DNA of 64,000 nt from Chelydra serpentina (Eukaryota > Chordata > Testudines > Chelydridae). Made by a program: the position numbers and the translations under genes. The notes beneath the pieces were generated by a model that was given only the letters and a program-made list of their open reading frames with translations, searched no databases and was not told the origin of the DNA. The stretch lies in the NCBI GenBank assembly GCA_037349315.1, contig JBAIAC010000042.1, positions 3,224,001-3,288,000 of the forward strand. The letters are read 5' to 3'. Shown here piece by piece: positions 1-64,000 of the stretch (positions are counted from its first letter, which is position 1; each line of letters starts with the position of its first letter).

Positions 1-486
1 GGCGGGCTGGCCGCCCTGCCCCGCCGGCGTTCCTGCCCGGAGAGCAGGGCCGGGGACGGGCTGGCCGCCCTGCCGTGCCGGCGTTCCGGCCAAAAGAGGG
101 GGGCCGGGGGCGGGCTGGTTGCCCTGCCCCACAGACTCCGGCTGGAAGAGCGGGGCCAGGGGCACTCCGGCCGCCCAGCCCCGCCGGCGCTCTGGCTGGG
201 AGAGCGGGGCCGCCCTGCCCCACCGGTGTTCCTGCCCGGAGAGCGGGGCCGGGCTCACCGCCCTGCCCCGCCAGCGCTCCGGCCGCCCTGCCCCGCCGGC
301 GCTCCAGCTGCCCTGCCCCGTGGCTCTCCCGCAGGGAAGGGGGGGTGTTGCGGTGCACCGGTGGGGGTGTTTCCATGGGCGCTGGGGAGGGAATTGGTTT
401 TTTTTTTTGTTTCAGTGGGGGGGGGGGGGCGCTTGGGTTTTGGTGGTTTTTTGCTGGGGGCGGCAAAAAAGTTAGAGCCGGCCCTG
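1..486. mobile_element. hAT-like MITE, left end outside window
   Basis: GC-rich, low-coding sequence ending in GAGCCGGCCCTG, the terminal inverted repeat seen on other MITEs here (1319-1609, 3971-4332, 34614-34905). The left terminus lies before base 1. It abuts a minus-strand fragment of the giant repeat gene and appears to have inserted into it. The open frames in it are base-composition artefacts. Confidence 0.65.
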
Positions 487-625
487 GGTGTCAACGCTCA
501 GTGGTTCTGGACGGGCATGTAACCGAGCCAGGTATATGTGCACGGGGAGCTCCCCAATATTGTACTGGGGTCTCTCATCCCTATAGTGCACAGAGATCTC
601 ACACTCCCCCTCCCGACAGTTTCTA
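487..625 (-). pseudogene. Fragment of a second repeat-protein gene (one partial unit)
   Basis: Read on the minus strand, this stretch encodes about 45 residues matching the first half of the M-type units of the giant ORF at 40-46.8 kb: the GEGECEISV strand, a PQYNIGELPVH segment and LARLHARPEPLS. Homology starts inside a unit, just after the inverted-repeat arm (619-2125), with a one-base loss relative to intact units, and stops where the MITE of 1-486 begins. More of this copy may lie left of the window. It shows the repeat gene has had at least one other locus. I treat it as a broken relic because neither a start nor flanking units are present. Confidence 0.7.
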
Positions 626-2125
626 AATGACACCAGACACCACCTGAGGCTGCTCAGAACTGGGGCTGGGCTTTTCCTGATCAACATGGACCTTGAAATT
701 AAATTACACCTGCAAAGCTGGATTATCCACTTTCAACTACCCCTGTATCACTTACTGTAAACAAAGATTTGGGGAAAGGAGGGTCAATTCGGGTCTTTGC
801 CTGCTACTTGTGCAGGGAGGGGAGAGACACAGTGTAGGGTGTAAGGCCCTTCACACAGCCCGAGCTGCCTAATATTCCCATCCAAGGTCTTTGGTTCTGA
901 AAAAAGGGACATCGACATACGGAGGACATGGAAATTCCCCCTGGGAGCCTGGGCCAGGCACTGTAACATCAGCTGTATTTGGATACAGGGAGCCCCCTCC
1001 CCGCTCCCAGCTGCGCTCCCTCTGAGGGCAATTCTGGCTGCCTAACTGGGACTAGTTGTTATTAGTTATTCCCCCACACAAATAACTTCCATCACTTACA
1101 GTTACGTTTGCTGAATGCCTTTCAGAACCAGCCAAAACAATCCCACCCTGGCTAAAAGCACCCAAACACTGCCCACCAAGGGAACTGCAAGATAAGGTGA
1201 CATAACAAACAATTTTGACATCAATCTAATCAGTCAGATCAGATCTTCAACTGGTGTCAATCACCACAGGTCAGCTGATGTCAATGATCTGCACCCAAAT
1301 GTCCTTAACTCTGATCCCCAGGGCCGGCTCCAGGCACCAGCCTACCAAGCATGTGCTTGGGGTGACACCTGGAGGGGGGCGGCACTCAGGGGTTTTTTGT
1401 TAATTTTTTTTATTAAAAAAAAAAACAACCCCTCTCCGCTGGCGGGGCCGCAGACATGCCGCACTCCCTGCCGGAGTCCCGGCCGGGGTAGGGGGGCCGC
1501 GGACATGCCGCGCTTCTGTGTTGGGGGGGTGGTTTTTTTGTTGCTGGGTGGCGCTTGGGGGTTGTTGTTTTTTTAGCTTGGGGCAGCAAAAAAGTTAGAG
1601 CTGCCCCTGCTGACCCTAAAACAAAAACGTTCCCAATAACTAGAAGCTCTAAGCTCATCTTGTCCCTTTGTCATAGATTCATAGACGTTAAATCCAGAAA
1701 GGACCACAGCCTGACTTCCTGTATCACACAGGCCAGACTGTTATCTTGTGGCTCCTGAATCAAGCTTAATAACTTACAGTGGAACTAGAAAGACCAATCC
1801 AATCTTAACTTAAAAGTTCCCAGTCATGGAGATCCCACCACACCACATGATAACCTGTTGCAATGGTTAAGTACCTTAACAGTTAAACATCTGTGCATTA
1901 TTTCCTGATCGAATTTTTCTAGTTTCAACTTCCAGTCCTCGGATTTTGTTCAGCCTTTGTCTGCTTGATTAAAGTGTTCTCTACTATCAGAGATTTACTC
2001 CCTGTGTGGGATCGTATCTAGGTTGAGCTTCTTAAGTCTCTCTAGCCCAGATGGAAACTAGGAACCTCATTACCTTTGTGGATTGAATTTTCAATATATT
2101 CTTATTTCTGTTTTTATTTTCATAT
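619..2125. repeat. Left arm of a 1.5-kb inverted repeat (mate at 34095-35606)
   Basis: The reverse complement of this segment aligns along its length with 34095-35606: both carry the same MITE (1319-1609 versus 34614-34905) and the same CR1 3' tail (from about 1667 here). The MITE and CR1 tail therefore predate the inverted duplication. No coding sequence recognised. The arm ends at 619 inside a repeat-gene unit, so the duplication breakpoint lies in or next to that gene family. Confidence 0.8.
1319..1609. mobile_element. hAT-like MITE
   Basis: Begins CAGGGCCGGCTCC and ends GAGCTGCCCCTG, imperfect terminal inverted repeats. Flanks CTGATCCC (1311-1318) and CTGACCCT (1610-1617) look like a decayed 8-bp target duplication, the hAT length. 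Non-coding interior. Confidence 0.7.
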
Positions 2126-2392
2126 GCCCAGAGAGCGGGGCCGGGGGCAGGCTGGCCGCCCTGCCCCGCAGCGCTCCGGCTGGGAGAGCGGGGCCGGGGG
2201 CAGGCTGGCCGCCCTGCCTCATGGCTCTCCCGCAGGGACGGGGGGGCGGGTGTTGCGGTGCACCGGTGGGGGTGTTTCCGTGGGTGCTGCGGGGGGATTG
2301 GGTTTTTTTTTGTTTCGGTGGGGGGGGGGCGGCGCTTGGGTTTTTGGGGGGTTTTTTGCGCTTGGGGCGGCAAAAAAGTTAGAGCCGGCCCT
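2126..2392. mobile_element. hAT-like MITE, right end
   Basis: GC-rich segment close in sequence to 1-486, ending with the same GAGCCGGCCCTG terminus at 2392. Its left boundary coincides with the end of the inverted-repeat arm and no clear left terminus is seen. Confidence 0.55.
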
Positions 2393-3160
2393 GCCCACAC
2401 CATGTACCCTGCAGGCCCCTAGTGCCAGCTCCCCTCACACTCGCTGCCCTAGGCCATTGGGCCCCAGCCCTCACTTGGGGGACAGGAGCTTGGTCTCCCT
2501 GCAGTCCCTGGTCTCTCTGTTGGGACTGACAAACAGGGAGAAAATGGGAGCAGGCCTTGCTGGGGGTGGTTGTGTTACAGGGTCACCTGCCCCCCTAGGG
2601 CCCAGGCTGAGATCCCAGCACATTCCACAGGCCCCTGAGCCGCCATCAGATGGACTCTCAGCCTTGGTCTGGGGGGGTGGGGGGGCACTGGGTTACTGCC
2701 CTGGGGGAGGTGCTGGGGGAGCTGCTGGGGGAGGGAGATTTACCTGCTTACAGACAATTATAACAGTTATGAAGTTTCAACTTTTTGAATCTCAGCGTCT
2801 AGTGTCATTAAATAGTTATTGTTCGACCAAAATATTGTCTGATCCCCCCCATCGTTTCCCACAACAGTGAACATTTTAACTGGAATGAAATGCTTAAAAC
2901 CCAGATCGTTGTGCAACTGTGACAGTTTAACTCAATAAATATAAAAATTGCTTAAAATAAACATTCTCTGTCACAATTATATAGTATAAAAATATTCTGC
3001 CAAGCCCGACTATCCCTTAGACACAGAGCTCCTGCTCCCGCAGGCTCATCCTCACAGGGGGGCGCCTCAGTGACCCTCCCACCAGCACAGGGGCTGATCG
3101 CAGGCCCGGGGAGTGACACATTTTTTCACTAAAGCCTCCAGGGGTGAAATTGGTCGGGTC
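2393..3160. other. Intergenic, no gene seen
   Basis: Unique-looking sequence upstream of the TRIM gene; AT-rich from about 2740 to 3000. No convincing coding region or element boundary. Confidence 0.5.
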
Positions 3161-3242
3161 CTTCCTGCTCAGCAAACAGCCGGAGTCAGTTGCAGGAAGG
3201 GAAACACCCCTCGCTGCTGCAGGCGGGGCATAGTGTGAATTC

Positions 3243-3256
3243 GGGAAAGTGAAACT
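3243..3256 (+). promoter_or_regulatory. Consensus ISRE upstream of TRIM start codon
   Basis: GGGAAAGTGAAACT fits the interferon-stimulated response element consensus RNGAAANNGAAACT at every fixed position. It ends 27 bases before the ATG at 3284. In known interferon-stimulated genes such sites bind ISGF3 or IRFs close to the transcription start. No TATA box is evident nearby. Regulation by interferon is inferred. Confidence 0.65.
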
Positions 3257-3283
3257 GACCCTGTTCCCTGCCCAGAGGGAGCC

Positions 3284-6200
3284 ATGGCTGCGGAGAGCCC
3301 CGTGGAAAGTCTCCAGGAGGAAGCGACATGTCCCGTCTGTCTGGAGTATTTCACAGCCCCTGTCACTCTGGAGTGTGGGCACAATTTCTGCCGAGCCTGC
3401 ATCGCCCAGTGCTGGGAGGGACCCGCTACAGCCGCCTCCTGCCCTCAGTGCAGAGAAACTGTGCAACAGAGAAACCTCAGGCCCAACCGGCAGCTGGCAA
3501 ACATGGTAGAAATCGCCAAGCGGCTGAGTTTACAGGCAGCAAAGGGAGCAGGTGGGGGCGGGGTGTGCGGGGAACACCTGGAGGCTCTGAAACTGTTCTG
3601 TGAAGAGGATCAAACCCCCATCTGTGTGGTGTGCGACAGATCCCGGGCTCACCGCGCTCACACGGTGGTTCCCATACGGGAGGCTGCCCAGGAGTACAAG
3701 GTAGGGAATCGCTGTGCAGATTTAATGGGTAACTTTTTGGGGTTAATTACAGGCTAATTTCAGTGGAAGTTGCCTGTCACGGGTGTGACTCATCATTCAG
3801 CTCTGTGAAGTTTTCATTGTGCGGAAGATGCTATCACACAATTAATGATCTGGCAGTGTGGCAACAGAGACAAAATATCAAGTCTTGAAAGCAGGATCTA
3901 CCCCGCCCCTTCCCCCCCAGCCCCGCTCACTCCATACCCCCCCCTGCTCCATTGCTCGCTCTCCCCCACTCAGGGCCGGCTCCAGGCACCAGCAAAACAA
4001 GCTGGTGCTTGGGGCGGCACGTTTCTAGGGGCGGCATTCTGGCGCCAGCCATGCTGCCCCTAAAAATGTGCCCCGGCCGCCCTAGCTCACCTCCGCTGCT
4101 GCCGCTGGCTCGCGTGCCGCTGATTCGCGCGCCGCTGCTGGAGGGGGAGATCCCGAGCGGCCGCTGCTCCCCCTCCCTCCTTCCTAGGCTTGAGAGCCTG
4201 GGGGGAGGAGGCAGGGCTGGGGATTTGGGGAAGGGGCGGAGTTGAGGCGGGGGTGGGGTAAGAAAAAAACGAGGGGGGGGGGCCGCCAAATTTGTTTTTG
4301 CTTGGGGCGGCAAAAATCCTAGAGTCGGCCTGCCCCCAGTCTCGCTCTCTTTCAGCTGTCTGGGGCAGGATGTTGGGGTTTGCGTGGGGGTGTGGGCTCT
4401 GGGCTGTGGCCAAGGGGTTCGCAGTGTTGGAGGGGGCTCTGGGCTGTGGCAGAGTGTTGGGGTGCAGGAGGCGGTACGGGGTGCTGGCTCCAGCCAGGCG
4501 GCACTGACTTACCTCAGGCAGCTCAAGGTCAGCAGTGCAGAGCGGCTAACGCAGGCTCCCTGCCTGCCCCAGCCCTACGCCACTCCCGGAAGGGGCCAAC
4601 ACGCCTTTGCGGCCCCGGGGGAGGCATGTGGCTCTGCGTGCTGCCCCATTCTGCAGGCACCACTCCCGCAGCTCCCATTGGCCACAGATCCCCATTCCCG
4701 GCCAATGGGAGCTGTGGGGGCGGTGCGTGCAGGCAGAAGCCATGTGCAGAGACCCCTGCCCTCACCCCAGGCTGCAGGGGCATTCTGGCTGCTTCTGGGA
4801 GTGCCGTAGGGCTGGGGCAGGCAGGGTCCAGGAGCCTGCCTTGGCAGCAGCGGGCAACGCCATTGTCCTGCTGGAGATCGCAATCAACTGGGAAAGTCTC
4901 CAGGATCGACTGGTAGGTGACCACTGGTCTAGCTAGACAAAAGATGGGAAGGGAAACTGAGGCACAAAGCAGGGCTGCGGGTTGCCCCCAGTCACCCAGC
5001 ATGTCAGTCACAGAGCTTAGCATAAAACCCAGACCCCCCCCGACTCGGTCCAAGACCCGAACCACTTTGCCATGCTGCCATCTTAGCATCAGCCCCACCC
5101 ACTTACGAAGTGTGTCCGTTAGTAGGGAGAGACGCTTTGATAAAGGTCCCGGGCCCACCAGGGGGAGGAGGTTTCTGAACTTCAGAAATCCCGTGTTGCT
5201 CCATGAGGGATTAAACTCAAATGCTTCCGGCCTGCACTAGAGGAGATCACTGGGCTAAACACTGTGTGGGACCCCGAGCACCTTCAGTCTGCCAGAAAAG
5301 GGCTCCAGACAGCTCAGGTCCATGCCAAGTACCACTGGGATTAAACTGGATTGTAGCAAAACTAACCCCAGGCTGGAGCTGACCGGTGCCCATCTGACCT
5401 GTTCTGTAGTGTACGTGGGCAAGGACCAGCCAGAGTGGTTCCATTAGTCCCACCAGGCAGCCTTTTGAAATCTCCCAGAATCCACTGCTTCCGGGATCGT
5501 CACCAGGGAATGGGACCGTGGGGTACCTGCCCAGGGGACATTGCCACGAAAGGGTTTAGGGCAGCACTAGGGCAAACCCCAACCGTTCTTTATACAAATC
5601 TGCCTCATGTCTAATTAGGGAGGTCACTGAGGCTTCCCCAGAACATAGGACATGCCCACGGCTGCCTGCATGGGCCTGTCCTCACCAGTATCATTCTCCC
5701 TGTGTGGGCCCCACCACCGCTTTTTGTAGTGTGCCCCCACCTGCACCATTCTGCATGAACGTGCCACCCCCAGCCCCACCCTCACGGGCGTCCTCCTGCA
5801 TCCTCAGTCTCCTCCTCTCCCTTTTGCACCAGACAAAGCCAGTGCAGTCCCCAGGGCTTCAGGGCTGAAATCCCAGCCCATAATGAAACCCTGGTGGGTT
5901 CTGGGATTTGTATCACTTGGTTCATTAAACCTTCTACAAAACAGGTTTATTGATTCACCCCCATGTGACTCCAGTGCCCTGTTATGCTCTGTACCACTAA
6001 TCAGTTCACAAATACCAATAAACCTTGGTTATAATTGAGATCTCTCTCTAATTACTAAAAAGTCTGAATCTGAATAGGCAACAAGTCTGAATGTGACACG
6101 CTCCCAGTCTCCATTAATGAGGTTTTATCTCCTTGGTAGCCCTGGTATCACACAGCGATTAGAACCACAGTCCTCTTGGGTTTCGGGTGCAAAAACACCC

Positions 6201-9200
6201 ACTTCCAAGCAGCTCTCAACTATCCAGATGAAACCTCCCAAATCATTTCTGCTTCTTCAGGAAAGAATCCAGGCCCATTTGAAGACTCTGAGGGAAGAGA
6301 GAGAAAAGCTCCTGGGATTGCAAGCGACTGGAGAAGGGAATAGCTGGGAGTATCTGGTAGGTGTCTGTTGTTATGAACCAGCAGGGACTGGCAGTGGGGG
6401 TCTGTTTGGAGGCAGACTCCTGTGTGGCCTTGGTGAACATGGGCTTGTGTGTGTTTCTCCATGATCATGGATTGCTGGGTTAGATTCGTGTTTAGACAAG
6501 CCCTAAGCTTCCAGTTCAGTTGATGAGTTAATGTCTAGCCCTTGTGGCTTTCCCAGAAATCCTCCCCGAGTGAACTGAACGTCCCTGTGAAGTGCTGTCC
6601 ACTGTGTCTGGCCATTTTGTGTATTTTTTTTAATGTTTCTTTTAACTCCCCTGGTGTCTCTGTCAGCGTAGTGCTGAGTCCTGCCTCCTGCTGCTCTGGG
6701 TCTGAATTTCCAGAGACCATAAATAACAGGATATGCTGCTGCCCATGACAGACATGGAAACATCCCTTTCAGAGGGATACGGGGGCCAAAGGGGAAAGTG
6801 GGAGAGAATCCCCTGCCTAGTGCCCACAGGGTAGAGTCAAAGGTCAGAAATCTTGGGATTTTCAAAGAAATTCTCCCTCCTGCACACTCAGCTCTCCATG
6901 AAAGGGCCCCGGGCTCCATCCATGTACCTGACCAGCCCTTGCCCTATTTTCATACAGAAACAAACACAAACCGAGAGGCAGAAGATTGTGTCTGAATTTC
7001 AGCAACTGCGGCAGTTCCTGGAGGAACAAGAGCGACTCCTGCTGGCCCAGCTGGAGAAGCTGGACGAGGAGATTGTGAGGCTCCAGAATGAAAATGTCAG
7101 GAAACTCTCCGAGCAGATTTCCCGTCTCAGTGAGTTGATCAGTGAGATGGAGGGGAAATGTCAGAAGCCAGCGAGTGAATTCCTGCAGGTGAGACTGAAT
7201 GAGAAACGCAGGTGGGTGCTCCAGGGCAGTCAGCTCCCGCTGCCCAGTGCCGCCCACCGGCAGCCCTGCCAATCAACTCCTCCCCCTCCCTCCAGCACCA
7301 CCTGCCTGCTGCCATCAGCTGTTCCACTAGGAGAGGCTGGGCGGGACTGGGATGAGCGAGGAGTAGGCAGGGAAGAGGCAGGCTGGAGTGGGAGTGGGAA
7401 GAGTTGGGCTGGGGAGTGGCATTGGGGGAAGGGGTGGAGTGGGGCTGGGGCGTGGGGTTGATCACCCCCAGCGGCATTTGGAAACAGGCACCCATCATTA
7501 GAAACATGCCAGATCCCCACACAGGGAAGTGAGGGCTTCTGAATTAGCAGTCGGAGACCATAGTGTAACTCGGCGTGTCCACTGCTGACATGTGAGTGAC
7601 GATTGTTCTTTGCAGAGACACAGACACAGAGATACGAGAGATGGAAAAGCCCTGTTAGCTCAGAGAATCCATGGCAAGGCCTCTCTTCCCCATATTTGGA
7701 AAATCTCTTCTCTGGAATCCCGTGTGTGTGTCAGAGGAGACTGAAATTTTTTGTCTCTCTCTCTTCTAGGATGTCAGAAGCACCTTGAGCAGGTTCGTGG
7801 CTCTCTCTCCCTCCCCCTCACACTTCACAACAATGGGAAAGAGCTTGGTGGTGATGTTAGCACCGCGTCTCCCCAGGGCTCTACAGGAAAATGTGTGGGG
7901 AATGTCACATGTAGGATACGAATCTCTCTGATCAACTTCATCCTGAGGTTCTCACCCTTGTATAGAAGACTCTGGAATTCTTCATTCAGTAGGAAGGACT
8001 GACCTCAAGTATTTCCTAGAGATGTCACCTCCCCAAGGGACTGTCTGCCTCCGGATTGTGGGGCTGGAATATGGGCCTGTCATGGCTGGGGCCCTGGTTA
8101 CCATTCAGTCCAGGCCAGCAGTGGTCAAGAATCTTTCTCACCTGAGGACTGTTTGGAGACCTGTGTGGAATGAGCTGGGGAGGGGGCAGTTGGTGTCTCA
8201 GTCTAGTTCCTAGAGGGCAGATTTCTACAGCACTTCACCTGGGAACCTCCTGTCCCTCAGAGCATGGAGGCCAAGGAGTGAATTGGCCATAGAGACTCAA
8301 TTCCCCTTTTGTCCCCAGAGCTGATCTCTCCAGACCAGAGTTGAAGAATATTAATGAGTCCTTTCAAGGAAAGGTTGTAGGGCCATGGGCTGTGTTGCAC
8401 CTGCTCTGAGGCTGGGAGAAGTCGAGGAATTCGAACTCCAGGCCCATTAGAGCAGCGACTCACTAGCCAGAACTTATAATGAGTCACTGAATGTAATATA
8501 ATCACGTGAAATTGTTTATCTCCAGGTGTGAGGAGGGGAAGTTCCAGCAGCCAGAGGAGATTTCTCCTGAACTGGAAGAGCGAGTCAGTGATTTCTCCCA
8601 GAAAACGATTGTGCTATTGGAGACTCTGGGGAAGTTCAAAGGTACCTAGAAGGGATCTAGGAATGGAAATTGGGATGAACCTCTGAGACTGAGGGAGGAG
8701 ACTGGCTCTGGCCAATTGGTTCACACTTAGATGATGCTTCTATTTAATTGTTGGGTGAGAATGTCACGCACTTGGGGTCCAAGTCACACAGGTTGATTAA
8801 TTAAAACCCTTATTTCTACAAAAAATATTTCTTGCCATTACAATTACTGTTAAAGAAAGAAATGACGCAGATATATAGACTTTAAGGCCAAAAGGGACCA
8901 TCATGATCATCTAGTCTGACCTCCTGCATATTGCAGGCCACAGAACCTCACCCACCGACTTCTGCAATACACCCCTAGCCTCTGGCTGAATTACTGGAGT
9001 CCTCAAATAATGATTTAAAGACTTCAGGTTACAGAGAATCCACCATTGACACTAGTTTAAATCTGCAAGGGACCCGTGCTCCATGCCGCAGAGGGAGGCA
9101 GGAAACCCCCCGGGCTCTCAGCCAATCTGACTTGGGGGGAAATTCCTTCCTGACCCCAAATATGGTGGTCAGTTGAATACCGAGCAATTTGGCAAGACCC

Positions 9201-11733
9201 AACAGCCGGACACGTGGCAAAGAACTCTCTATAGCTCAGAGCCCTCCCTGTCTACTGCCCCATCACCAGCCATGGGGCACATTTCTCAAAGCTGGACCCA
9301 GCCCATCACTGGGCTCTGGTCCCGTACGGCAGCTAGTCTGGGCCAATGGGCTGCAGGGAAGGAGAAAGCCCCTCCCCCACGGTGAGGGATCCCTCCAGCA
9401 CAGGAGCCTCTTGTGTCTCCTCCCCAGCAGCTGCAGGCTCAAGGCGGGTTCCTGAGAGGGCCGGGAATGGGGTGGGGGTGGGGAGGGCGGGTGGAAGAGG
9501 GAGGGGGGAGGACGAGGGACAGAGGGACGTGGGCCGTGTAAAGCTGGGCCTCTGACACTCTGCACGCTGGGCAAGACACACGGGGGCCATTGTCCTAGGG
9601 ATGTAACTCTGGCTGGCTTCAGAACTTCCTCAGCCTGTGCCAAGGTCTGCACCGGCCCCTGCAGCCACTGAACAGCGGAGTCACAAATGGCCCCTCCCCT
9701 CTCTCCTTTTGCCGGCACAGGGGGGAATCTGGCCCATGGAGCCAACCTTCCCCCTGCCTCGATTCCCACATGGATAAAATGATTTTACTATTATTTCTAT
9801 TTCTGCCAGTGGAGGACGAGGCCCCGTCGTGCTGCTCTCTGTAGAGACGCTGAGTAAACAGACCCAACAGCTCACAATCAGAGCCAGGATTTCACAAACT
9901 CTCAACATCCAATTAGTGTCAAAGGGACCAAAGAGGACAAAGTTACTTTTATTCCAAAGTCTTTGCAGGCTCTGGCTCTAGGTTATGACAAAAGGCAGAA
10001 AGTGAATGAGACAAAGCAATTGGAGTTTGAAGGGTGGGAGGGGATGAGGAGGGGAAAAGTAAATCTCACTGACACATTGTCTGTCCTGGGATGGTTGTGA
10101 GGCTGCAAGGATGTTGGTCCCATTGCTGGGAGATGCCTGAATGAGAGAGGCAAGAGACAGTTTCAGACCATTTTATATTAAATATCTGCATGCTTCTCGG
10201 TGTGTTTCTGTGTCACAATTAAGACACAGTTCTATGAGTTGAGAGTGCGGATGCTGTTATAAACATGAAAGCCTGAAATCTCGTCTCCTTTCTCTTTCCC
10301 CCCTCCAGACACTCTGCCGTCTGCACTAGAGATGAAAAGAGGAGGATCCCTAGGAACATTCAGACAGGGTGAGTTTGCAGCTGGAGATTGTCCTTAAATG
10401 ATCAGAAAATGTCTTCATGAGATAGTAGCTAAAGTTACCGACCAAACCGATACCGACCATGAGACACACACAGCCCTAAAAACAACACATTGAACAGTGA
10501 GGAGCTCCCACGCTGACGTCACACACAGTCCTGACTGAGTTCAGGCCCAGGCTGCTGAACAGAAAAACTCTCCCTGAGCAGCCTGTGAACAGAGCTCTCT
10601 GCCCTGAGGGCTGCACATCCCTCTGCTTTACCCCGGTGCGGGGGGTCTCCGCCATTGCGCTTCTCCAACGTCCTTCCTTTCCTCTGGGCAGGGCAGGGCT
10701 CTCCCATTGGAGCTGCTCCCTGCTTCCTGGATTGGGGAGACGCTCTCCCTGTGAGGCTGTCAGCTCCTCCCTTCTCTCTAGACTGGGGATGGGGCTACCC
10801 CACCCAATGCTTCCTTCTACTCTCTTTTCTTAATTGGCTCTTCCTACTCTGGCCGGGGAGTGGAGGCTGCATTTAGGGGAGGGAGCTTCCCTCTGGGGTT
10901 CAAAGCTGGTACCTGCCTCCTCTGCTCCCTCCTCACTAAATCTTCCTGACTGTGTCTCTGAGGCTGGGAATGGAGTCGCCCCAGCAGAGGGAGCAGGGAG
11001 CTGAATCCTCAGCAAGCAAATGAAAAAGTGGGTCCCATTACACAGACAGAGGAGCTGCAGTGACATCCCTGCCCAGTCTCAGGTGCCCAGGACAGAGGCA
11101 TCTCCCTGGGATCCAGGCCTGGCCCAGCCAGGACGGGGCTGCTGGGGAGTGTGAGAAATGGTCCCAGCCTCCCCCAGGGCCGAGCTCTGCCTCTAAAGCT
11201 CTGATTCTCTCTCCCCAGCGAATGTGACTCTGGATCCAGACACGGCTCATCCCGACCTCGTCCTGTCTGAGGATCAGAAAAGTGTGAGATGGGGAGACAC
11301 ACGGCAGGATCTGCCCGACAACCCTGAGAGATTTGACACTAGGGCCTGTGTGCTGGGCTGTGAGGGATTCACCTCGGGGAGACATTGCTGGGAGGTGGAG
11401 GTGGGGGATGCGCAATACTGGGCTGTGGGGGTGGCCAGAGAGTCTGTGGGGAGGAAGGGACGGATCAGCTGTAGCCCTGAGGGGGGGATCTGGGCTGTGG
11501 AGCGGGATTGGCTGGGTCAGTTCCGGGCTCTCATCTCCCCTGTGACCCGCCTGCCCCTGAGCCGGATCCCCAGCAGGATCCGGGTTTGTCTGGACTGTGA
11601 CCGGGGGCAGGTGACATTTATCGATGCTGGTGACGAGGCCCCGATCTTCACTTTCCCGCCTGGCTCCGTCTCTGGGGGGAGAATCCGACCCTGGCTCTGT
11701 GTGTGGAGATCCCGGCTCCGACTGTGTCCCTGA
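3284..11733 (+). CDS. TRIM E3 ubiquitin ligase (RING, B-box, coiled coil, PRY-SPRY), seven exons
   Basis: Exons: 3284-3700, 6261-6356, 6958-7188, 7770-7792, 8526-8641, 10309-10368, 11219-11733. All have AG acceptors and GT donors, frames join without a stop, and the total is 1458 bp (485 residues). Sizes 96, 231, 23, 116 and 60 bp are those of the TRIM7/27/39-like C-IV class. Exon 1 carries a C3HC4 RING (CPVC ... CGHNFC ... CPQC, residues about 16-61) and a B-box2 (CGEH ... CVVC ... H-x2-H, about 91-126). Exons 2-3 encode a coiled coil; exon 7 encodes PRY-SPRY with LDP, WEVEV and a LDCDRG motif (usually LDYERG). The ATG has a good Kozak context (G at -3 and +4). The family transfers ubiquitin, often in antiviral signalling; the SPRY binds the target. 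The exon 4 donor is GTTCGT, weaker than the paralogue's GTACGT. The orthologue cannot be fixed by eye. Possible polyadenylation signals: 12377, 12406, 12857. Confidence 0.9.
3971..4332. mobile_element. hAT-like MITE in TRIM intron 1
   Basis: Termini CAGGGCCGGCTCC and GAGTCGGCCTG; flanks CCCCCACT (3963-3970) and CCCCCAGT (4333-4340) agree at 7 of 8 positions, an 8-bp hAT-type target duplication. Confidence 0.75.
4375..4935. repeat. GC-rich dispersed repeat with CCAAT palindrome, in TRIM intron 1
   Basis: G-rich start, then inverted arms CAGCTCCCATTGGCC (4669-4683) and GGCCAATGGGAGCTG (4700-4714). The same palindrome sits inside the hAT-like element at 35807-38175 (36028-36067), so this is probably a related non-autonomous element. 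Boundaries approximate. Confidence 0.55.
8868..9225 (-). mobile_element. CR1 LINE 3' end fragment in TRIM intron 5
   Basis: The reverse complement gives the CR1 3' untranslated tail found at the end of the element at 59173-60658 (GGTCCCTTTTGGCCTTAAAG-type ending). A copy sits at the same place in the duplicated block (14305-14625), so insertion preceded that duplication. Confidence 0.75.
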
Positions 11734-13670
11734 GAGGGAGGGGGGGAATATCTCACTGGGGAACCGGAAATCAGCCTCTCTAGCCTCACACACCCCAGTC
11801 TCTATGACCTTGGATGTCTCCCGTCTACCCAGCCCCTGGCTCCTCATCTCTATGACCTGTGGAAGTTCCTCCCCCTCCCTCCCTATAGCCCCAGGGATGG
11901 AAGGGGGAGGGGGAAGAACCCCTCGGGCTGCAGGAGGGGCCCTGAGGGGCAGAGGTGGGGGCTGGGTAGGGGGCAGAACTAACAGCCGAGCTGGGGAGAG
12001 GTGGAGGTGGAGGTGGGGGTGGCAGGGACACAGCATGAAGCAATCAGGGTTTGGGGGGTTTGGGAAAAGCAGCAGCAGGGAGCGTTTTGTACAGATCTGT
12101 GGGATTAGATCTCACTGGTCCTGCCACAGGGGCCCAAGTCACCTTCCCCTGTAACTACAGGACAGCTGGTAACCTCGTAATTGTCACAAAAGAGGGGGGA
12201 AGGAAGAGGGGAGATGGGTGCAGATTGATCACAAACCCCCCCCCCCCCCCCATTATATAACCTTAAAAAATTATCATTGGGTCAGTCTCATGAATTTTGT
12301 TAAACTCCTGAGGTTGGCAGCACTGGGAGAGGTAGGGATAGGGCAGGTTTAACCAGAGGGAATTAGAAGCAGCAAGAATAAAAATGGAAATTAAAATTAA
12401 ACAAGAATAAAGGGAAAGTCTATGAGGAATGGTGGAAAACAGAAGAGTGACAGGAAAATATCCCTGGCCGGGGAACCAGCCCGGGGGCAACAAGAGGGGA
12501 AGGGATAAAATCAGGGGGAACAAGGGAGCAGCCATGGGGGATGATCTGTGACAGGGAGGGGAGGAGAGTGGGGGAGAGACAGGAAAATAAACAGGGATCA
12601 GAAGTGAGGGTTAGAAAAACGAGTAGAAAAGGACAGTATGAACGGAAAGGGAACATGAGAGGGACAGAGATTTATTACAAGTTACTGAAAGTGAGACTGT
12701 AACTCATTAATTCCCTATATTAATTGCTGTACAACTGTACTGTTGTTGTGCCATTAAGAAAACTGTTCTCAGTACCTGGGGATCTGCTTTCCATGCTGTG
12801 GTTATTAAGGCTCCTTCTCCGCTCCCTTTACTTACAACCTTTAGTTACTTACTGTAAATAAAACATTACAAACAATTTTTCATGTTTGTTCTACTTTACT
12901 GTCCCAGCTGCAGGTGCTGGGGGCAGCGCCATGGGCTTTGCTTTCTGACTTGGTTGTGTCCCCCCAGACTCCACAGGAAATATTGTTCCCCTAGGAGGAG
13001 AGTTTGGGGTTTACTGGGATGTGTCACTCTCCAGCCTGTGCTCTGTCTCTGTCTGTACACACCCATGTCAATCAGGAATTCCTCAACGGTGCTCTGCAGG
13101 GAGGAGACTGGTTGCAGAAGGTGCAATCCATGACTTGGTGTTGCAATGCTGAGCATCACAGGGCTTAATTTGTAGGCAACTAGAAAATCATAGTCTGCAA
13201 CTCTGAAAAGCTGAGTTAGGGGGCTAAACTCCCTAGACAATGCATGGGCATCACAGGCCCCGTACAGTGCGATTCACAAAAGCCAGCTGACTAGGTGTGC
13301 AGCCATCTAAGCTAACCAAGGAGAGAGGCGACAAGGGGGGAGGGGTGTCCTAAGCCCACAGACAGGTGCCTAAATCGGGGCTGCAGAGGGACACCTATGT
13401 CTGCTTAGCAATCGACAGACGGGAACCCAGTGTCTGATATCAGGTGGCTCAGGCGCCAAGGTGTTTCTTACTGGAATGAGGTAGGCACCTCCTCGCCACG
13501 CTGAGCCGCAACCGCCGGGGTGCGGGGCCCTGAGCCTGCTCCGGGCGGGGACTGCAGACCTTGCTTCTTTTTTCCCCTTAAAGTGCTCAGTGTTTAGGGG
13601 AGGAAAGTGAATGAGATTTTTCTTAGAGCAGGTGTGAAAAAGCAGAAGAGACCAAAATCTAAAAACACTT
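11734..13670. other. 3' flank of TRIM gene, no further gene
   Basis: Contains candidate AATAAA signals (12377, 12406, 12857) and a poly-C run (about 12236-12251). 12540-13460 recurs, same orientation, at 51900-52860. No RING or B-box exon is present here or before 13961. Confidence 0.6.
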
Positions 13671-13960
13671 CAGCTGGGAACCTGCTGTCCCTCAGAGCAT
13701 GGAGGCCAAGGAGTAAATTGGCCACAGAGACTCAATTCCCCTTTTGTCCTCAGAGCTGATCTCTTCAGACCAGAGTTGAAGAATATTAATGAGTCCTTTG
13801 AAGGGAAGGTTGTATGGCCATGGGCTGTGTTGCACCTGCTCTGAGGCTGGGAGAAGTCGAGGAATTCGAACTCCAGGCCCATTAGAGCAGCGACTCACTA
13901 GCCAGAACTTATAATGAGTCACTGAATGTAATATAATCACGTGAAATTGTTTATCTCCAG

Positions 13961-16900
13961 GTGTGAGGACGGGAAGTTTCAGCAGCCAGAGGAGATTTCT
14001 CCTGAACTGGAAGAGCGAGTCAGTGATTTCTCCCAGAAAACGATTGTGCTATTGGAGACTCTGGGGAAGTTCAAAGGTACCTAGAAGGGATCTAGGAATG
14101 GAAATTGGGATGAGCCTCTGAGACTGAGGGAGGAGACTGTCTCTGGCCAATTGGTTCACACTTAGATGATGCTTCCATTTAATAGTTGGGTGAGAATGTC
14201 ATGCACTTGGGGTCCAAGTCACTCAGGTTGATTATTTCAAACCTTTATTTCTAACAAAAATATGCCTTGCCATGACGATTACTGTTAAAGAAAGAAATGA
14301 CTCAGACTCGTAGACTTTAAGGCCAAAAGGGACCATCATGATCATCCAGTCTGACCTCCTGCATACTGCAGGCCACAGAACCTCACTCACTCACTCCTGC
14401 AATAGACCCCTAGCCTCTGGCTGAGTGACTGACTTCAGGTTACAGAGAATCCACCATTGACTTTAGTTTAAATCTGCAAGTGACCCGTGCCCCACACCAC
14501 AGAGGAAGGCAGAAAACCCCCCAGGCTCTCTGCCAATCTGACTTGGGAGGAAATTCCTTCCTGACCCCAAATGTGGTGGTCAGTTGAATACTAAGCATTT
14601 TGGCAAGATCCCAACAGCCAGACACACGGCAAAGAACTCTCTATAGCTCAGAGCCCTCCCCATCTACTGCCCCATCAGCAGCCATGGGGCACATTTCTCA
14701 AAGGCGGACCCAGCCCATCACTGGGCTCGGGTCCCCTATGGCAGCCAGTCATGGCCAAATGGGCTGTAGGAAGGAGAAAGCCCCTCCCCCATGGCCAGGG
14801 AGCCCTCCACCACCGGAGCCTCTGGTGCCTCCTCCACAGCAGCTGCAGGCACAAGGCCTGTTCCTGAGAGGGCTGGGAATGGGGTGGGGGTGGGGAGGGC
14901 GGGTGGAAGGGGGGGTGGGGGGAGGACGAGGGATAGAGGGAAGTGGGCCGTGTAAAGCTGGGCCTCTGATACGCTGCACACTGGCCAAGACACACGGGGC
15001 CCATTGTCCTAGGGATGTAACTCTGGCTGGCTTCAGAACTTCCTTATCCTGTGCAAAGGTCTGCACCGGCCCCTGCAGCCACTGAACAGCGGAGTCACCC
15101 CTCTCCTGCCAGTCCAGGGGTGAATTTGTCCAATTGAGCCAACCTTCCCCCCCCTCAATTCCCACATTTATAAAATGGTTTTACTATTATTTCTATTTCT
15201 GCCTGTGGAGGACGAGGCCCCGTCGTGCTGCTTTCTGTAGAGACACTGAGTAAACAGACCCAACAGCTCACAATTAGAGCCAGGATTTCACAAACTCTCA
15301 ATATCCCATTAGTGTCAAAGGGACCAAAGTGGGTAAAGTTACTTTTATTCCAAAGTCTTTGCAGACTCCGGGTCTAGGTTAGGACAAAAGGCAGAATGAG
15401 AGAAACTGGAGTCTGAAGGGTGGGAGGGGATGAGGAGGGGAAAAGTAAATCTCACTTACAGAGTGTCTGTCCTGGGATGGTTGTGAGACTACAGGGATGT
15501 TGGTCCCATTGCTGGGAGATGTCTGAATGAGAGAGGAAAGAGATGATTTTAGACCTTTTTATATGAAATATCTGAGTGTTTCTCGGTGTGTTTCTCTGTC
15601 CTAATTAAGACAGTTCTACGAGTTGAGAGTGGGGACGCTGTTATAAATATGAAAGCCTGAAATCTCGTCTCCTTTCTCCTTCCCCCCTCCAGACACTCTG
15701 CCGTCTGCACTAGAGACAAAAGGAGAAGGATCCCTAGGAACATTCAGAGAGGGTGAGTTTGCAGCTGGAGATTGTCTTTAAATGATCAGAAAACGTCTTC
15801 ATGAGATTGTAGCTAAAGTTACCAACCAAAACGATACCGACCACGACACACACACCCCTAAAAACAACACATTGAACAGTGAGGAGCTCCCACGCTGAAG
15901 TCACACAAACACACCTGACACCGACCTGAGTGCTGAGTTCAGGCCCAGGCTGCTGAACAGAAAAACTCTCCCTGAGCAGCCTGTGAACAGAGCTTTCTGC
16001 CCTGAGGGCTGACACATCCCTATGCTTTAGCACGGTGCAGGGGGTCTCCCGGATCGTGCTTCCCCAACAAATGGCCTTTCCTCTGGGCCGGGCTGGGCTC
16101 TCCCATTGGAGCTGCTCCCTGCTTCCTGGATTGGGGAGACGCTCTTCCTGTGAGGCTGTCAGCTCCTCACTTCTCTCTAGACTGGGGATTGGGCTACCCC
16201 ACCCAATGCCAGTTCCTACTCTTTTCTTAATTGGCTCTTCCTACTCTGGAGGCTGCATTTAGGGGAGGGAGCTTCCCCCTGGGGTTCAAAGCTGGTACCT
16301 GCCTCCTCTGCTCCCTTCTCATTAAAACCTTCCTTGCTGTGTCTCTGAGGCTGGGAATGGAGCCGCCCCAGCAGGGGGAGCAGGGACCTGAAGCCTCAGC
16401 AAGCAAATGAAAAACCATTTCACAGACTGAGTAACTGCAGCAACATCCCTGCTCAATCTCAGGTGCCCAGGACAGAGGCAGGTCCCTGGGATCCAGGACT
16501 GTCCCAGCTAGGACGGGGCTTCTGGGGAGTGTGAGAAATGGGCCCAGCCTCCCCCAGGGCCGAGCTCTTCCCCTAACGCTCTGATTCTCTCTCCCCAGCG
16601 AATGTGACTCTGGATCCAGACACGGTTCATCCCAAACTCGTCCTGTCTGAGGATCGGAAAAGTGTGAGCTGGGGAGACACACCCCAGCGACTGTCCAAGA
16701 ACCCTGAGAGATTTGACACTCGGCCCTGGGTGCTGGGCTGTGAGGGATTCACCTCGGGGAGACATTGCTGGGAGGTGGAGGTGGGGTGTGAGGGATACTG
16801 GGCTGTGGGGGTGGCCAGAGAGTCTGTGAGGAGGAAGGGACGGATCAGCTGTAGCCCTGAGGGGGGGATCTGGGCTGTGGAGCGGTGGTGGTGGGGTCAG

Positions 16901-17116
16901 TTCCGGGCTCGCAGCTCCCCTGTGACCCCCCTGCCCCTGAGCCGGGTCCCCAGCAGGATCCGGGTTTGTCTGGACTGTGGCCGGGGGCAGGTGACGTTTA
17001 TCGATGCTGGTGACGAGGCCCCGATCTTCACTTTCCCGCCGGGCTCCGTCCCTGGGGAGAGAATCCGACCCTGGCTCCGGTTGGGGTGGGGATCCCGGCT
17101 CCGACTGTGTCCCTGA
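13961..17116 (+). CDS. Second TRIM 3' cassette (exons 5', 6', 7' with PRY-SPRY), no RING
   Basis: Exons 13961-14076 (116 bp), 15693-15752 (60 bp) and 16599-17116 (PRY-SPRY to TGA) keep all splice sites, phases and open frame. No RING/B-box, 96-bp, 231-bp or 23-bp exon lies between 11734 and 13961, so this is not a complete gene by itself. Exon 5' enters in the same phase as exon 5, so exon 4 at 7770-7792 could splice to it and give the upstream TRIM a different SPRY domain. Differences from the first SPRY cluster after the WGD motif and around the AVERWWWGQF segment, places corresponding to SPRY variable loops. The alternatives are a 5'-truncated duplicate still under weak constraint, or simply too young to have decayed. 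Candidate poly(A) signal at about 17771. Confidence 0.6.
14305..14625 (-). mobile_element. CR1 LINE 3' end fragment (duplicated copy)
   Basis: Same CR1 tail as 8868-9225, at the equivalent position in the duplicated TRIM block, with a short internal deletion. Confidence 0.7.
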
Positions 17117-18159
17117 GACACACAGCAGAGGGAGGAACTGGAAATCAGCCTCTCTAGCCTTATGTACCCCAGTCTCTATGACCTTGGAGGACTCTTGTCT
17201 ACCCAGCCCTTGGCTTCTCATCTCTATGACCTGTGGAATCCCATCCCCTCCCCTGCATCTCCAGAGATGGGAGGGGATGGGGGGAAGAACCCCTTGGGCT
17301 GCAGGAGAGGGAGAGGGGCCCTGAGGGGCAGATGTGGGGGCTGGGCAGAGGGCAGAACTAACAGCCGGGCTGGGGACAGGCAGAAGTGGGGGTGGCAGGG
17401 ACAGACAATGAATCAATCAGGGTTTGGGGGGTTGGGGAGAAGTAGCAGCAGGAAGCGTTTTGTACAGATCTGTGGGATTAGATCTCATGGGGTCTCCCAG
17501 CCAGAGCTCCTGCCGCAGGGGGCCAAGTCACCTTCCCCTGTAACTACAGGACAGCTGGTAACCCTGAAATTGTCACAAAAGGGGCGGGGAGGGGAGATGG
17601 GTGCAGATTGACCCAAAAAAACCATTATATAGCCTTAAAAAAGTCATCATTGGGTCAGTCTCATGATTTTTTTTTTTAAACTCCTGAGGTTGGGAGCACT
17701 CGGGGAGGCATGGACAGGGCGGGTTTAACCAGAGGGAATTAGAAGAAGCAAGAAGAAAAATTTGAATGAAAATAAAAGAAGAATAAAGGGCGAGTCCAGG
17801 GGAAATGGTGGAAAATAGAAAATTTTAAGAATAACAAGAAAATATCCCTGGCAGGGGAACCAGCCGGGGTCAGCAAGAGGGGAAGGAATAAAATCAGGGG
17901 GGAGAAGGGAGCAGCCATGGGCGATGATCTGTGACAGGGAGGGGAGGAGAGTGGGAGAGACACAGGAAAATAAACAGGGATCAGAAGTGAGGGTTAGAAA
18001 AATGAGTAGAAAGGGACAGTATGAAAGGAAAGTGATCGTGAGAGGGACAGAGATTTATTAAAAGATACTGAAAGTGAGACTGTAACTCATTAATTCCCTA
18101 TATTAATTCCTGGACAACTGTACTGTTGTTGTGCCATTAAGAAAACTGTTCTCAGTAGC

Positions 18160-18635
18160 TGCCCCCTTCTTACATAGCTTAGTGATGGGGGCAGCTAGGG
18201 AGCTAAAGTGGGGTACAAACCTCTGGTAGTACCCCGCCATCCCGATAAAGGCCTGGACCTGTTTTTTGGTCTGGGGAACAGGCCAATCTCTGATCGCCTC
18301 CTGATGGGAGGATTGGCTCCCATCTCAGGGAAGAGATCCACCAGGGGGTCTTCCCCCTTCTTCCAATCGTCCCATACTGGGTCTAGGGGTCCCCTTACTC
18401 TCCTCCCATCCAGCAGCTCGAAAGGGAAGAACCCTGGGGATTCCTAGGGCACTTCCCTGTGCCACAGGTGGGGCAGGTACTTGTCCCAGTTCTGCGGATG
18501 CTGATTTATAAAAGTCCTCAGCATCATCCTCGCGGTCCCATGAAATCTCTCCACCAGCCCTTTGGACTGAGGGTGATATGCAGAGGCCCAGATGGGCCAG
18601 ACCCCTTCTTTTTTTCCCTTATGCCTGGTCCACAC
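18160..18635 (-). mobile_element. Ty3/gypsy-like retroelement pol fragments
   Basis: On the minus strand, 18635-18310 encodes the end of an integrase core (AYHPQSKGLVERFHGT motif, then a PFELLDGRRVRGPL segment) broken by a TAG at 18444-18446. From about 18300 to 18166, in another frame, comes a reverse-transcriptase connection segment (FIGMAGYY, RFVPHFS). In intact elements RT precedes integrase, so the order is rearranged. No LTRs seen. Confidence 0.65.
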
Positions 18636-18814
18636 TATGAGTTTATGTCGATTTTAGCAGCACTAAATCAAATTAACCCTGCATCCGTCCACACAACGAA
18701 GCCATTTTTTTTTTACATAAAGGGCTCTTAAAATCGAATTCTGTACTCCTCCCCGACGAGGGGATTAGTGCTAAAATCGATATCGCCATGTCGAATTAGG
18801 GTTAGTGTGGACTA

Positions 18815-18934
18815 GGGTGACCAGATGTCCCGATTGTATAGGGACAGTCCCAATTTTGGGGTCTTTTTCTTATATAGGCTCCTATTACCCCCCACTCCCT
18901 GTCCCGATTTTTCACATTTGCTGTCTGGTCACCC
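18815..18934. mobile_element. Short MITE with TA target duplication
   Basis: 120 bp with inverted ends GGGTGACCAGA and TCTGGTCACCC, flanked by TA on both sides (18813-18814, 18935-18936), which is mariner/Tc1-like. It is nested in the Harbinger element. Confidence 0.7.
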
Positions 18935-19110
18935 TAGTGTGGACATAATTAGATGGTATTGGCCTCCGGGATCTATCCCACAGTGCACCGTTGTGACCAC
19001 TCTGGACAGCACTCTGAGCTCAGATGCACTGGCCAGGTAGACAGGAAAATCCCCGTGAACTGTTGAATTTCATTTCCTGTTTGGCCAGCGTGGCGAGCTC
19101 ATCAGCACAG

Positions 19111-21524
19111 GTAACCATGCAGAGCTCATCAGCAGAGGTGACCATGCAGTCCCAGAATCGAAAAAGAGCTCCAGCATGGACCGAATGGGAGGTACTAGAT
19201 CTGATCGCTGTATGGGGAGACGAATCCGTGCTATCAGAACTACGTGGCAAAAGACAAAATGGCAAAATATATGAAAAAAATCTCCAAGGCCATGATGGAC
19301 AGAGGATACAGCAGGGACACAACACAGTGCTGCATGAAAATTAAGGAGCTCAGACAAGCGTACGAGAAAACCAAAGAGTCAAACGGACACTCCGGGTCAC
19401 AGCTCCAGACATGCCGCTTTTACACTGAGCTGCATGCGGTTCTAGGGGGGGCCTCCACCACTACCCCATTCCTGTCCATGGACTCCGACGATGGGGTACT
19501 CTCAGTCGCCATGCCTGAGGATTTGGCGGACGGGGAAGATGATGATGAGGAGGACGAGGTTGCGGAGAGCACACAGCACACCAATTTCCCCGACAGCCAG
19601 GATCTTTTTATAACCCTGTCTGAAATGCCCTCCCAACCCTCCCAAGGCGGTATCCTGGACTGTGAAGCCGGAGAAGGCACCTCTGGTGAGTGTACCTTTT
19701 GTAAATAAAGTACATGGTTGAAAAGCAAGCGTTCTTTAATGAATAATTTGCCCTGAGGGTTAGGGATGCATTCGTGACCAGTCCAGCTACTAGAAAAGTC
19801 TGTTAATGTGTCTGGGGATGGAGCGGAAATCCTCCAGGGACAGCTCCATGAAGCTCTCCTGGAGGTACTCTAAAAGCCTTTGCAGAAGGTTTCTGGGGAG
19901 AGCAGCCTTATTCCGTCCGCCATGATAGGACACTTTACCATGCCATGCCAGTAGCAAGTAATCTGGTATCATTGCATGACAAAGCCTGGCAGCGTATGGT
20001 CCCGGTGTTGGCTGGCATTCAAGCAACATCCGGTCTTTCTCTGTCTGTGTTATCCTCATCAGAGTGATATAAATCATGGTAACCTGGTTGAAATAGGGGA
20101 ATTTAATTCAGGGGACATTCCGAGGTGGCTGTTCCTACTGGGCTGTTTGCCTGTGCCTGAAAAGAAATCCTCCCCTCAGTTTGGCAAGCGGTGGGAGTGG
20201 GGGTGGGGGAGGTATTGGCACTGAGCTGTTTGAGTTTGGCTAGTAGGGATCATCTCTGATACCAGCCATGCGGTGAGGGGGTGGACTCACTGAGCTGTTT
20301 GCATTTGGCTAGCAGGGATCTTCCCTGATACCAGCCACACGGTGGGGGGAGGAGTAAAGCGATCATCCCAGAGAAGGGGGAGGGGGGCGGGGGGACTAGT
20401 TGGGTTTCTGCTGCTGCACGTAACCCGAAAACCATAAGCACTAAATGGCCAACTCAGCGGGCTTTGCTTGGTATGCAAAATGAGGGCGCTGCTGTTATGA
20501 AGGCCGCAGAAGCCGAAAGACTATGGCTTACCATGGCCGCCTACAAGCCAAATTCTGTTGCCCGGCCCTGCGTGTGTGATCTCTAACACCAAAGCCGCAG
20601 ACACTCAATATAAGGGTACGTCTATACTTACGCGTCCGGTCGGAGGCGCGGGATCGATGTTCTGGGTTCGATTTATCGCATCTTGTCTAGACGTGATAAA
20701 TCGAACCAGGAAGTGCTCCCCCGTCGACGCCGGTAATCCTGCTCTGCGAACGGAGCAGGCGGAGTCGACGGGGGAGCCTGTGCACCGCGTCTGGACCACA
20801 GGTAAGTTCGAACTAAGATACTTCAACTTCAGCTACGTTATTAACGTAGCTGAAGTTGCGTATCTTAGTTCGACAGGGGGGGTTAGTGTAGACCTAGCCT
20901 AAGATGCAAAATGTGACCTTGTACTGAAAGCACATGTGCTATGTAATGTGAATGGTGTTGTTCACCATGAAAGAGTATACCCATTGTTCTGTAAAATGTA
21001 TCTTTTTAAATACTTCTCTCCCTTTTTTCTCTCCCGCAGCTGCAAATGTTTCAAGCCTCCCCCTAGCATCTCCATCCCAAAGGCTATCGCAGATAAGGCG
21101 GCGAAAAAAACACACACACGATGAAATGTTCTCTGAGATCATGCACTCCTCCTGCACTGAAAAAGCTCTGCAGAATGTGTGGAAGGACACAATAGCACAG
21201 TACAGGAAAGCAGCCAATGAATGTCAGGCCAGGAGGGACGATTGAGATGAGAGGTGGCGGCAGGAAGGTCAGAGGATGTGGGAGGCAATGGTGGAGCTAC
21301 TGGAGGATCAAACGGACATACTCCGGCGTCTGGTGGAGGTTCAGTAACGGCAGCAGGATCACAGACCGACGCTGCAGCCCATGTGTAACCGCACTCCCTT
21401 CTCCCCAAGTCCCATAGCCTCCTCACCCAGAGTCCCCAAAACACCGGGGGGCCTCCGGGAACCCAACCACTCCACCCCAGTGGACTGCCCAAGCAACAGA
21501 AGGCTAGCATTCAACAAGTTTTGA
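19111..21524 (+). pseudogene. Harbinger Myb/SANT-like DNA-binding protein gene, two exons, broken
   Basis: Exon 1 about 19111-19685 encodes a trihelix/SANT-type domain (RKRAPAWTEWEVLDLIAVWG start, then CRFYTELHAVLGG) and an acidic stretch. The donor GTGAGT follows at 19686. Exon 2 starts at 21040 after a pyrimidine tract and CGCAG and continues a coiled, Arg/Glu-rich tail ending near LAFNKF at 21524. Breaks: an extra A in the run 19274-19280 shifts frame, a TGA at 21243, and another in-frame stop near 21343. In Harbinger elements this protein helps the transposase reach DNA. Similar proteins are often annotated as host genes, but here it lies inside the transposon. Confidence 0.65.
20613..20902. 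mobile_element. MITE with long hairpin, in the Harbinger gene intron
   Basis: Starts GGGTACGTCTATAC and ends GTGTAGACCTAGCC, inverted ends. Inside, 20810-20872 is a near-perfect palindrome with arms of about 32 bp (CGAACTAAGATAC on the left, GTATCTTAGTTCG on the right). Confidence 0.65.
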
Positions 21525-21882
21525 AGTGGCCTTTTCCTTCCCTTCTCCACTCCTCCCACACCTCACCCGGGCTACTTTGTGAGTTATCCCCCTATTTTTA
21601 TAATCAATTGATAAAGACTGAATGGTTTTTTAAAAGATAGTGACTTTATTTCCTTTGCAACAAGCTGTGATCGCTTTTCCTTCCCTCCTCCCACAGCCCC
21701 ACCCGGGCTACCTGGTGAGTTATCTCCCTATTCTAATAATCAATTAATAAAGAATGAATGGTTTTTAAATGATAGTGACTTTATTTCCGATACATGCTCG
21801 AAGGGGGGAGGGCGGGTGTCCTACAGGTAATTAGAGTCAAGCAAGGGGGTTGGTTTTCATCAAGCAGAAACAAACACAACTG

Positions 21883-23004
21883 TCACACGGTACCCTGGCC
21901 AGTCACAAAACTGGTTTTCAAAGCTTCTCTGATGCACACCACATCCTGCTGTGCTCTTCTAATCGCCCTGGTGTCTGGCTGCATGTAATCAGCGGCCAGG
22001 CGATTTGCCTCAACGTCCCACCCCGCCATAAACGTCTCCCCCTTACTCTCACAGAGATTGTGGAGCACACAGCAAGCAGCAATAACAATGGGAATGTTGG
22101 TTTCGTTGAGGTCAGAACGAGTCAGTAAACTGCGTCAGCGACCTTTCAAATGTCCAAATGCACACTCTACCACCATTCTGCACTTGCTCAGCCTATAGTT
22201 GAACAGCTCCTTAATACTGTCCAGGGTGCCTGTGTACGGCTTCATGAGCCAGGGCATGAAGGGGTAGGCTGGGTCCCCAAGGATCACTATAGGCATTTCA
22301 ACATCCCCAACAGCTATTTTTTGGTCTGGGAAGTAAATACCTTCCTGCAGCTGTTTAAACAGACCAGAGTTCTTGAAGACGCGAGCGTCATGAACCTTTC
22401 CCGGCTATCCCACGTTGATGTTGGTGAAACATCCCTTGTGATCCACCAGTGCTTGCAGCACCATTGAAAAGTACCCCTTGCGGTTTATGTACTGGCTGCT
22501 CAGGTGCTCCGGTGCGAAGATAGGGATATGCGTTCTGTCTATAGCCCCACCACAGATAGTGAATCCCATTGCAGCAAAGCCATCTACTATGACCTGCACA
22601 TTTCCCAGAGTTACTACCTTTGATAGCAGTAGCTCAATGATTGCACTGGCTACTTGCATCACAGCAACCCCCACAGTAGATTTGCCCACTCCAAATTGAT
22701 TACCGACTGACCGGTAGCTGTCAGGCATTGCAAGCTTCCAGAGGGCTATCGCCACTCGCTTCTCAACTGTCAGGGCTGCTCTCATCTTTGTATTCTTGTG
22801 CTTCAGGGCAGGGGACAGCAAGTCAAAAAGTTCCATGAAAGTGCCCTTACACATGCGAAAGTTTTGCAGCCACTGGGAATCATTCCAGACCTGCAACACT
22901 ATGCGGTCCCACCAGTCTGCTAGTTTCCTGGGCCCAGAATCGGCATTCCATGGCATGAGCCTGCCCCATTGCCACCAGGATGTCCAAACAACACAAGTCT
23001 GTAG
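21883..23004 (-). pseudogene. Harbinger DDE transposase (HARBI1-like), two nonsense mutations, N-terminus lost
   Basis: Minus-strand reading gives a HARBI1-like transposase: GVGKST-type helix-turn-helix region, GGAIDRTHIPI with the first catalytic Asp, ILGDPAYPFMPW with the second, and VVECAFGHLKGR with the Glu, ending at 21883. The frame is open except for TAG at 22405-22407 and TGA at 22135-22137, both at places where relatives carry Trp. All three catalytic acids remain. The 5' part ends at the CR1 junction near 23005. Family role: cut-and-paste transposition at short TWA-like targets. Confidence 0.75.
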
Positions 23005-24868
23005 GGGCAAAATTAGAAAGGCCAAAGCACAAAATGAGATCAAACTTGAGGAAGACATAAAGGGCAGCAAGAAAACATTCTACAAATATATTAGAAACAA
23101 GAGGAAAATCAAGGATAGGGTATGCCTGTTACTCAATGAAGAGGGAAAAACAATAACAGAAAATGTGAAAATGGCAGAGGTGCTTAACAATTTATTTGTT
23201 TCGGTTTTCACCAAGAAGGTTGGTGGCGATTGGACATCTAACGTAGTGAATGCCAGTGAAAATGAAGTAGGATCAGAGTCTAAAATAGGGAAAGACCAAG
23301 TTAAAAATTACTCAGACAAGTTAGATGTCTTCAAGTCACCAGGGCCTGATGAAATGCATCCTAGAATACTCAAGGAGCTGACTGAGGAGATATCTGAGCC
23401 ATTAGCAATCATCTCTGAAAAGTCATGGAAGACGGGAGAGATTCTAGAAGACAGGAAAAGGGCAGATATAGTACCCATCTATAAGAAGGGAAATAAGGAC
23501 AACCCAGTGAATTACAGACCAGTCATCTTAACTTCTGTACCCGGAAAGATAATGGAGCAAATCATTAAGGAATCAATTTGCAAACACCTAGAAGATAATC
23601 AGGTGATAAGTGAAAGTCAGCATGGATTTGTCAAGAAAAAATCATGTCAAACCAACCTGACAGCTTTCTTTGACAGGGTAACAAGCCTTGTGGATACGGG
23701 GGAAGCGGTAGACATGGTATATCTGGACTTTAGTAAGGCTTTTGATACTGATACATGACCTTCTAATGAACAAACTAGGGAAATACAACCTGGATGGAGC
23801 TACTATAAGGTGGGTGCAAAACTGTTTGGAAAACCATTCCCAGAGAGTAGTTATCAGTGGTTCACAGTCATGCTGGAAGGACATAATGAGTGGGGTTCTG
23901 CAGGGATCGGTTCTGGGTCCAGTTCTGTTCAAAATCTTCCTTAGTGATTTAGACCATGGCATAGAGAGTACACTTATAACGTTTGCGCATGATACCAAGC
24001 TGGGAGGGGTTGCAAGTGCCTTGGAAGACAGGATGAGAATTCAAAATGATCTGGACAACCTTGAGAAATGGTCTAAGGAAAATAGGATGAAATTCAATAA
24101 GGACAAATGCAATGTACTCCACTTAGGGAGGAACAATCAGTTACACACATACAAAATGGGAAATGACTGCCTAGGAAGGAGTACTGCAGAAAAGGATCTA
24201 GGGGTCATAGTGGATCACAAGCTAAATATGAGTCAACTGTGTAATGCTGTTGCAAAAAAAAGCAAACATCATTCTGGGATGTATTAGCAGGAGTGTTGTA
24301 AGCAAGACATGAGAAGTAATTCTTCCATTCTACTCTGCGCGGATTAGGCCTCACCTGGAGTGTTGTGTCCAGTTCTGAGCATCACAGTTCAGGAAAGATG
24401 TGGACAAATTGTTGAAAAGTCCAGCGAAGAGCAACAAAAATGATGAAAGGTCTAGAAAACATGACCTATGAGGAAAGATTGAAAGAACTGGGTTTGTTTA
24501 ATCTGGAGAAGAGAAGACTGAGAGGGGACACGATAACAGTCTTCAAGTACCTGAAAGGATGTTACAAGGAGGAAGGAGAAACATTATTCTCCTTAACCTC
24601 TGATGATAGGACAAGAAGCAATGGGCTTAAACTGCAGCAAGGGAGGTTTAGGTTGGACATTAGGAAAAACTTCCTAACTGTCAGGCTGGTTAAGCACTAG
24701 AATAAATTGCCTAAGGAGGTTGTGGAATCTCCATCATTGGATATCTTTAAGGGCAGGTTAGACAAATGCCTGTCAGGGATGGTCTAGATGGTGCTTGGTC
24801 CTGCCATAAGTGCAGGGGACTGGACAATATGACCTCTCGAGGTCCCTTCCAGTTCTGTGATCATCTGT
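23005..24868 (+). mobile_element. CR1 LINE, 5'-truncated, reverse transcriptase broken
   Basis: Encodes the RT domain ([39 protein letters not shown]), frameshifted near 23750, then GVLQGSVLGP. The catalytic tetrad reads FAHD instead of FADD. It continues to the conserved tail ([16 protein letters not shown]) and ends in GGTCCCTTCCAGTTCTGTGA near 24865. It inserted into the Harbinger element. Inactive. Confidence 0.88.
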
Positions 24869-26185
24869 TACAAGCCTGTTCATTAGAAAATTGTTTAACA
24901 AGCCCTGTGCTGTTTCCTCTAATTTCTCGGTAGAAGAATGTGTACCTGTTCTTTGTGTGAATAAGGTGTGTATGTGTGTGTGTAGCAAATAAGGGATAGG
25001 ATGTTAGTAGCAGATGGGCCTAATCACAGAGGAAAGAGTGAAGGAAACCCAGAGGCCAGTACCACCCTGCCTTGGTGATCCAAGAGGTACAAATATGGCC
25101 CTGAAGTGCAAAGGTGTCTGCCCCAAACTAAAAACAAAATATAAGATAAGGATCAGCTGCAAAACATCCAGCGCCCAGTTTGTCATTAAGGATCCAAACG
25201 TCACTGATGGAAGATGATTGTGAGAACAGCAAATTTGTAATGATCTAATCCCATCTGACACAGCAAAATCCATAGATTGACATGAGAGACAACTGATGTA
25301 AACATGGGCGGGAGCCAGGAGGCATTGGGTTCATTCTGCACCAACGACAGAGCATCGGGTGCATCCGATGGAGGCCCGGCTCCCACCCATGTTCGGTTGA
25401 GCTGGCCACTGAGCTGACTTGAGCAACGATAAGGACCGGTACTTATAACCCCAGCTGCAGAACCTTTTTGGTGTGTGTGTGTGTGTGTGTGTATAAATAT
25501 ATGCATACACTGATTTTAATACTTATGCAGCATTTTACATAAATGCGGCATGTTGCCTTGTCCCCTGAAAAAGAGTCCGTGAGTCTTTACAAGCATCACA
25601 ATGGCTCCAGCCTCTCCCCTTGTCCCAGGCCCCAGGTTCGTTGCATTGACTCAGCGCACCTGTAGCTCCCCAGCCGTATGGCTCCTCCAGGAAGGTGTCT
25701 GAGCTCTGGCTCCCAGCCCATCCGGCTCATTATCCCTGTCGCGTCATGCTGAGGCTGCTCCCTGCCCTCTCCAGGGGCTCCCTGAGCAAATGCGGCTGTC
25801 TCTGGGGCTTAGACCCCGCCCCTCTCCACTGTAACACGAGTCCTGGGCTAGGGTTCTGCTGAGGGTCAGCTGCCATCCTGGGTTAATTTCCCTCTTGTGA
25901 CCAGGGGAGGTGTTGCTATATTGAAGAAGGTGTGTCATATTAAAGTAGGTCTGTATTAAAATCACAAGCGAATTTGATTCCCCATAGTTTAAATTCCAGG
26001 GCATTGCTAATTAAGAGGGCTCTTGTTTTCTGTTTCTCCCTCTCTCTGGGCGAAACTTGCAAGCTGCTAATTGTGTTAGTCAAAGCGATACTTTGTAACA
26101 ACCACTGCTCACACACAGAGAGACACTTTGTAACGACAGAAACAGCTCATAGAGACTCCCACCCTTTGTAGTTTTTATCTCGTTT
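24869..26185. other. No gene seen; LTR-like scrap and (GT)n
   Basis: 25270-25570 resembles the 3' part of the LTR at 26186-26892 (GGAGC-rich start, then AAATGCGGCATGTTGCCTTG near 25545). A (GT)11 microsatellite lies at 25471-25492. No coding region supported. Confidence 0.5.
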
Positions 26186-26892
26186 TGTTATGGATGTTAT
26201 ATGCCAAACTTAAGTAACTTTGTAATACCCCGAGAGTTGTTAAAGTCAAGAGAGACAGGGAAGTAACAATTGTGATAGAGAACGTATGTGGATGGACGCT
26301 TGGTGTAGATAATGACTGAATGATCAGGGAGGTGCCAGCCTAAGAGTTTAGTATCGATTGGCCGAAGAATGTGCATGGTGGGAACGACCAGATGACCCCC
26401 GGAGGGCAGACTGGAATCCACCAGCAGCCACAAGGATGGGAAAAACAAGATAACGTCTGACAGCACAGAGCCATCAGGAACGTGCCATCTGCTGATTGAT
26501 TCAGCAACAACATGATGAAGCAATGAAGCAATTCCCATAGACTGACATAGGAATAAATTCCTATAAAAATGAACTCTAAGAACTGAGAATTTTGAGTCTG
26601 GTTCTGCTACCACCCTCCAGGAGCATCGGATGCGCATCTGACAAGGACTCGACTCCATCCTCGTGTACAGGCTACCTGGGCAGTACTCTGTCACGAGCAA
26701 TCTCCAGGCTAGTAACTATAACAACTATGCGGAACTTGTGTGAATGATTGTATGAGTGAATATGTGGATAAATAAGGAATAATAGTGTTATAAGAATTGC
26801 ATATTCAGATCATTCTGTTGTATTCACAATAAATGTGGCATTTTGCCTTATCCCTCTTATAAGATCCTGTTGGTATTATTTATTAGTATAAC
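26186..26892 (+). mobile_element. Probable solo LTR
   Basis: Starts TGTTATGG and ends ATAACA, the TG...CA form. It has TATAAAAA at 26562-26569 and AATAAA at 26828-26833, spaced as U3/R of an LTR. I could not see a target duplication or internal retroviral genes. Confidence 0.55.
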
Positions 26893-26899
26893 AGAGGGA

Positions 26900-27410
26900 G
26901 CCTTTGCCCACCCCCCAGGGTGGCCCAATAGCAGTGGTTAGAGCTGGGCAGGTTCCAGGGCCAGGTATCATCACTAGGAGGAAACAGGATGGACTCAGGG
27001 TGTCGGGTTCACTCCCTGCTCCAGGAGAATGGTCTCACAGGGACCTCAATCCCCCTGCTTGGACCCTGCTGGATACAGGAGCAGCCGTGAGCTTTTCCCA
27101 AGCTCTGGGAGGGGAGTAGGGGCTAGTGGTTAGAGCAGGAGGGGGTTGGGAGCCAGGACTCCTGAGTTCTCTTCCCAGCTCTGGGAGTGGAGTGGGGGCT
27201 AGTGGTTAGAGCAGGAGGAGGCTGGGAGTCAGGACTCCTGGGTTCTCTCCCAGCTCTGGGAGTGGAGTGGGGGCTAGTGGTTAGAGCAGGAGGAGGCTGG
27301 GAGTCAGGACTCCTGGGTTCTCTCCCAGCTCTGGGAGGGGAGTGGGGGCTAGTGGTTAGAGCAGGAGGGGGCTGGGAGCCAGGACCCTTGGCTGTCTGAA
27401 CCCACTGCTC
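26900..27410 (+). repeat. Tandem tRNA-like units, about 75 bp each
   Basis: CTAGTGGTTAGAGCAGG recurs at 27123, 27199, 27274 and 27349, a 75-76 bp period. Each unit has an A-box-like TAGTGGTTAGAGC and a B-box-like GGGTTCTCTCCC. Diverged copies precede from about 26930. Probably tRNA-derived SINE monomers in tandem. Confidence 0.65.
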
Positions 27411-29590
27411 AGTGCTCGTAGGTGAGAGGTACAAACAACCACCAAGCTCAGGGGAGTCTGATCATCCTTCATTGACCCCCAGGACGACGGGAACCCCCTG
27501 GGCGCCCTTATTCTGGCACCCCTGGTGTATGTCCCCCTGCTGACCCTGTGTGTGCGTGTGTACAGAACAAGACAATTAAAAGGGCAACAATGCATAGCAC
27601 GAATGGGTGGGCCTGCATGCCTGAGTTTTCTTCTAGGAAATGGGCCAGCCTGCCTGTTGAAGTGTGAAATCAATCCCCGCCCCAAGTGTGTGATTGAATC
27701 CAGGAGAAAGGTGAGTTACTCTCTACGGGGAAATCGAAAGTTAGATGCAGCCCATTGACTGTGTGTGTCTGTGTCGGGGGGGCAACTGGGTTGAAGTTGT
27801 GGAGGTGGGTGGGAGGGCTAGTTATGGGGGGAACAGAGGATGAGGGGTTAGATCCAGGGTACTGGGGGGTTGGGTACAGGACATGGGGGGCTGGATACAG
27901 AGGATGGGAAGAGAGGGGAGTAGTTACAAGGCTTGGGGGCTGGGTATGTGTGGGGTGTTGAAGCGGGGACTGCAGGGTGGGATGGGGGGGGTGAGGGCTC
28001 TTTCCAGACACCCTCCCTCTCTCTGGTGTGGGGGAGGGACATAGAGTCACCTCGGACTCCTGGGTTCCTTGATGCAGGAGACCCCTCCCCCCCGCAATCG
28101 CTCAGGCTCTGAGTCCGTATTGTGTCTCACAATTCCCCACGGCAATGGGGGCGGGGCGCAGTGGGAACAATGTTAGGCCAGAGCATCACAGTCAACCTCA
28201 GCGCGTGCCCCGTGGAGCACCTGACGCGCCGGGTCGAGCTGGGATCGGCCGTCGCTCCATTGGAGCCAATGGGGCCAGATCCCAGCTGGGGTCAATACAA
28301 CTTTCTCCCAGCATTTCCCTCCAAACATTTCATGTCCGACCCTTGCGGCTCGTGAAATCAGCGGCTTGTTGGACGTGCTTCCGCTCAGGCTCTGCAGTTA
28401 AAGCCCATCCCTCCCATGTCTCATGTCTCACCCCATGGAAATAGGCCCATGCCATGGGGTCCAGCCAGAGCCAGAGGTTTATTGCAAGCAAAGGGGGAAG
28501 AAGAGCCAGGTGCAGAGATACAATCTCCCAGTCCAGCCATGGCCTCGCCCTGAGTGTAATTAAAATCCCCACACACACACCACTGTTTGCCACTAATCCA
28601 GCCCTCCCTCCCCCCTGCTGTAACCCACCAGCCCCCACTCGCATCCCAGACCCGGGGAGAGAACCCAGGAGGCCTGGATCCCACTCCGCCCTGCTATAAA
28701 CACCAGACCCCCTCCCTCCCCTCTCCTCCCCAAGCCAGGATGGAACCCAGGTGTCCTAGGGATGGAGCTCAGGGCCAGATTCCAATCTCTGTGTCCCGTG
28801 TAAACCCGGAGGCCAAATGACTTACTTCAATGTAAGTAAAGGAAAAATCTGCCCCAACGTTTCATTTTCCACTGGCTTCATTCTCCCAGTGAGGCCGAGT
28901 CCTCCACAAACTTATCTCTGCTGTGCCTCAAAGTGGGGGCTGACAGCCCACGATCAATTTCCCTCTGTCCCCCTGAGTGTCCCAGCTGCATCCCAGCACC
29001 CTCAAATCCTCTTGCTCCCTGCAGGGCCCTGTGCTCATCCCCATCCCCCACCCCCACCCAGCAGCCCCTACCCCGCAGAGCCCTGCCCCCCTTGGACCCA
29101 ACTCCCCACCCAGTGCAGGCAGCTTGTAATGGGACAGACAGACACACCAATCTGGGATCCCTGCCTCCATGTGTCTCTGCCCACAAATTGCTGTTTCTGA
29201 ACCCCTCATGATGTCCCCAGATCACCCACACACAGACACACAGAAACACCCTTCCCGGAAGAGCCTAACTTTCGATTTCCCCGTCAAGGGTAATTCAGAC
29301 TCCTCTTGGTTTCTGCCTCCCCCAGGGCAGGGGTGGAGAAAAGTGCCTGTTGAAATGTGGAGTGATTCTGCAATGAGAACGCGCCTAGATGGAGTCACAG
29401 CATGCCAAGGCAGGTCACATACGCACCTGGCCTTCATCCAAATTAGGCTTCAGTGTAGACAGGTTCTGGCTCCCAGCCCTCCCCTGCTCTAAGCCACCAA
29501 ACCCCACTCTCCCTGTGAGATGTTGTATCAACACCCCCTCTGATGACACAAGTGCTTTGGGGCCAAGAGTCTACACCCCCTCACCCTTGC
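27411..29590. other. No gene seen
   Basis: G-rich and C-rich low-complexity stretches (27770-28030, 28580-29110) and scraps of the 75-bp tRNA-like unit in reverse (about 28640-28770). No coding region with splice or domain support. Confidence 0.5.
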
Positions 29591-30230
29591 TGGGCATGTG
29601 CCCGCTGGCAGAGGGAGCATATAAAAGGGAACAGCTCGGCTCTGTGCACTGGCTGGGTAGGAGAGTGGACGTGAGCTGTGAGCCCCTGCTGAGAAGCCAC
29701 CGGGATTCCAGACCACTGAAGCTGAACCCCCAGACTACAGCGTGGGAGCCCAGTCAGTTGCAGGCACCGAAGGGGACGTCGAGCTGCTACCATTGGGAGA
29801 GACGCCCGAGACACAACTAAGGGTAGGAAGTGGCCCGGGTGATGCCTTTGAGTATGTTGAGACCTGAACCTGGGTAACGGGTTTCATAGGGTCCTGGGTT
29901 GGAACCCGGAGAATAGGGTGGGCCCGGGTTCCCCTACCCTGCCCAACGCGTGCCAATAGGCAACTCTGATGCGGGAGAAAGGGCGGCTCCATTGAACCTG
30001 TGCCAATAGGCACCGCGGCTGCTGAGGTAAGCTGCCAGAGAGGGGTCAGCCCCTGTGACAAATAAAGTGGGGGGATAGCTCCCTTTGATAGACACCCAGC
30101 CAGTCAGTTCGCTGTAAAATCCCTCTTGGTAGCTGTGTCACGGAGTGTGGGGGAGTCAGGGCCCTGCGCCCCCGACTTCCTGCGATTCACCGTGACTCTC
30201 AGTCAGCCAGTAAAACAGAAGGTTTATTAG
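29591..30230 (+). mobile_element. Promoter-like, LTR-like dispersed sequence
   Basis: TATAAAAG at 29620-29627 in a GC-rich setting, and AATAAAG near 30060, followed by a TGTCACGGAGTGTGG motif at 30137. The spacing resembles an LTR. Boundaries are not determined and no gene follows. Confidence 0.35.
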
Positions 30231-31229
30231 ATGACAAGAACCCAGTCCAAACCAGAGCTTGTAGGTACAGAGAACAGGACCCCTCAGTCAGGTCCATCTT
30301 GGGGGTGGGAAGCCCTGACCTCGGTTCTGGGCCTCCCTCTCTTTCCCCAGCCAGCTCCAAAATGAAACTCCCCCCAGCCCCTTCTCTGGCCTTTGTCTCT
30401 TTCCCTGGCCAGGAGGCCACCTGATCTCTTTGTTCTCCAACACCTTCGGTTGGCACCTTGCAGGGGAGAGGCCCAGGCCATCAGTTACCAGGAGACAGGT
30501 TGTTGGCCATTCTCTGTGCAGACCCCTGCACACCCCTGCCCTCTAGGGCTCTGCAACAATCACACACCCTTATCCTACCACCTAGATATTTAAGAAATGC
30601 ATAGGGGAAACTGAGGCACCCACACAGTATTCAGAGAAAACATTAAGAACATTCCCACTTCATCACACATGGAAACCAGGCCTCAGACAAACTAGGTGCC
30701 ATGGGCTGCGAGCAGGTTTCAGGGGGTCCTCCAAGCAGGGCTAGCGTTAGACTCGCTGGGGCCCAGGGCAGAAAGCCAAGGCCCCACCGCATGGGGCAGA
30801 AGCCTGGGGCCCTGACCCCCACCACCTGGGGCTGAAGCCAAAGCCTGAGCAACTTAGGCTTAATTCATCTTTCTCTCCCCAGGGGGTCTGGGCTTCCCAT
30901 TTTTCTCTTTTCTGTGATCCCCCACAATTTCTCTTCTTCATTAAGTCCTACTCTCTCTCCTTCTATAAGGCATTTGACTTAGGTTTTAAAGCTAGGTTTT
31001 AAAGATACGTCGCGCAGCAGTGTGAAAAGTGTACACCCCTGACCAACACAGGAATGCCAGCAAAACCCCAGTGTGGATGCAGCTATGTTGACAGAAGAGG
31101 GCTTCCATCAACATAACTAGCTTTGTTCACAGCGGTGGTTTTCCTGTACTGACAGAAAAACCCTTCCGTGTGACCTGTCTGCACTATGGGGCTATGCCGG
31201 GATAGCGATGCCGACATACCTAAGCTGGT
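30231..31229. other. No gene seen
   Basis: Repeat-like, non-coding. Includes MITE-like tracts around 30720-30870 and 31000-31230 (TGTAGACA-type ends near 31860). Confidence 0.4.
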
Positions 31230-31868
31230 GTAGTCTATGTGGTCTCCTTATCTCAAAAAGGATATACTGGCATTAGAAAAAGTTCAGAGAAGGGCAAATA
31301 AAATGATTAGGGGTCTTGAACGGGTCCCATATGAGGAGAGATTAAAGAGGTTAGGACTTTTTAGCTTGGAAAAGAGGAGACTAAGGGGGGATATGATAGA
31401 GGTATATAAAATTATGAGTGGTGTGGAGGAAGTGAATAAGGAAAAGTTATTTACTTGTTCTCATAATAAAAGAACTAGGGGCCACCCAATGAAATTAGTG
31501 GGCAGCAGGTTTAAAACTAATAAAAGGAAGTTCTTCTTCACACAGCGCACAGTCAACCTGTGGAACTCCTTGCCTGAGGAGGCTGTGAAGGCTAGGACAA
31601 TAACAGGGTTTAAAAGAGAACTGGATAAATTCATGGAGGTTAAGTCCATTAATGGCTATTAGCCAGGATGGGTAAGGAATGGTGTCCTTAGCCTCTGTTT
31701 GTCAGAGGGGGGTGATGGATGGCAGGAGAGAGATTACTTGATCATTACCTGTTAGATCCACTCACTCCGGGGCACCTGGCATTGGCCACTGTCGGTGGAC
31801 AGGATACTGGGCTGGATGGACCTTTGGTCTGACCCAGTACGGCCTTTCTTATATGCTTATGTTCTCTG
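31230..31868 (+). mobile_element. CR1-type LINE 3' end
   Basis: A 141-residue frame (31237-31662) is the conserved LINE C-terminus: [38 protein letters not shown]. It is followed by the tail ending CAGTACGGCCTTTCTTATATG. It is 5'-truncated. Confidence 0.85.
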
Positions 31869-31959
31869 TAGTGTAGACATACCCGTAGACAACAGGACAT
31901 TCTGATTAAAAAACTAGCTTGACACAAAACAATATTATCCATATTAAATTGAATTAAAA

Positions 31960-32445
31960 CTGGCTAACTGATCCCCAAATGCAATTCTTACTGGGGAATC
32001 ATCACTGAGCGGGGGTGTTTTTAGTAGGATCTCACGGGGATTTGTTCTTTTCAAAATCTTTATCAATGATCCGGAAGAAAACATAAAACTGTTGTTGGTA
32101 AAATGTGCAGATGATACAGAGGCTGATGGAGAGGTGTATACTGGTGAAGACAGGTCACCAATACAGACCAATCTGGATCATTCAATAATTTGTGTGCAAA
32201 CAAAAACCCTGCATTTTAATACAGGCAAATGCAAGGTCAAACATCTAGGAACAAAGAATGCAGGGCACACTTACAGGGTGGGGGACTATATCGTGGAAAG
32301 CAGGAAATCTGAAAAAGACTTTGAGGTTGTGCTGGATAGTCAACTGAACATGAGCAGTCAGTTCAATGCTGTGGCTAAGAGGGCTAATGCGATCCATGGA
32401 TGTATCAAAAGTGGAGTGTGTCCCTGCCAGCAGGTAGGGGATCTT
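31960..32445 (+). mobile_element. Degraded LINE reverse transcriptase fragment
   Basis: Encodes FKIFINDPEENI and KCADDTEADG (an altered F/YADD region), then GKCKVKHLGTKN and VVLDSQLNMSSQFNAVAKRAN, matching the CR1 RT C-terminal half. It lacks both ends. Confidence 0.7.
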
Positions 32446-34090
32446 GGGGGACAATTACTGCACGGGTGGGGTGCAAAATAAACTTTATTAAGAGAATATA
32501 AAAACAGGGAAAATTCAATAGTGAGGGGTATGGGGTTTGTTAAGGTAGACAATTGGGGAGGGGTTTCTTTTAGTAAACAGGATAGGGGGTTTCAATAGTG
32601 GGGTACAACACAGTGGGGTACAATACAGTTGGTAACCAATTAACACTGAAGTATAAATGTAACAGGTAGCTAACAATTTCTATGTAAAGGGTGTGTTACA
32701 GCAGCATATAATCAACTAACAGTTATGGGTAAAATGTGTTAAATAACCAATAACTTTAGGTAAAAATGGGTCACAGTGGTGTAAATGTAAAATGTGAGGT
32801 GTGTTAGAGAGGAAAAGGAAAGTAACCAATGGGGTTTTTATGCTAGGCTTTAGTAATGCAATTGAGGCTTGGCAGCTCTAGGAAGTGGGGGGGGGGTGAG
32901 CATGTGGTGGAAGGGATATGGGGAGAGAGAGAAAGGCAGTGGTAGAGAAATGAGATTGGGGTGGGGGGAAGACACGTGGTGGAGCAGAGACCAAAGGCAG
33001 AGGCACTGCAGAGGGAGATTTGAACTGAGGGAGACACAGAGAGCAGACAGGCTGCAAGTTTAAACAGCAGAGAGACTGGGGAGCTCGGGGGGAGACACGG
33101 GCGAGCTTGGGGGGTTTGGGCAGCGGGAAGACAGACTTAACCACAATTATACAGAACACAGTAAAATCTTATCTATGATTTAACTTAACCAAGACTACAC
33201 AAGTTAGCAAGTAACAGAACACAATACAAACAATTCTTTAAAGCAAATTTAACCACAGCTATGCAAAATGAAACTACAATTTATCTAGACTAAAAGCTAA
33301 ACCTAATACAGACCAAGGAGTCTGCCTGCTGGGGAAAGAAAGCCAGCAGTTAAAACAAGGAGAGTGTGCAAGAGGTTTTTTCTTACCAATACCCAAGACA
33401 GCAACAGCATCAGACTTGATTCGCTTTCAATAATCAGGAGATCTCCAGGCACAAATTCGTTGTTCGTGGGAGGGGAGTTTAAAACGGGGGTACGCTCAAA
33501 AAAACAAACGAGAGCGGGGAGAGGGCCTCCCAAGACCCCTAGCTGATCAGACCAGGTGGCAAGGCAAGGAACTTCTCCAGGGGTCTAATCAGAAAATGTC
33601 TGGTTTTAAAGGCAAACTTAGGCAGTTTCCCACCAGTACTTTTGATTGGCTTCTCTGGATACAGGGGAGGAGGGAGAGAGCAGGGAAAGACAGCTAAGCA
33701 TAGGCATGCCTGGGCAAGTTCTGAGCCACAGGTATGACTCATATGCTCAGCTATGTGGCCACTTTAGGTCTTGCATACCTGGGCAGAGCACCCCTACACC
33801 GAGCCCGGGTCTGAACAAAGGAACCGAACAAAGGAGCAAGAAGCCTCCTCCCTAGGCAGAGCAATGGCTCCAGTTAGTCTGTACAAGCCATTTTCATGAG
33901 CAGGGCCAGGCTGACTTTGGTCAGTTCCATGGCCCGAGGGGGCGGCCACTATTGAAAAAGAATCCAGCAGGGGGACAGCTGTAACAGACAGAGTGGACGA
34001 GAGATATTACCTCCCGTCTATGGCATTGGTGAGGCCAATACTGAATACTATGGCCTGTTCTCAGGTCCTCATTTTTAAAAGGGCAGAGAA
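32446..34090. other. No gene seen
   Basis: AT-rich until about 32830, then mixed. Purine-rich stretch 32870-33130. No domain-bearing frame, tRNA or element termini recognised. Confidence 0.45.
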
Positions 34091-34094
34091 GACA

Positions 34095-35606
34095 TATGAA
34101 AATAAAAACAGAAATAAAAATATATAGAAAGTTCAATCCACAAAGGTAATGAAGTTCCTAGTTTCCATCTGGGCTAGAGAGACTTAAGAAGCTCAACCTA
34201 TTTAGATACGATCCCACACAGGGAGTAAATCTCTGATAGTAGAGAGCACTTTAATCAAGCAGACAAAGGCTGAACAAAATCCGAGGACTGGAAGTTGAAA
34301 CTAGAAAAATTCGATCAGGAAATAAGGCACAGATGTTTAACTGTTAAGGTACTTAACCATTGCAACAGATTATCATGTGGTGTGGTGGGATCTCCATGAC
34401 TGGGAACTTTTAAGTTAAGATTGGATTGGTCTTTCTAGTTCCACTGTAAGTTATTAAGCTTGATTCAGGAGCCACAAGATAACAGTCTGGCCTGTGTGAT
34501 ACAGGAAGTCAGGCTGTGGTCCCTTCTGGATTTAACATCTATGAATCTATGACAAATGGACAAGATGAGCTTAGAGCTTCTAGTTATTGGGAACATTTTT
34601 GTTTTAGGGTCAGCAGGGGCGGCGCTAACTTTTTTGCTACCCCAAGCAAAAAAACCAACAACCCCCAAGCACCACCCAGCAACAAAAAAAACCACTCCCC
34701 CCAACACAGGAGCGCGGCATGTCTGTGGCCCCCCTACCCCGGCCAGGGCACCGGCAGGGAGTACGGCATGTCCGCGGCCCCGCCAACGGAGAGGTTTTTT
34801 TTTTTTTTTAAATAAAAAAAATAAACAAAAACCCCTGAGTGCCGCCCCCCTCCAGGTGCCACCCCAAGCACGTGCTTGGTAGGCTGATGCCTGGAGCCGG
34901 CCCTGAAGATCAGAGTTAAGGACATTTGGGTGCAGATCATTGACATCAGCTGACCTGTGGTGATTGACACCAGTTGAAAATCTGATCTGACTGATTAGGT
35001 TGATGTCAAAATTGTTTGTTATGTCACCTTATCTTGCAGTTCCCTTAATGGGCAGTGTTTGGGTGCTTTTAGCCAGGGTGGGATTGTTTTGGCTGGTTCT
35101 GAAAGGCATTCAGCAAATGTAACTGTAAGTGATGGAAGTTATTTGTGTGGGGGAATAACTAATAACAACTAGTCCCAGTTAGGCAGCCAGAATTGCCATC
35201 AGAGGGAGCGCAGCTGGGAGCGGGGAGGGGGCTCCCTGTATCCAAATACAGCTGATGTTACAGTGCCTGGCCCAGGCTCCCAGGAGGAATTTCCATGTCC
35301 TCCGTATGTCGATGTCCCTTTTTTCAGAACCAAAGACCTTGGATGGGAATATTAGGCAGCTCGGGCTGTGTGAAGGGCCTTGCACCCTACACTGTGTCTC
35401 TCCCCTCCCTGCACAAGTAGCAGGCAAAGACCTGAACTGACCCTCCTTTCCCCAAATCTCTGTTTAAAGTAAGTGATACAGGGGTAGTTGAAAGTGGATA
35501 ATCCAGCTTTGCAGGTCTAATTTCATTTCAAAGTCCATGTTGATCAGGAAAAGCCCAGCCCCAGTTCTGAGCAGCCTCAGGTGGTGTTTGGTGTCATTTG
35601 GAAACT
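34095..35606. repeat. Right arm of the 1.5-kb inverted repeat (mate at 619-2125)
   Basis: Reverse complement of 619-2125 throughout, including a CR1 3' tail (about 34100-34556, plus orientation) and a MITE (34614-34905). Arm separation is about 32 kb and encloses the plus-strand TRIM gene. Confidence 0.8.
34614..34905. mobile_element. hAT-like MITE (inverted counterpart of 1319-1609)
   Basis: Termini CAGGGGCGGCGC and GAGCCGGCCCTG; flanks AGGGTCAG (34606-34613) and AAGATCAG (34906-34913), a decayed 8-bp duplication. Confidence 0.7.
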
Positions 35607-35806
35607 GAAAGTTTAATGAGGATAAAGGCGTCGGCCGTTCCCAGGCTGGGGGAGAGGATGGAAATTGGGGAGATTTCAGGGCTTTCCCCTGGAGCTCACC
35701 TGTAAGCAGATGACATGTCTCGGGGTTACTCTCTGTTTGTCACCATCTAGTGGGGTTGCCAAGCCTTCAGCATTGTGCTGGGGTCTCCAGAAATTAAAGC
35801 TTAATC

Positions 35807-38175
35807 TAGGGGTCTCAAACACGCGGCTCGCGGGGTTATTTTCTGTGGCCCCTGCCCACCCTCCAGCGTTTACGTACAGCGGCTCCGACCCAACGCACAC
35901 TGGGGGCAGGGCAGACTCCTGCCTGGCCGCCCTGCCCTTGCGCCGCTCCGGCAAGCTCCTGGAACCTGGGGGGAGGAGGGGCACAGGGGTCTGTGTCACT
36001 GTTGTGTCCAGGCACCGCCCCCAGAAACTCCCATTGGCCGGGAACGGGGAACCGCGGCCAATGGGAGCTGCTGGGGGCGGTGCCTGGATGCAACAGTGAC
36101 ACAGACCCCTGTGCCCCTCCCCCCCCAGGTTCCGGCCTCTTGGGCAGGCAGGCAGGGAACCTGCCGCCAGTGCACGCTGGGCCAGAGCCCGCACCCCGCA
36201 CCCCTCCTGCACCCTGACCTGAGCTCCCTGCCACACCCCACACCCCTCCTGCACCCCGACCCCCTGCCCTGATCCCCCTGCCACAACCCGCACCCCTCCT
36301 GCACCCCGACCCCCTGCCCTGATCCCCCTGCCACAACCCGCACCCCTCCTGCACCCCGACCCCCTGCCCTGAGCCCCCTGCCGCACCCCGCACCACTCCT
36401 GCACCCCGACCCCCTGCCCTGATCCCCCTGCCACAACCTGCACCCCTCCTGCACCCCGACCCCCTGCCCTGATCCCCCTGCCGCACCCCGCACCCCTCCT
36501 GCACCCCGACCCCCTGCCCTGATCCCCCTGCCGCAACCCGCACCCCTCCTGCACCCCGACCCCCTGCCCTGATCCCCCTGCCGCAACCCGCACCCCTCCT
36601 GCACCCCGACTCCTTGCCCTGATCCCCCTGCCGCACCCCGCACCACTCCTGCACCCCGACCCCCTGCCCTGATCCCCCTGCCGCAACCCGCACCCGTCCT
36701 GCACCCGACCCCCCTGCCCTGATCCCCCTGCCACAACCCGCACCACTCCTGCACCCCGACCCCCTGCCCTGATCCCCCTGCCGCACCCTGCACCACTCCT
36801 GCACCCCGACCTGAGCTCCCTGCCACACCCCACACCCCTCCTGCACCCCGACCTGAGCTCCCTGCCACACCCCACACCCCTCCTGCACCCCGACCCCCTG
36901 CCCTGATCCCCCTGCCGCAACCCGCACCCCTCCTGCACCCCGACTCCTTGCCCTGATCCCCCTGCCGCAACCCGCACCCCTCCTGCACCCGACCCCCCTG
37001 CCCTGATCCCCCTGCCACAACCCGCACCACTCCTGCACCCCGACCCCCTGCCCTGATCCCCCTGCCGCAACCCGCACCCGTCCTGCACCCGACCCCCCTG
37101 CCCTGATCCCTCTGCCACAACCCACACCACTCCTGCACCCCGACCCCCTGCCCTGATCCCCCTGCTGCAACCCGCACCCCTCCTGCACCCCGACTCCTTG
37201 CCCTGATCCCCCTGTCGCACCCCGCACCACTCCTGCACCCTGACCCCCTGCCCTGATCCCCCTGCCACAACCCGCACCCCTCCTGCACCCTGACCTGAGC
37301 TCCCTGCCACACCCCACACCCCTCCTGCACCCCGACCCCCTGCCCTGAGCCCCCTGCCGCAACCCGCACCCCTCCTGCACCCCGACTCCTTGCCCTGATC
37401 CCCCTGCCGCACCCTGCACCACTCCTGCACCCCGACCTGAGCTCCCTGCCACACCCCACACCCCTCCTGCACCCCGACCTGAGCTCCTTGCCACACCCCA
37501 CACCCCTCCTGCACCCCGACCCCTTGCCCTGAGCCCCATGCCGCAACCCACACCCCTCCTGCACCCCGACCCCTTGCCCTGAGCCCCCTGCCGCACCCCA
37601 CACCCCTCCTGCACCCCGACCCCCTGCCTTGATCCCCCTGCCGCAACCCGCACCCCTCCTGCACCCCGACCCCCTGCCTTGATCCCCCTGCCGCAACCCA
37701 CACCCCTCCTGCACCCCGACCCCTTGCCCTGAGCCCCCTGCTGCAACCCGCACCCCTCCTGCACCCTGACCTGAGCTCCCTGCCACACCCCACACCCCTC
37801 CTGCAGCCTGACCCCCTGCCCTGAGCCCCCTGCCGCAACCCGCACCCCTCCTTCACCCGACCCCCCTGCCCTGAGCCCCCTGCCACACCCCGCACCCTGA
37901 CCCCCTGCCGCTCCCCTCACCCCTCCTGCACCCCACACCCCAACTCCCTGCCCTGAGCCCCCACCACACCCCACACCCCATCCTGCATCCCCTGGGGGCA
38001 GGGAGGGGGCAGAGTTGGGGTGGGGATTTGGGGGAAGGGGTGGGGCCTTATGAAAGGGGTGGAGTGGGGGTGTGGCCAAGGGCGGAGTGGGCGGGTAGGT
38101 GTCAGTAATGCGGCCCTCGGGCCAATGTACTAATCCTCATGTGGCCCTCGTGGTCATTTGAGTTTGAGACCCCTG
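35807..38175. mobile_element. hAT-like non-autonomous element with perfect 8-bp target duplication
   Basis: Ends TAGGGGTCTCAAAC and GTTTGAGACCCCTG are inverted repeats. Both sides are flanked by GCTTAATC (35799-35806 and 38176-38183). The 2369-bp interior has a CCAAT palindrome (36028-36067) and the minisatellite at 36185-37985. No transposase frame is present, so movement would have needed a source in trans. Confidence 0.85.
36185..37985. repeat. 50-bp minisatellite, about 35 copies
   Basis: A C-rich unit (GCACCCCGACCCCCTGCCCT, then GATCCCCCTGCCGCAACCC and CACCCCTCCT) repeats with a 50-bp period, for example at 36251, 36301, 36351 and 36401, with shorter variant units carrying CTGAGCTCCCTGCCACACC. 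It lies wholly inside the hAT-like element. Long open frames on the minus strand reflect the absence of A/T-rich stops, not genes. Confidence 0.92.
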
Positions 38176-38183
38176 GCTTAATC

Positions 38184-38803
38184 TGTAGTTAAAGATTATG
38201 TCATGTGATTTGGGGAAATTCTCTGAAGTTGTGGCTGCCCCATGAGGCCCTTCATTCTCCAGCCGTGCCCATTTCCACCATCAAAGAGGCTCTTGCTGCC
38301 TCTGGAGAAACTTGTGGGTCACCTCTCTGCTACTTCATGGTTTAGACAGAAGCGGGGACTTATCTCAGCGGTGCACCCTGGAGTTCAGGTGTTCCGAGGA
38401 GTGGCACAAAGGGCAGAGTTAAGGTTGCCTGGGTGGCCTCAGCTGTGTATTTCACTACATACCACGGTTTGTTTCTTTCCTTGAAGACCGGGCTGTCTCC
38501 TGTGTTCAGTGGTTCTAAGAAGGGGGACAAAAAGTTGTTTGGGTGACCGTATCTGGGCATTTCCGGTGTTTGTTTATCTCCTCAAGCGTAGCCATAACTT
38601 GCAATGTCCGGATTTTCTCTGGTCTTTCCCTTCCTTCGCACAAAGCACAAACCGCTCCCTGCTCCCCAGCCCAGATCAGCAGTCCCAGCCAGTGACCTGT
38701 GTGTGAGCAATAGAGCTGGCTTAACCCTGGCAAAGTGTGTGTTGTGTCCCCCTCTAGCAGCTGGTCCATCTAGCAGATAACAGCCCACCACTGCTGACAG
38801 CTC
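38184..38803. other. No gene seen
   Basis: Unique-looking sequence between the hAT-like element and the SINE, without supported coding or RNA features. Confidence 0.45.
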
Positions 38804-38990
38804 ATCATAGAATCATAGAATATCAGGGTTGGAAGGGACCTTAGAAGGTCATCTAGTCCAACCCCCTGCTCAAAGCAGGACCAATCCCCAGTTTTTGCCC
38901 CAGATCCCCAAATGGCCCCCTCAAGGATTGAACTCACAACCCTGGGTTTAGCAGGCCAATTCTCAAACCACTGAGCTATCCCTCCCCCCA
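38804..38990 (-). mobile_element. tRNA-derived turtle-type SINE
   Basis: On the minus strand it starts with an A box (TAGCTCAGTGGTTTGAG) and B box (GGGTTGTGAGTTCAATCC). The body is followed by a CR1-like tail, AGGTCCCTTCCAACCCTGAT, and ATTCTATGA repeats. A near-identical copy is at 55499-55685. The shared tail suggests CR1 machinery mobilises it. Confidence 0.88.
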
Positions 38991-39510
38991 CTACTCATGG
39001 TAGTAGCCAAACTCTAAAGCTCCTTAGAGCACTTCCCAGGATCCAGTCCCCCTGCTCCGATGACTCTCCAATTCTTTATCCACCGTGCACCCCTCCCAAT
39101 GGCTGGCTTAGGTGGCCCCCTGCCTAACCTGCTGGCTTTTGTGAATCGCCATCTCTGTGCCTGGCTCTCCCCATGTGTTGTATAGAAGCCCAGGTGCCGA
39201 ACTCAGGCGCGGTGAATGGCGGGGATCTGCCAGACACCTGAAAGTCAGGCGAGGTGACACTCGGCGTCACTGGGCCTCGTTCCTGTCTTGACTCCACTTC
39301 CAAACCCTGCACAAGCGGAACGTGTCACTGACGCAGCCACGGAAAGGCAGAGCGAAGGCTGGGTCCGGCCCCGGGCTGCATGTTGGACACCCCGCCTGGG
39401 TGCCATTAAAGACAGAAATACTTCTCTCCTGCGTCTGCTCCATGGGAGCCATTGGCTGGGGCTGTGACCTGAGCCCTACAGCTCTGGAGACTCCAGACTC
39501 ACTCCCTGAC

Positions 39511-39895
39511 CACAGGCGCTGACTTTACAACGCGCTTAGTGGGTGCTCAACCCCCTGGCTTTGCCCCAGGCCCCGCCCGCCCTCACTCCACCCCCTCCTC
39601 CAGAGCCCCACCCCTCCCCGTCTCTTCCCACTGCTGCCCCTTCCCCACCCCGTCTCTCCTCCGAGTGCGCCGTGTCCTCGTTCCTCCTCCTTCCCCCCCA
39701 GAGCCTCCAGCACACCGCAAAACAGCTGGTTGCGGCGGCAGGAGGTGTGCGGAGGGAGGGGGAGGCGCTGATCTGCAGAGCCCACCTGCGGGCGAGAGGC
39801 ATTGAGGGAGTAGGGGAGAGCAGATAGCACCCACCATTCCCCCCCCCCCCCGTGGGTGCTCCACCCTTGGCGCACCCACAGAGTCAGCACCTCTG
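39511..39895. mobile_element. hAT-like MITE upstream of the giant repeat gene
   Basis: Ends CACAGGCGCTGAC and GTCAGCACCTCTG; flanks TCCCTGAC (39503-39510) and CCCCTGAC (39896-39903) match 7 of 8. Its right end is about 60 bp before the presumed acceptor of the giant ORF exon. Confidence 0.7.
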
Positions 39896-40097
39896 CCCCT
39901 GACCATCCCTAATGTTCCCCAGCTGAAATGGGCATCTCTTGTTTCGTTCTCAGGACCTGCCAGAGCAGGGCAGGAGAGAAGCTGAGCGGAGGTCCCTTGG
40001 GAGGACACCCCAGAAGGACCGAACTGAATACACGCGACCTGCATCTGCTGCGCCGTGAGAACCGGCTGGAAGCGGCAATCCCAGAGGGACGCGACGG

Positions 40098-43000
40098 ATG
40101 AGCTGCGAGCCTGTTTCAGCCCCGCTCTGCGGAGCCAGGATGGCCGAGCACAGCGAGAGAGCAGAGCCGACCCTCGCCTCAGGGGAGGGGAAGTGTGAGA
40201 TGCGCTTGTGTGACACCGATGGGGAGCCCCAGTGCCACGTCGCTGAGCCCATGGGGGACGTGTGCCTGGCCAGGTTATGCGCCCACCCCCAGCCGCTGAG
40301 CATGGAGACCCTGCAGGGAGCGCGGGACAGACTGGAGCAATGCGGGGAGCTGGGCAGCTGCCTGGACCTCGCCCTGGAGAGGTTCGGCCGGGAGCCCCGG
40401 TGTGTGCAGGAGAACACCAGGCTGCGGATCCAGTGTGGCGGGGAGGAGCTGGAGTTTGTCTCTGGCCAGGGGCAGTGTGAGATCTCGGTGCTCCTCGCCG
40501 ATGGGGAACCCCAGTATCACATCACAGAGCTGGGAGGAGACAGGCCGGTGACTTGGTCACATGCCAGCCCAGAGCCGCTGAGCGTCGCAGACCTAGTGAG
40601 GGTGCGGGACAGACTGGGGTGCTGGGGGGTGCTGGGCGAGGAGCTGAGCAGCTTCTTGGGGGAGGCCATTTCCCAGTTCAGCCGGGAGCCCCCGTGCATG
40701 CAGGAGAACGCCCGGATGGGGATCTACTGGAACAGGGGGAGCCTGGAGTTCCTCTCAGGGGAGGGGCAGTACATGTTCTCTGTTTCCGATCAGGAAGGAA
40801 GTCCCCGTTATTATTTTCATGTTGAGGCTCTCCCAGTGCACTTGCATGTGGCCCGGTTACGTTCCCGCAAGGATCCACTCAGTGCTGAAGGCCTGTTCAA
40901 ATTTCACACTCAGCTGGGTTCTGACACTTCTGCGCTGAGGGCCTCCTTGTACACAGCCTGGCGGGGGTTCAGCCGGGAGCCCCGGTGTGTGCAGGAGAAC
41001 GCCAGGCTGCGGATCCAGTGTGGTGGAGAGGAGCTGGAGTTAGTGTCTGGCCAGGGGCAGTGTGAGATCTCCGTGCGCCTCGCCAATGGGGAACCCCAGT
41101 ATCACATCAAAGAGCTGGGAGGAGACAGGCCGGTGACTTGGTCACACTCCAGCCCAGAGCCGCTGAGCGTCGCAGACCTAGTGAGGGTGCGGGACAGACT
41201 GGGGCGCTGGGGGGCGCTGGGTGAGGAGCTGAGCGGCTGCCTTGGGGAGGCCATTTCCCAGTTCAGCCAGGAGCCCCGGTGTGTGCAGGAGAACGCCAGG
41301 CTGCGGCTACAGTGTGGCGGGGAGGAGCTGGAGTTTGTCTCCGGCCAGGGGCAGTGTGAGATCTCGGTGCTCCTCGCTGATGGGGAACCCCAGTATCACA
41401 TCACAGAGCTGGGAGGGGACAGGCCAGTGACTTGGTCACACTCCAGCCCAGAGCCGCTGAGCGTCGCAGACCTAGCGAGGGTGCGGGACAGACTGGGGCG
41501 CTGGGGGGCGCTGGGTGAGGAGCTGAGCGGCTGCCTTGGGGAGGCCATTTCCCAGTTCAGCCAGGAGCCCCTGTGCATGCAGGAGAATGCCCGGATGGGG
41601 ATCTACTGGGCCAGGGGGAGCCTGGAGTTCCTCTCGGGGGAGGGGCAGTACATTTTCTCTGTTTCCGATCAGGAAGGAAGTCCCCGTTATCATTTCCATG
41701 TTGAGGCTCTCCCAGGGCACTTGTATGTGGCCCGGTTACGTTCCCGCAAGGACCCACTCAGTGCTGACAGTCTGCTGAGATTTCACACTGAGCTGGGTTT
41801 CTGTCGGGGAGACACTGCTGCGCTAAGGGCCTCCTTGTACACAGCCTGGCGGGGGTTCAGCCGGGAGCCCGGGTGTGTGCAGGAGAACGCCAGGCTGCTG
41901 ATCTCCTGGGAAGGGGCCAAGGAAGCGCTAGAGTTCGTCTCTGGGCAGGGGCAGTGTGAGATCAGGGTGTCCTGCAGCGCCGGGGGGGCCCAGTACCACA
42001 TTACAGAGAAAACCGGGGAGGGGGTTTTGGCTTGGACAAACTCACACCCAGAACCGCTGAGCATCCAAAATCTGGAGAGGGTGAGAGACAGACTGGGGTG
42101 CTGGGGGCTGCTGGGCGAGGAGCTGAGCGGCTGCTTTGGGGAGGCCATTTCCCAGTTCAGCCGGGAGCCCCCGTGTGTGCAGGAGAACGCCAGGATGAGG
42201 TTGTGTTGGGACAGGGGGAGCCTGGAGTTCCTCTCAGGGGAGGGGCAGTGTGAGATCTCTGTAGCCTATGAGGAAGGAAGTCCCCGTTATTATTTTCATG
42301 TTGAGGCTCTCCCAGTGCACTTGTATGTGGCCCGGTTACGTTTCCGCCAGGACCCACTCAGTGCTGACAGTCTGCTGAGATTTCACACGGAGCTGGGTTT
42401 CTGTCGGGGAGACACTGCTGCGCTGAGGGCCCGCTTGCACACAGCCTGGGAGGGGTTCAGCCGGGAGCCCCAGTGTGTGCAGGAGAACGCCAGGCTGCTG
42501 ATCCAGTGGGGCAGGAGGCAGCTCAGGTTCACCTCAGGGAGGGGGGAATGTGAGATCTGTGTGGGCCGGCAACCCCAGTACCATGTTGGGAAGATCCCAG
42601 TGCATGTCTACGTGGCTCAGCTACGCGCCCGGCGAGAATCACTGAGCGCTGACACCCTACAGAGAGTGTTGAGTGAACTGGGGTCCTGTTATGGAGACAC
42701 TGATGCTCTGACCACCTGTTTTGACCGAGCCTGGTTGGGGTTCATCCAGGAGCCCCGGTGTGTGCAGGAGAATGCCAGGCTGCGGATCCAGTGGGGTGAG
42801 GAGGAACCGGAGTTTGTCTCCGGCCAGGGGCAGTGTGAGATCTCGGTGCTCCTCGCCGATGGGGAACCCCAGTATCTCATCACAGAGCTGGGAGGAGACA
42901 GGCCGGTGACTTGGTCACACGCCAGCCCAGAGCCGCTGAGCGTCGCCGACCTAGTGAGGGTGTGGGAGAGACTGGGGCGTTGGCGTGGGCTGGGTGAAGA

Positions 43001-46000
43001 GCTGAGCGGCTGCTTTGGGGAGGCCATTTCCCAGTTCAGCCAGGAGCCCCGGTGTGTGCAGGAGAACACCAGGATGGGGATCCGGTGGGACGGAGGGACC
43101 CTGGAGTTCCTGTCAGGGGAGGGGGAGTGTAAGATTAATGTGCACTGTAGGGACGGGAGACCCCAGTACGACGTTGGGGAGCTTCCCATGCACATGTACC
43201 TGGCTCGGTTATGCACCCGCCCAGAACCCCTGAGTGCCGACAGCCTACAGAGAGTGTTGAGAAAATTGGGGTCCTGTCAGGAAGACAATGGTTTATTAAG
43301 AGCCTGTATTTCCCACGCCTTGAACCAATTCGTTCAAGAGCCCCGGTGTGTGCAGGAGAACGCCAGGCTGCGGGTCCAGTGTGGTGGGGAGGAGCTGGAG
43401 TTTGTCTCCGGCCAGGGGCAGTGTGAGATCTCGGTGCTCCTTGCCGATGGGGAACCCCAGTATCACATCACAGAGCTGGGAGGGGACAGGCCGGTGACTT
43501 GGTCACACTCCAGCCCAGAGCCATTGAGCGTCGCAGACCTAGTGAGGGTGCGGGACAGACTGGGACCCTGGGGGGTGCTGGGCGAGGAGCTGAGCGGCTG
43601 CTTTGGGGAGGCCATTTCCCAGTTCAGCCGGGAGCCCCCGTGTGTGCAGGAGAACGCCAGGATGAGGTTGTGTTGGGACAGGGGGAGCCTGGAGTTCCTC
43701 TCAGGGGAGGGGCAGTGTGACATCTCCGTATCCGATCAGGAAGGAAATCCCAATTATCATTTTCATGTTGAGACCCTCCCAGGGCACTTGTATGTGGCCC
43801 GGTTACGTTCCCATAAGAACCCACTCACTGCTGACAGCCTGTTCAAATGTCACACTGAGCTGGGTTTCTGTCAGGGAGACACTGCTGCGCTGAGGGCCTC
43901 CTTGTACACAGCCTGGGAGGGGTTCAGCCGGGAGCCGTGGTGTGTGCAGGAGAACGCCAGGCTGCTGATCTCCTGGGACAGGGGGGAGCTGGAGTTGGTC
44001 TCCGGGCAGGGGCAGTGTGAGATCAGCGTATCCTGCAGCACCGGGGAGCCCCAGTACCACATTACAGAGAAAACCTGGGACGTATTTGTGGCTTGGATGA
44101 ACTCACATCCAGAACTGCTCAGCATCAAAAACTTGAAGAGCATTCGAAACAGACTGGGGGGCTGGGGAGCGCTGAGTGAAGGGTTGAGCGGCTGCTTTGG
44201 GGAGGCCATTTCCCAGTTCAGCCGGGAGCCCCCGTGTGTGCAGGAAAATGCCAGGATGAGGTTGTGTTGGGCCAGGGGGAGCCTGGAGTTCCTCTCGGGG
44301 GAGGGGCAGTACATTTTCTCTGTTTCCGATCAGGAAGGAAGTCCCCGTTATCATTTCCATGTTGAGGCTCTCCCAGGGCACTTGTATGTGGCCCGGTTAC
44401 GTTCCCGCAAGGACCCACTCAGTGCTGACAGTCTGCTGAGATTTCACACTGAGCTGGGTTTCTGTCGGGGAGACACTGCTGCGCTAAGGGCCTCCTTGTA
44501 CACAGCCTGGGAGGGGTTCAGCCGGGAGCCCGGGTGTGTGCAGGAGAACGCCAGGCTGCTGATCTCCTGGGAGGGGGGGGAGCTGGAGTTCATCTCCGGG
44601 CAGGGGCAGTGTGAGATCAGCGTCTTCTGCAGCACGGGGGAGCCCCAGTACCACATTACAGAGCAAATCTGGGACACGTTTTTGGCTTGGACTCACTCAC
44701 ATCCGGAACCACTGAGCATCCAAAACCTGGAGAGGGTGCGAGATAGACTAGGGCACTGGGGGCTGCTGGGCGAGGAGCTGAGCGGCTGCTTTGGAGAGGC
44801 CATTTCCCAGTTCAGCCGGGAGCCCCCGTGTGTGCAGGAGAATGCCAGGATGAGGTTGTGTTGGGACAGGGGGAGCCTGGAGTTCCTCTCGGGGGAGGGG
44901 CAGTACATATTCTCTATATCCTATCAGGAAGGAAGTCCCCGTTATCATTTCCATGTTGAGGCTCTCCCAGTGCACTTGTATGTGGCCCGGTTACGTTCCC
45001 GCAAGGACCCACTCAGTGCGCACAGTCTGCTGAGATTTCACACGGAGCTGGGTTTCTGTCGGGGAGACACTGCTGCGCTGAGGGCCCGCTTGCACACAGC
45101 CTGGGAGGGGTTCAGCCGGGAGCCCCAGTGTGTGCAGGAGAACGCCAGGCTGCTGATCCAGTGGGGCAGGAGGCAGCTCAGGTTCACCTCAGGGAGGGGG
45201 GAATGTGAGATCTCCGTGCGCTGTGTGGGTCGGCAACCCCAGTACCATGTTCGGAAGATCCCAGTGCATGTCTACGTGGCTCAGCTACGCACCCGGCGAG
45301 AATCACTGAGCGCTGACACCCTACAGAGAGTGTTGAGTGAACTGGGGTCCTGTTATGGAGACACTGATGCTCTGAACACCTGTTTTGACCGAGCCTGGTT
45401 GGGGTTCAGCCGGGAGCCCCGGTGTGTGCAGGAGAACGCCAGGCTGCGGATCCAGTGTGGCGGGGAGGAGCTGGAGTTAGTGTCTGGCCAGGGGCAGTGT
45501 GAGATCTCGGTGCTCCTTGCCGATGGGGAACCCCAGTATCACATCACAGAGCTGGGAGGGGACAGGCCGGTGACTTGGTCACACGCCAGCCCAGAGCCGC
45601 TGAGCGTCGCAGACCTAGTGAGGGTGCAGGACAGACTGGGGCGCTGGGGGGCGCTGGGTGAGGAGCTGAGCGGCTGCTTTGGGGAGGCCATTTCCCAGTT
45701 CAGCCAGGAGCCCCGGTGTGTGCAGGAGAACGCCAGGCTGCGGATCCAGTGGGGCGGGGGGGAGCTGGAGTTTGTCTCCGGCCAGGGGCAGTGTGAGATC
45801 TCAGTGCTCCTCGCCGATGGGGAACCCCAGTATCTCATCACAGAGCTGGGAGGAGACAGGCCGGTGACTTGGTCACACTCCAGCCCAGAGCCGCTGAGCG
45901 TCGCAGACCTAGCGAGGGTGCGGGACAGACTGGGGCGCTGGGGGGCGCTGGGCCAGGACCTGAGCGGCTACTTTGGGGAGGTGATTTCCCAGTTCAGCCG

Positions 46001-46808
46001 GGAGCCCCATTGTGTGCAGGAGAACACCAGGATGAGGGTCTGGTGGGATGGAGGGACCCTGGAGTTCCTGTCGGGGGAGGGGCAGTGTGAGATCTCCATG
46101 CACTGTAGGGAGGGGAGACCCCAGTATGAGGTCGGGGAGCTCCCTGTGGACATGCACCTGGCTCGGTTACACGCCCGTCCACAACCACTGAGCACCAACA
46201 GCCTACAGAGAGTGTTGAGAAAATTGGGGTCCTGTCAGGAAGACACCGGTATCCTAAGAGCCTGTATTTCCCATGCCTTGGACCAATTCGTTCGGGAGCC
46301 CCGGTGTGTGCAGGAGAACGCCAGGCTGCGGATACAGTGGGGCGGGGAGGAGCTGGAGTTTGTCTCTGGCCAGGGGCAGTGTGAGATCTCGGTGCTCCTC
46401 GCCAATGGGGAACCCCAGTATCACATCACAGAGCTGGGAGGGGACAGGCTGGTGACTTGGTCACACAGCAGCCCAGAGCCGCTGAGCATCGCAGACCTAG
46501 CGAGGGTGTGGGCCAGACTGGGGCCCTGGGGGGTGCTGGGTGAGGGGCTGAGCAACTGCTTTGGGGAGGCCATTTCCCAGTTCAGCCGGGAGCCCCGGTG
46601 TGTGCAGGAGAACGCGCGGATGTGGATCTACTGGGACAGGAATAGATTGGAGTTCCTGTCAGGAGAGGGGGAGTGTGAGATCGCTGTGCGATATAGGAAC
46701 GGGAGAGCCCAGTACAGGGTTGGGGAGCTCCCAGTGCACATAAAGCTGGCTCAGTTACACACCCTATCAGAGCCAGAGCACCCACCCCCTGTGAGGCCAC
46801 ATGATTGA
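40098..46808 (+). CDS. Giant tandem-repeat protein, 22 units of about 98 residues, unknown family
   Basis: One uninterrupted exon-like frame of 2236 codons. An in-frame TGA at 40056 bounds it upstream. The ATG at 40140 (residue 15) has the better Kozak context (A at -3, G at +4) and is my preferred start. A pyrimidine tract plus CAG ending at 39953 looks like a splice acceptor, so a 5' non-coding exon is likely. After a half-unit, units begin at Cys codons 40401, 40695, 40986, 41280, 41574, 41874, 42174, 42474, 42759, 43053, 43347, 43641, 43941, 44235, 44535, 44829, 45129, 45423, 45717, 46011, 46305 and 46599. Each opens C[VM]QEN[AT]R[LM], has a strand-rich half (LEFVSGQGQCEISV, PQYHI) and a helical half (PLSVADLVRVRDRLG, LGEAISQFSREP). 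Unit lengths are 285, 291, 294 or 300 bp, always multiples of three. There is no signal peptide or membrane segment, so it is probably intracellular. The last dozen codons and stop come from a decayed junction and an LTR. I recognise no known family. Confidence 0.8.
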   Translation: MSCEPVSAPLCGARMAEHSERAEPTLASGEGKCEMRLCDTDGEPQCHVAEPMGDVCLARLCAHPQPLSMETLQGARDRLEQCGELGSCLDLALERFGREPRCVQENTRLRIQCGGEELEFVSGQGQCEISVLLADGEPQYHITELGGDRPVTWSHASPEPLSVADLVRVRDRLGCWGVLGEELSSFLGEAISQFSREPPCMQENARMGIYWNRGSLEFLSGEGQYMFSVSDQEGSPRYYFHVEALPVHLHVARLRSRKDPLSAEGLFKFHTQLGSDTSALRASLYTAWRGFSREPRCVQENARLRIQCGGEELELVSGQGQCEISVRLANGEPQYHIKELGGDRPVTWSHSSPEPLSVADLVRVRDRLGRWGALGEELSGCLGEAISQFSQEPRCVQENARLRLQCGGEELEFVSGQGQCEISVLLADGEPQYHITELGGDRPVTWSHSSPEPLSVADLARVRDRLGRWGALGEELSGCLGEAISQFSQEPLCMQENARMGIYWARGSLEFLSGEGQYIFSVSDQEGSPRYHFHVEALPGHLYVARLRSRKDPLSADSLLRFHTELGFCRGDTAALRASLYTAWRGFSREPGCVQENARLLISWEGAKEALEFVSGQGQCEIRVSCSAGGAQYHITEKTGEGVLAWTNSHPEPLSIQNLERVRDRLGCWGLLGEELSGCFGEAISQFSREPPCVQENARMRLCWDRGSLEFLSGEGQCEISVAYEEGSPRYYFHVEALPVHLYVARLRFRQDPLSADSLLRFHTELGFCRGDTAALRARLHTAWEGFSREPQCVQENARLLIQWGRRQLRFTSGRGECEICVGRQPQYHVGKIPVHVYVAQLRARRESLSADTLQRVLSELGSCYGDTDALTTCFDRAWLGFIQEPRCVQENARLRIQWGEEEPEFVSGQGQCEISVLLADGEPQYLITELGGDRPVTWSHASPEPLSVADLVRVWERLGRWRGLGEELSGCFGEAISQFSQEPRCVQENTRMGIRWDGGTLEFLSGEGECKINVHCRDGRPQYDVGELPMHMYLARLCTRPEPLSADSLQRVLRKLGSCQEDNGLLRACISHALNQFVQEPRCVQENARLRVQCGGEELEFVSGQGQCEISVLLADGEPQYHITELGGDRPVTWSHSSPEPLSVADLVRVRDRLGPWGVLGEELSGCFGEAISQFSREPPCVQENARMRLCWDRGSLEFLSGEGQCDISVSDQEGNPNYHFHVETLPGHLYVARLRSHKNPLTADSLFKCHTELGFCQGDTAALRASLYTAWEGFSREPWCVQENARLLISWDRGELELVSGQGQCEISVSCSTGEPQYHITEKTWDVFVAWMNSHPELLSIKNLKSIRNRLGGWGALSEGLSGCFGEAISQFSREPPCVQENARMRLCWARGSLEFLSGEGQYIFSVSDQEGSPRYHFHVEALPGHLYVARLRSRKDPLSADSLLRFHTELGFCRGDTAALRASLYTAWEGFSREPGCVQENARLLISWEGGELEFISGQGQCEISVFCSTGEPQYHITEQIWDTFLAWTHSHPEPLSIQNLERVRDRLGHWGLLGEELSGCFGEAISQFSREPPCVQENARMRLCWDRGSLEFLSGEGQYIFSISYQEGSPRYHFHVEALPVHLYVARLRSRKDPLSAHSLLRFHTELGFCRGDTAALRARLHTAWEGFSREPQCVQENARLLIQWGRRQLRFTSGRGECEISVRCVGRQPQYHVRKIPVHVYVAQLRTRRESLSADTLQRVLSELGSCYGDTDALNTCFDRAWLGFSREPRCVQENARLRIQCGGEELELVSGQGQCEISVLLADGEPQYHITELGGDRPVTWSHASPEPLSVADLVRVQDRLGRWGALGEELSGCFGEAISQFSQEPRCVQENARLRIQWGGGELEFVSGQGQCEISVLLADGEPQYLITELGGDRPVTWSHSSPEPLSVADLARVRDRLGRWGALGQDLSGYFGEVISQFSREPHCVQENTRMRVWWDGGTLEFLSGEGQCEISMHCREGRPQYEVGELPVDMHLARLHARPQPLSTNSLQRVLRKLGSCQEDTGILRACISHALDQFVREPRCVQENARLRIQWGGEELEFVSGQGQCEISVLLANGEPQYHITELGGDRLVTWSHSSPEPLSIADLARVWARLGPWGVLGEGLSNCFGEAISQFSREPRCVQENARMWIYWDRNRLEFLSGEGECEIAVRYRNGRAQYRVGELPVHIKLAQLHTLSEPEHPPPVRPHD
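40140..40142 (+). promoter_or_regulatory. Preferred start codon of the giant repeat gene
   Basis: In-frame ATG in context GCCAGGATGG (purine at -3, G at +4), better than the first ATG at 40098 (C at -3). It yields a 2222-residue protein starting MAEHSERAEP. Confidence 0.55.
41574..46598 (+). repeat. Higher-order repeat of about 2.66 kb (nine units) within the giant ORF
   Basis: Units 5-9 (from 41574) correspond to units 14-18 (from 44235) at offsets of 2655-2664 bp. Units 10-11 correspond to 20-21 at an offset of 2958 bp, exactly one 294-bp unit more; the extra unit is number 19 (45717-46010), an L-type unit like its neighbours. Offsets come from matched unit starts and unit-type order. Confidence 0.8.
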
Positions 46809-47872
46809 AATAGGACTGTATGTCTCTGTACAATTGGAACAAAACTTGTAAGAAGTGCCTCCTGTAAGGAATCAATGGAGAAGTTACTATCTATCAAGTA
46901 CGATTGTCCTGTTCGTCTACGTGTATCATCTTTGTATCCGAAGTGATAAATATTGACTCTATACTGACATCCTACCTATGTGTTGTATTCCTGAGAAACA
47001 CCCGCAAGGCAGTTTACATCCAGTCTAGCTAGCCACTTTGAACGGAGTGTTCAAGTTGATGGCCCGTTAAAGAAAACATTTAACTCTCTCAACGGGCCAC
47101 AGAAGAAGCTTGTCACGGTCCCATGAGCCTTCCTGTGGACGCTTTAGCCAGAATATGGATAATGGCTGCTTCTATGACTCATCGAAGGGCCTGTGACTTG
47201 CTCATGTGACCCTGGACTCCATCAAGCATCCTCTCCACATGGGAGAAGGTCTAAAAGACCCAGCCGGGAAGCATCTCTATTTTGCCTCTTTCCTGCTCTG
47301 ATCTCTGACCTGACACTAAAAGGGGCATATTGAGTATGGACTGAGGCCCTTCCAGTCTTTAGGAAATTACCAGAGACTGTACAAGCCAGCCGTCTGTAAC
47401 ATCACTGCTACAAACCTGATGCAAGAACTTTGAAGTGATGATATGTACATGATTTCTATGAGCATTTTAACTCTCTCCTCTTTCTCTTTGCTTATAAATA
47501 AACCTTTAGATATTAGATACTAAAAGATTGGCAGCAGTCTGATTATTGTGTAAGATCTGAGTGATATATTGACCCGGCTGTATGGTTGATCTCTCAGGAT
47601 ATAGAGAACCCTACATGTGATGAAATTGGTTTTCAGTAATCACTCGCCATAGAATCCAGTGTCTGGGTGTTGAATTCAGGCCTGGAATGCCTCAGGAGGC
47701 TGCATTTCTGACTTCTTGTTCACCAGCATGGTGAGACAGACGTTTACTGCTGTTTCTGGCGCGGTGTATCTATGATAGGATATCCACCAGTTTAGAGTGA
47801 GCCTGCCCCATTGCTCAGTGGTTTGTCCTCAATCTGGTATTCTCAGCTGTGACCCACGGAGACATGGTGACA
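46790..47872 (+). mobile_element. Probable solo LTR inserted in the giant repeat gene
   Basis: Non-homologous block splitting unit 22. It starts TGTGAGGCC and ends GGTGACA. Flanks CCCCC (46785-46789) and CCCTC (47873-47877) may be a decayed 5-bp duplication. AATAAA sits at 47497-47502. It contributes the last codons and the TGA of the upstream ORF and probably its polyadenylation site. No internal retroelement genes. Confidence 0.6.
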
Positions 47873-48724
47873 CCCTCCCTATGGAGAGTGATGAGAAAAC
47901 TGGGGTCCTGTCGGGGAGACATCGCTACATCCTACATTCCCCAAGCCTTGAACCAATTCATTTTAGAACCCCAGTGTGCACAGGAGAATGCCAGGCTATT
48001 GATCCAGTGTGGCGGGGAGGAGCTGGAGTTGATCTCCGGCCAGGGGCAGTGTGAGATCTCGGTGCTCCTCGCCGATGGGGAACCCCAGTATCGCATCACA
48101 GAGCTGGGAGGGGACAGGCCGGTGACTTGGTCACACGCCAGCCCAGAGCCGCTGAGTATCACAGACCTAGCGAGGGTGTGGGATAGACTGGGGCACTGGG
48201 CGAGGGGTGGAGCAGCTGCCTTGGGGAGGCCATTTCCCAGTTCAGCCGGGAGCCCCTATGTGTGCAGGAGAATGCCAGGATGCGGATCCAGTGGAGCAGG
48301 AGGAAGCTGGAGTTTCTGTCAGGGGAGTGGGAGTGTGAGATCTCTGTGCAATATAGGGATGGGAGACCCCAGTACAATATTGGGGGAGCTCCCCGTGCAC
48401 ATGTACCTGGCTGGGTTACATGCCCGTCCAGAACCACTGAGCACTGACACCCTACAGAGAGTGAGGGACAAACTGGGGTCTTGTGAGGGAGACAGAGATG
48501 ATCTTAGACACTGTTTTCACCACGCTTGGGAGGGGTTCTGCCGGGAGCCCCCGTCTGTGCAGGAGAACGTCAAGCTGCTGATCCGGTGGGGTGGGGAGAA
48601 GCTGGAATTTGTCTCTGGGCGGGGGGAGAATTTAATCACCGTGTGTCAAGGTGAGGAGGGAAGAATCCAATACATGGTTCAGGTGTCACGCTGGTGGCCA
48701 CGGATTGCTAGACCCCACACATAA
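47873..48724 (+). pseudogene. Severed C-terminal part of the giant repeat gene, frameshifted
   Basis: Begins with the second half of an M-type unit (RVMRKLGSC ... ALNQF) that complements unit 22, which breaks off in its first half. Then come an L-type unit (start at about 47982), an M-type unit (about 48257) and a last partial unit ending RIARPHT and TGA at 48722. The reading frame is lost near 48200 and again near 48381, where a G has been gained. This is the ancestral C-terminus, cut off by the LTR and decaying since. A separate small gene is unlikely. Confidence 0.75.
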
Positions 48725-49370
48725 ATAAACTGCAAAGTATTGGGCAGAGACTAAATATTGGGCAGAGACTAAATATGCGTCTCCACGGGGGCTTTAATCC
48801 GAAGCTCTTTGGTGCTTGTCGGGTAACTTGTAGGATGCAATCGCGTGCCCACACATGGCCCATTCCGTTTTCAGCTCACAAAGTGGGAATACACAGTGGC
48901 CATTTGCTGTGAACTGATAGCATAGCGTCCTCCAGGGACATCCCATTGTCCTTTGCTTCACTCCTGAGCAGCGAGCATTCTGGGACTGTTTTTGCTGTGA
49001 ATTGTGGGAAGCCAGGTGGGTTCAAATGTTTTGGTTTTTTTTTTAAGACTCAGGTTTTTGCTGTCTGTGCCCCCGTGGTTCCTTTCACCCTGGGCTTGCA
49101 CCATTGTCAACCTGCTGCCAGCCAGCCTGGATCCAACACTGCTCCACTCCGCCATGGTGGCAACCGCAAGTACACAGAGGTTGTTTGGTCTGTGTTACAG
49201 CTGTCAAAGCTGGACAATTTGGCCTTGGGCTTCTCCCATTGCACCACCGAGCAGATGATGGGGGAGCAAGAGAGTATTCTGTGGCAGAGACCACGCTATG
49301 TTGGTGGCAGCAGGAGGCAGAGGACGTTATGGGGCTGTTGGAACTAGAGGGCCAGTTCCTGGATCAGCTA
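48725..49370. other. No intact gene; probable Harbinger flank
   Basis: Short tandem duplication near 48740-48775 (ATTGGGCAGAGACTAAAT twice), then sequence leading into the Harbinger relic. No supported coding region. Confidence 0.4.
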
Positions 49371-49379
49371 CACAGCATT

Positions 49380-50060
49380 CAGCGCCGTTTCTGGGCCCGG
49401 AACACCAGCATGGGTCAGTGGGAAAGGAAGGTTCTGCAGGGGTGGGGTGACCCAGCAGCGGCGAGACAATTTCCGGCCGGGGAAGGTTACCTAGTCTGAG
49501 CCCTGGGCAGAACTGACTCCGGAGGTTCAGCATCACGTAGCGACACGCGGTGCCCATACCCACGGGGAAGCGGCTCACCACTGCCCTCTGGAAGTTGGCC
49601 ACTCCATGATGTTAGTGGTCTGTAGCCAACCAATTCGGCATGGGGAGATCAACTGCTGGGGCCATGCTCAGGCAGGTCGGCTGTGCCATTGACAAGGGGC
49701 TGGCCAACCTGGGTAATGCGCAGGAAATCACCGGTGGCTTTGCACACATGGGGCTCCCAAACTGCATCAGGACAGCCAATGGGAACCATGTACTTGTCAT
49801 TTGCCCCTCTAACCAGGGCACAGAATTTGTAAACACAAAGTGGTATTTCATGGTGCGCCAAAGACGGACAAGCAGGCTGGTTTGGGAACGTCCGTGCGGG
49901 TAGGATCTTCCAACACTCAATGCTGTTTAAATTAACGGAGGAAGGGCTGTTTGCCCCTAGGAACACTATGGACATTAATGGCGTGGAGGTTGATCCTGTC
50001 ATTCTGGGAGACCCAGCTTACCCTCTGGTGCCCTGGTTATTGAAGTGACACACAGGCCGC
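49380..50060 (+). pseudogene. Second Harbinger transposase relic
   Basis: Around 49640-49903 the frame matches HARBI1-like transposases (GRSTAGAMLRQV, GFAHMGLPNC), but the first catalytic region reads RTANGNHVLVICP, with Asn where relatives have Asp. VILGDPAYPLVPW near 50000-50035, in another frame, carries the second Asp region. Frameshifts and stops throughout, opposite strand to the 21.9-23.0 kb copy. Confidence 0.6.
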
Positions 50061-50615
50061 GTGGACAGAAAGAAGGAACATTTCACTATGGCCCTGGTAG
50101 CGGCAGAATGGCGAGTGAGAGTGGTTTGGGCCACCTGATGGGCAGATGATGCTGTTTAAGGGACAGGTTGGAAGCAGCAGGAACAATTCAGAACATTGTA
50201 ACCACATGTTGGGTTCTGCACAATAGCTGTGAAAGCAGGACAGCCGTAACAACGGCTGGGAGGCAGAGTAGCCAGCCGTAGAAAACACTAACACCCCGGG
50301 GAGTAGTGTCAGGGATGGCTACTGTTAATAGTTTGAGTTCCATGCCTCTACATGCGCGATGGTTAGGCGGTGGAGAGGGGTGTAAGGACAGGCACCTCAC
50401 AAGCGCTGGGGTATGGTGCATGGGCGGTGGAAGCAGAACAGTCCCTACGTGCTTTTGTAAAATCCTGTGAATTATTTCTCCTTTATTTAAAAGGTTTTTC
50501 TGGGGGCTTGTTTCATAATAAAAACTGTTTACAATCCACCCATCAGGAGGCCTGAGTGCATTTAACTCAGGGTTTGTCTGCAGGGGGCCATGCAGAAAAG
50601 TTAATAATCATTTAC

Positions 50616-51215
50616 TAAAGCTACGTCTACACTAGCACATTTATCAGTAAAACGTTGATCAGAGGTGTGGGAAAACACCAGCAAGGCCGTCCTTACCCAT
50701 AGGCAAAGCAGGCAGCTGCGCAGGGCACCAGGAGATTTGGGGCACCAAACTTCCTGGTGCCCTGCGCAGCTGCGTGCTGCTCCGGCTCTTCCCCAGGGCC
50801 CCCACCCCGATCTGCCCCGCCTCACCTCTTCTCCGCCCCAGCCCCGCCCCCACTCCCCTGAGCTCTGCAGCAGGGCTGGGCCTGCACTCACCGGTGGCGG
50901 GAAGTGCAGACCTGGCCCCAGCCACACCGCTGGTGACTGCTGGGGGGTGGTTCCCCCCCGCCTCAGAGGCGCTGCTGCTTCACTTCTCCCCCCCTCCCTC
51001 CCTCCCAGGCTTGCCGGAATCAGCTGTTTGGTGCGTGGCAAGCCTGGGAGGGAGGGGGGAAAAGCGAAGCAGCGGCACCTCAGGGAAGGAGGCGGAAGCG
51101 GAGGTGAGCTGGGCGGGGGGTGGGCTGGTGGGGAGCTGCTGGTGGGTGCTCTGCACCCACCAATTTTTCCCCGTGGGTGCTCCAGCCCTGGAGCACCCAT
51201 GGAGTCGGTACCTAT
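50616..51215. mobile_element. MITE cluster
   Basis: Starts with GCTACGTCTACACTAG (50622), then a GCAAGGCCGTCC terminus and GGGGCACCAAACTTCCTGG like the MITE at 56879-57204. It closes with a self-complementary GGGTGCTCCAGCCCTGGAGCACCC (about 51174-51200). Individual boundaries uncertain; open frames here are artefacts. Confidence 0.5.
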
Positions 51216-51899
51216 GGAAGGGGTGAAATCAGGGGGAAAGAATTGTTAGGTTGGGTTCACTTTCATATGTTGTGTGACTGGAATCCATGTTGGTTCCAAA
51301 ATGGAGTTTTGTGTTCACCTGAGCTATAGGTTAAGTTTCCCGCTCTTTTGATTTCTCCTGGAGTTGTAAACAACTTCCGGTCAGAACCGATTTTCCCTAT
51401 GGGGTTTCCCAGAAGGGCTTCCCGCCTTTTCTAAGGGGTTTCCCGGGCAAGTGTATAAAAGCTGCCCCGAACACAGCCTCAGGGCTGTCCATCTGAGTGG
51501 CAGCCAGGGACGGTCACAGGTCTTACCTGCAGGCATCTATCCATCCTAGTGATAGAAGGGCTAGGGATTTCCCTCCAACAGCTTCCTCACCTGCAAAGAA
51601 AAGGGAGAAGGAGAAGATACAATACAACACTTACCTTTGTCATCTGTTCTCCTGAACGCCTCATCTTATTTGTCCCACACTTTGTTATAAATGCTTCAAT
51701 ATACTTTATTTGATTTTACCTTTACTGATTGACTCATTATTCAGGGTGGGAGGGCTCCTCTCTGCAGGGGGAGGGATCCTACCAGATGACAGACGCTGGT
51801 CAGGGAGGCCGAACCTAGGGAGACAGAAAGCATAAGGGTCTCTTGTCTTACCACACACTCCTCCTTTGCTTTTCAGACCTTTCCCCCTTAATAGAATGG
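51216..51899 (+). other. Promoter-like sequence, no gene
   Basis: TATAAAA at 51454-51460 followed by GC-rich sequence; possibly a fragment of an LTR. No coding region supported. Confidence 0.35.
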
Positions 51900-52860
51900 A
51901 GATGCCAAATGGGGAGAGGGAGGAGAGGAGAGTGGGAAAGACACAGGAAAATAAACAGGGGTGGGAAATGTGGGCTAGAAAAATGAAGAGTAGAAAAGGG
52001 TGAAGGAAAGTGAACGTGAGCAGGGCAGAGAGATTTATGACGTGTTACTGAAAGAGAGACTGGAGCTTATTAATACCCTATATTAATTCCTGGGCATTGG
52101 TGCTATTGTAGTGCCATTAAGCAAACTGTTCACAGGAGCTGGGGATCTCCTGGCCATGCTGCGGTTATTAAAGCTCCTTCGCGGCTCCTTTTATTTTCCA
52201 GTGACTTACTGTAAATAAAACATTACAAACATTTCTTCCTGTTTGTTCCCTTTTAATTTTCCAGCTGCAGTAGCAGAGTCCTGGGATTTGCTTCCTGACT
52301 AGGTTGTATCCCCCGAACCCCCACAGGGAATATTGCGCCTCTAGGAGGAGAGTTTGGGGTTTACTGTGTGATGTGTCACTCTCCAGCCTGTGCTCTGTCT
52401 CTGTCCTGTACACACCCGTGTCAGTCAGGAATTGCTCAGCTGTGCTCTGCGGAGAGGTGGCTGGTTGCACAGGGGGCAACCCATGCAGGGACTCAGGTGT
52501 TGCAATGCTGAGCATCACAGGGCCTAATTATCAGGCAGCTAGAAAATCACAGGAACAGCAGCACTGTGACCCGCAAAGTTGAGTCAGGGGCCTAAACTCC
52601 CTAGACAGTGCTTGGGCGACACAGGCACCTTACAATGCGATTCACAAAAGCCAGCTCAGTAGGCAGACACCATCTAAGCCAGCCAATGGGAAAGATCAAC
52701 AAGGTGGGCAGGGTGTCCTAAGCCCTGCCCCCTCTCACAGACAGGTGTCTAAATCAGGGCTGCAGAGGGGCGTCTATCTCAGCTTAGCCACCTAAAGAAG
52801 GGAACCCAGCACCTGACATCAGGTGGCTCAGGCGTCTAAGGCGTTTCTTGCTGGAATGAA
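51900..52860 (+). repeat. Orphan copy of TRIM 3' flank
   Basis: Matches 12540-13460, downstream of the plus-strand TRIM gene, in the same orientation, including the TTATTAATxCCxTATATTAATT stretch and AATAAAACATTACAAAC. No SPRY exon precedes it. It suggests a third, mostly deleted plus-strand TRIM copy or a rearrangement. Confidence 0.75.
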
Positions 52861-52954
52861 GTAGGCATCTGCCTCGCTCCACACAAAATGTGGGGGGAGG
52901 AGAAGGAGGAGAGGGGGTTGGTGATGTCACCTTCCTCACAACTTTTACCCCCGT

Positions 52955-53025
52955 GGTTAGAGCACTCAGCTGGCATGTGGGAGACCCAGGTACAATCCCC
53001 CTGTCTAGAGTAGCTCAGGAATGTG
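52955..53025 (+). repeat. tRNA-like SINE fragment
   Basis: A-box-like GTGGTTAGAGCACTCAGCTGG and B-box-like GGTACAATCCCC at the spacing of a tRNA gene, but without a foldable acceptor stem by eye. Probably a tRNA-derived repeat. Confidence 0.45.
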
Positions 53026-53657
53026 TGTACCAAACCAGGGCACAAACCCCTTGCTGGTCGTATGTTCATTTCACCCACTAGGTATCAAGTGTGACCCCTC
53101 AAGCACTATAACAGCCTTAACATGGAGTCACAGACTGTCATATATCCTGCCACTCAGGCAAGCCCGCGTTTTGTGATAGATGGTCCCTTACTCCAACTCA
53201 CCCCAATATTAAGATTACATCCAGTTCCAAAGGACCAGTCAACTTAGCCCGGGTCAGTTGTACCTCAGATCTCTCAAAGACAACGCTCGTAGCCAATCCT
53301 ATAGTAAACTCTCTGAGGATTTATGAACTAAGAAAATAAATACGCGAGTTATTTACAAAGTTAAAGCAGGTATAGAGATCATTTATTTTTGACAAGGAGT
53401 TTTATTCACTTCCCCTCAGAGTTCAAGCGGATGGGAGGAGTGCTTGTGCATGTCTCCTCTTCATGGGTGTGTGTGGAGCAAACAACAAAGTCTTTTGTTC
53501 ACTGATGTCCCATAAGAGCTCGTCTGATGTCTATGGGCCTTCTTTTGTTGGAGAGGAGATGACTCCTGGCGGGTGGCCGGGGCAGGGAGGAGATGCCCGC
53601 CAGTGGGTGATCAGCATTTTTTTCTAGGGCAATGAGATCGGCTTCTCTACCTCGCTC
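53026..53657. other. No gene seen
   Basis: Intergenic sequence downstream of the minus-strand TRIM gene; no supported feature. Confidence 0.45.
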
Positions 53658-53857
53658 ACTGAATGCTCTTTATGGTTTGACAGTCCAGAGGCTGCACAGA
53701 GTTGAGACCTGAAGCAACCTCCAGGGTCACAGAGACAGCATGATAGAAAGTCCACAGGGAGAGGTGATACAGATTAGGGTGTGTGAGGCTAGAGAGACTG
53801 ATCTCAGGACACCCAGTGGGATATTCCAGCCCACCACCCAACCTCCCCCGCTGTGTC

Positions 53858-56800
53858 TCAGGGACACAGGCTGAGCACGGATCCTGGCCCCACCCAGAGC
53901 CAGGGTCGGATTCTCTCCCCAGGGACGGAGCCCGGCGGGAAAGTGAAGATCGGGGCCTCGTCACCAGCATCGATAAATGTCACCTGCCCCCGGTCACAGT
54001 CCAGACAAACCCAGATCCTTCTGGGGACCCGGCTCAGGGGCAGGGGGGTCTCAGGGGAGGTCAGAGCCCGGAACTGACCCCACCACTGCTCCACAGCCCA
54101 GATCCCCCCTTCAGGGCTCAGGCTGATCACCCCCTTCCTCCTCACAGACTCTCTGGCCACCCCCACAGCCCAGCGTTCCCCATCCCCCACCTCCACCCCC
54201 CAGCAATGTCTCCCCGAGGTGAATCCCTCACAGCCCAGCACACACAGCGCAGTGTCAAATCTCTCAGGGTCGTGGGGCAGATCCTGGCGTGTGTCTCCCC
54301 ATCTCACACTTTTCCGATCCACAGACAGGACGAGGTCAGGATGAGACGAGTATGGATCCAGAGTCACATTCACTGTGGTGGGGGGTAAAGAATCAGAGCG
54401 TTAGGGGCAGAGCTCAACCCTGGGGTTGGCTGGGGCCATTTTTCACACTCCCCAGAAGCCCTGCTCCAGTTGGGACAGGCCTGGACCCCAGGGAGCTGCC
54501 TCTGTCCTTGCTCCTGAGGCTGAACAGAGATGTCACTGCAGTTCCTCAGCCTGTTTCTCATTTGTCTAAAAAAGCTTCAGTTCCCAGCTCCCCTTCCTGG
54601 AGCTGCTCCATTCCCAATGGCAGAGACACAGCCAGGAAGGGGTAAGAAGCTTTTATTGAGGAGGGGATGGGAACCAGCTTAAAAACTCAGCAAGAAACTC
54701 CATCCCCTAAGGCAGCCTCCACTCCCAGGCCAGGGAACAGAGAGGAAAGTGCAGCATTGGGGAAGAACTGCTTATGACTAGAGAGTAGGAGGTGGCATTG
54801 GGTTGAGGAGCCCCAACCCAGAGAGAAGGGAGGAGCTGCCACCATCACAGGGAGAGCATCCCCCCAACCCCGGAAGCAGGGAGCAGCTCCAATGGGAGAG
54901 CCCAGCCCTGCCCAAAGGAAAGGCAGGATGTTGGAGAAGCGCGATGGGGAGTCTCTGGGTAAAGCAGAGGGATGTGTCAAGCCTCAGGGCAGAGAGCTCT
55001 GTTCGGGTGCTGCTCAGGGAGAGTGTTTCTGTTCAGCAGCCTGGGCATGAACTCAGCCCTAAGGTTGGGGTCAGGATTGTTTGTGTGATGTCGGCTTGGA
55101 ATCCCCCCAGGTGTTCCGGAACCTTGGTAGAAGTTGCGGGGAGGGGCCCAGGGGGGCCCATCGCCTGCGGCCCCGCCCACTCTGTGGCCCTGCCCCATTA
55201 CTCCTCTTCCCACCGAGGCCCTGACTCCACGCCATGCTGGGAGCCTTGGCCACTGTGGGGAGCCCCGGACCCTATACCTGCCCTGGGCTGGTGTCTGGGG
55301 GGCCTGGGAGCAGCCCCCAGCCCATGTTCCCACTCCCCAGAGCCCACCACCCCAGGACAGGTGGAGGGTGCAGGGTTCCCCAGTACGTCTGAGCTCCTTG
55401 AGTGACAGCCAAGCTCTGGCTTCTGGCCTGACTAGGGGGCAGGGCCTCAGGGGAAGAGGAGCAGGGATGGGGTCTGAGAGGGGCCAGCGCCGGAAAGAAT
55501 CATAGAATCATAGAATATCAGGGTTGGAAGGGACCTTAGGAGGTCATCTAGTCCAACCCCCTGCTCAACGCAGGACCAATCCCTAATTTTTGCCCCAGAT
55601 CCCCAAATGGCCCCCTCAAGGATTGAACTCACAACCCTGGGTTTAGCAGGCCAATGCTCAAACCACTGAGCTATCCCTCCCCCTGCAGTCTCACCCTGTC
55701 TGTGTGCTCCGAGTGGTTCCTCTCTTTTTGTCTCCAGTTCAGATGGCAGCGTGTCTGCAGGGGGAAAGGAGAAGAGGAGTGAGATTTCAGGCTTTCATAT
55801 TTATAAGAGCGTCCCCACTCTGAACTCCTAGAACTGTGTTTCCATCATGACAGAGACAGACAGAGGGACACACTCAGGCATTTCGTAGACAAAAATCTAT
55901 CGATTTCATTTCTCATTCAGGCCTCGGGAAGAGGAGCAGGGGTGGTGCCACTAAGAGGAGCTGGCACTGGGAAGAGGCTGGCGCTGCGGGCAGGGGCTGC
56001 GCTTCATGGGGAGGAGCTGATCAGCAGCCCGGCCACAAAGCCCAGCAGCTGCCTGCGAGGCTCCAGGCTTGCAACGTGGCCCCCTGCCACCAAACTATGC
56101 CCATGTTAAAAACTGGGCGGGCCTGGGTGGCCTTACTACTTTTATACTGGGGGGGTGGCGGCGGCATGGCCCCCTGGGCTACCCTGTTCCAGCGGGTCTG
56201 GACCGCCTTACTGTTTAATGTGCTATTTTTAGGGCTGCGTGGGTCATAGCCACGGTCGGTTTGGTTGGTAACTTTCGCTACAATCCCATGAAGATGTTTT
56301 CACTGGAATTTTCTCATCATTTAGAGACAATCTTCTCCTAAAATCTCACCCTGTCCGAACGGTCCTAGGGATTTCCCTCTTTTTCTCTCCAGTTCAGATG
56401 GCAGAGTGTCTGGAAGAGGAAAGGAAAAGAGAGGTGAGATTTCAGGCTTTCATATTATAACAGCATCACCGCTCTGAACTCCTAGACCTGTGTTTTAATT
56501 ATGACAGAGAAACAGAAAGAGACACACCCAGGGATTTAATATAAAAAGGTCTGAAACGTTCTATTTCCTCTCTCATTCAGGCATCTCCCAGCAATGGAAC
56601 CAACATCCTTGCAGCCTCACAACCATCCCAGGACAAACACTCTGTAAGAGAGATTTACTTTTCCCCTCCTCATCCCCTCCCACCCTTCAGACTCCAGTAG
56701 GTTTGTCTCATTCACTTATTGCCTTTTCTCGTAACCTAGACCCAGAGCCTGCAAAGACTTTGGCATAAAAGTAACTTTACCCACTTTGGTCCCTTTGACA

Positions 56801-59800
56801 CTAAGAGGATGCAAAATCCTGGCTCTAATTCTGAGCTGTTGGGTTTGTTTACTCAGCATCTCTAAAGAGAGCAGCACGCAGGGCCGTCCCTAGCTATTCT
56901 GGGGCCCTACGCAGCCCCCCGTGGGGGGGTGGGGGTGGGGAGTGAGGCCTCCACGGGAGAGGGCTGGCTTGGGGGGCAGGGAGGAACCTGCGGAGGCTTA
57001 AGGGAAGGGGTTGGGTGGGGGCGTGGTTTGGGCGGAGCAGGGGTGGGAAGAGGCGGGGCTGAGGTAGAGCAGGGGCAGGGGCCATGGGGAAAGGGTGGGG
57101 CAGGGGCTGGAGCAGCATGCAGCTGTGCAGGGCTTTTTTGAGGCACCAAATTTCCTGGTGCCCTACGCAGCTGCATACTTTGCGTCTGGGTAGAGACGGC
57201 CCTGGCAGCATGAAGGGGCCTCGTCCTCCATAGGCAGAAATAGGAATAATAATAGAATCATAGGACTGGAGGGAATCTCGAGAGGTCATCAAGTCCAGTC
57301 CTCTGCACTCATGGCAGGACCAAGCACCATCTCTAGACCATAGGACGAAACAATAAAATCATTTTATCAAGGTGGAAATTGAGGCAGGGGGAAGGTTGGC
57401 TCCATGGATCAGATTCACCCCTGTACCGGCAAAAAGAGAGAGGGGAGGGGCCATTTGTGACTCTGCTGTTCAGTGGGCTGGGTCCAGGTGTAACAATTGA
57501 CCTTTAGTTTTGAGTGCCGACCTTTACGCACCTGTGGTCTGGTTCTCAGAGTGGCTGGTCTCCTGCAGCTCCCACTGACTCCACCTGCAGATGTGGAGGC
57601 TACAGGGCTTGGGAGCACCTGCCCTGCAGCTCTCTAGTTGGGAGAGGGAAACTCGGGTGCCCCAAATTAGGCCATTTTCCTGAATTTGGGACTTAATGTT
57701 GAATGTTGTGACCTTTGGCAAGTCATGAATTAATGTGAGATCCTGATGCCTGGGCCCCTGCTACATCTGCTCTATTTGTCGGCTTTCCACTAATTATTAT
57801 ATTAAGTATTAAGAACTGGTACAAGGGTCATTTCTTAAACATAAGTTTGGACAGACCGAGACTGTGCGTTTGTACTGACTGACTTGGCTTTGGCCTGGTG
57901 AGCCGTTTACTTGACAAGAGGGAAATGTTGCCTTGAGTGACCTTTTTATTAAGTGATGTGTTCATAAGTTGCTCTGTGGGACAAAGAGATGTTTTGACCA
58001 CACAATGTGCTTCAAGAAAACAGATACCCAAAATGTACTGCCAAGGAGCAGTTAGCAAAGTCCGAAAACCCCCATGTGGAGAAAAGGGTCAAAGTTATCT
58101 GTGCACATCAGTGTGTACTGAGTGGTGATGAATGCACTGGAAAAAAGAATAACATGAAAATAGCTTGGACAGTAAAAGCCCTGCCAATTAAAAAGTTCAT
58201 GCATGTACAGTGCATGATTTATGCAAGACACTTACTATTCAGAACACACAAAGATGATTGGAAATAAATATATAAATAATATAAATAAATATATAATCTG
58301 GATGTGTATAATACGTCAGACATCGTATGGAGTAGTCAGAGCATCAAAGGAGAAATGCACCATGAGCCACCTTTGCCCCAGAAGAAGGTAACTGGGCAGT
58401 ATTTCTTTTAGTATGTCCATCATTTCTTACTTGAGTAGTAACTGTAATGGCAAGACATGCTTTTGGAACAAATAAGTGGTTGAATGAATCAACCTGAGTC
58501 TCTTGGACCCCAAGTGCGTGGCATTCTCACCCAACAATTAAATAGAAGCATAATATAAACCATGGGAACTGAAACAACCACTCAGCCGACCTCAAAAGAG
58601 ATGGGAAGATTTCATCTTGAAAAGATATTGCCACACATGGAGAAGGAAGCCCAGGAAGAATGGTCAATCATAGTTATCAAGGTGATAAACTAATTATGAA
58701 CCAATTGACCAGCGCCATTGTCTTCCCAGTTAACCCAATTTCCCCTCCTACATCCCTTCTAGGTACCTTTGAACTGCCTCAGAGTCTCCAATAGCGCAAT
58801 AGTTTTCTGGAAGTAACCACTGACTCGCTCTTCCACTTCAGGAGAAATCTCCTCTGGCTGCTGGAACTTCCCCTTCTCACACCTGGAGAGAAACAATTTC
58901 ACGTGATTGTATTTCACTGTGTGACTCATGATACGTTCTGGCTAGTGAGTCGCTGCTCTAATGGGACTGGAGTTAGAATTCCTCGACTTCTCCCTCAGAG
59001 CAGGTGCAACACAGCCCATGGCCATGAAATGTTCCCCTCAAAGGACCCATTAATATTCTTCAATTCTGGCCTGGAGGGACCAGCTCTGGCACAAAAGAGG
59101 AATTGAGTCTCCATGGCCAATTCACTCCTTGGCCTCCATGCTCTGAGGAACAGGAGGTTCCCAGGTGAAGTGCATTTGATACAGTACCACATGAGGAATT
59201 ATTGGTTAAATTGGAAAAGATGGGGATCAATATGAAAATTGAGAGGTGGATAAGGAACTGGTTAAAGGGGAGACTACAGCGGGTCATACTGAAAGGTGTA
59301 CTGTCAGGTTGGAGGGAGGTTACTGGTGGAGTTCCTCAAGGTTCAGTTTTTGGACCAATTTTATTTAATCTTTTTATTACTGACCTCGGAACCAAAAGTG
59401 GGAGTGTGCTCATAAAGTTTGCGGATGACACAAAGTTGGGAGGTATTGCCAATTCAGAAAAGGATCGGGATATCCTACAGGAAGATCTGGATGACCTTGT
59501 AAACTGGAGTAATAGTAATAGGATGAAATTTAATAGTGAGAAGTGTAAGGTTATGCATTTAGGGATTAATAACAAGAATTTTAGTTATAAGCTGGGGACG
59601 CATCAGTTGGAAGTAATGGAAGAGGAGAAGGACCTCGGAGTCCTGGTTGATCACAGGATGACTATGAGTCGCCAATGTGATGTGGCTGTGAAAAAAGCTA
59701 ATGCGGTCTTGGGATGCATTAGGCGAGGTATTTCTAGTAGAGATAAGGAGGTGTTAGTACCGTTATACAAGGCATTGGTGAGACCTCATTTGGAATACTG

Positions 59801-62136
59801 TGGGCAGTTCTGGTCTCCCATGTTTAAGAAGGATGAATTCAAACTGGAACAGGTACAAAGAAGGGCCACTAGGATGATCCGAGGAATGGAAAACCTGTCG
59901 TATGAAAGGAGACTCAAGGAGCTTGGTTTGTTTACCTTAACTAAAAGAAGGCTGAGGGGAGATATGATTGCTCTCTTTAAATATATCAGAGGGATAAATA
60001 CCAAGGAGGGAGAGGAATTATTTCAGCTCAGTACCAATGTGGACACAAGAACAAATGGATATAAACTGGTCATCAGGAAGTTTAGATTTGAAATTAGATG
60101 AAGGTTTCTAACCATCAGAGGAGTGAAGTTCTGGAACAGCCTTCCAAGGGAAGCAGTGGGGGCAAAAGACCTATCTGGCTTCAAGATTAAGCTAGATACG
60201 TTTATGGAGGGGATGGTTTGATGGGATAACATGATCTTAGTCAAAGGTCAATTAATTGCCATCAGTGGTAAATAGGACCAATGGTCAATGATGGGATGTT
60301 AGATGTTACTACAGAGAACTTTTTCCTGGGTGTCTGGCTGGTGAGTCTTGCCCACATGCTCGGGGTTCAGCTGATTGCCATATTTGGGGTCGGGAAGGAA
60401 TTTTCCTCCAGGGTAGATTAGCAGAGGCCCTGGAGGTTTTTTGCCTTCCTCTGCAGCATGGGGCACGGGTCACTTACTGGAGGATTCTCTGCATCTTGAA
60501 GTCTTTAAACCATGATTTGAGGACTTCAATAGCTGAGACATAGGTGAGAGGATTATTCCAGGAGTGGGTGGGTGAGATTCTGTGGCCTGCATTGTGCAGG
60601 AGGTCAGACTAGATGATCATAATGGTCCCTTCTGACCTTAAAGTCTATGAGTCTATGAGAAATCTGTCCTCTAGGAACTAGACTGAGACACCAACTCCCC
60701 GCTCCCCAGCTCATTCCACACAGGTCTCCAAACAGTCCTCAGGTGGGAAAGACTTTTGACCGTTGCTGCCCTAGGCTGAATGGTGACCAGTGCCCCAGCA
60801 GTGACAGGCCCATATTCCACCCCCACAATCCTGAGGCAGCCAGTCCCCCAGGGAGGTGACATCTCTAGGAAATACTTGAGGTCAGTCTTTCCCACTGAAT
60901 GGAAAATTTCATAGTCTTCTCTGCAAGCGTGAGAACCTCAGGATGAAGTTGTTCAGAGAGATTCGTATCCAACATATGACCTTCCCCACACTTTTGCTGT
61001 AGAGCGCTGGGGAGAGGCGGTGGTAACATCATCTCCAAGCTCTTTCCCAGCATTGTGAAGTGTGAGGGGGAGTGAGAGAGAGCCACGTACCTGCTCAAGG
61101 TGCTTCTGACGTCCTAGAGGAGAGAACAAAAAAAGAATTTCAGTCCCATCTGACACACACAGGGGATCACAGGGAAGGGATTTAGGAAGTATGGGGGGAA
61201 AGAGGCCCTGCTTTGGCCCCAAGGCCATGGATTCCCTGAGCTAATGGGGCTCCTCCATCTCTCATAACTCTGTGTCTGTGACTCTGCAAAGAACAATTGT
61301 AATTCACATATCAGTAATGCACACACCAAGTTACAGTGAGATCTCTGACTGCTGGACCACAGTGCTTATGATTCAGGAGACCTCCCTTCCCCATGTGGGG
61401 ATCTGGGATGTTTCTCACTCAGTCTCACCTGCAGGAATTCACTTGCTGGCTTCTGACACTTCCCCTCCAGCTCCCTGATCAGCTCACTGAGACGGGAAAT
61501 CTCCTCGGAGAATTTACTGACACTTTCATTCTGGATCCTCACAATCTTCTCGTCCAGCTTGTCCAGCTGGGCCAGCAGGAGTCGCTCTTGTTGCTCCAGG
61601 AACTGCTGCAGTTGCTGAAATTCAGACACAATCTTCTGCCTCTCGGTTTGTGTCTGTATCTGTATAAAAATAAGAAAAGGGCTGGTCAGGGACATGGATG
61701 GAGCCTGGGGTCCTTTCATGGAGAGCTGAGTGTGTAGGATTTTCTTTGAAAATTCTAAGATTATGTTAGTGCAAGAAATGACCAGACACAGTGGACAGCA
61801 CTTCACGGGGAGATTCAGTTCACTTAGGGAGGATTTCTGTGAAAGCCACAAGGGCTAGACATTAACTCATTAACTGAAATGGAAGCTTAGGGCTTGTCTA
61901 CACACGAATCTAACCCAGCAATCCGTGATCAGGGAGGAAGTAGGAAGACACACAAGCCCACATTCACCAAGGCCATAGATGAATCTGCCACCAAACAGAC
62001 CCTCACTGCCAATCCCTGCTGGTTAATAACAAGCACCTACCAGATACTCCCAGATTTTCCCCTCTCCAGTCGCTTTCAATCCCAGCAGCTTTTCTCTCTC
62101 TTCTCTCAAAGTCTTCAAATGGGCCTGAAGTTTTTC
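53858..62136 (-). CDS. Second TRIM gene (coiled coil, PRY-SPRY), exons 2-7; exon 1 beyond window
   Basis: Minus-strand exons in order: 62136-62041 (96 bp), 61659-61429 (231), 61113-61091 (23), 58882-58767 (116), 56409-56350 and/or 55754-55695 (60 each), 54372-53858 (PRY-SPRY to TGA). All splice sites and phases are intact and sizes equal those of the plus-strand gene. Exons 2-3 encode a long coiled coil. The SPRY has LDPY, a WGVEV variant of WEVEV, and LDCDRG. Exon 1 (RING, B-box) is absent up to 64000; intron 1 alignment with the first gene predicts it near 64.8 kb, outside the window. Two exon 6 copies are each 60 bp, phase 1 to phase 1, so either or both can be spliced in. A CR1 lies antisense in the intron between exons 4 and 5. 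The product should be a RING-type ubiquitin ligase if exon 1 exists. Confidence 0.82.
55499..55685 (-). mobile_element. tRNA-derived turtle-type SINE beside TRIM exon 6
   Basis: Same SINE as 38804-38990, with A and B boxes readable on the minus strand. Its edge lies about 10 bp downstream (gene sense) of the exon 6 copy at 55695-55754, just beyond the GTGAGA donor. Confidence 0.88.
55695..55754 (-). CDS. TRIM alternative exon 6, copy a
   Basis: 60-bp exon between CTGCAG acceptor and GTGAGA donor, phase 1 on both sides. It encodes DTLPSELETKREEPLGAHRQ. It belongs to the minus-strand TRIM gene and lies closer to the SPRY exon. Confidence 0.7.
56350..56409 (-). CDS. TRIM alternative exon 6, copy b
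   Basis: 60-bp exon between TTCCAG acceptor and GTGAGA donor, phase 1 on both sides. It encodes DTLPSELERKRGKSLGPFGQ. It is closer than copy a to the plus-strand gene's exon 6, so copy a is probably the derived duplicate. Confidence 0.7.
56879..57204. mobile_element. hAT-like MITE in TRIM intron 5
   Basis: Ends CAGGGCCGTCCCTA and TAGAGACGGCCCTG. Flanks GCAGCACG (56871-56878) and GCAGCATG (57205-57212) match 7 of 8. Absent from the paralogous intron of the plus-strand gene. Confidence 0.85.
57245..57350 (-). mobile_element. CR1 3' tail fragment
   Basis: The reverse complement matches the terminal 100 bp of the CR1 at 23005-24868 (GGTCTAGATGGTGCTTGGTC region). Confidence 0.7.
59173..60658 (+). 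mobile_element. CR1 LINE, 5'-truncated, antisense in TRIM intron 4
   Basis: A 299-residue frame (59202-60101) carries RT motifs GVPQGSVFGPILFNLFI, FADDTKLGGI (intact catalytic FADD), GVLVDHRMTMS, then RRATRMIRGME and [14 protein letters not shown]. The tail ends CCTTAAAGTCTATGAGTCTATGA. The flanking TRIM intron matches 8161-8250 of the plus-strand gene with no CR1, so the insertion edges are visible. The N-terminal RT fingers and ORF1 are missing, so it is immobile. Confidence 0.9.
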
Positions 62137-64000
62137 CTGAAGAAACAGAATGAAATGATTTGGGAAGTTTCATTTTGAGGGTTGAGAGGTGTGTGAACTG
62201 GGTGTTTTTCCCCTCAAACCCAAGATGACTGTTGGTCCCAATCACTTTGTGACATCAGGGCCACCAAGAAGATGAAACCTTATTAATGGAGCCTGGGAAC
62301 GTGTCACATTCCAACTTGTTACCAAATCAGGTTCAGTCTCTTTAGTAATTAGAGAGAGATCTCAATTATAACCAAGCTTTATTGGGATTTGTGAACTGAT
62401 TAGTGGTACCGCGCATAACAGGGCACCGGAATCACATGGGGGTGAATCAATAAACCTGTTCTGTAGCAGGTTTAACGAACCAAATGATAGAAATCCCAGA
62501 AGGCAGCAGGGTTTCAATATGGGCTGGGAATTCAGCCCTGAAGCCCTGGGGACTGCGCTGGTTGGACAGAGCTGGTCTAAGCACCAGGGAAAACCCGATG
62601 AGACGTCAGGAGGCCATTCGTCTGGTTTGAAGCTGCACGGTCCAGTTTTGTGGAGCCCTGTCCCTGTCCGGTAGGGACTCGGCACTGGACGGGGCTTTGT
62701 CCGGTGCAAAAGGGAGAGAGGAGGAGAGTGAGGATGCAGGAGGACGCCCGTGAGGGTGGGGGAGGGGCTGGGTGGCACCTTCATGCAAATGATGCAGGTG
62801 GGGGTACACTGAAAAAAGCGGGGGTGTGGCCCACGCAGGGTGACTGATACTGGTGAGGACAGGCCCATGCAGGCAGGCGTGGGCATGTCCTATGTTCTGG
62901 GGAAGCCTCGGTGACCTCCCTAATTAGACATGATGCAAATTTGTATAAAGAACAGTTGGGTTTTGCTCCAGTGCTGTCCTAAACCCTTTCCGTGGCAATG
63001 TCCCCTGGGCAGATACTCCACTGTCCTATTCCCTGGTAAAGATCCCGGAAGCAGTGCATTCTGGGAGATTTCAAAAGGATGCCTGGTGGGACTAATCAAA
63101 CCACATTAGCTGGTCTTTGCCCACATATACCACAGAACAGTTCAAAGTTCAGACTGACACAGGTCAGCACCTCCGAGGAATTAATTTTGCTGCTATCCAG
63201 TCTAATCCCAGTGGTATTTGTCCTGGACCTGAGCTGTCTGGAGCCCTTTTGTGCGGACTGAAGGTGCTCGGGGTCCCACACAGCATTCATCCCAGTGATC
63301 TCTAGTGCAGGCCAGCAGCATCTGAGTTTAACCCCTCATGGAGCAACACAGGAGTTCAGAATCCCAGTGAGAAACCTCCTCTCCCTGCTGGGTTTGGGGC
63401 CTTTATCAAGGGATCTTTCCCTGCTAATGGACACACTTCATTGACGGGGACTGACACTGAGGTGGCAGCATGGTCAGGGCCGGCTTTAGGGGGTATCGGG
63501 CCCTGCGCCAGCACCTTTTAAATTTTTACTCACCCATCAGTGCTCCAGGTCTTCGGCGGCATTTCAGCGGCGGGTCCTTCAGTGTCGCTGAAGGCCCGGA
63601 GCGAGTGAAGGACCCGCCGCCGAAGTGGCGCCAAAGACCCAGAGCACCACCGGGTGAGTACAAGCGGGTGTTAGAATCGGGCCCCGCACTCCCTAAAGCC
63701 AGCCCTGAGCATGGTCTAGTGGATGACTCTGGGCCTCAGTTTCTCTCCTGCCCTTTGTTTGTCTTGCCTATTTCTGCTGTAACCTGCTCAGAGAAGAGAT
63801 TGCCCCTTGCTGTTTTTTGTGCAGGGCCCAGATCTCATTTGGGGTCTTTAAGGGCCACTGTGATGCAAAAAGGGTAATCATAAGAATGTCTATTAAATCA
63901 ATCAGTAACAAGAACAGCTTGTAAACTTCCCCTTCTCCAGGCTGAGGGCAACACGTTCATATATATCTGTCTGCAGCTCTTCTGAGTCAAGCTTCACTGA
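62137..64000 (-). other. Intron 1 of the minus-strand TRIM gene (part)
   Basis: Reverse complement aligns with 5140-6240, intron 1 of the plus-strand gene, apart from the MITE at 63475-63707. No RING exon is found before the window ends. Confidence 0.65.
63475..63707. mobile_element. hAT-like MITE with perfect 8-bp target duplication
   Basis: Ends CAGGGCCGGCTTTAGGG and CCCTAAAGCCAGCCCTG, flanked on both sides by AGCATGGT (63467-63474, 63708-63715). The interior folds as a long hairpin (GGCGGGTCCTTCA against TGAAGGACCCGCC). Confidence 0.9.

Follow-up and report, generated by a model that had tools for sequence, protein, structure and literature searches.

An intronless giant of ordered tandem repeats in Chelydra serpentina and its relatives in turtles and alligator

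Results

A stop-free frame in Chelydra serpentina encodes a giant repeat protein

One stop-free frame at 40059–46808 (+) of a 64,000-nucleotide stretch of Chelydra serpentina DNA (the window) encodes a giant protein of tandem repeats, which we interpret, with a probability of about 0.45, as a functional, soluble, ordered multivalent scaffold or adaptor derived from a membrane protein. Under this proposal, a functional gene whose coding sequence occupies a single exon would yield a soluble protein of ~250 kDa made of 23 tandem alpha-alpha-beta4 domains. Its ancestor would most likely have been a short membrane protein carrying such domains between two transmembrane helices, and the loss of these anchors, together with repeated internal duplication, would have preceded the divergence of the sea turtle and pond turtle families. 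From then on, the order and number of the C-terminal domains would have been kept in the giant and its likely counterparts, and a 1-kb insertion with a small frameshift would have severed the old C-terminal end. Each domain type (A, a, B, C, D) may serve as a binding module, held in fixed order within a cytosolic scaffold or adaptor whose partners may include membrane-anchored relatives or the products of neighbouring TRIM genes. Position and architecture are what suggest a scaffold function, to which we give slightly less than even odds, and an immune role, which we regard as doubtful.

The frame ends in a stop codon at 46806–46808 and contains no internal stop over the 2236 codons that follow ATG 40098 (ORF 40098–46808, +), in agreement with an earlier note, prepared from the sequence alone, that had described a 6.7-kb intronless frame. 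Translation likely begins not there but at ATG 40140 (GCCAGGATGG), because MAEHSERAEP aligns with the MADxSEGAE-type starts (MADRSEGAEL and similar) of several relatives. Given an in-frame stop upstream and a good acceptor ending at 39953 (Table 1), any upstream exon would be non-coding for the giant's frame. Each of the other five frames of the same stretch holds 51–89 stops. A simple neutral simulation, in which the unit consensus drifted along the unit tree free of selection, gave a mean of 64.7 stops and a minimum of 20, and none of its 300 runs was free of stops. Furthermore, 725 of the 2236 codons lie one step from a stop, yet none is a stop, and all 21 unit spacings are whole codons, with no indel off the codon frame. 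The earlier note had argued that such length discipline is hard to keep without selection; the results support a coding frame that is intronless, real and held open far past neutral expectation, and we are confident that the gene is real and under selection.

At the level of substitutions, unit-to-unit dN/dS averages 0.52 for type A and 0.63 for type B (1.74 for the single C pair), values that some gene conversion between units would blur. pN is below pS in 199 of 210 unit pairs, which are not independent of one another, and the pooled pN/pS (A 0.55, B 0.66, all units 0.79) falls inside the spread of neutral simulations (A 0.78 ± 0.17, B 0.79 ± 0.18 and all 0.84 ± 0.07 at kappa 4; all 0.77 ± 0.06 at kappa 8).

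Table 1 Features of the window in order of position
Feature	Position	Strand	Details
Lone unit fragment, from another family copy	486–614	-	101.7 bits, E 1e-30
RING + B-box ORF, TRIM-type	3239–3754	+	Domain search
PRY-SPRY ORF, TRIM-type	11197–11730	+	Domain search
PRY-SPRY ORF, TRIM-type	16577–17113	+	Domain search
Likely 3' splice site	39930–39953	+	Pyrimidine tract ending CTCAG, 5' of the coding exon; consensus match only
Unit 0, degenerate, N-terminal	40134–40400	+	Retains the helix pair, with a shortened beta half; unit-profile score 59.8 bits
21 full units	40401–46598	+	Type order A B A A B a B C A D A B a B a B C A A D A
Last unit, truncated (69 aa)	46599–46805	+	Tail EPEHPPPVRPHD; unit DNA similarity stops at 46792
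Insertion, ~1.06 kb of unrelated DNA within a former single unit	46793–47850	+	Holds the present stop; AATAAA at 47497
Relic of the old 3' end	47851–48721	+	One half unit, then two units, then the C-terminal half unit with the ending GENLITV..RWWPRIAR
PRY-SPRY ORF, TRIM-type	53861–54400	-	Domain search

The array is composed of distinct unit types

The motif C[VM]QEN[AT]R occurs 22 times in the giant (17 CVQENAR, 3 CVQENTR and 2 CMQENAR) and recurs over 21 spacings of 95–100 codons (285–300 bp), so the earlier reading of a near-invariant opening block and of unit lengths divisible by three stands. The tally of 22 units holds for motif starts but not for the array as a whole, in which a degenerate unit precedes them, the last unit is cut and unit-like sequence lies beyond the stop; counting the degenerate first and the cut last unit, the giant has 23. 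Each of the 22 units opens with cysteine, and in 18 of them a cysteine also follows SGxG[QE], as had been described for the opening block and, usually, the GQCEISV strand; the 2222 residues contain 89 Cys in total. By hydropathy, the protein has no stretch resembling a signal peptide, whose absence had also been remarked in the earlier note, or a membrane helix (best 19-residue value 0.86).

Unit types were named by eye in the window, units of other genes were typed by the most similar window unit, and the unit profile was built from the 21 full units. Every full window unit has 0.78–0.95 identity to some neighbour within the gene and 0.73–0.89 to its nearest unit in Caretta, a relation that fits some gene conversion. 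The units are not all young, because out-of-phase rows (A vs B) are only 37–46% identical. The first 95 residues are 76–80% identical to those of the Caretta protein P0002 and of the Chrysemys proteins P0003 and P0004. Separately, the lone unit fragment on the minus strand (Table 1) ends at unit position 193, near the break point of the array after 46792.

Unit order is common to three genes

P0002 and P0003, picked for comparison as the longest relatives, have in common with the window a run of 18 full units, ABaBCADABaBaBCAADA. In all three genes the last 18 units (17 full and the cut one, with its tail) span 1744 residues; this C-terminal block is 81.5, 79.5 and 80.7% identical in the three comparisons, with six gap columns against the window and none between Caretta and Chrysemys. 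By comparison, the membrane form is 82.1% identical between emydid and cheloniid overall and 86.2% in its soluble part. Because three genes agree in the order and length of its C-terminal part, we take the array to be old rather than recently grown. The window gene, P0002 and P0003 are likely counterparts; if so, the array was built before those families split, and its C-terminal part has kept its length. This constancy is limited to the C-terminal part of the three genes, and length varies among other members: in Chrysemys, P0004 follows much of this unit order up to a different ending and P0005 and P0013 are shorter; in Pelodiscus, the twelve full units of P0007 are arranged in another order.

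An insertion separates the giant from a relic of its old 3' end

Downstream, the unit DNA profile breaks off at unit position 196 (46792) and picks up again at position 172 (47851), and the halves on either side of the intervening insertion look like one former unit. A two-base gap relative to unit 20, just 5' of the break, shifts the frame into the present tail EPEHPPPVRPHD. No second copy of the 1.06-kb insertion was found within the window at E 1e-3. Unit-like sequence in the relic extends over 47851–48684, with frame changes near 48200 and near 48385. The relic-type ending also occurs in P0004, P0008, P0010, P0012 and P0013, and a PHD or SHD tail like that of the window closes P0002, P0003, P0005, P0014 and P0017; from these protein sequences, loss of the old C-terminal end looks common to several species.

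The giant belongs to a family with short, probably anchored members

Three protein searches returned 25 relatives; twelve turtle species account for 24 of them and Alligator mississippiensis for the remaining one, a spread that holds among the ~8000 candidates scored (those sharing most words, within a length band). None of 43 pattern hits in viral contigs was confirmed as a relative, nor was any relative confirmed in prokaryote contigs. Members of at least 775 aa come from Caretta, Chrysemys (four), Platysternon (four), Malaclemys, Mauremys mutica and Pelodiscus, and shorter soluble models from Caretta (three), Macrochelys, Dermochelys, Chelonia and Mauremys reevesii. Several members of unequal length can occur in one species (Chrysemys P0003, P0004, P0005 and P0013, its four members measuring 1934, 1733, 1342 and 775 aa; Caretta P0002, P0014, P0015 and P0018). 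Not every copy need be functional, because several database relatives look cut or oddly spliced (P0006, P0011, P0018 and P0019). The four Platysternon relatives are entered as matrix-remodeling-associated protein 8, dTDP-4-dehydrorhamnose reductase, MoeA and coproporphyrinogen III oxidase, names that are unrelated to the family and plainly wrong. The long turtle proteins (Caretta P0002; Chrysemys LOC135974676, -677, -678 and -898; Pelodiscus LOC142825960), all uncharacterised, are of the giant's family, and P0002 and P0003 share its unit order and block length; the long proteins differ from it in their numbers of units, and some retain the old ending GENLITV..WWPWIAR.

Six short proteins, P0020–P0025 (Pelodiscus, Chelydra, Malaclemys, Chelonoidis, Chelonia and Alligator), each carry two strongly hydrophobic stretches (hydropathy 1.9–3.0), which are probably membrane helices; these enclose a helix pair, then one or two full units and, at the end, a beta half. 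These uncharacterised relatives (LOC128848025, LOC116821076, LOC119567630, Alligator Y1Q_0024449 and others) have the giant's domain and signature, window rows being 34–42% identical to P0022 and full units of P0020–P0026 having 0.38–0.47 identity to the nearest window unit; they differ in being 308–383 aa long (470 aa in Pelodiscus P0020), with two probable membrane helices and only one or two full units. The family signature (LS..L, F..EP, Q.N, SG.G, G.P.Y) is present in the giant and in P0020–P0026, its columns being invariant or at least 90% one residue across 28 rows (21 window rows and P0020–P0026). P0026 (Mauremys reevesii, 299 aa) is itself divergent, with two full units flanked on either side by half units, and lacks any strongly hydrophobic stretch; its N-terminus, MGSQLGK, could be N-myristoylated.

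Some long members that lack hydrophobic stretches end in GENLITV..GWWPWIARLL, which matches GENEINV..GW.xWxARN, the part of the anchored forms that immediately precedes their second hydrophobic stretch; GWWPWIAR, resembling the anchor start of the membrane forms, ends P0004, P0008 and P0012. Anchored and long genes probably sit on the same contigs in Pelodiscus and Malaclemys, because their reported longest contigs are equal (496464 and 46690620, respectively). On the simplest reading, the soluble giant would have come from an anchored ancestor; the anchored form could instead be the derived one, though it is the form of the alligator.

The domain has no convincing match to a described family in the libraries searched

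An AF2 model of the relative P0022 (mean pLDDT 83.9, 141 of 308 residues at 90 or above, pTM 0.50) has regular helix/strand repeats, in which the domain consists of two helices and a four-strand meander; window units folded alone reached a pLDDT of only 59.6. The earlier expectation of a beta-rich half and a two-helix half therefore agrees with the AF2 models, the better of which is that of P0022.

Neither Pfam nor the PDB sequences (best E 1.5) gave the window protein a convincing match to a known family or transposon frame, the kind of match that the earlier note had named as counting against its view; NCBIfam returned no family for the four relatives that served as queries, fold searches gave no convincing family, and BFVD no match with E < 0.001. 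No transposase, polymerase or gag family exceeded its cut-off in the window protein (Gag_p12, 21.5 bits; cut-off 25). Whole-protein Pfam scores pass the cut-offs for DUF6374, HTH_HVO_0163_N, Peripla_BP_7, bDLD1 and PaaX (E 6e-14 to 8e-6), but their best stretches cover 20–37 residues, of which 3, 1, 0, 0 and 0, respectively, reach E 10 alone. Of four unit-length stretches scanned, three had no family and one scored 14.8 bits for DUF6374 and 13.5 for bDLD1 (cut-off 25 for both). These hits are false, being summed weak matches inflated by repetition. Human REDD1/DDIT4 (3lq9) was considered as a possible likeness in fold only; a sequence relationship was not detected by hhalign (probability 0.12, score below shuffled controls, with a REDD side of only two sequences). 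As far as the searched libraries go, the domain family is very probably undescribed. The claim that the giant has no recognisable family thus stands for the libraries, but the giant is no isolated orphan: it belongs to a turtle and alligator family that includes small anchored members.

Discussion

Alternative explanations

Whether the giant works at all is the question raised by a decaying array, in which the frame would be open only through gene conversion homogenising young units. The close within-gene neighbour of every full unit, the broken downstream relic and the overlap of the pooled pN/pS with neutral simulations would all fit, but order and length are kept without a stop in three genes, no stop has arisen at any of the codons one step away, and A and B rows have diverged widely, and we consider this very unlikely. 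If the protein is real, it might instead serve a single tissue (e.g. epidermis, oocyte or eggshell gland) in bulk, as structural or storage-like material, its length and repetition outweighing binding. The long, repetitive and Cys-rich frame and the equal length of the C-terminal block across three genes are compatible with such a role, which nevertheless seems quite unlikely to us: the units are predicted to be globular (from the model of the relative), distinct unit types in a shared order suggest specific modules, and the protein has no signal-like stretch.

A more specific alternative is an innate immune effector or sensor under pathogen pressure, in which the array would be a recognition or decoy surface and the TRIM neighbourhood functional rather than accidental. 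TRIM-type exons lie at 3.2, 11.2, 16.6 and 53.9 kb, and Chrysemys and Caretta each have several members of differing length; this reading draws on position alone, however, the C-terminal block is identical in order and length in three genes rather than variable, and, at 80.7%, its conservation across species comes close to that of the membrane form's soluble part, all of which makes it unlikely. The helical half might also be a remote PPP1R14/CPI-17 member and the giant a multivalent PP1 regulator. Pelodiscus P0020 matches PF05361 at 31.3 bits (cut-off 22.4) and P0021–P0024 at 13.0–18.4 bits, and the domain profile, aligned to the CPI-17 chain by hhalign, reaches a score of 16.1 over 39 helical columns (the best of 40 shuffled controls, made from REDD1 rather than CPI-17, being 15.1), but at a probability of only 1.75. 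PF05361 is absent from the window protein's 10 families (E up to 10), from the four unit-length stretches, and from the alligator protein and P0026 (E up to 1); P0020 has no CPI-17 chain among its PDB matches (E up to 10), though the library includes CPI-17; and the first PF05361-matched part aligns with a strand of the model. VTVKY, the phosphorylation-site motif of CPI-17 and present in the CPI-17 chain examined, occurs in none of 27 sequences, and we hold this alternative to be extremely unlikely.

Comparison with known giants

Titin-, plakin- and nebulin-like proteins are giant tandem-domain proteins. Like them, the giant strings together many copies of a single folding unit, whose distinct types follow a conserved order; it differs in its unrelated domain, in its single coding exon and in a form found here only in turtles. 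The family is an uncurated vertebrate domain family, masked by wrong database names and by false Pfam hits inflated by repetition. The stages by which a giant soluble array may have grown out of a short membrane protein could be read from the anchored relatives of turtles and alligator, from the long block shared in order and length and from the old C-terminal end seemingly lost in several species. The full account would be that an archosaur/turtle membrane protein with an undescribed fold became, within turtles, a soluble 2000-residue array, its order kept since before sea and pond turtles parted, acting as an ordered multivalent scaffold, possibly in a TRIM-linked innate immune region, with no known mammal counterpart; taken jointly, these parts are a tentative proposal and rather unlikely to hold all at once.

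Genomic neighbourhood

The giant is flanked by a RING + B-box exon and three PRY-SPRY exons (Table 1), which confirms the TRIM neighbours reported earlier. By Pfam, the giant itself contains no RING, B-box or PRY-SPRY; these domains lie in the separate neighbouring ORFs, and TRIM/B30.2 membership was rejected. The window also contains a 50-bp minisatellite (34.7 copies, C-rich on the + strand) at 36212–37897, overlain by long minus-strand open frames (35676–38136) that are unlikely to be genes, and a 75-bp tandem repeat (3.8 copies) at 27096–27385. Reverse transcriptase fragments at 22718–23755 (+) and 59169–60098 (+) are probably of LINE origin, and a Myb/SANT-like ORF at 19205–19705 (+; 1.7e-11) and a weak DDE_Tnp_4 match at 22408–23079 (-; 17.4 bits, cut-off 24.8) are perhaps the remains of a Harbinger-type transposon.
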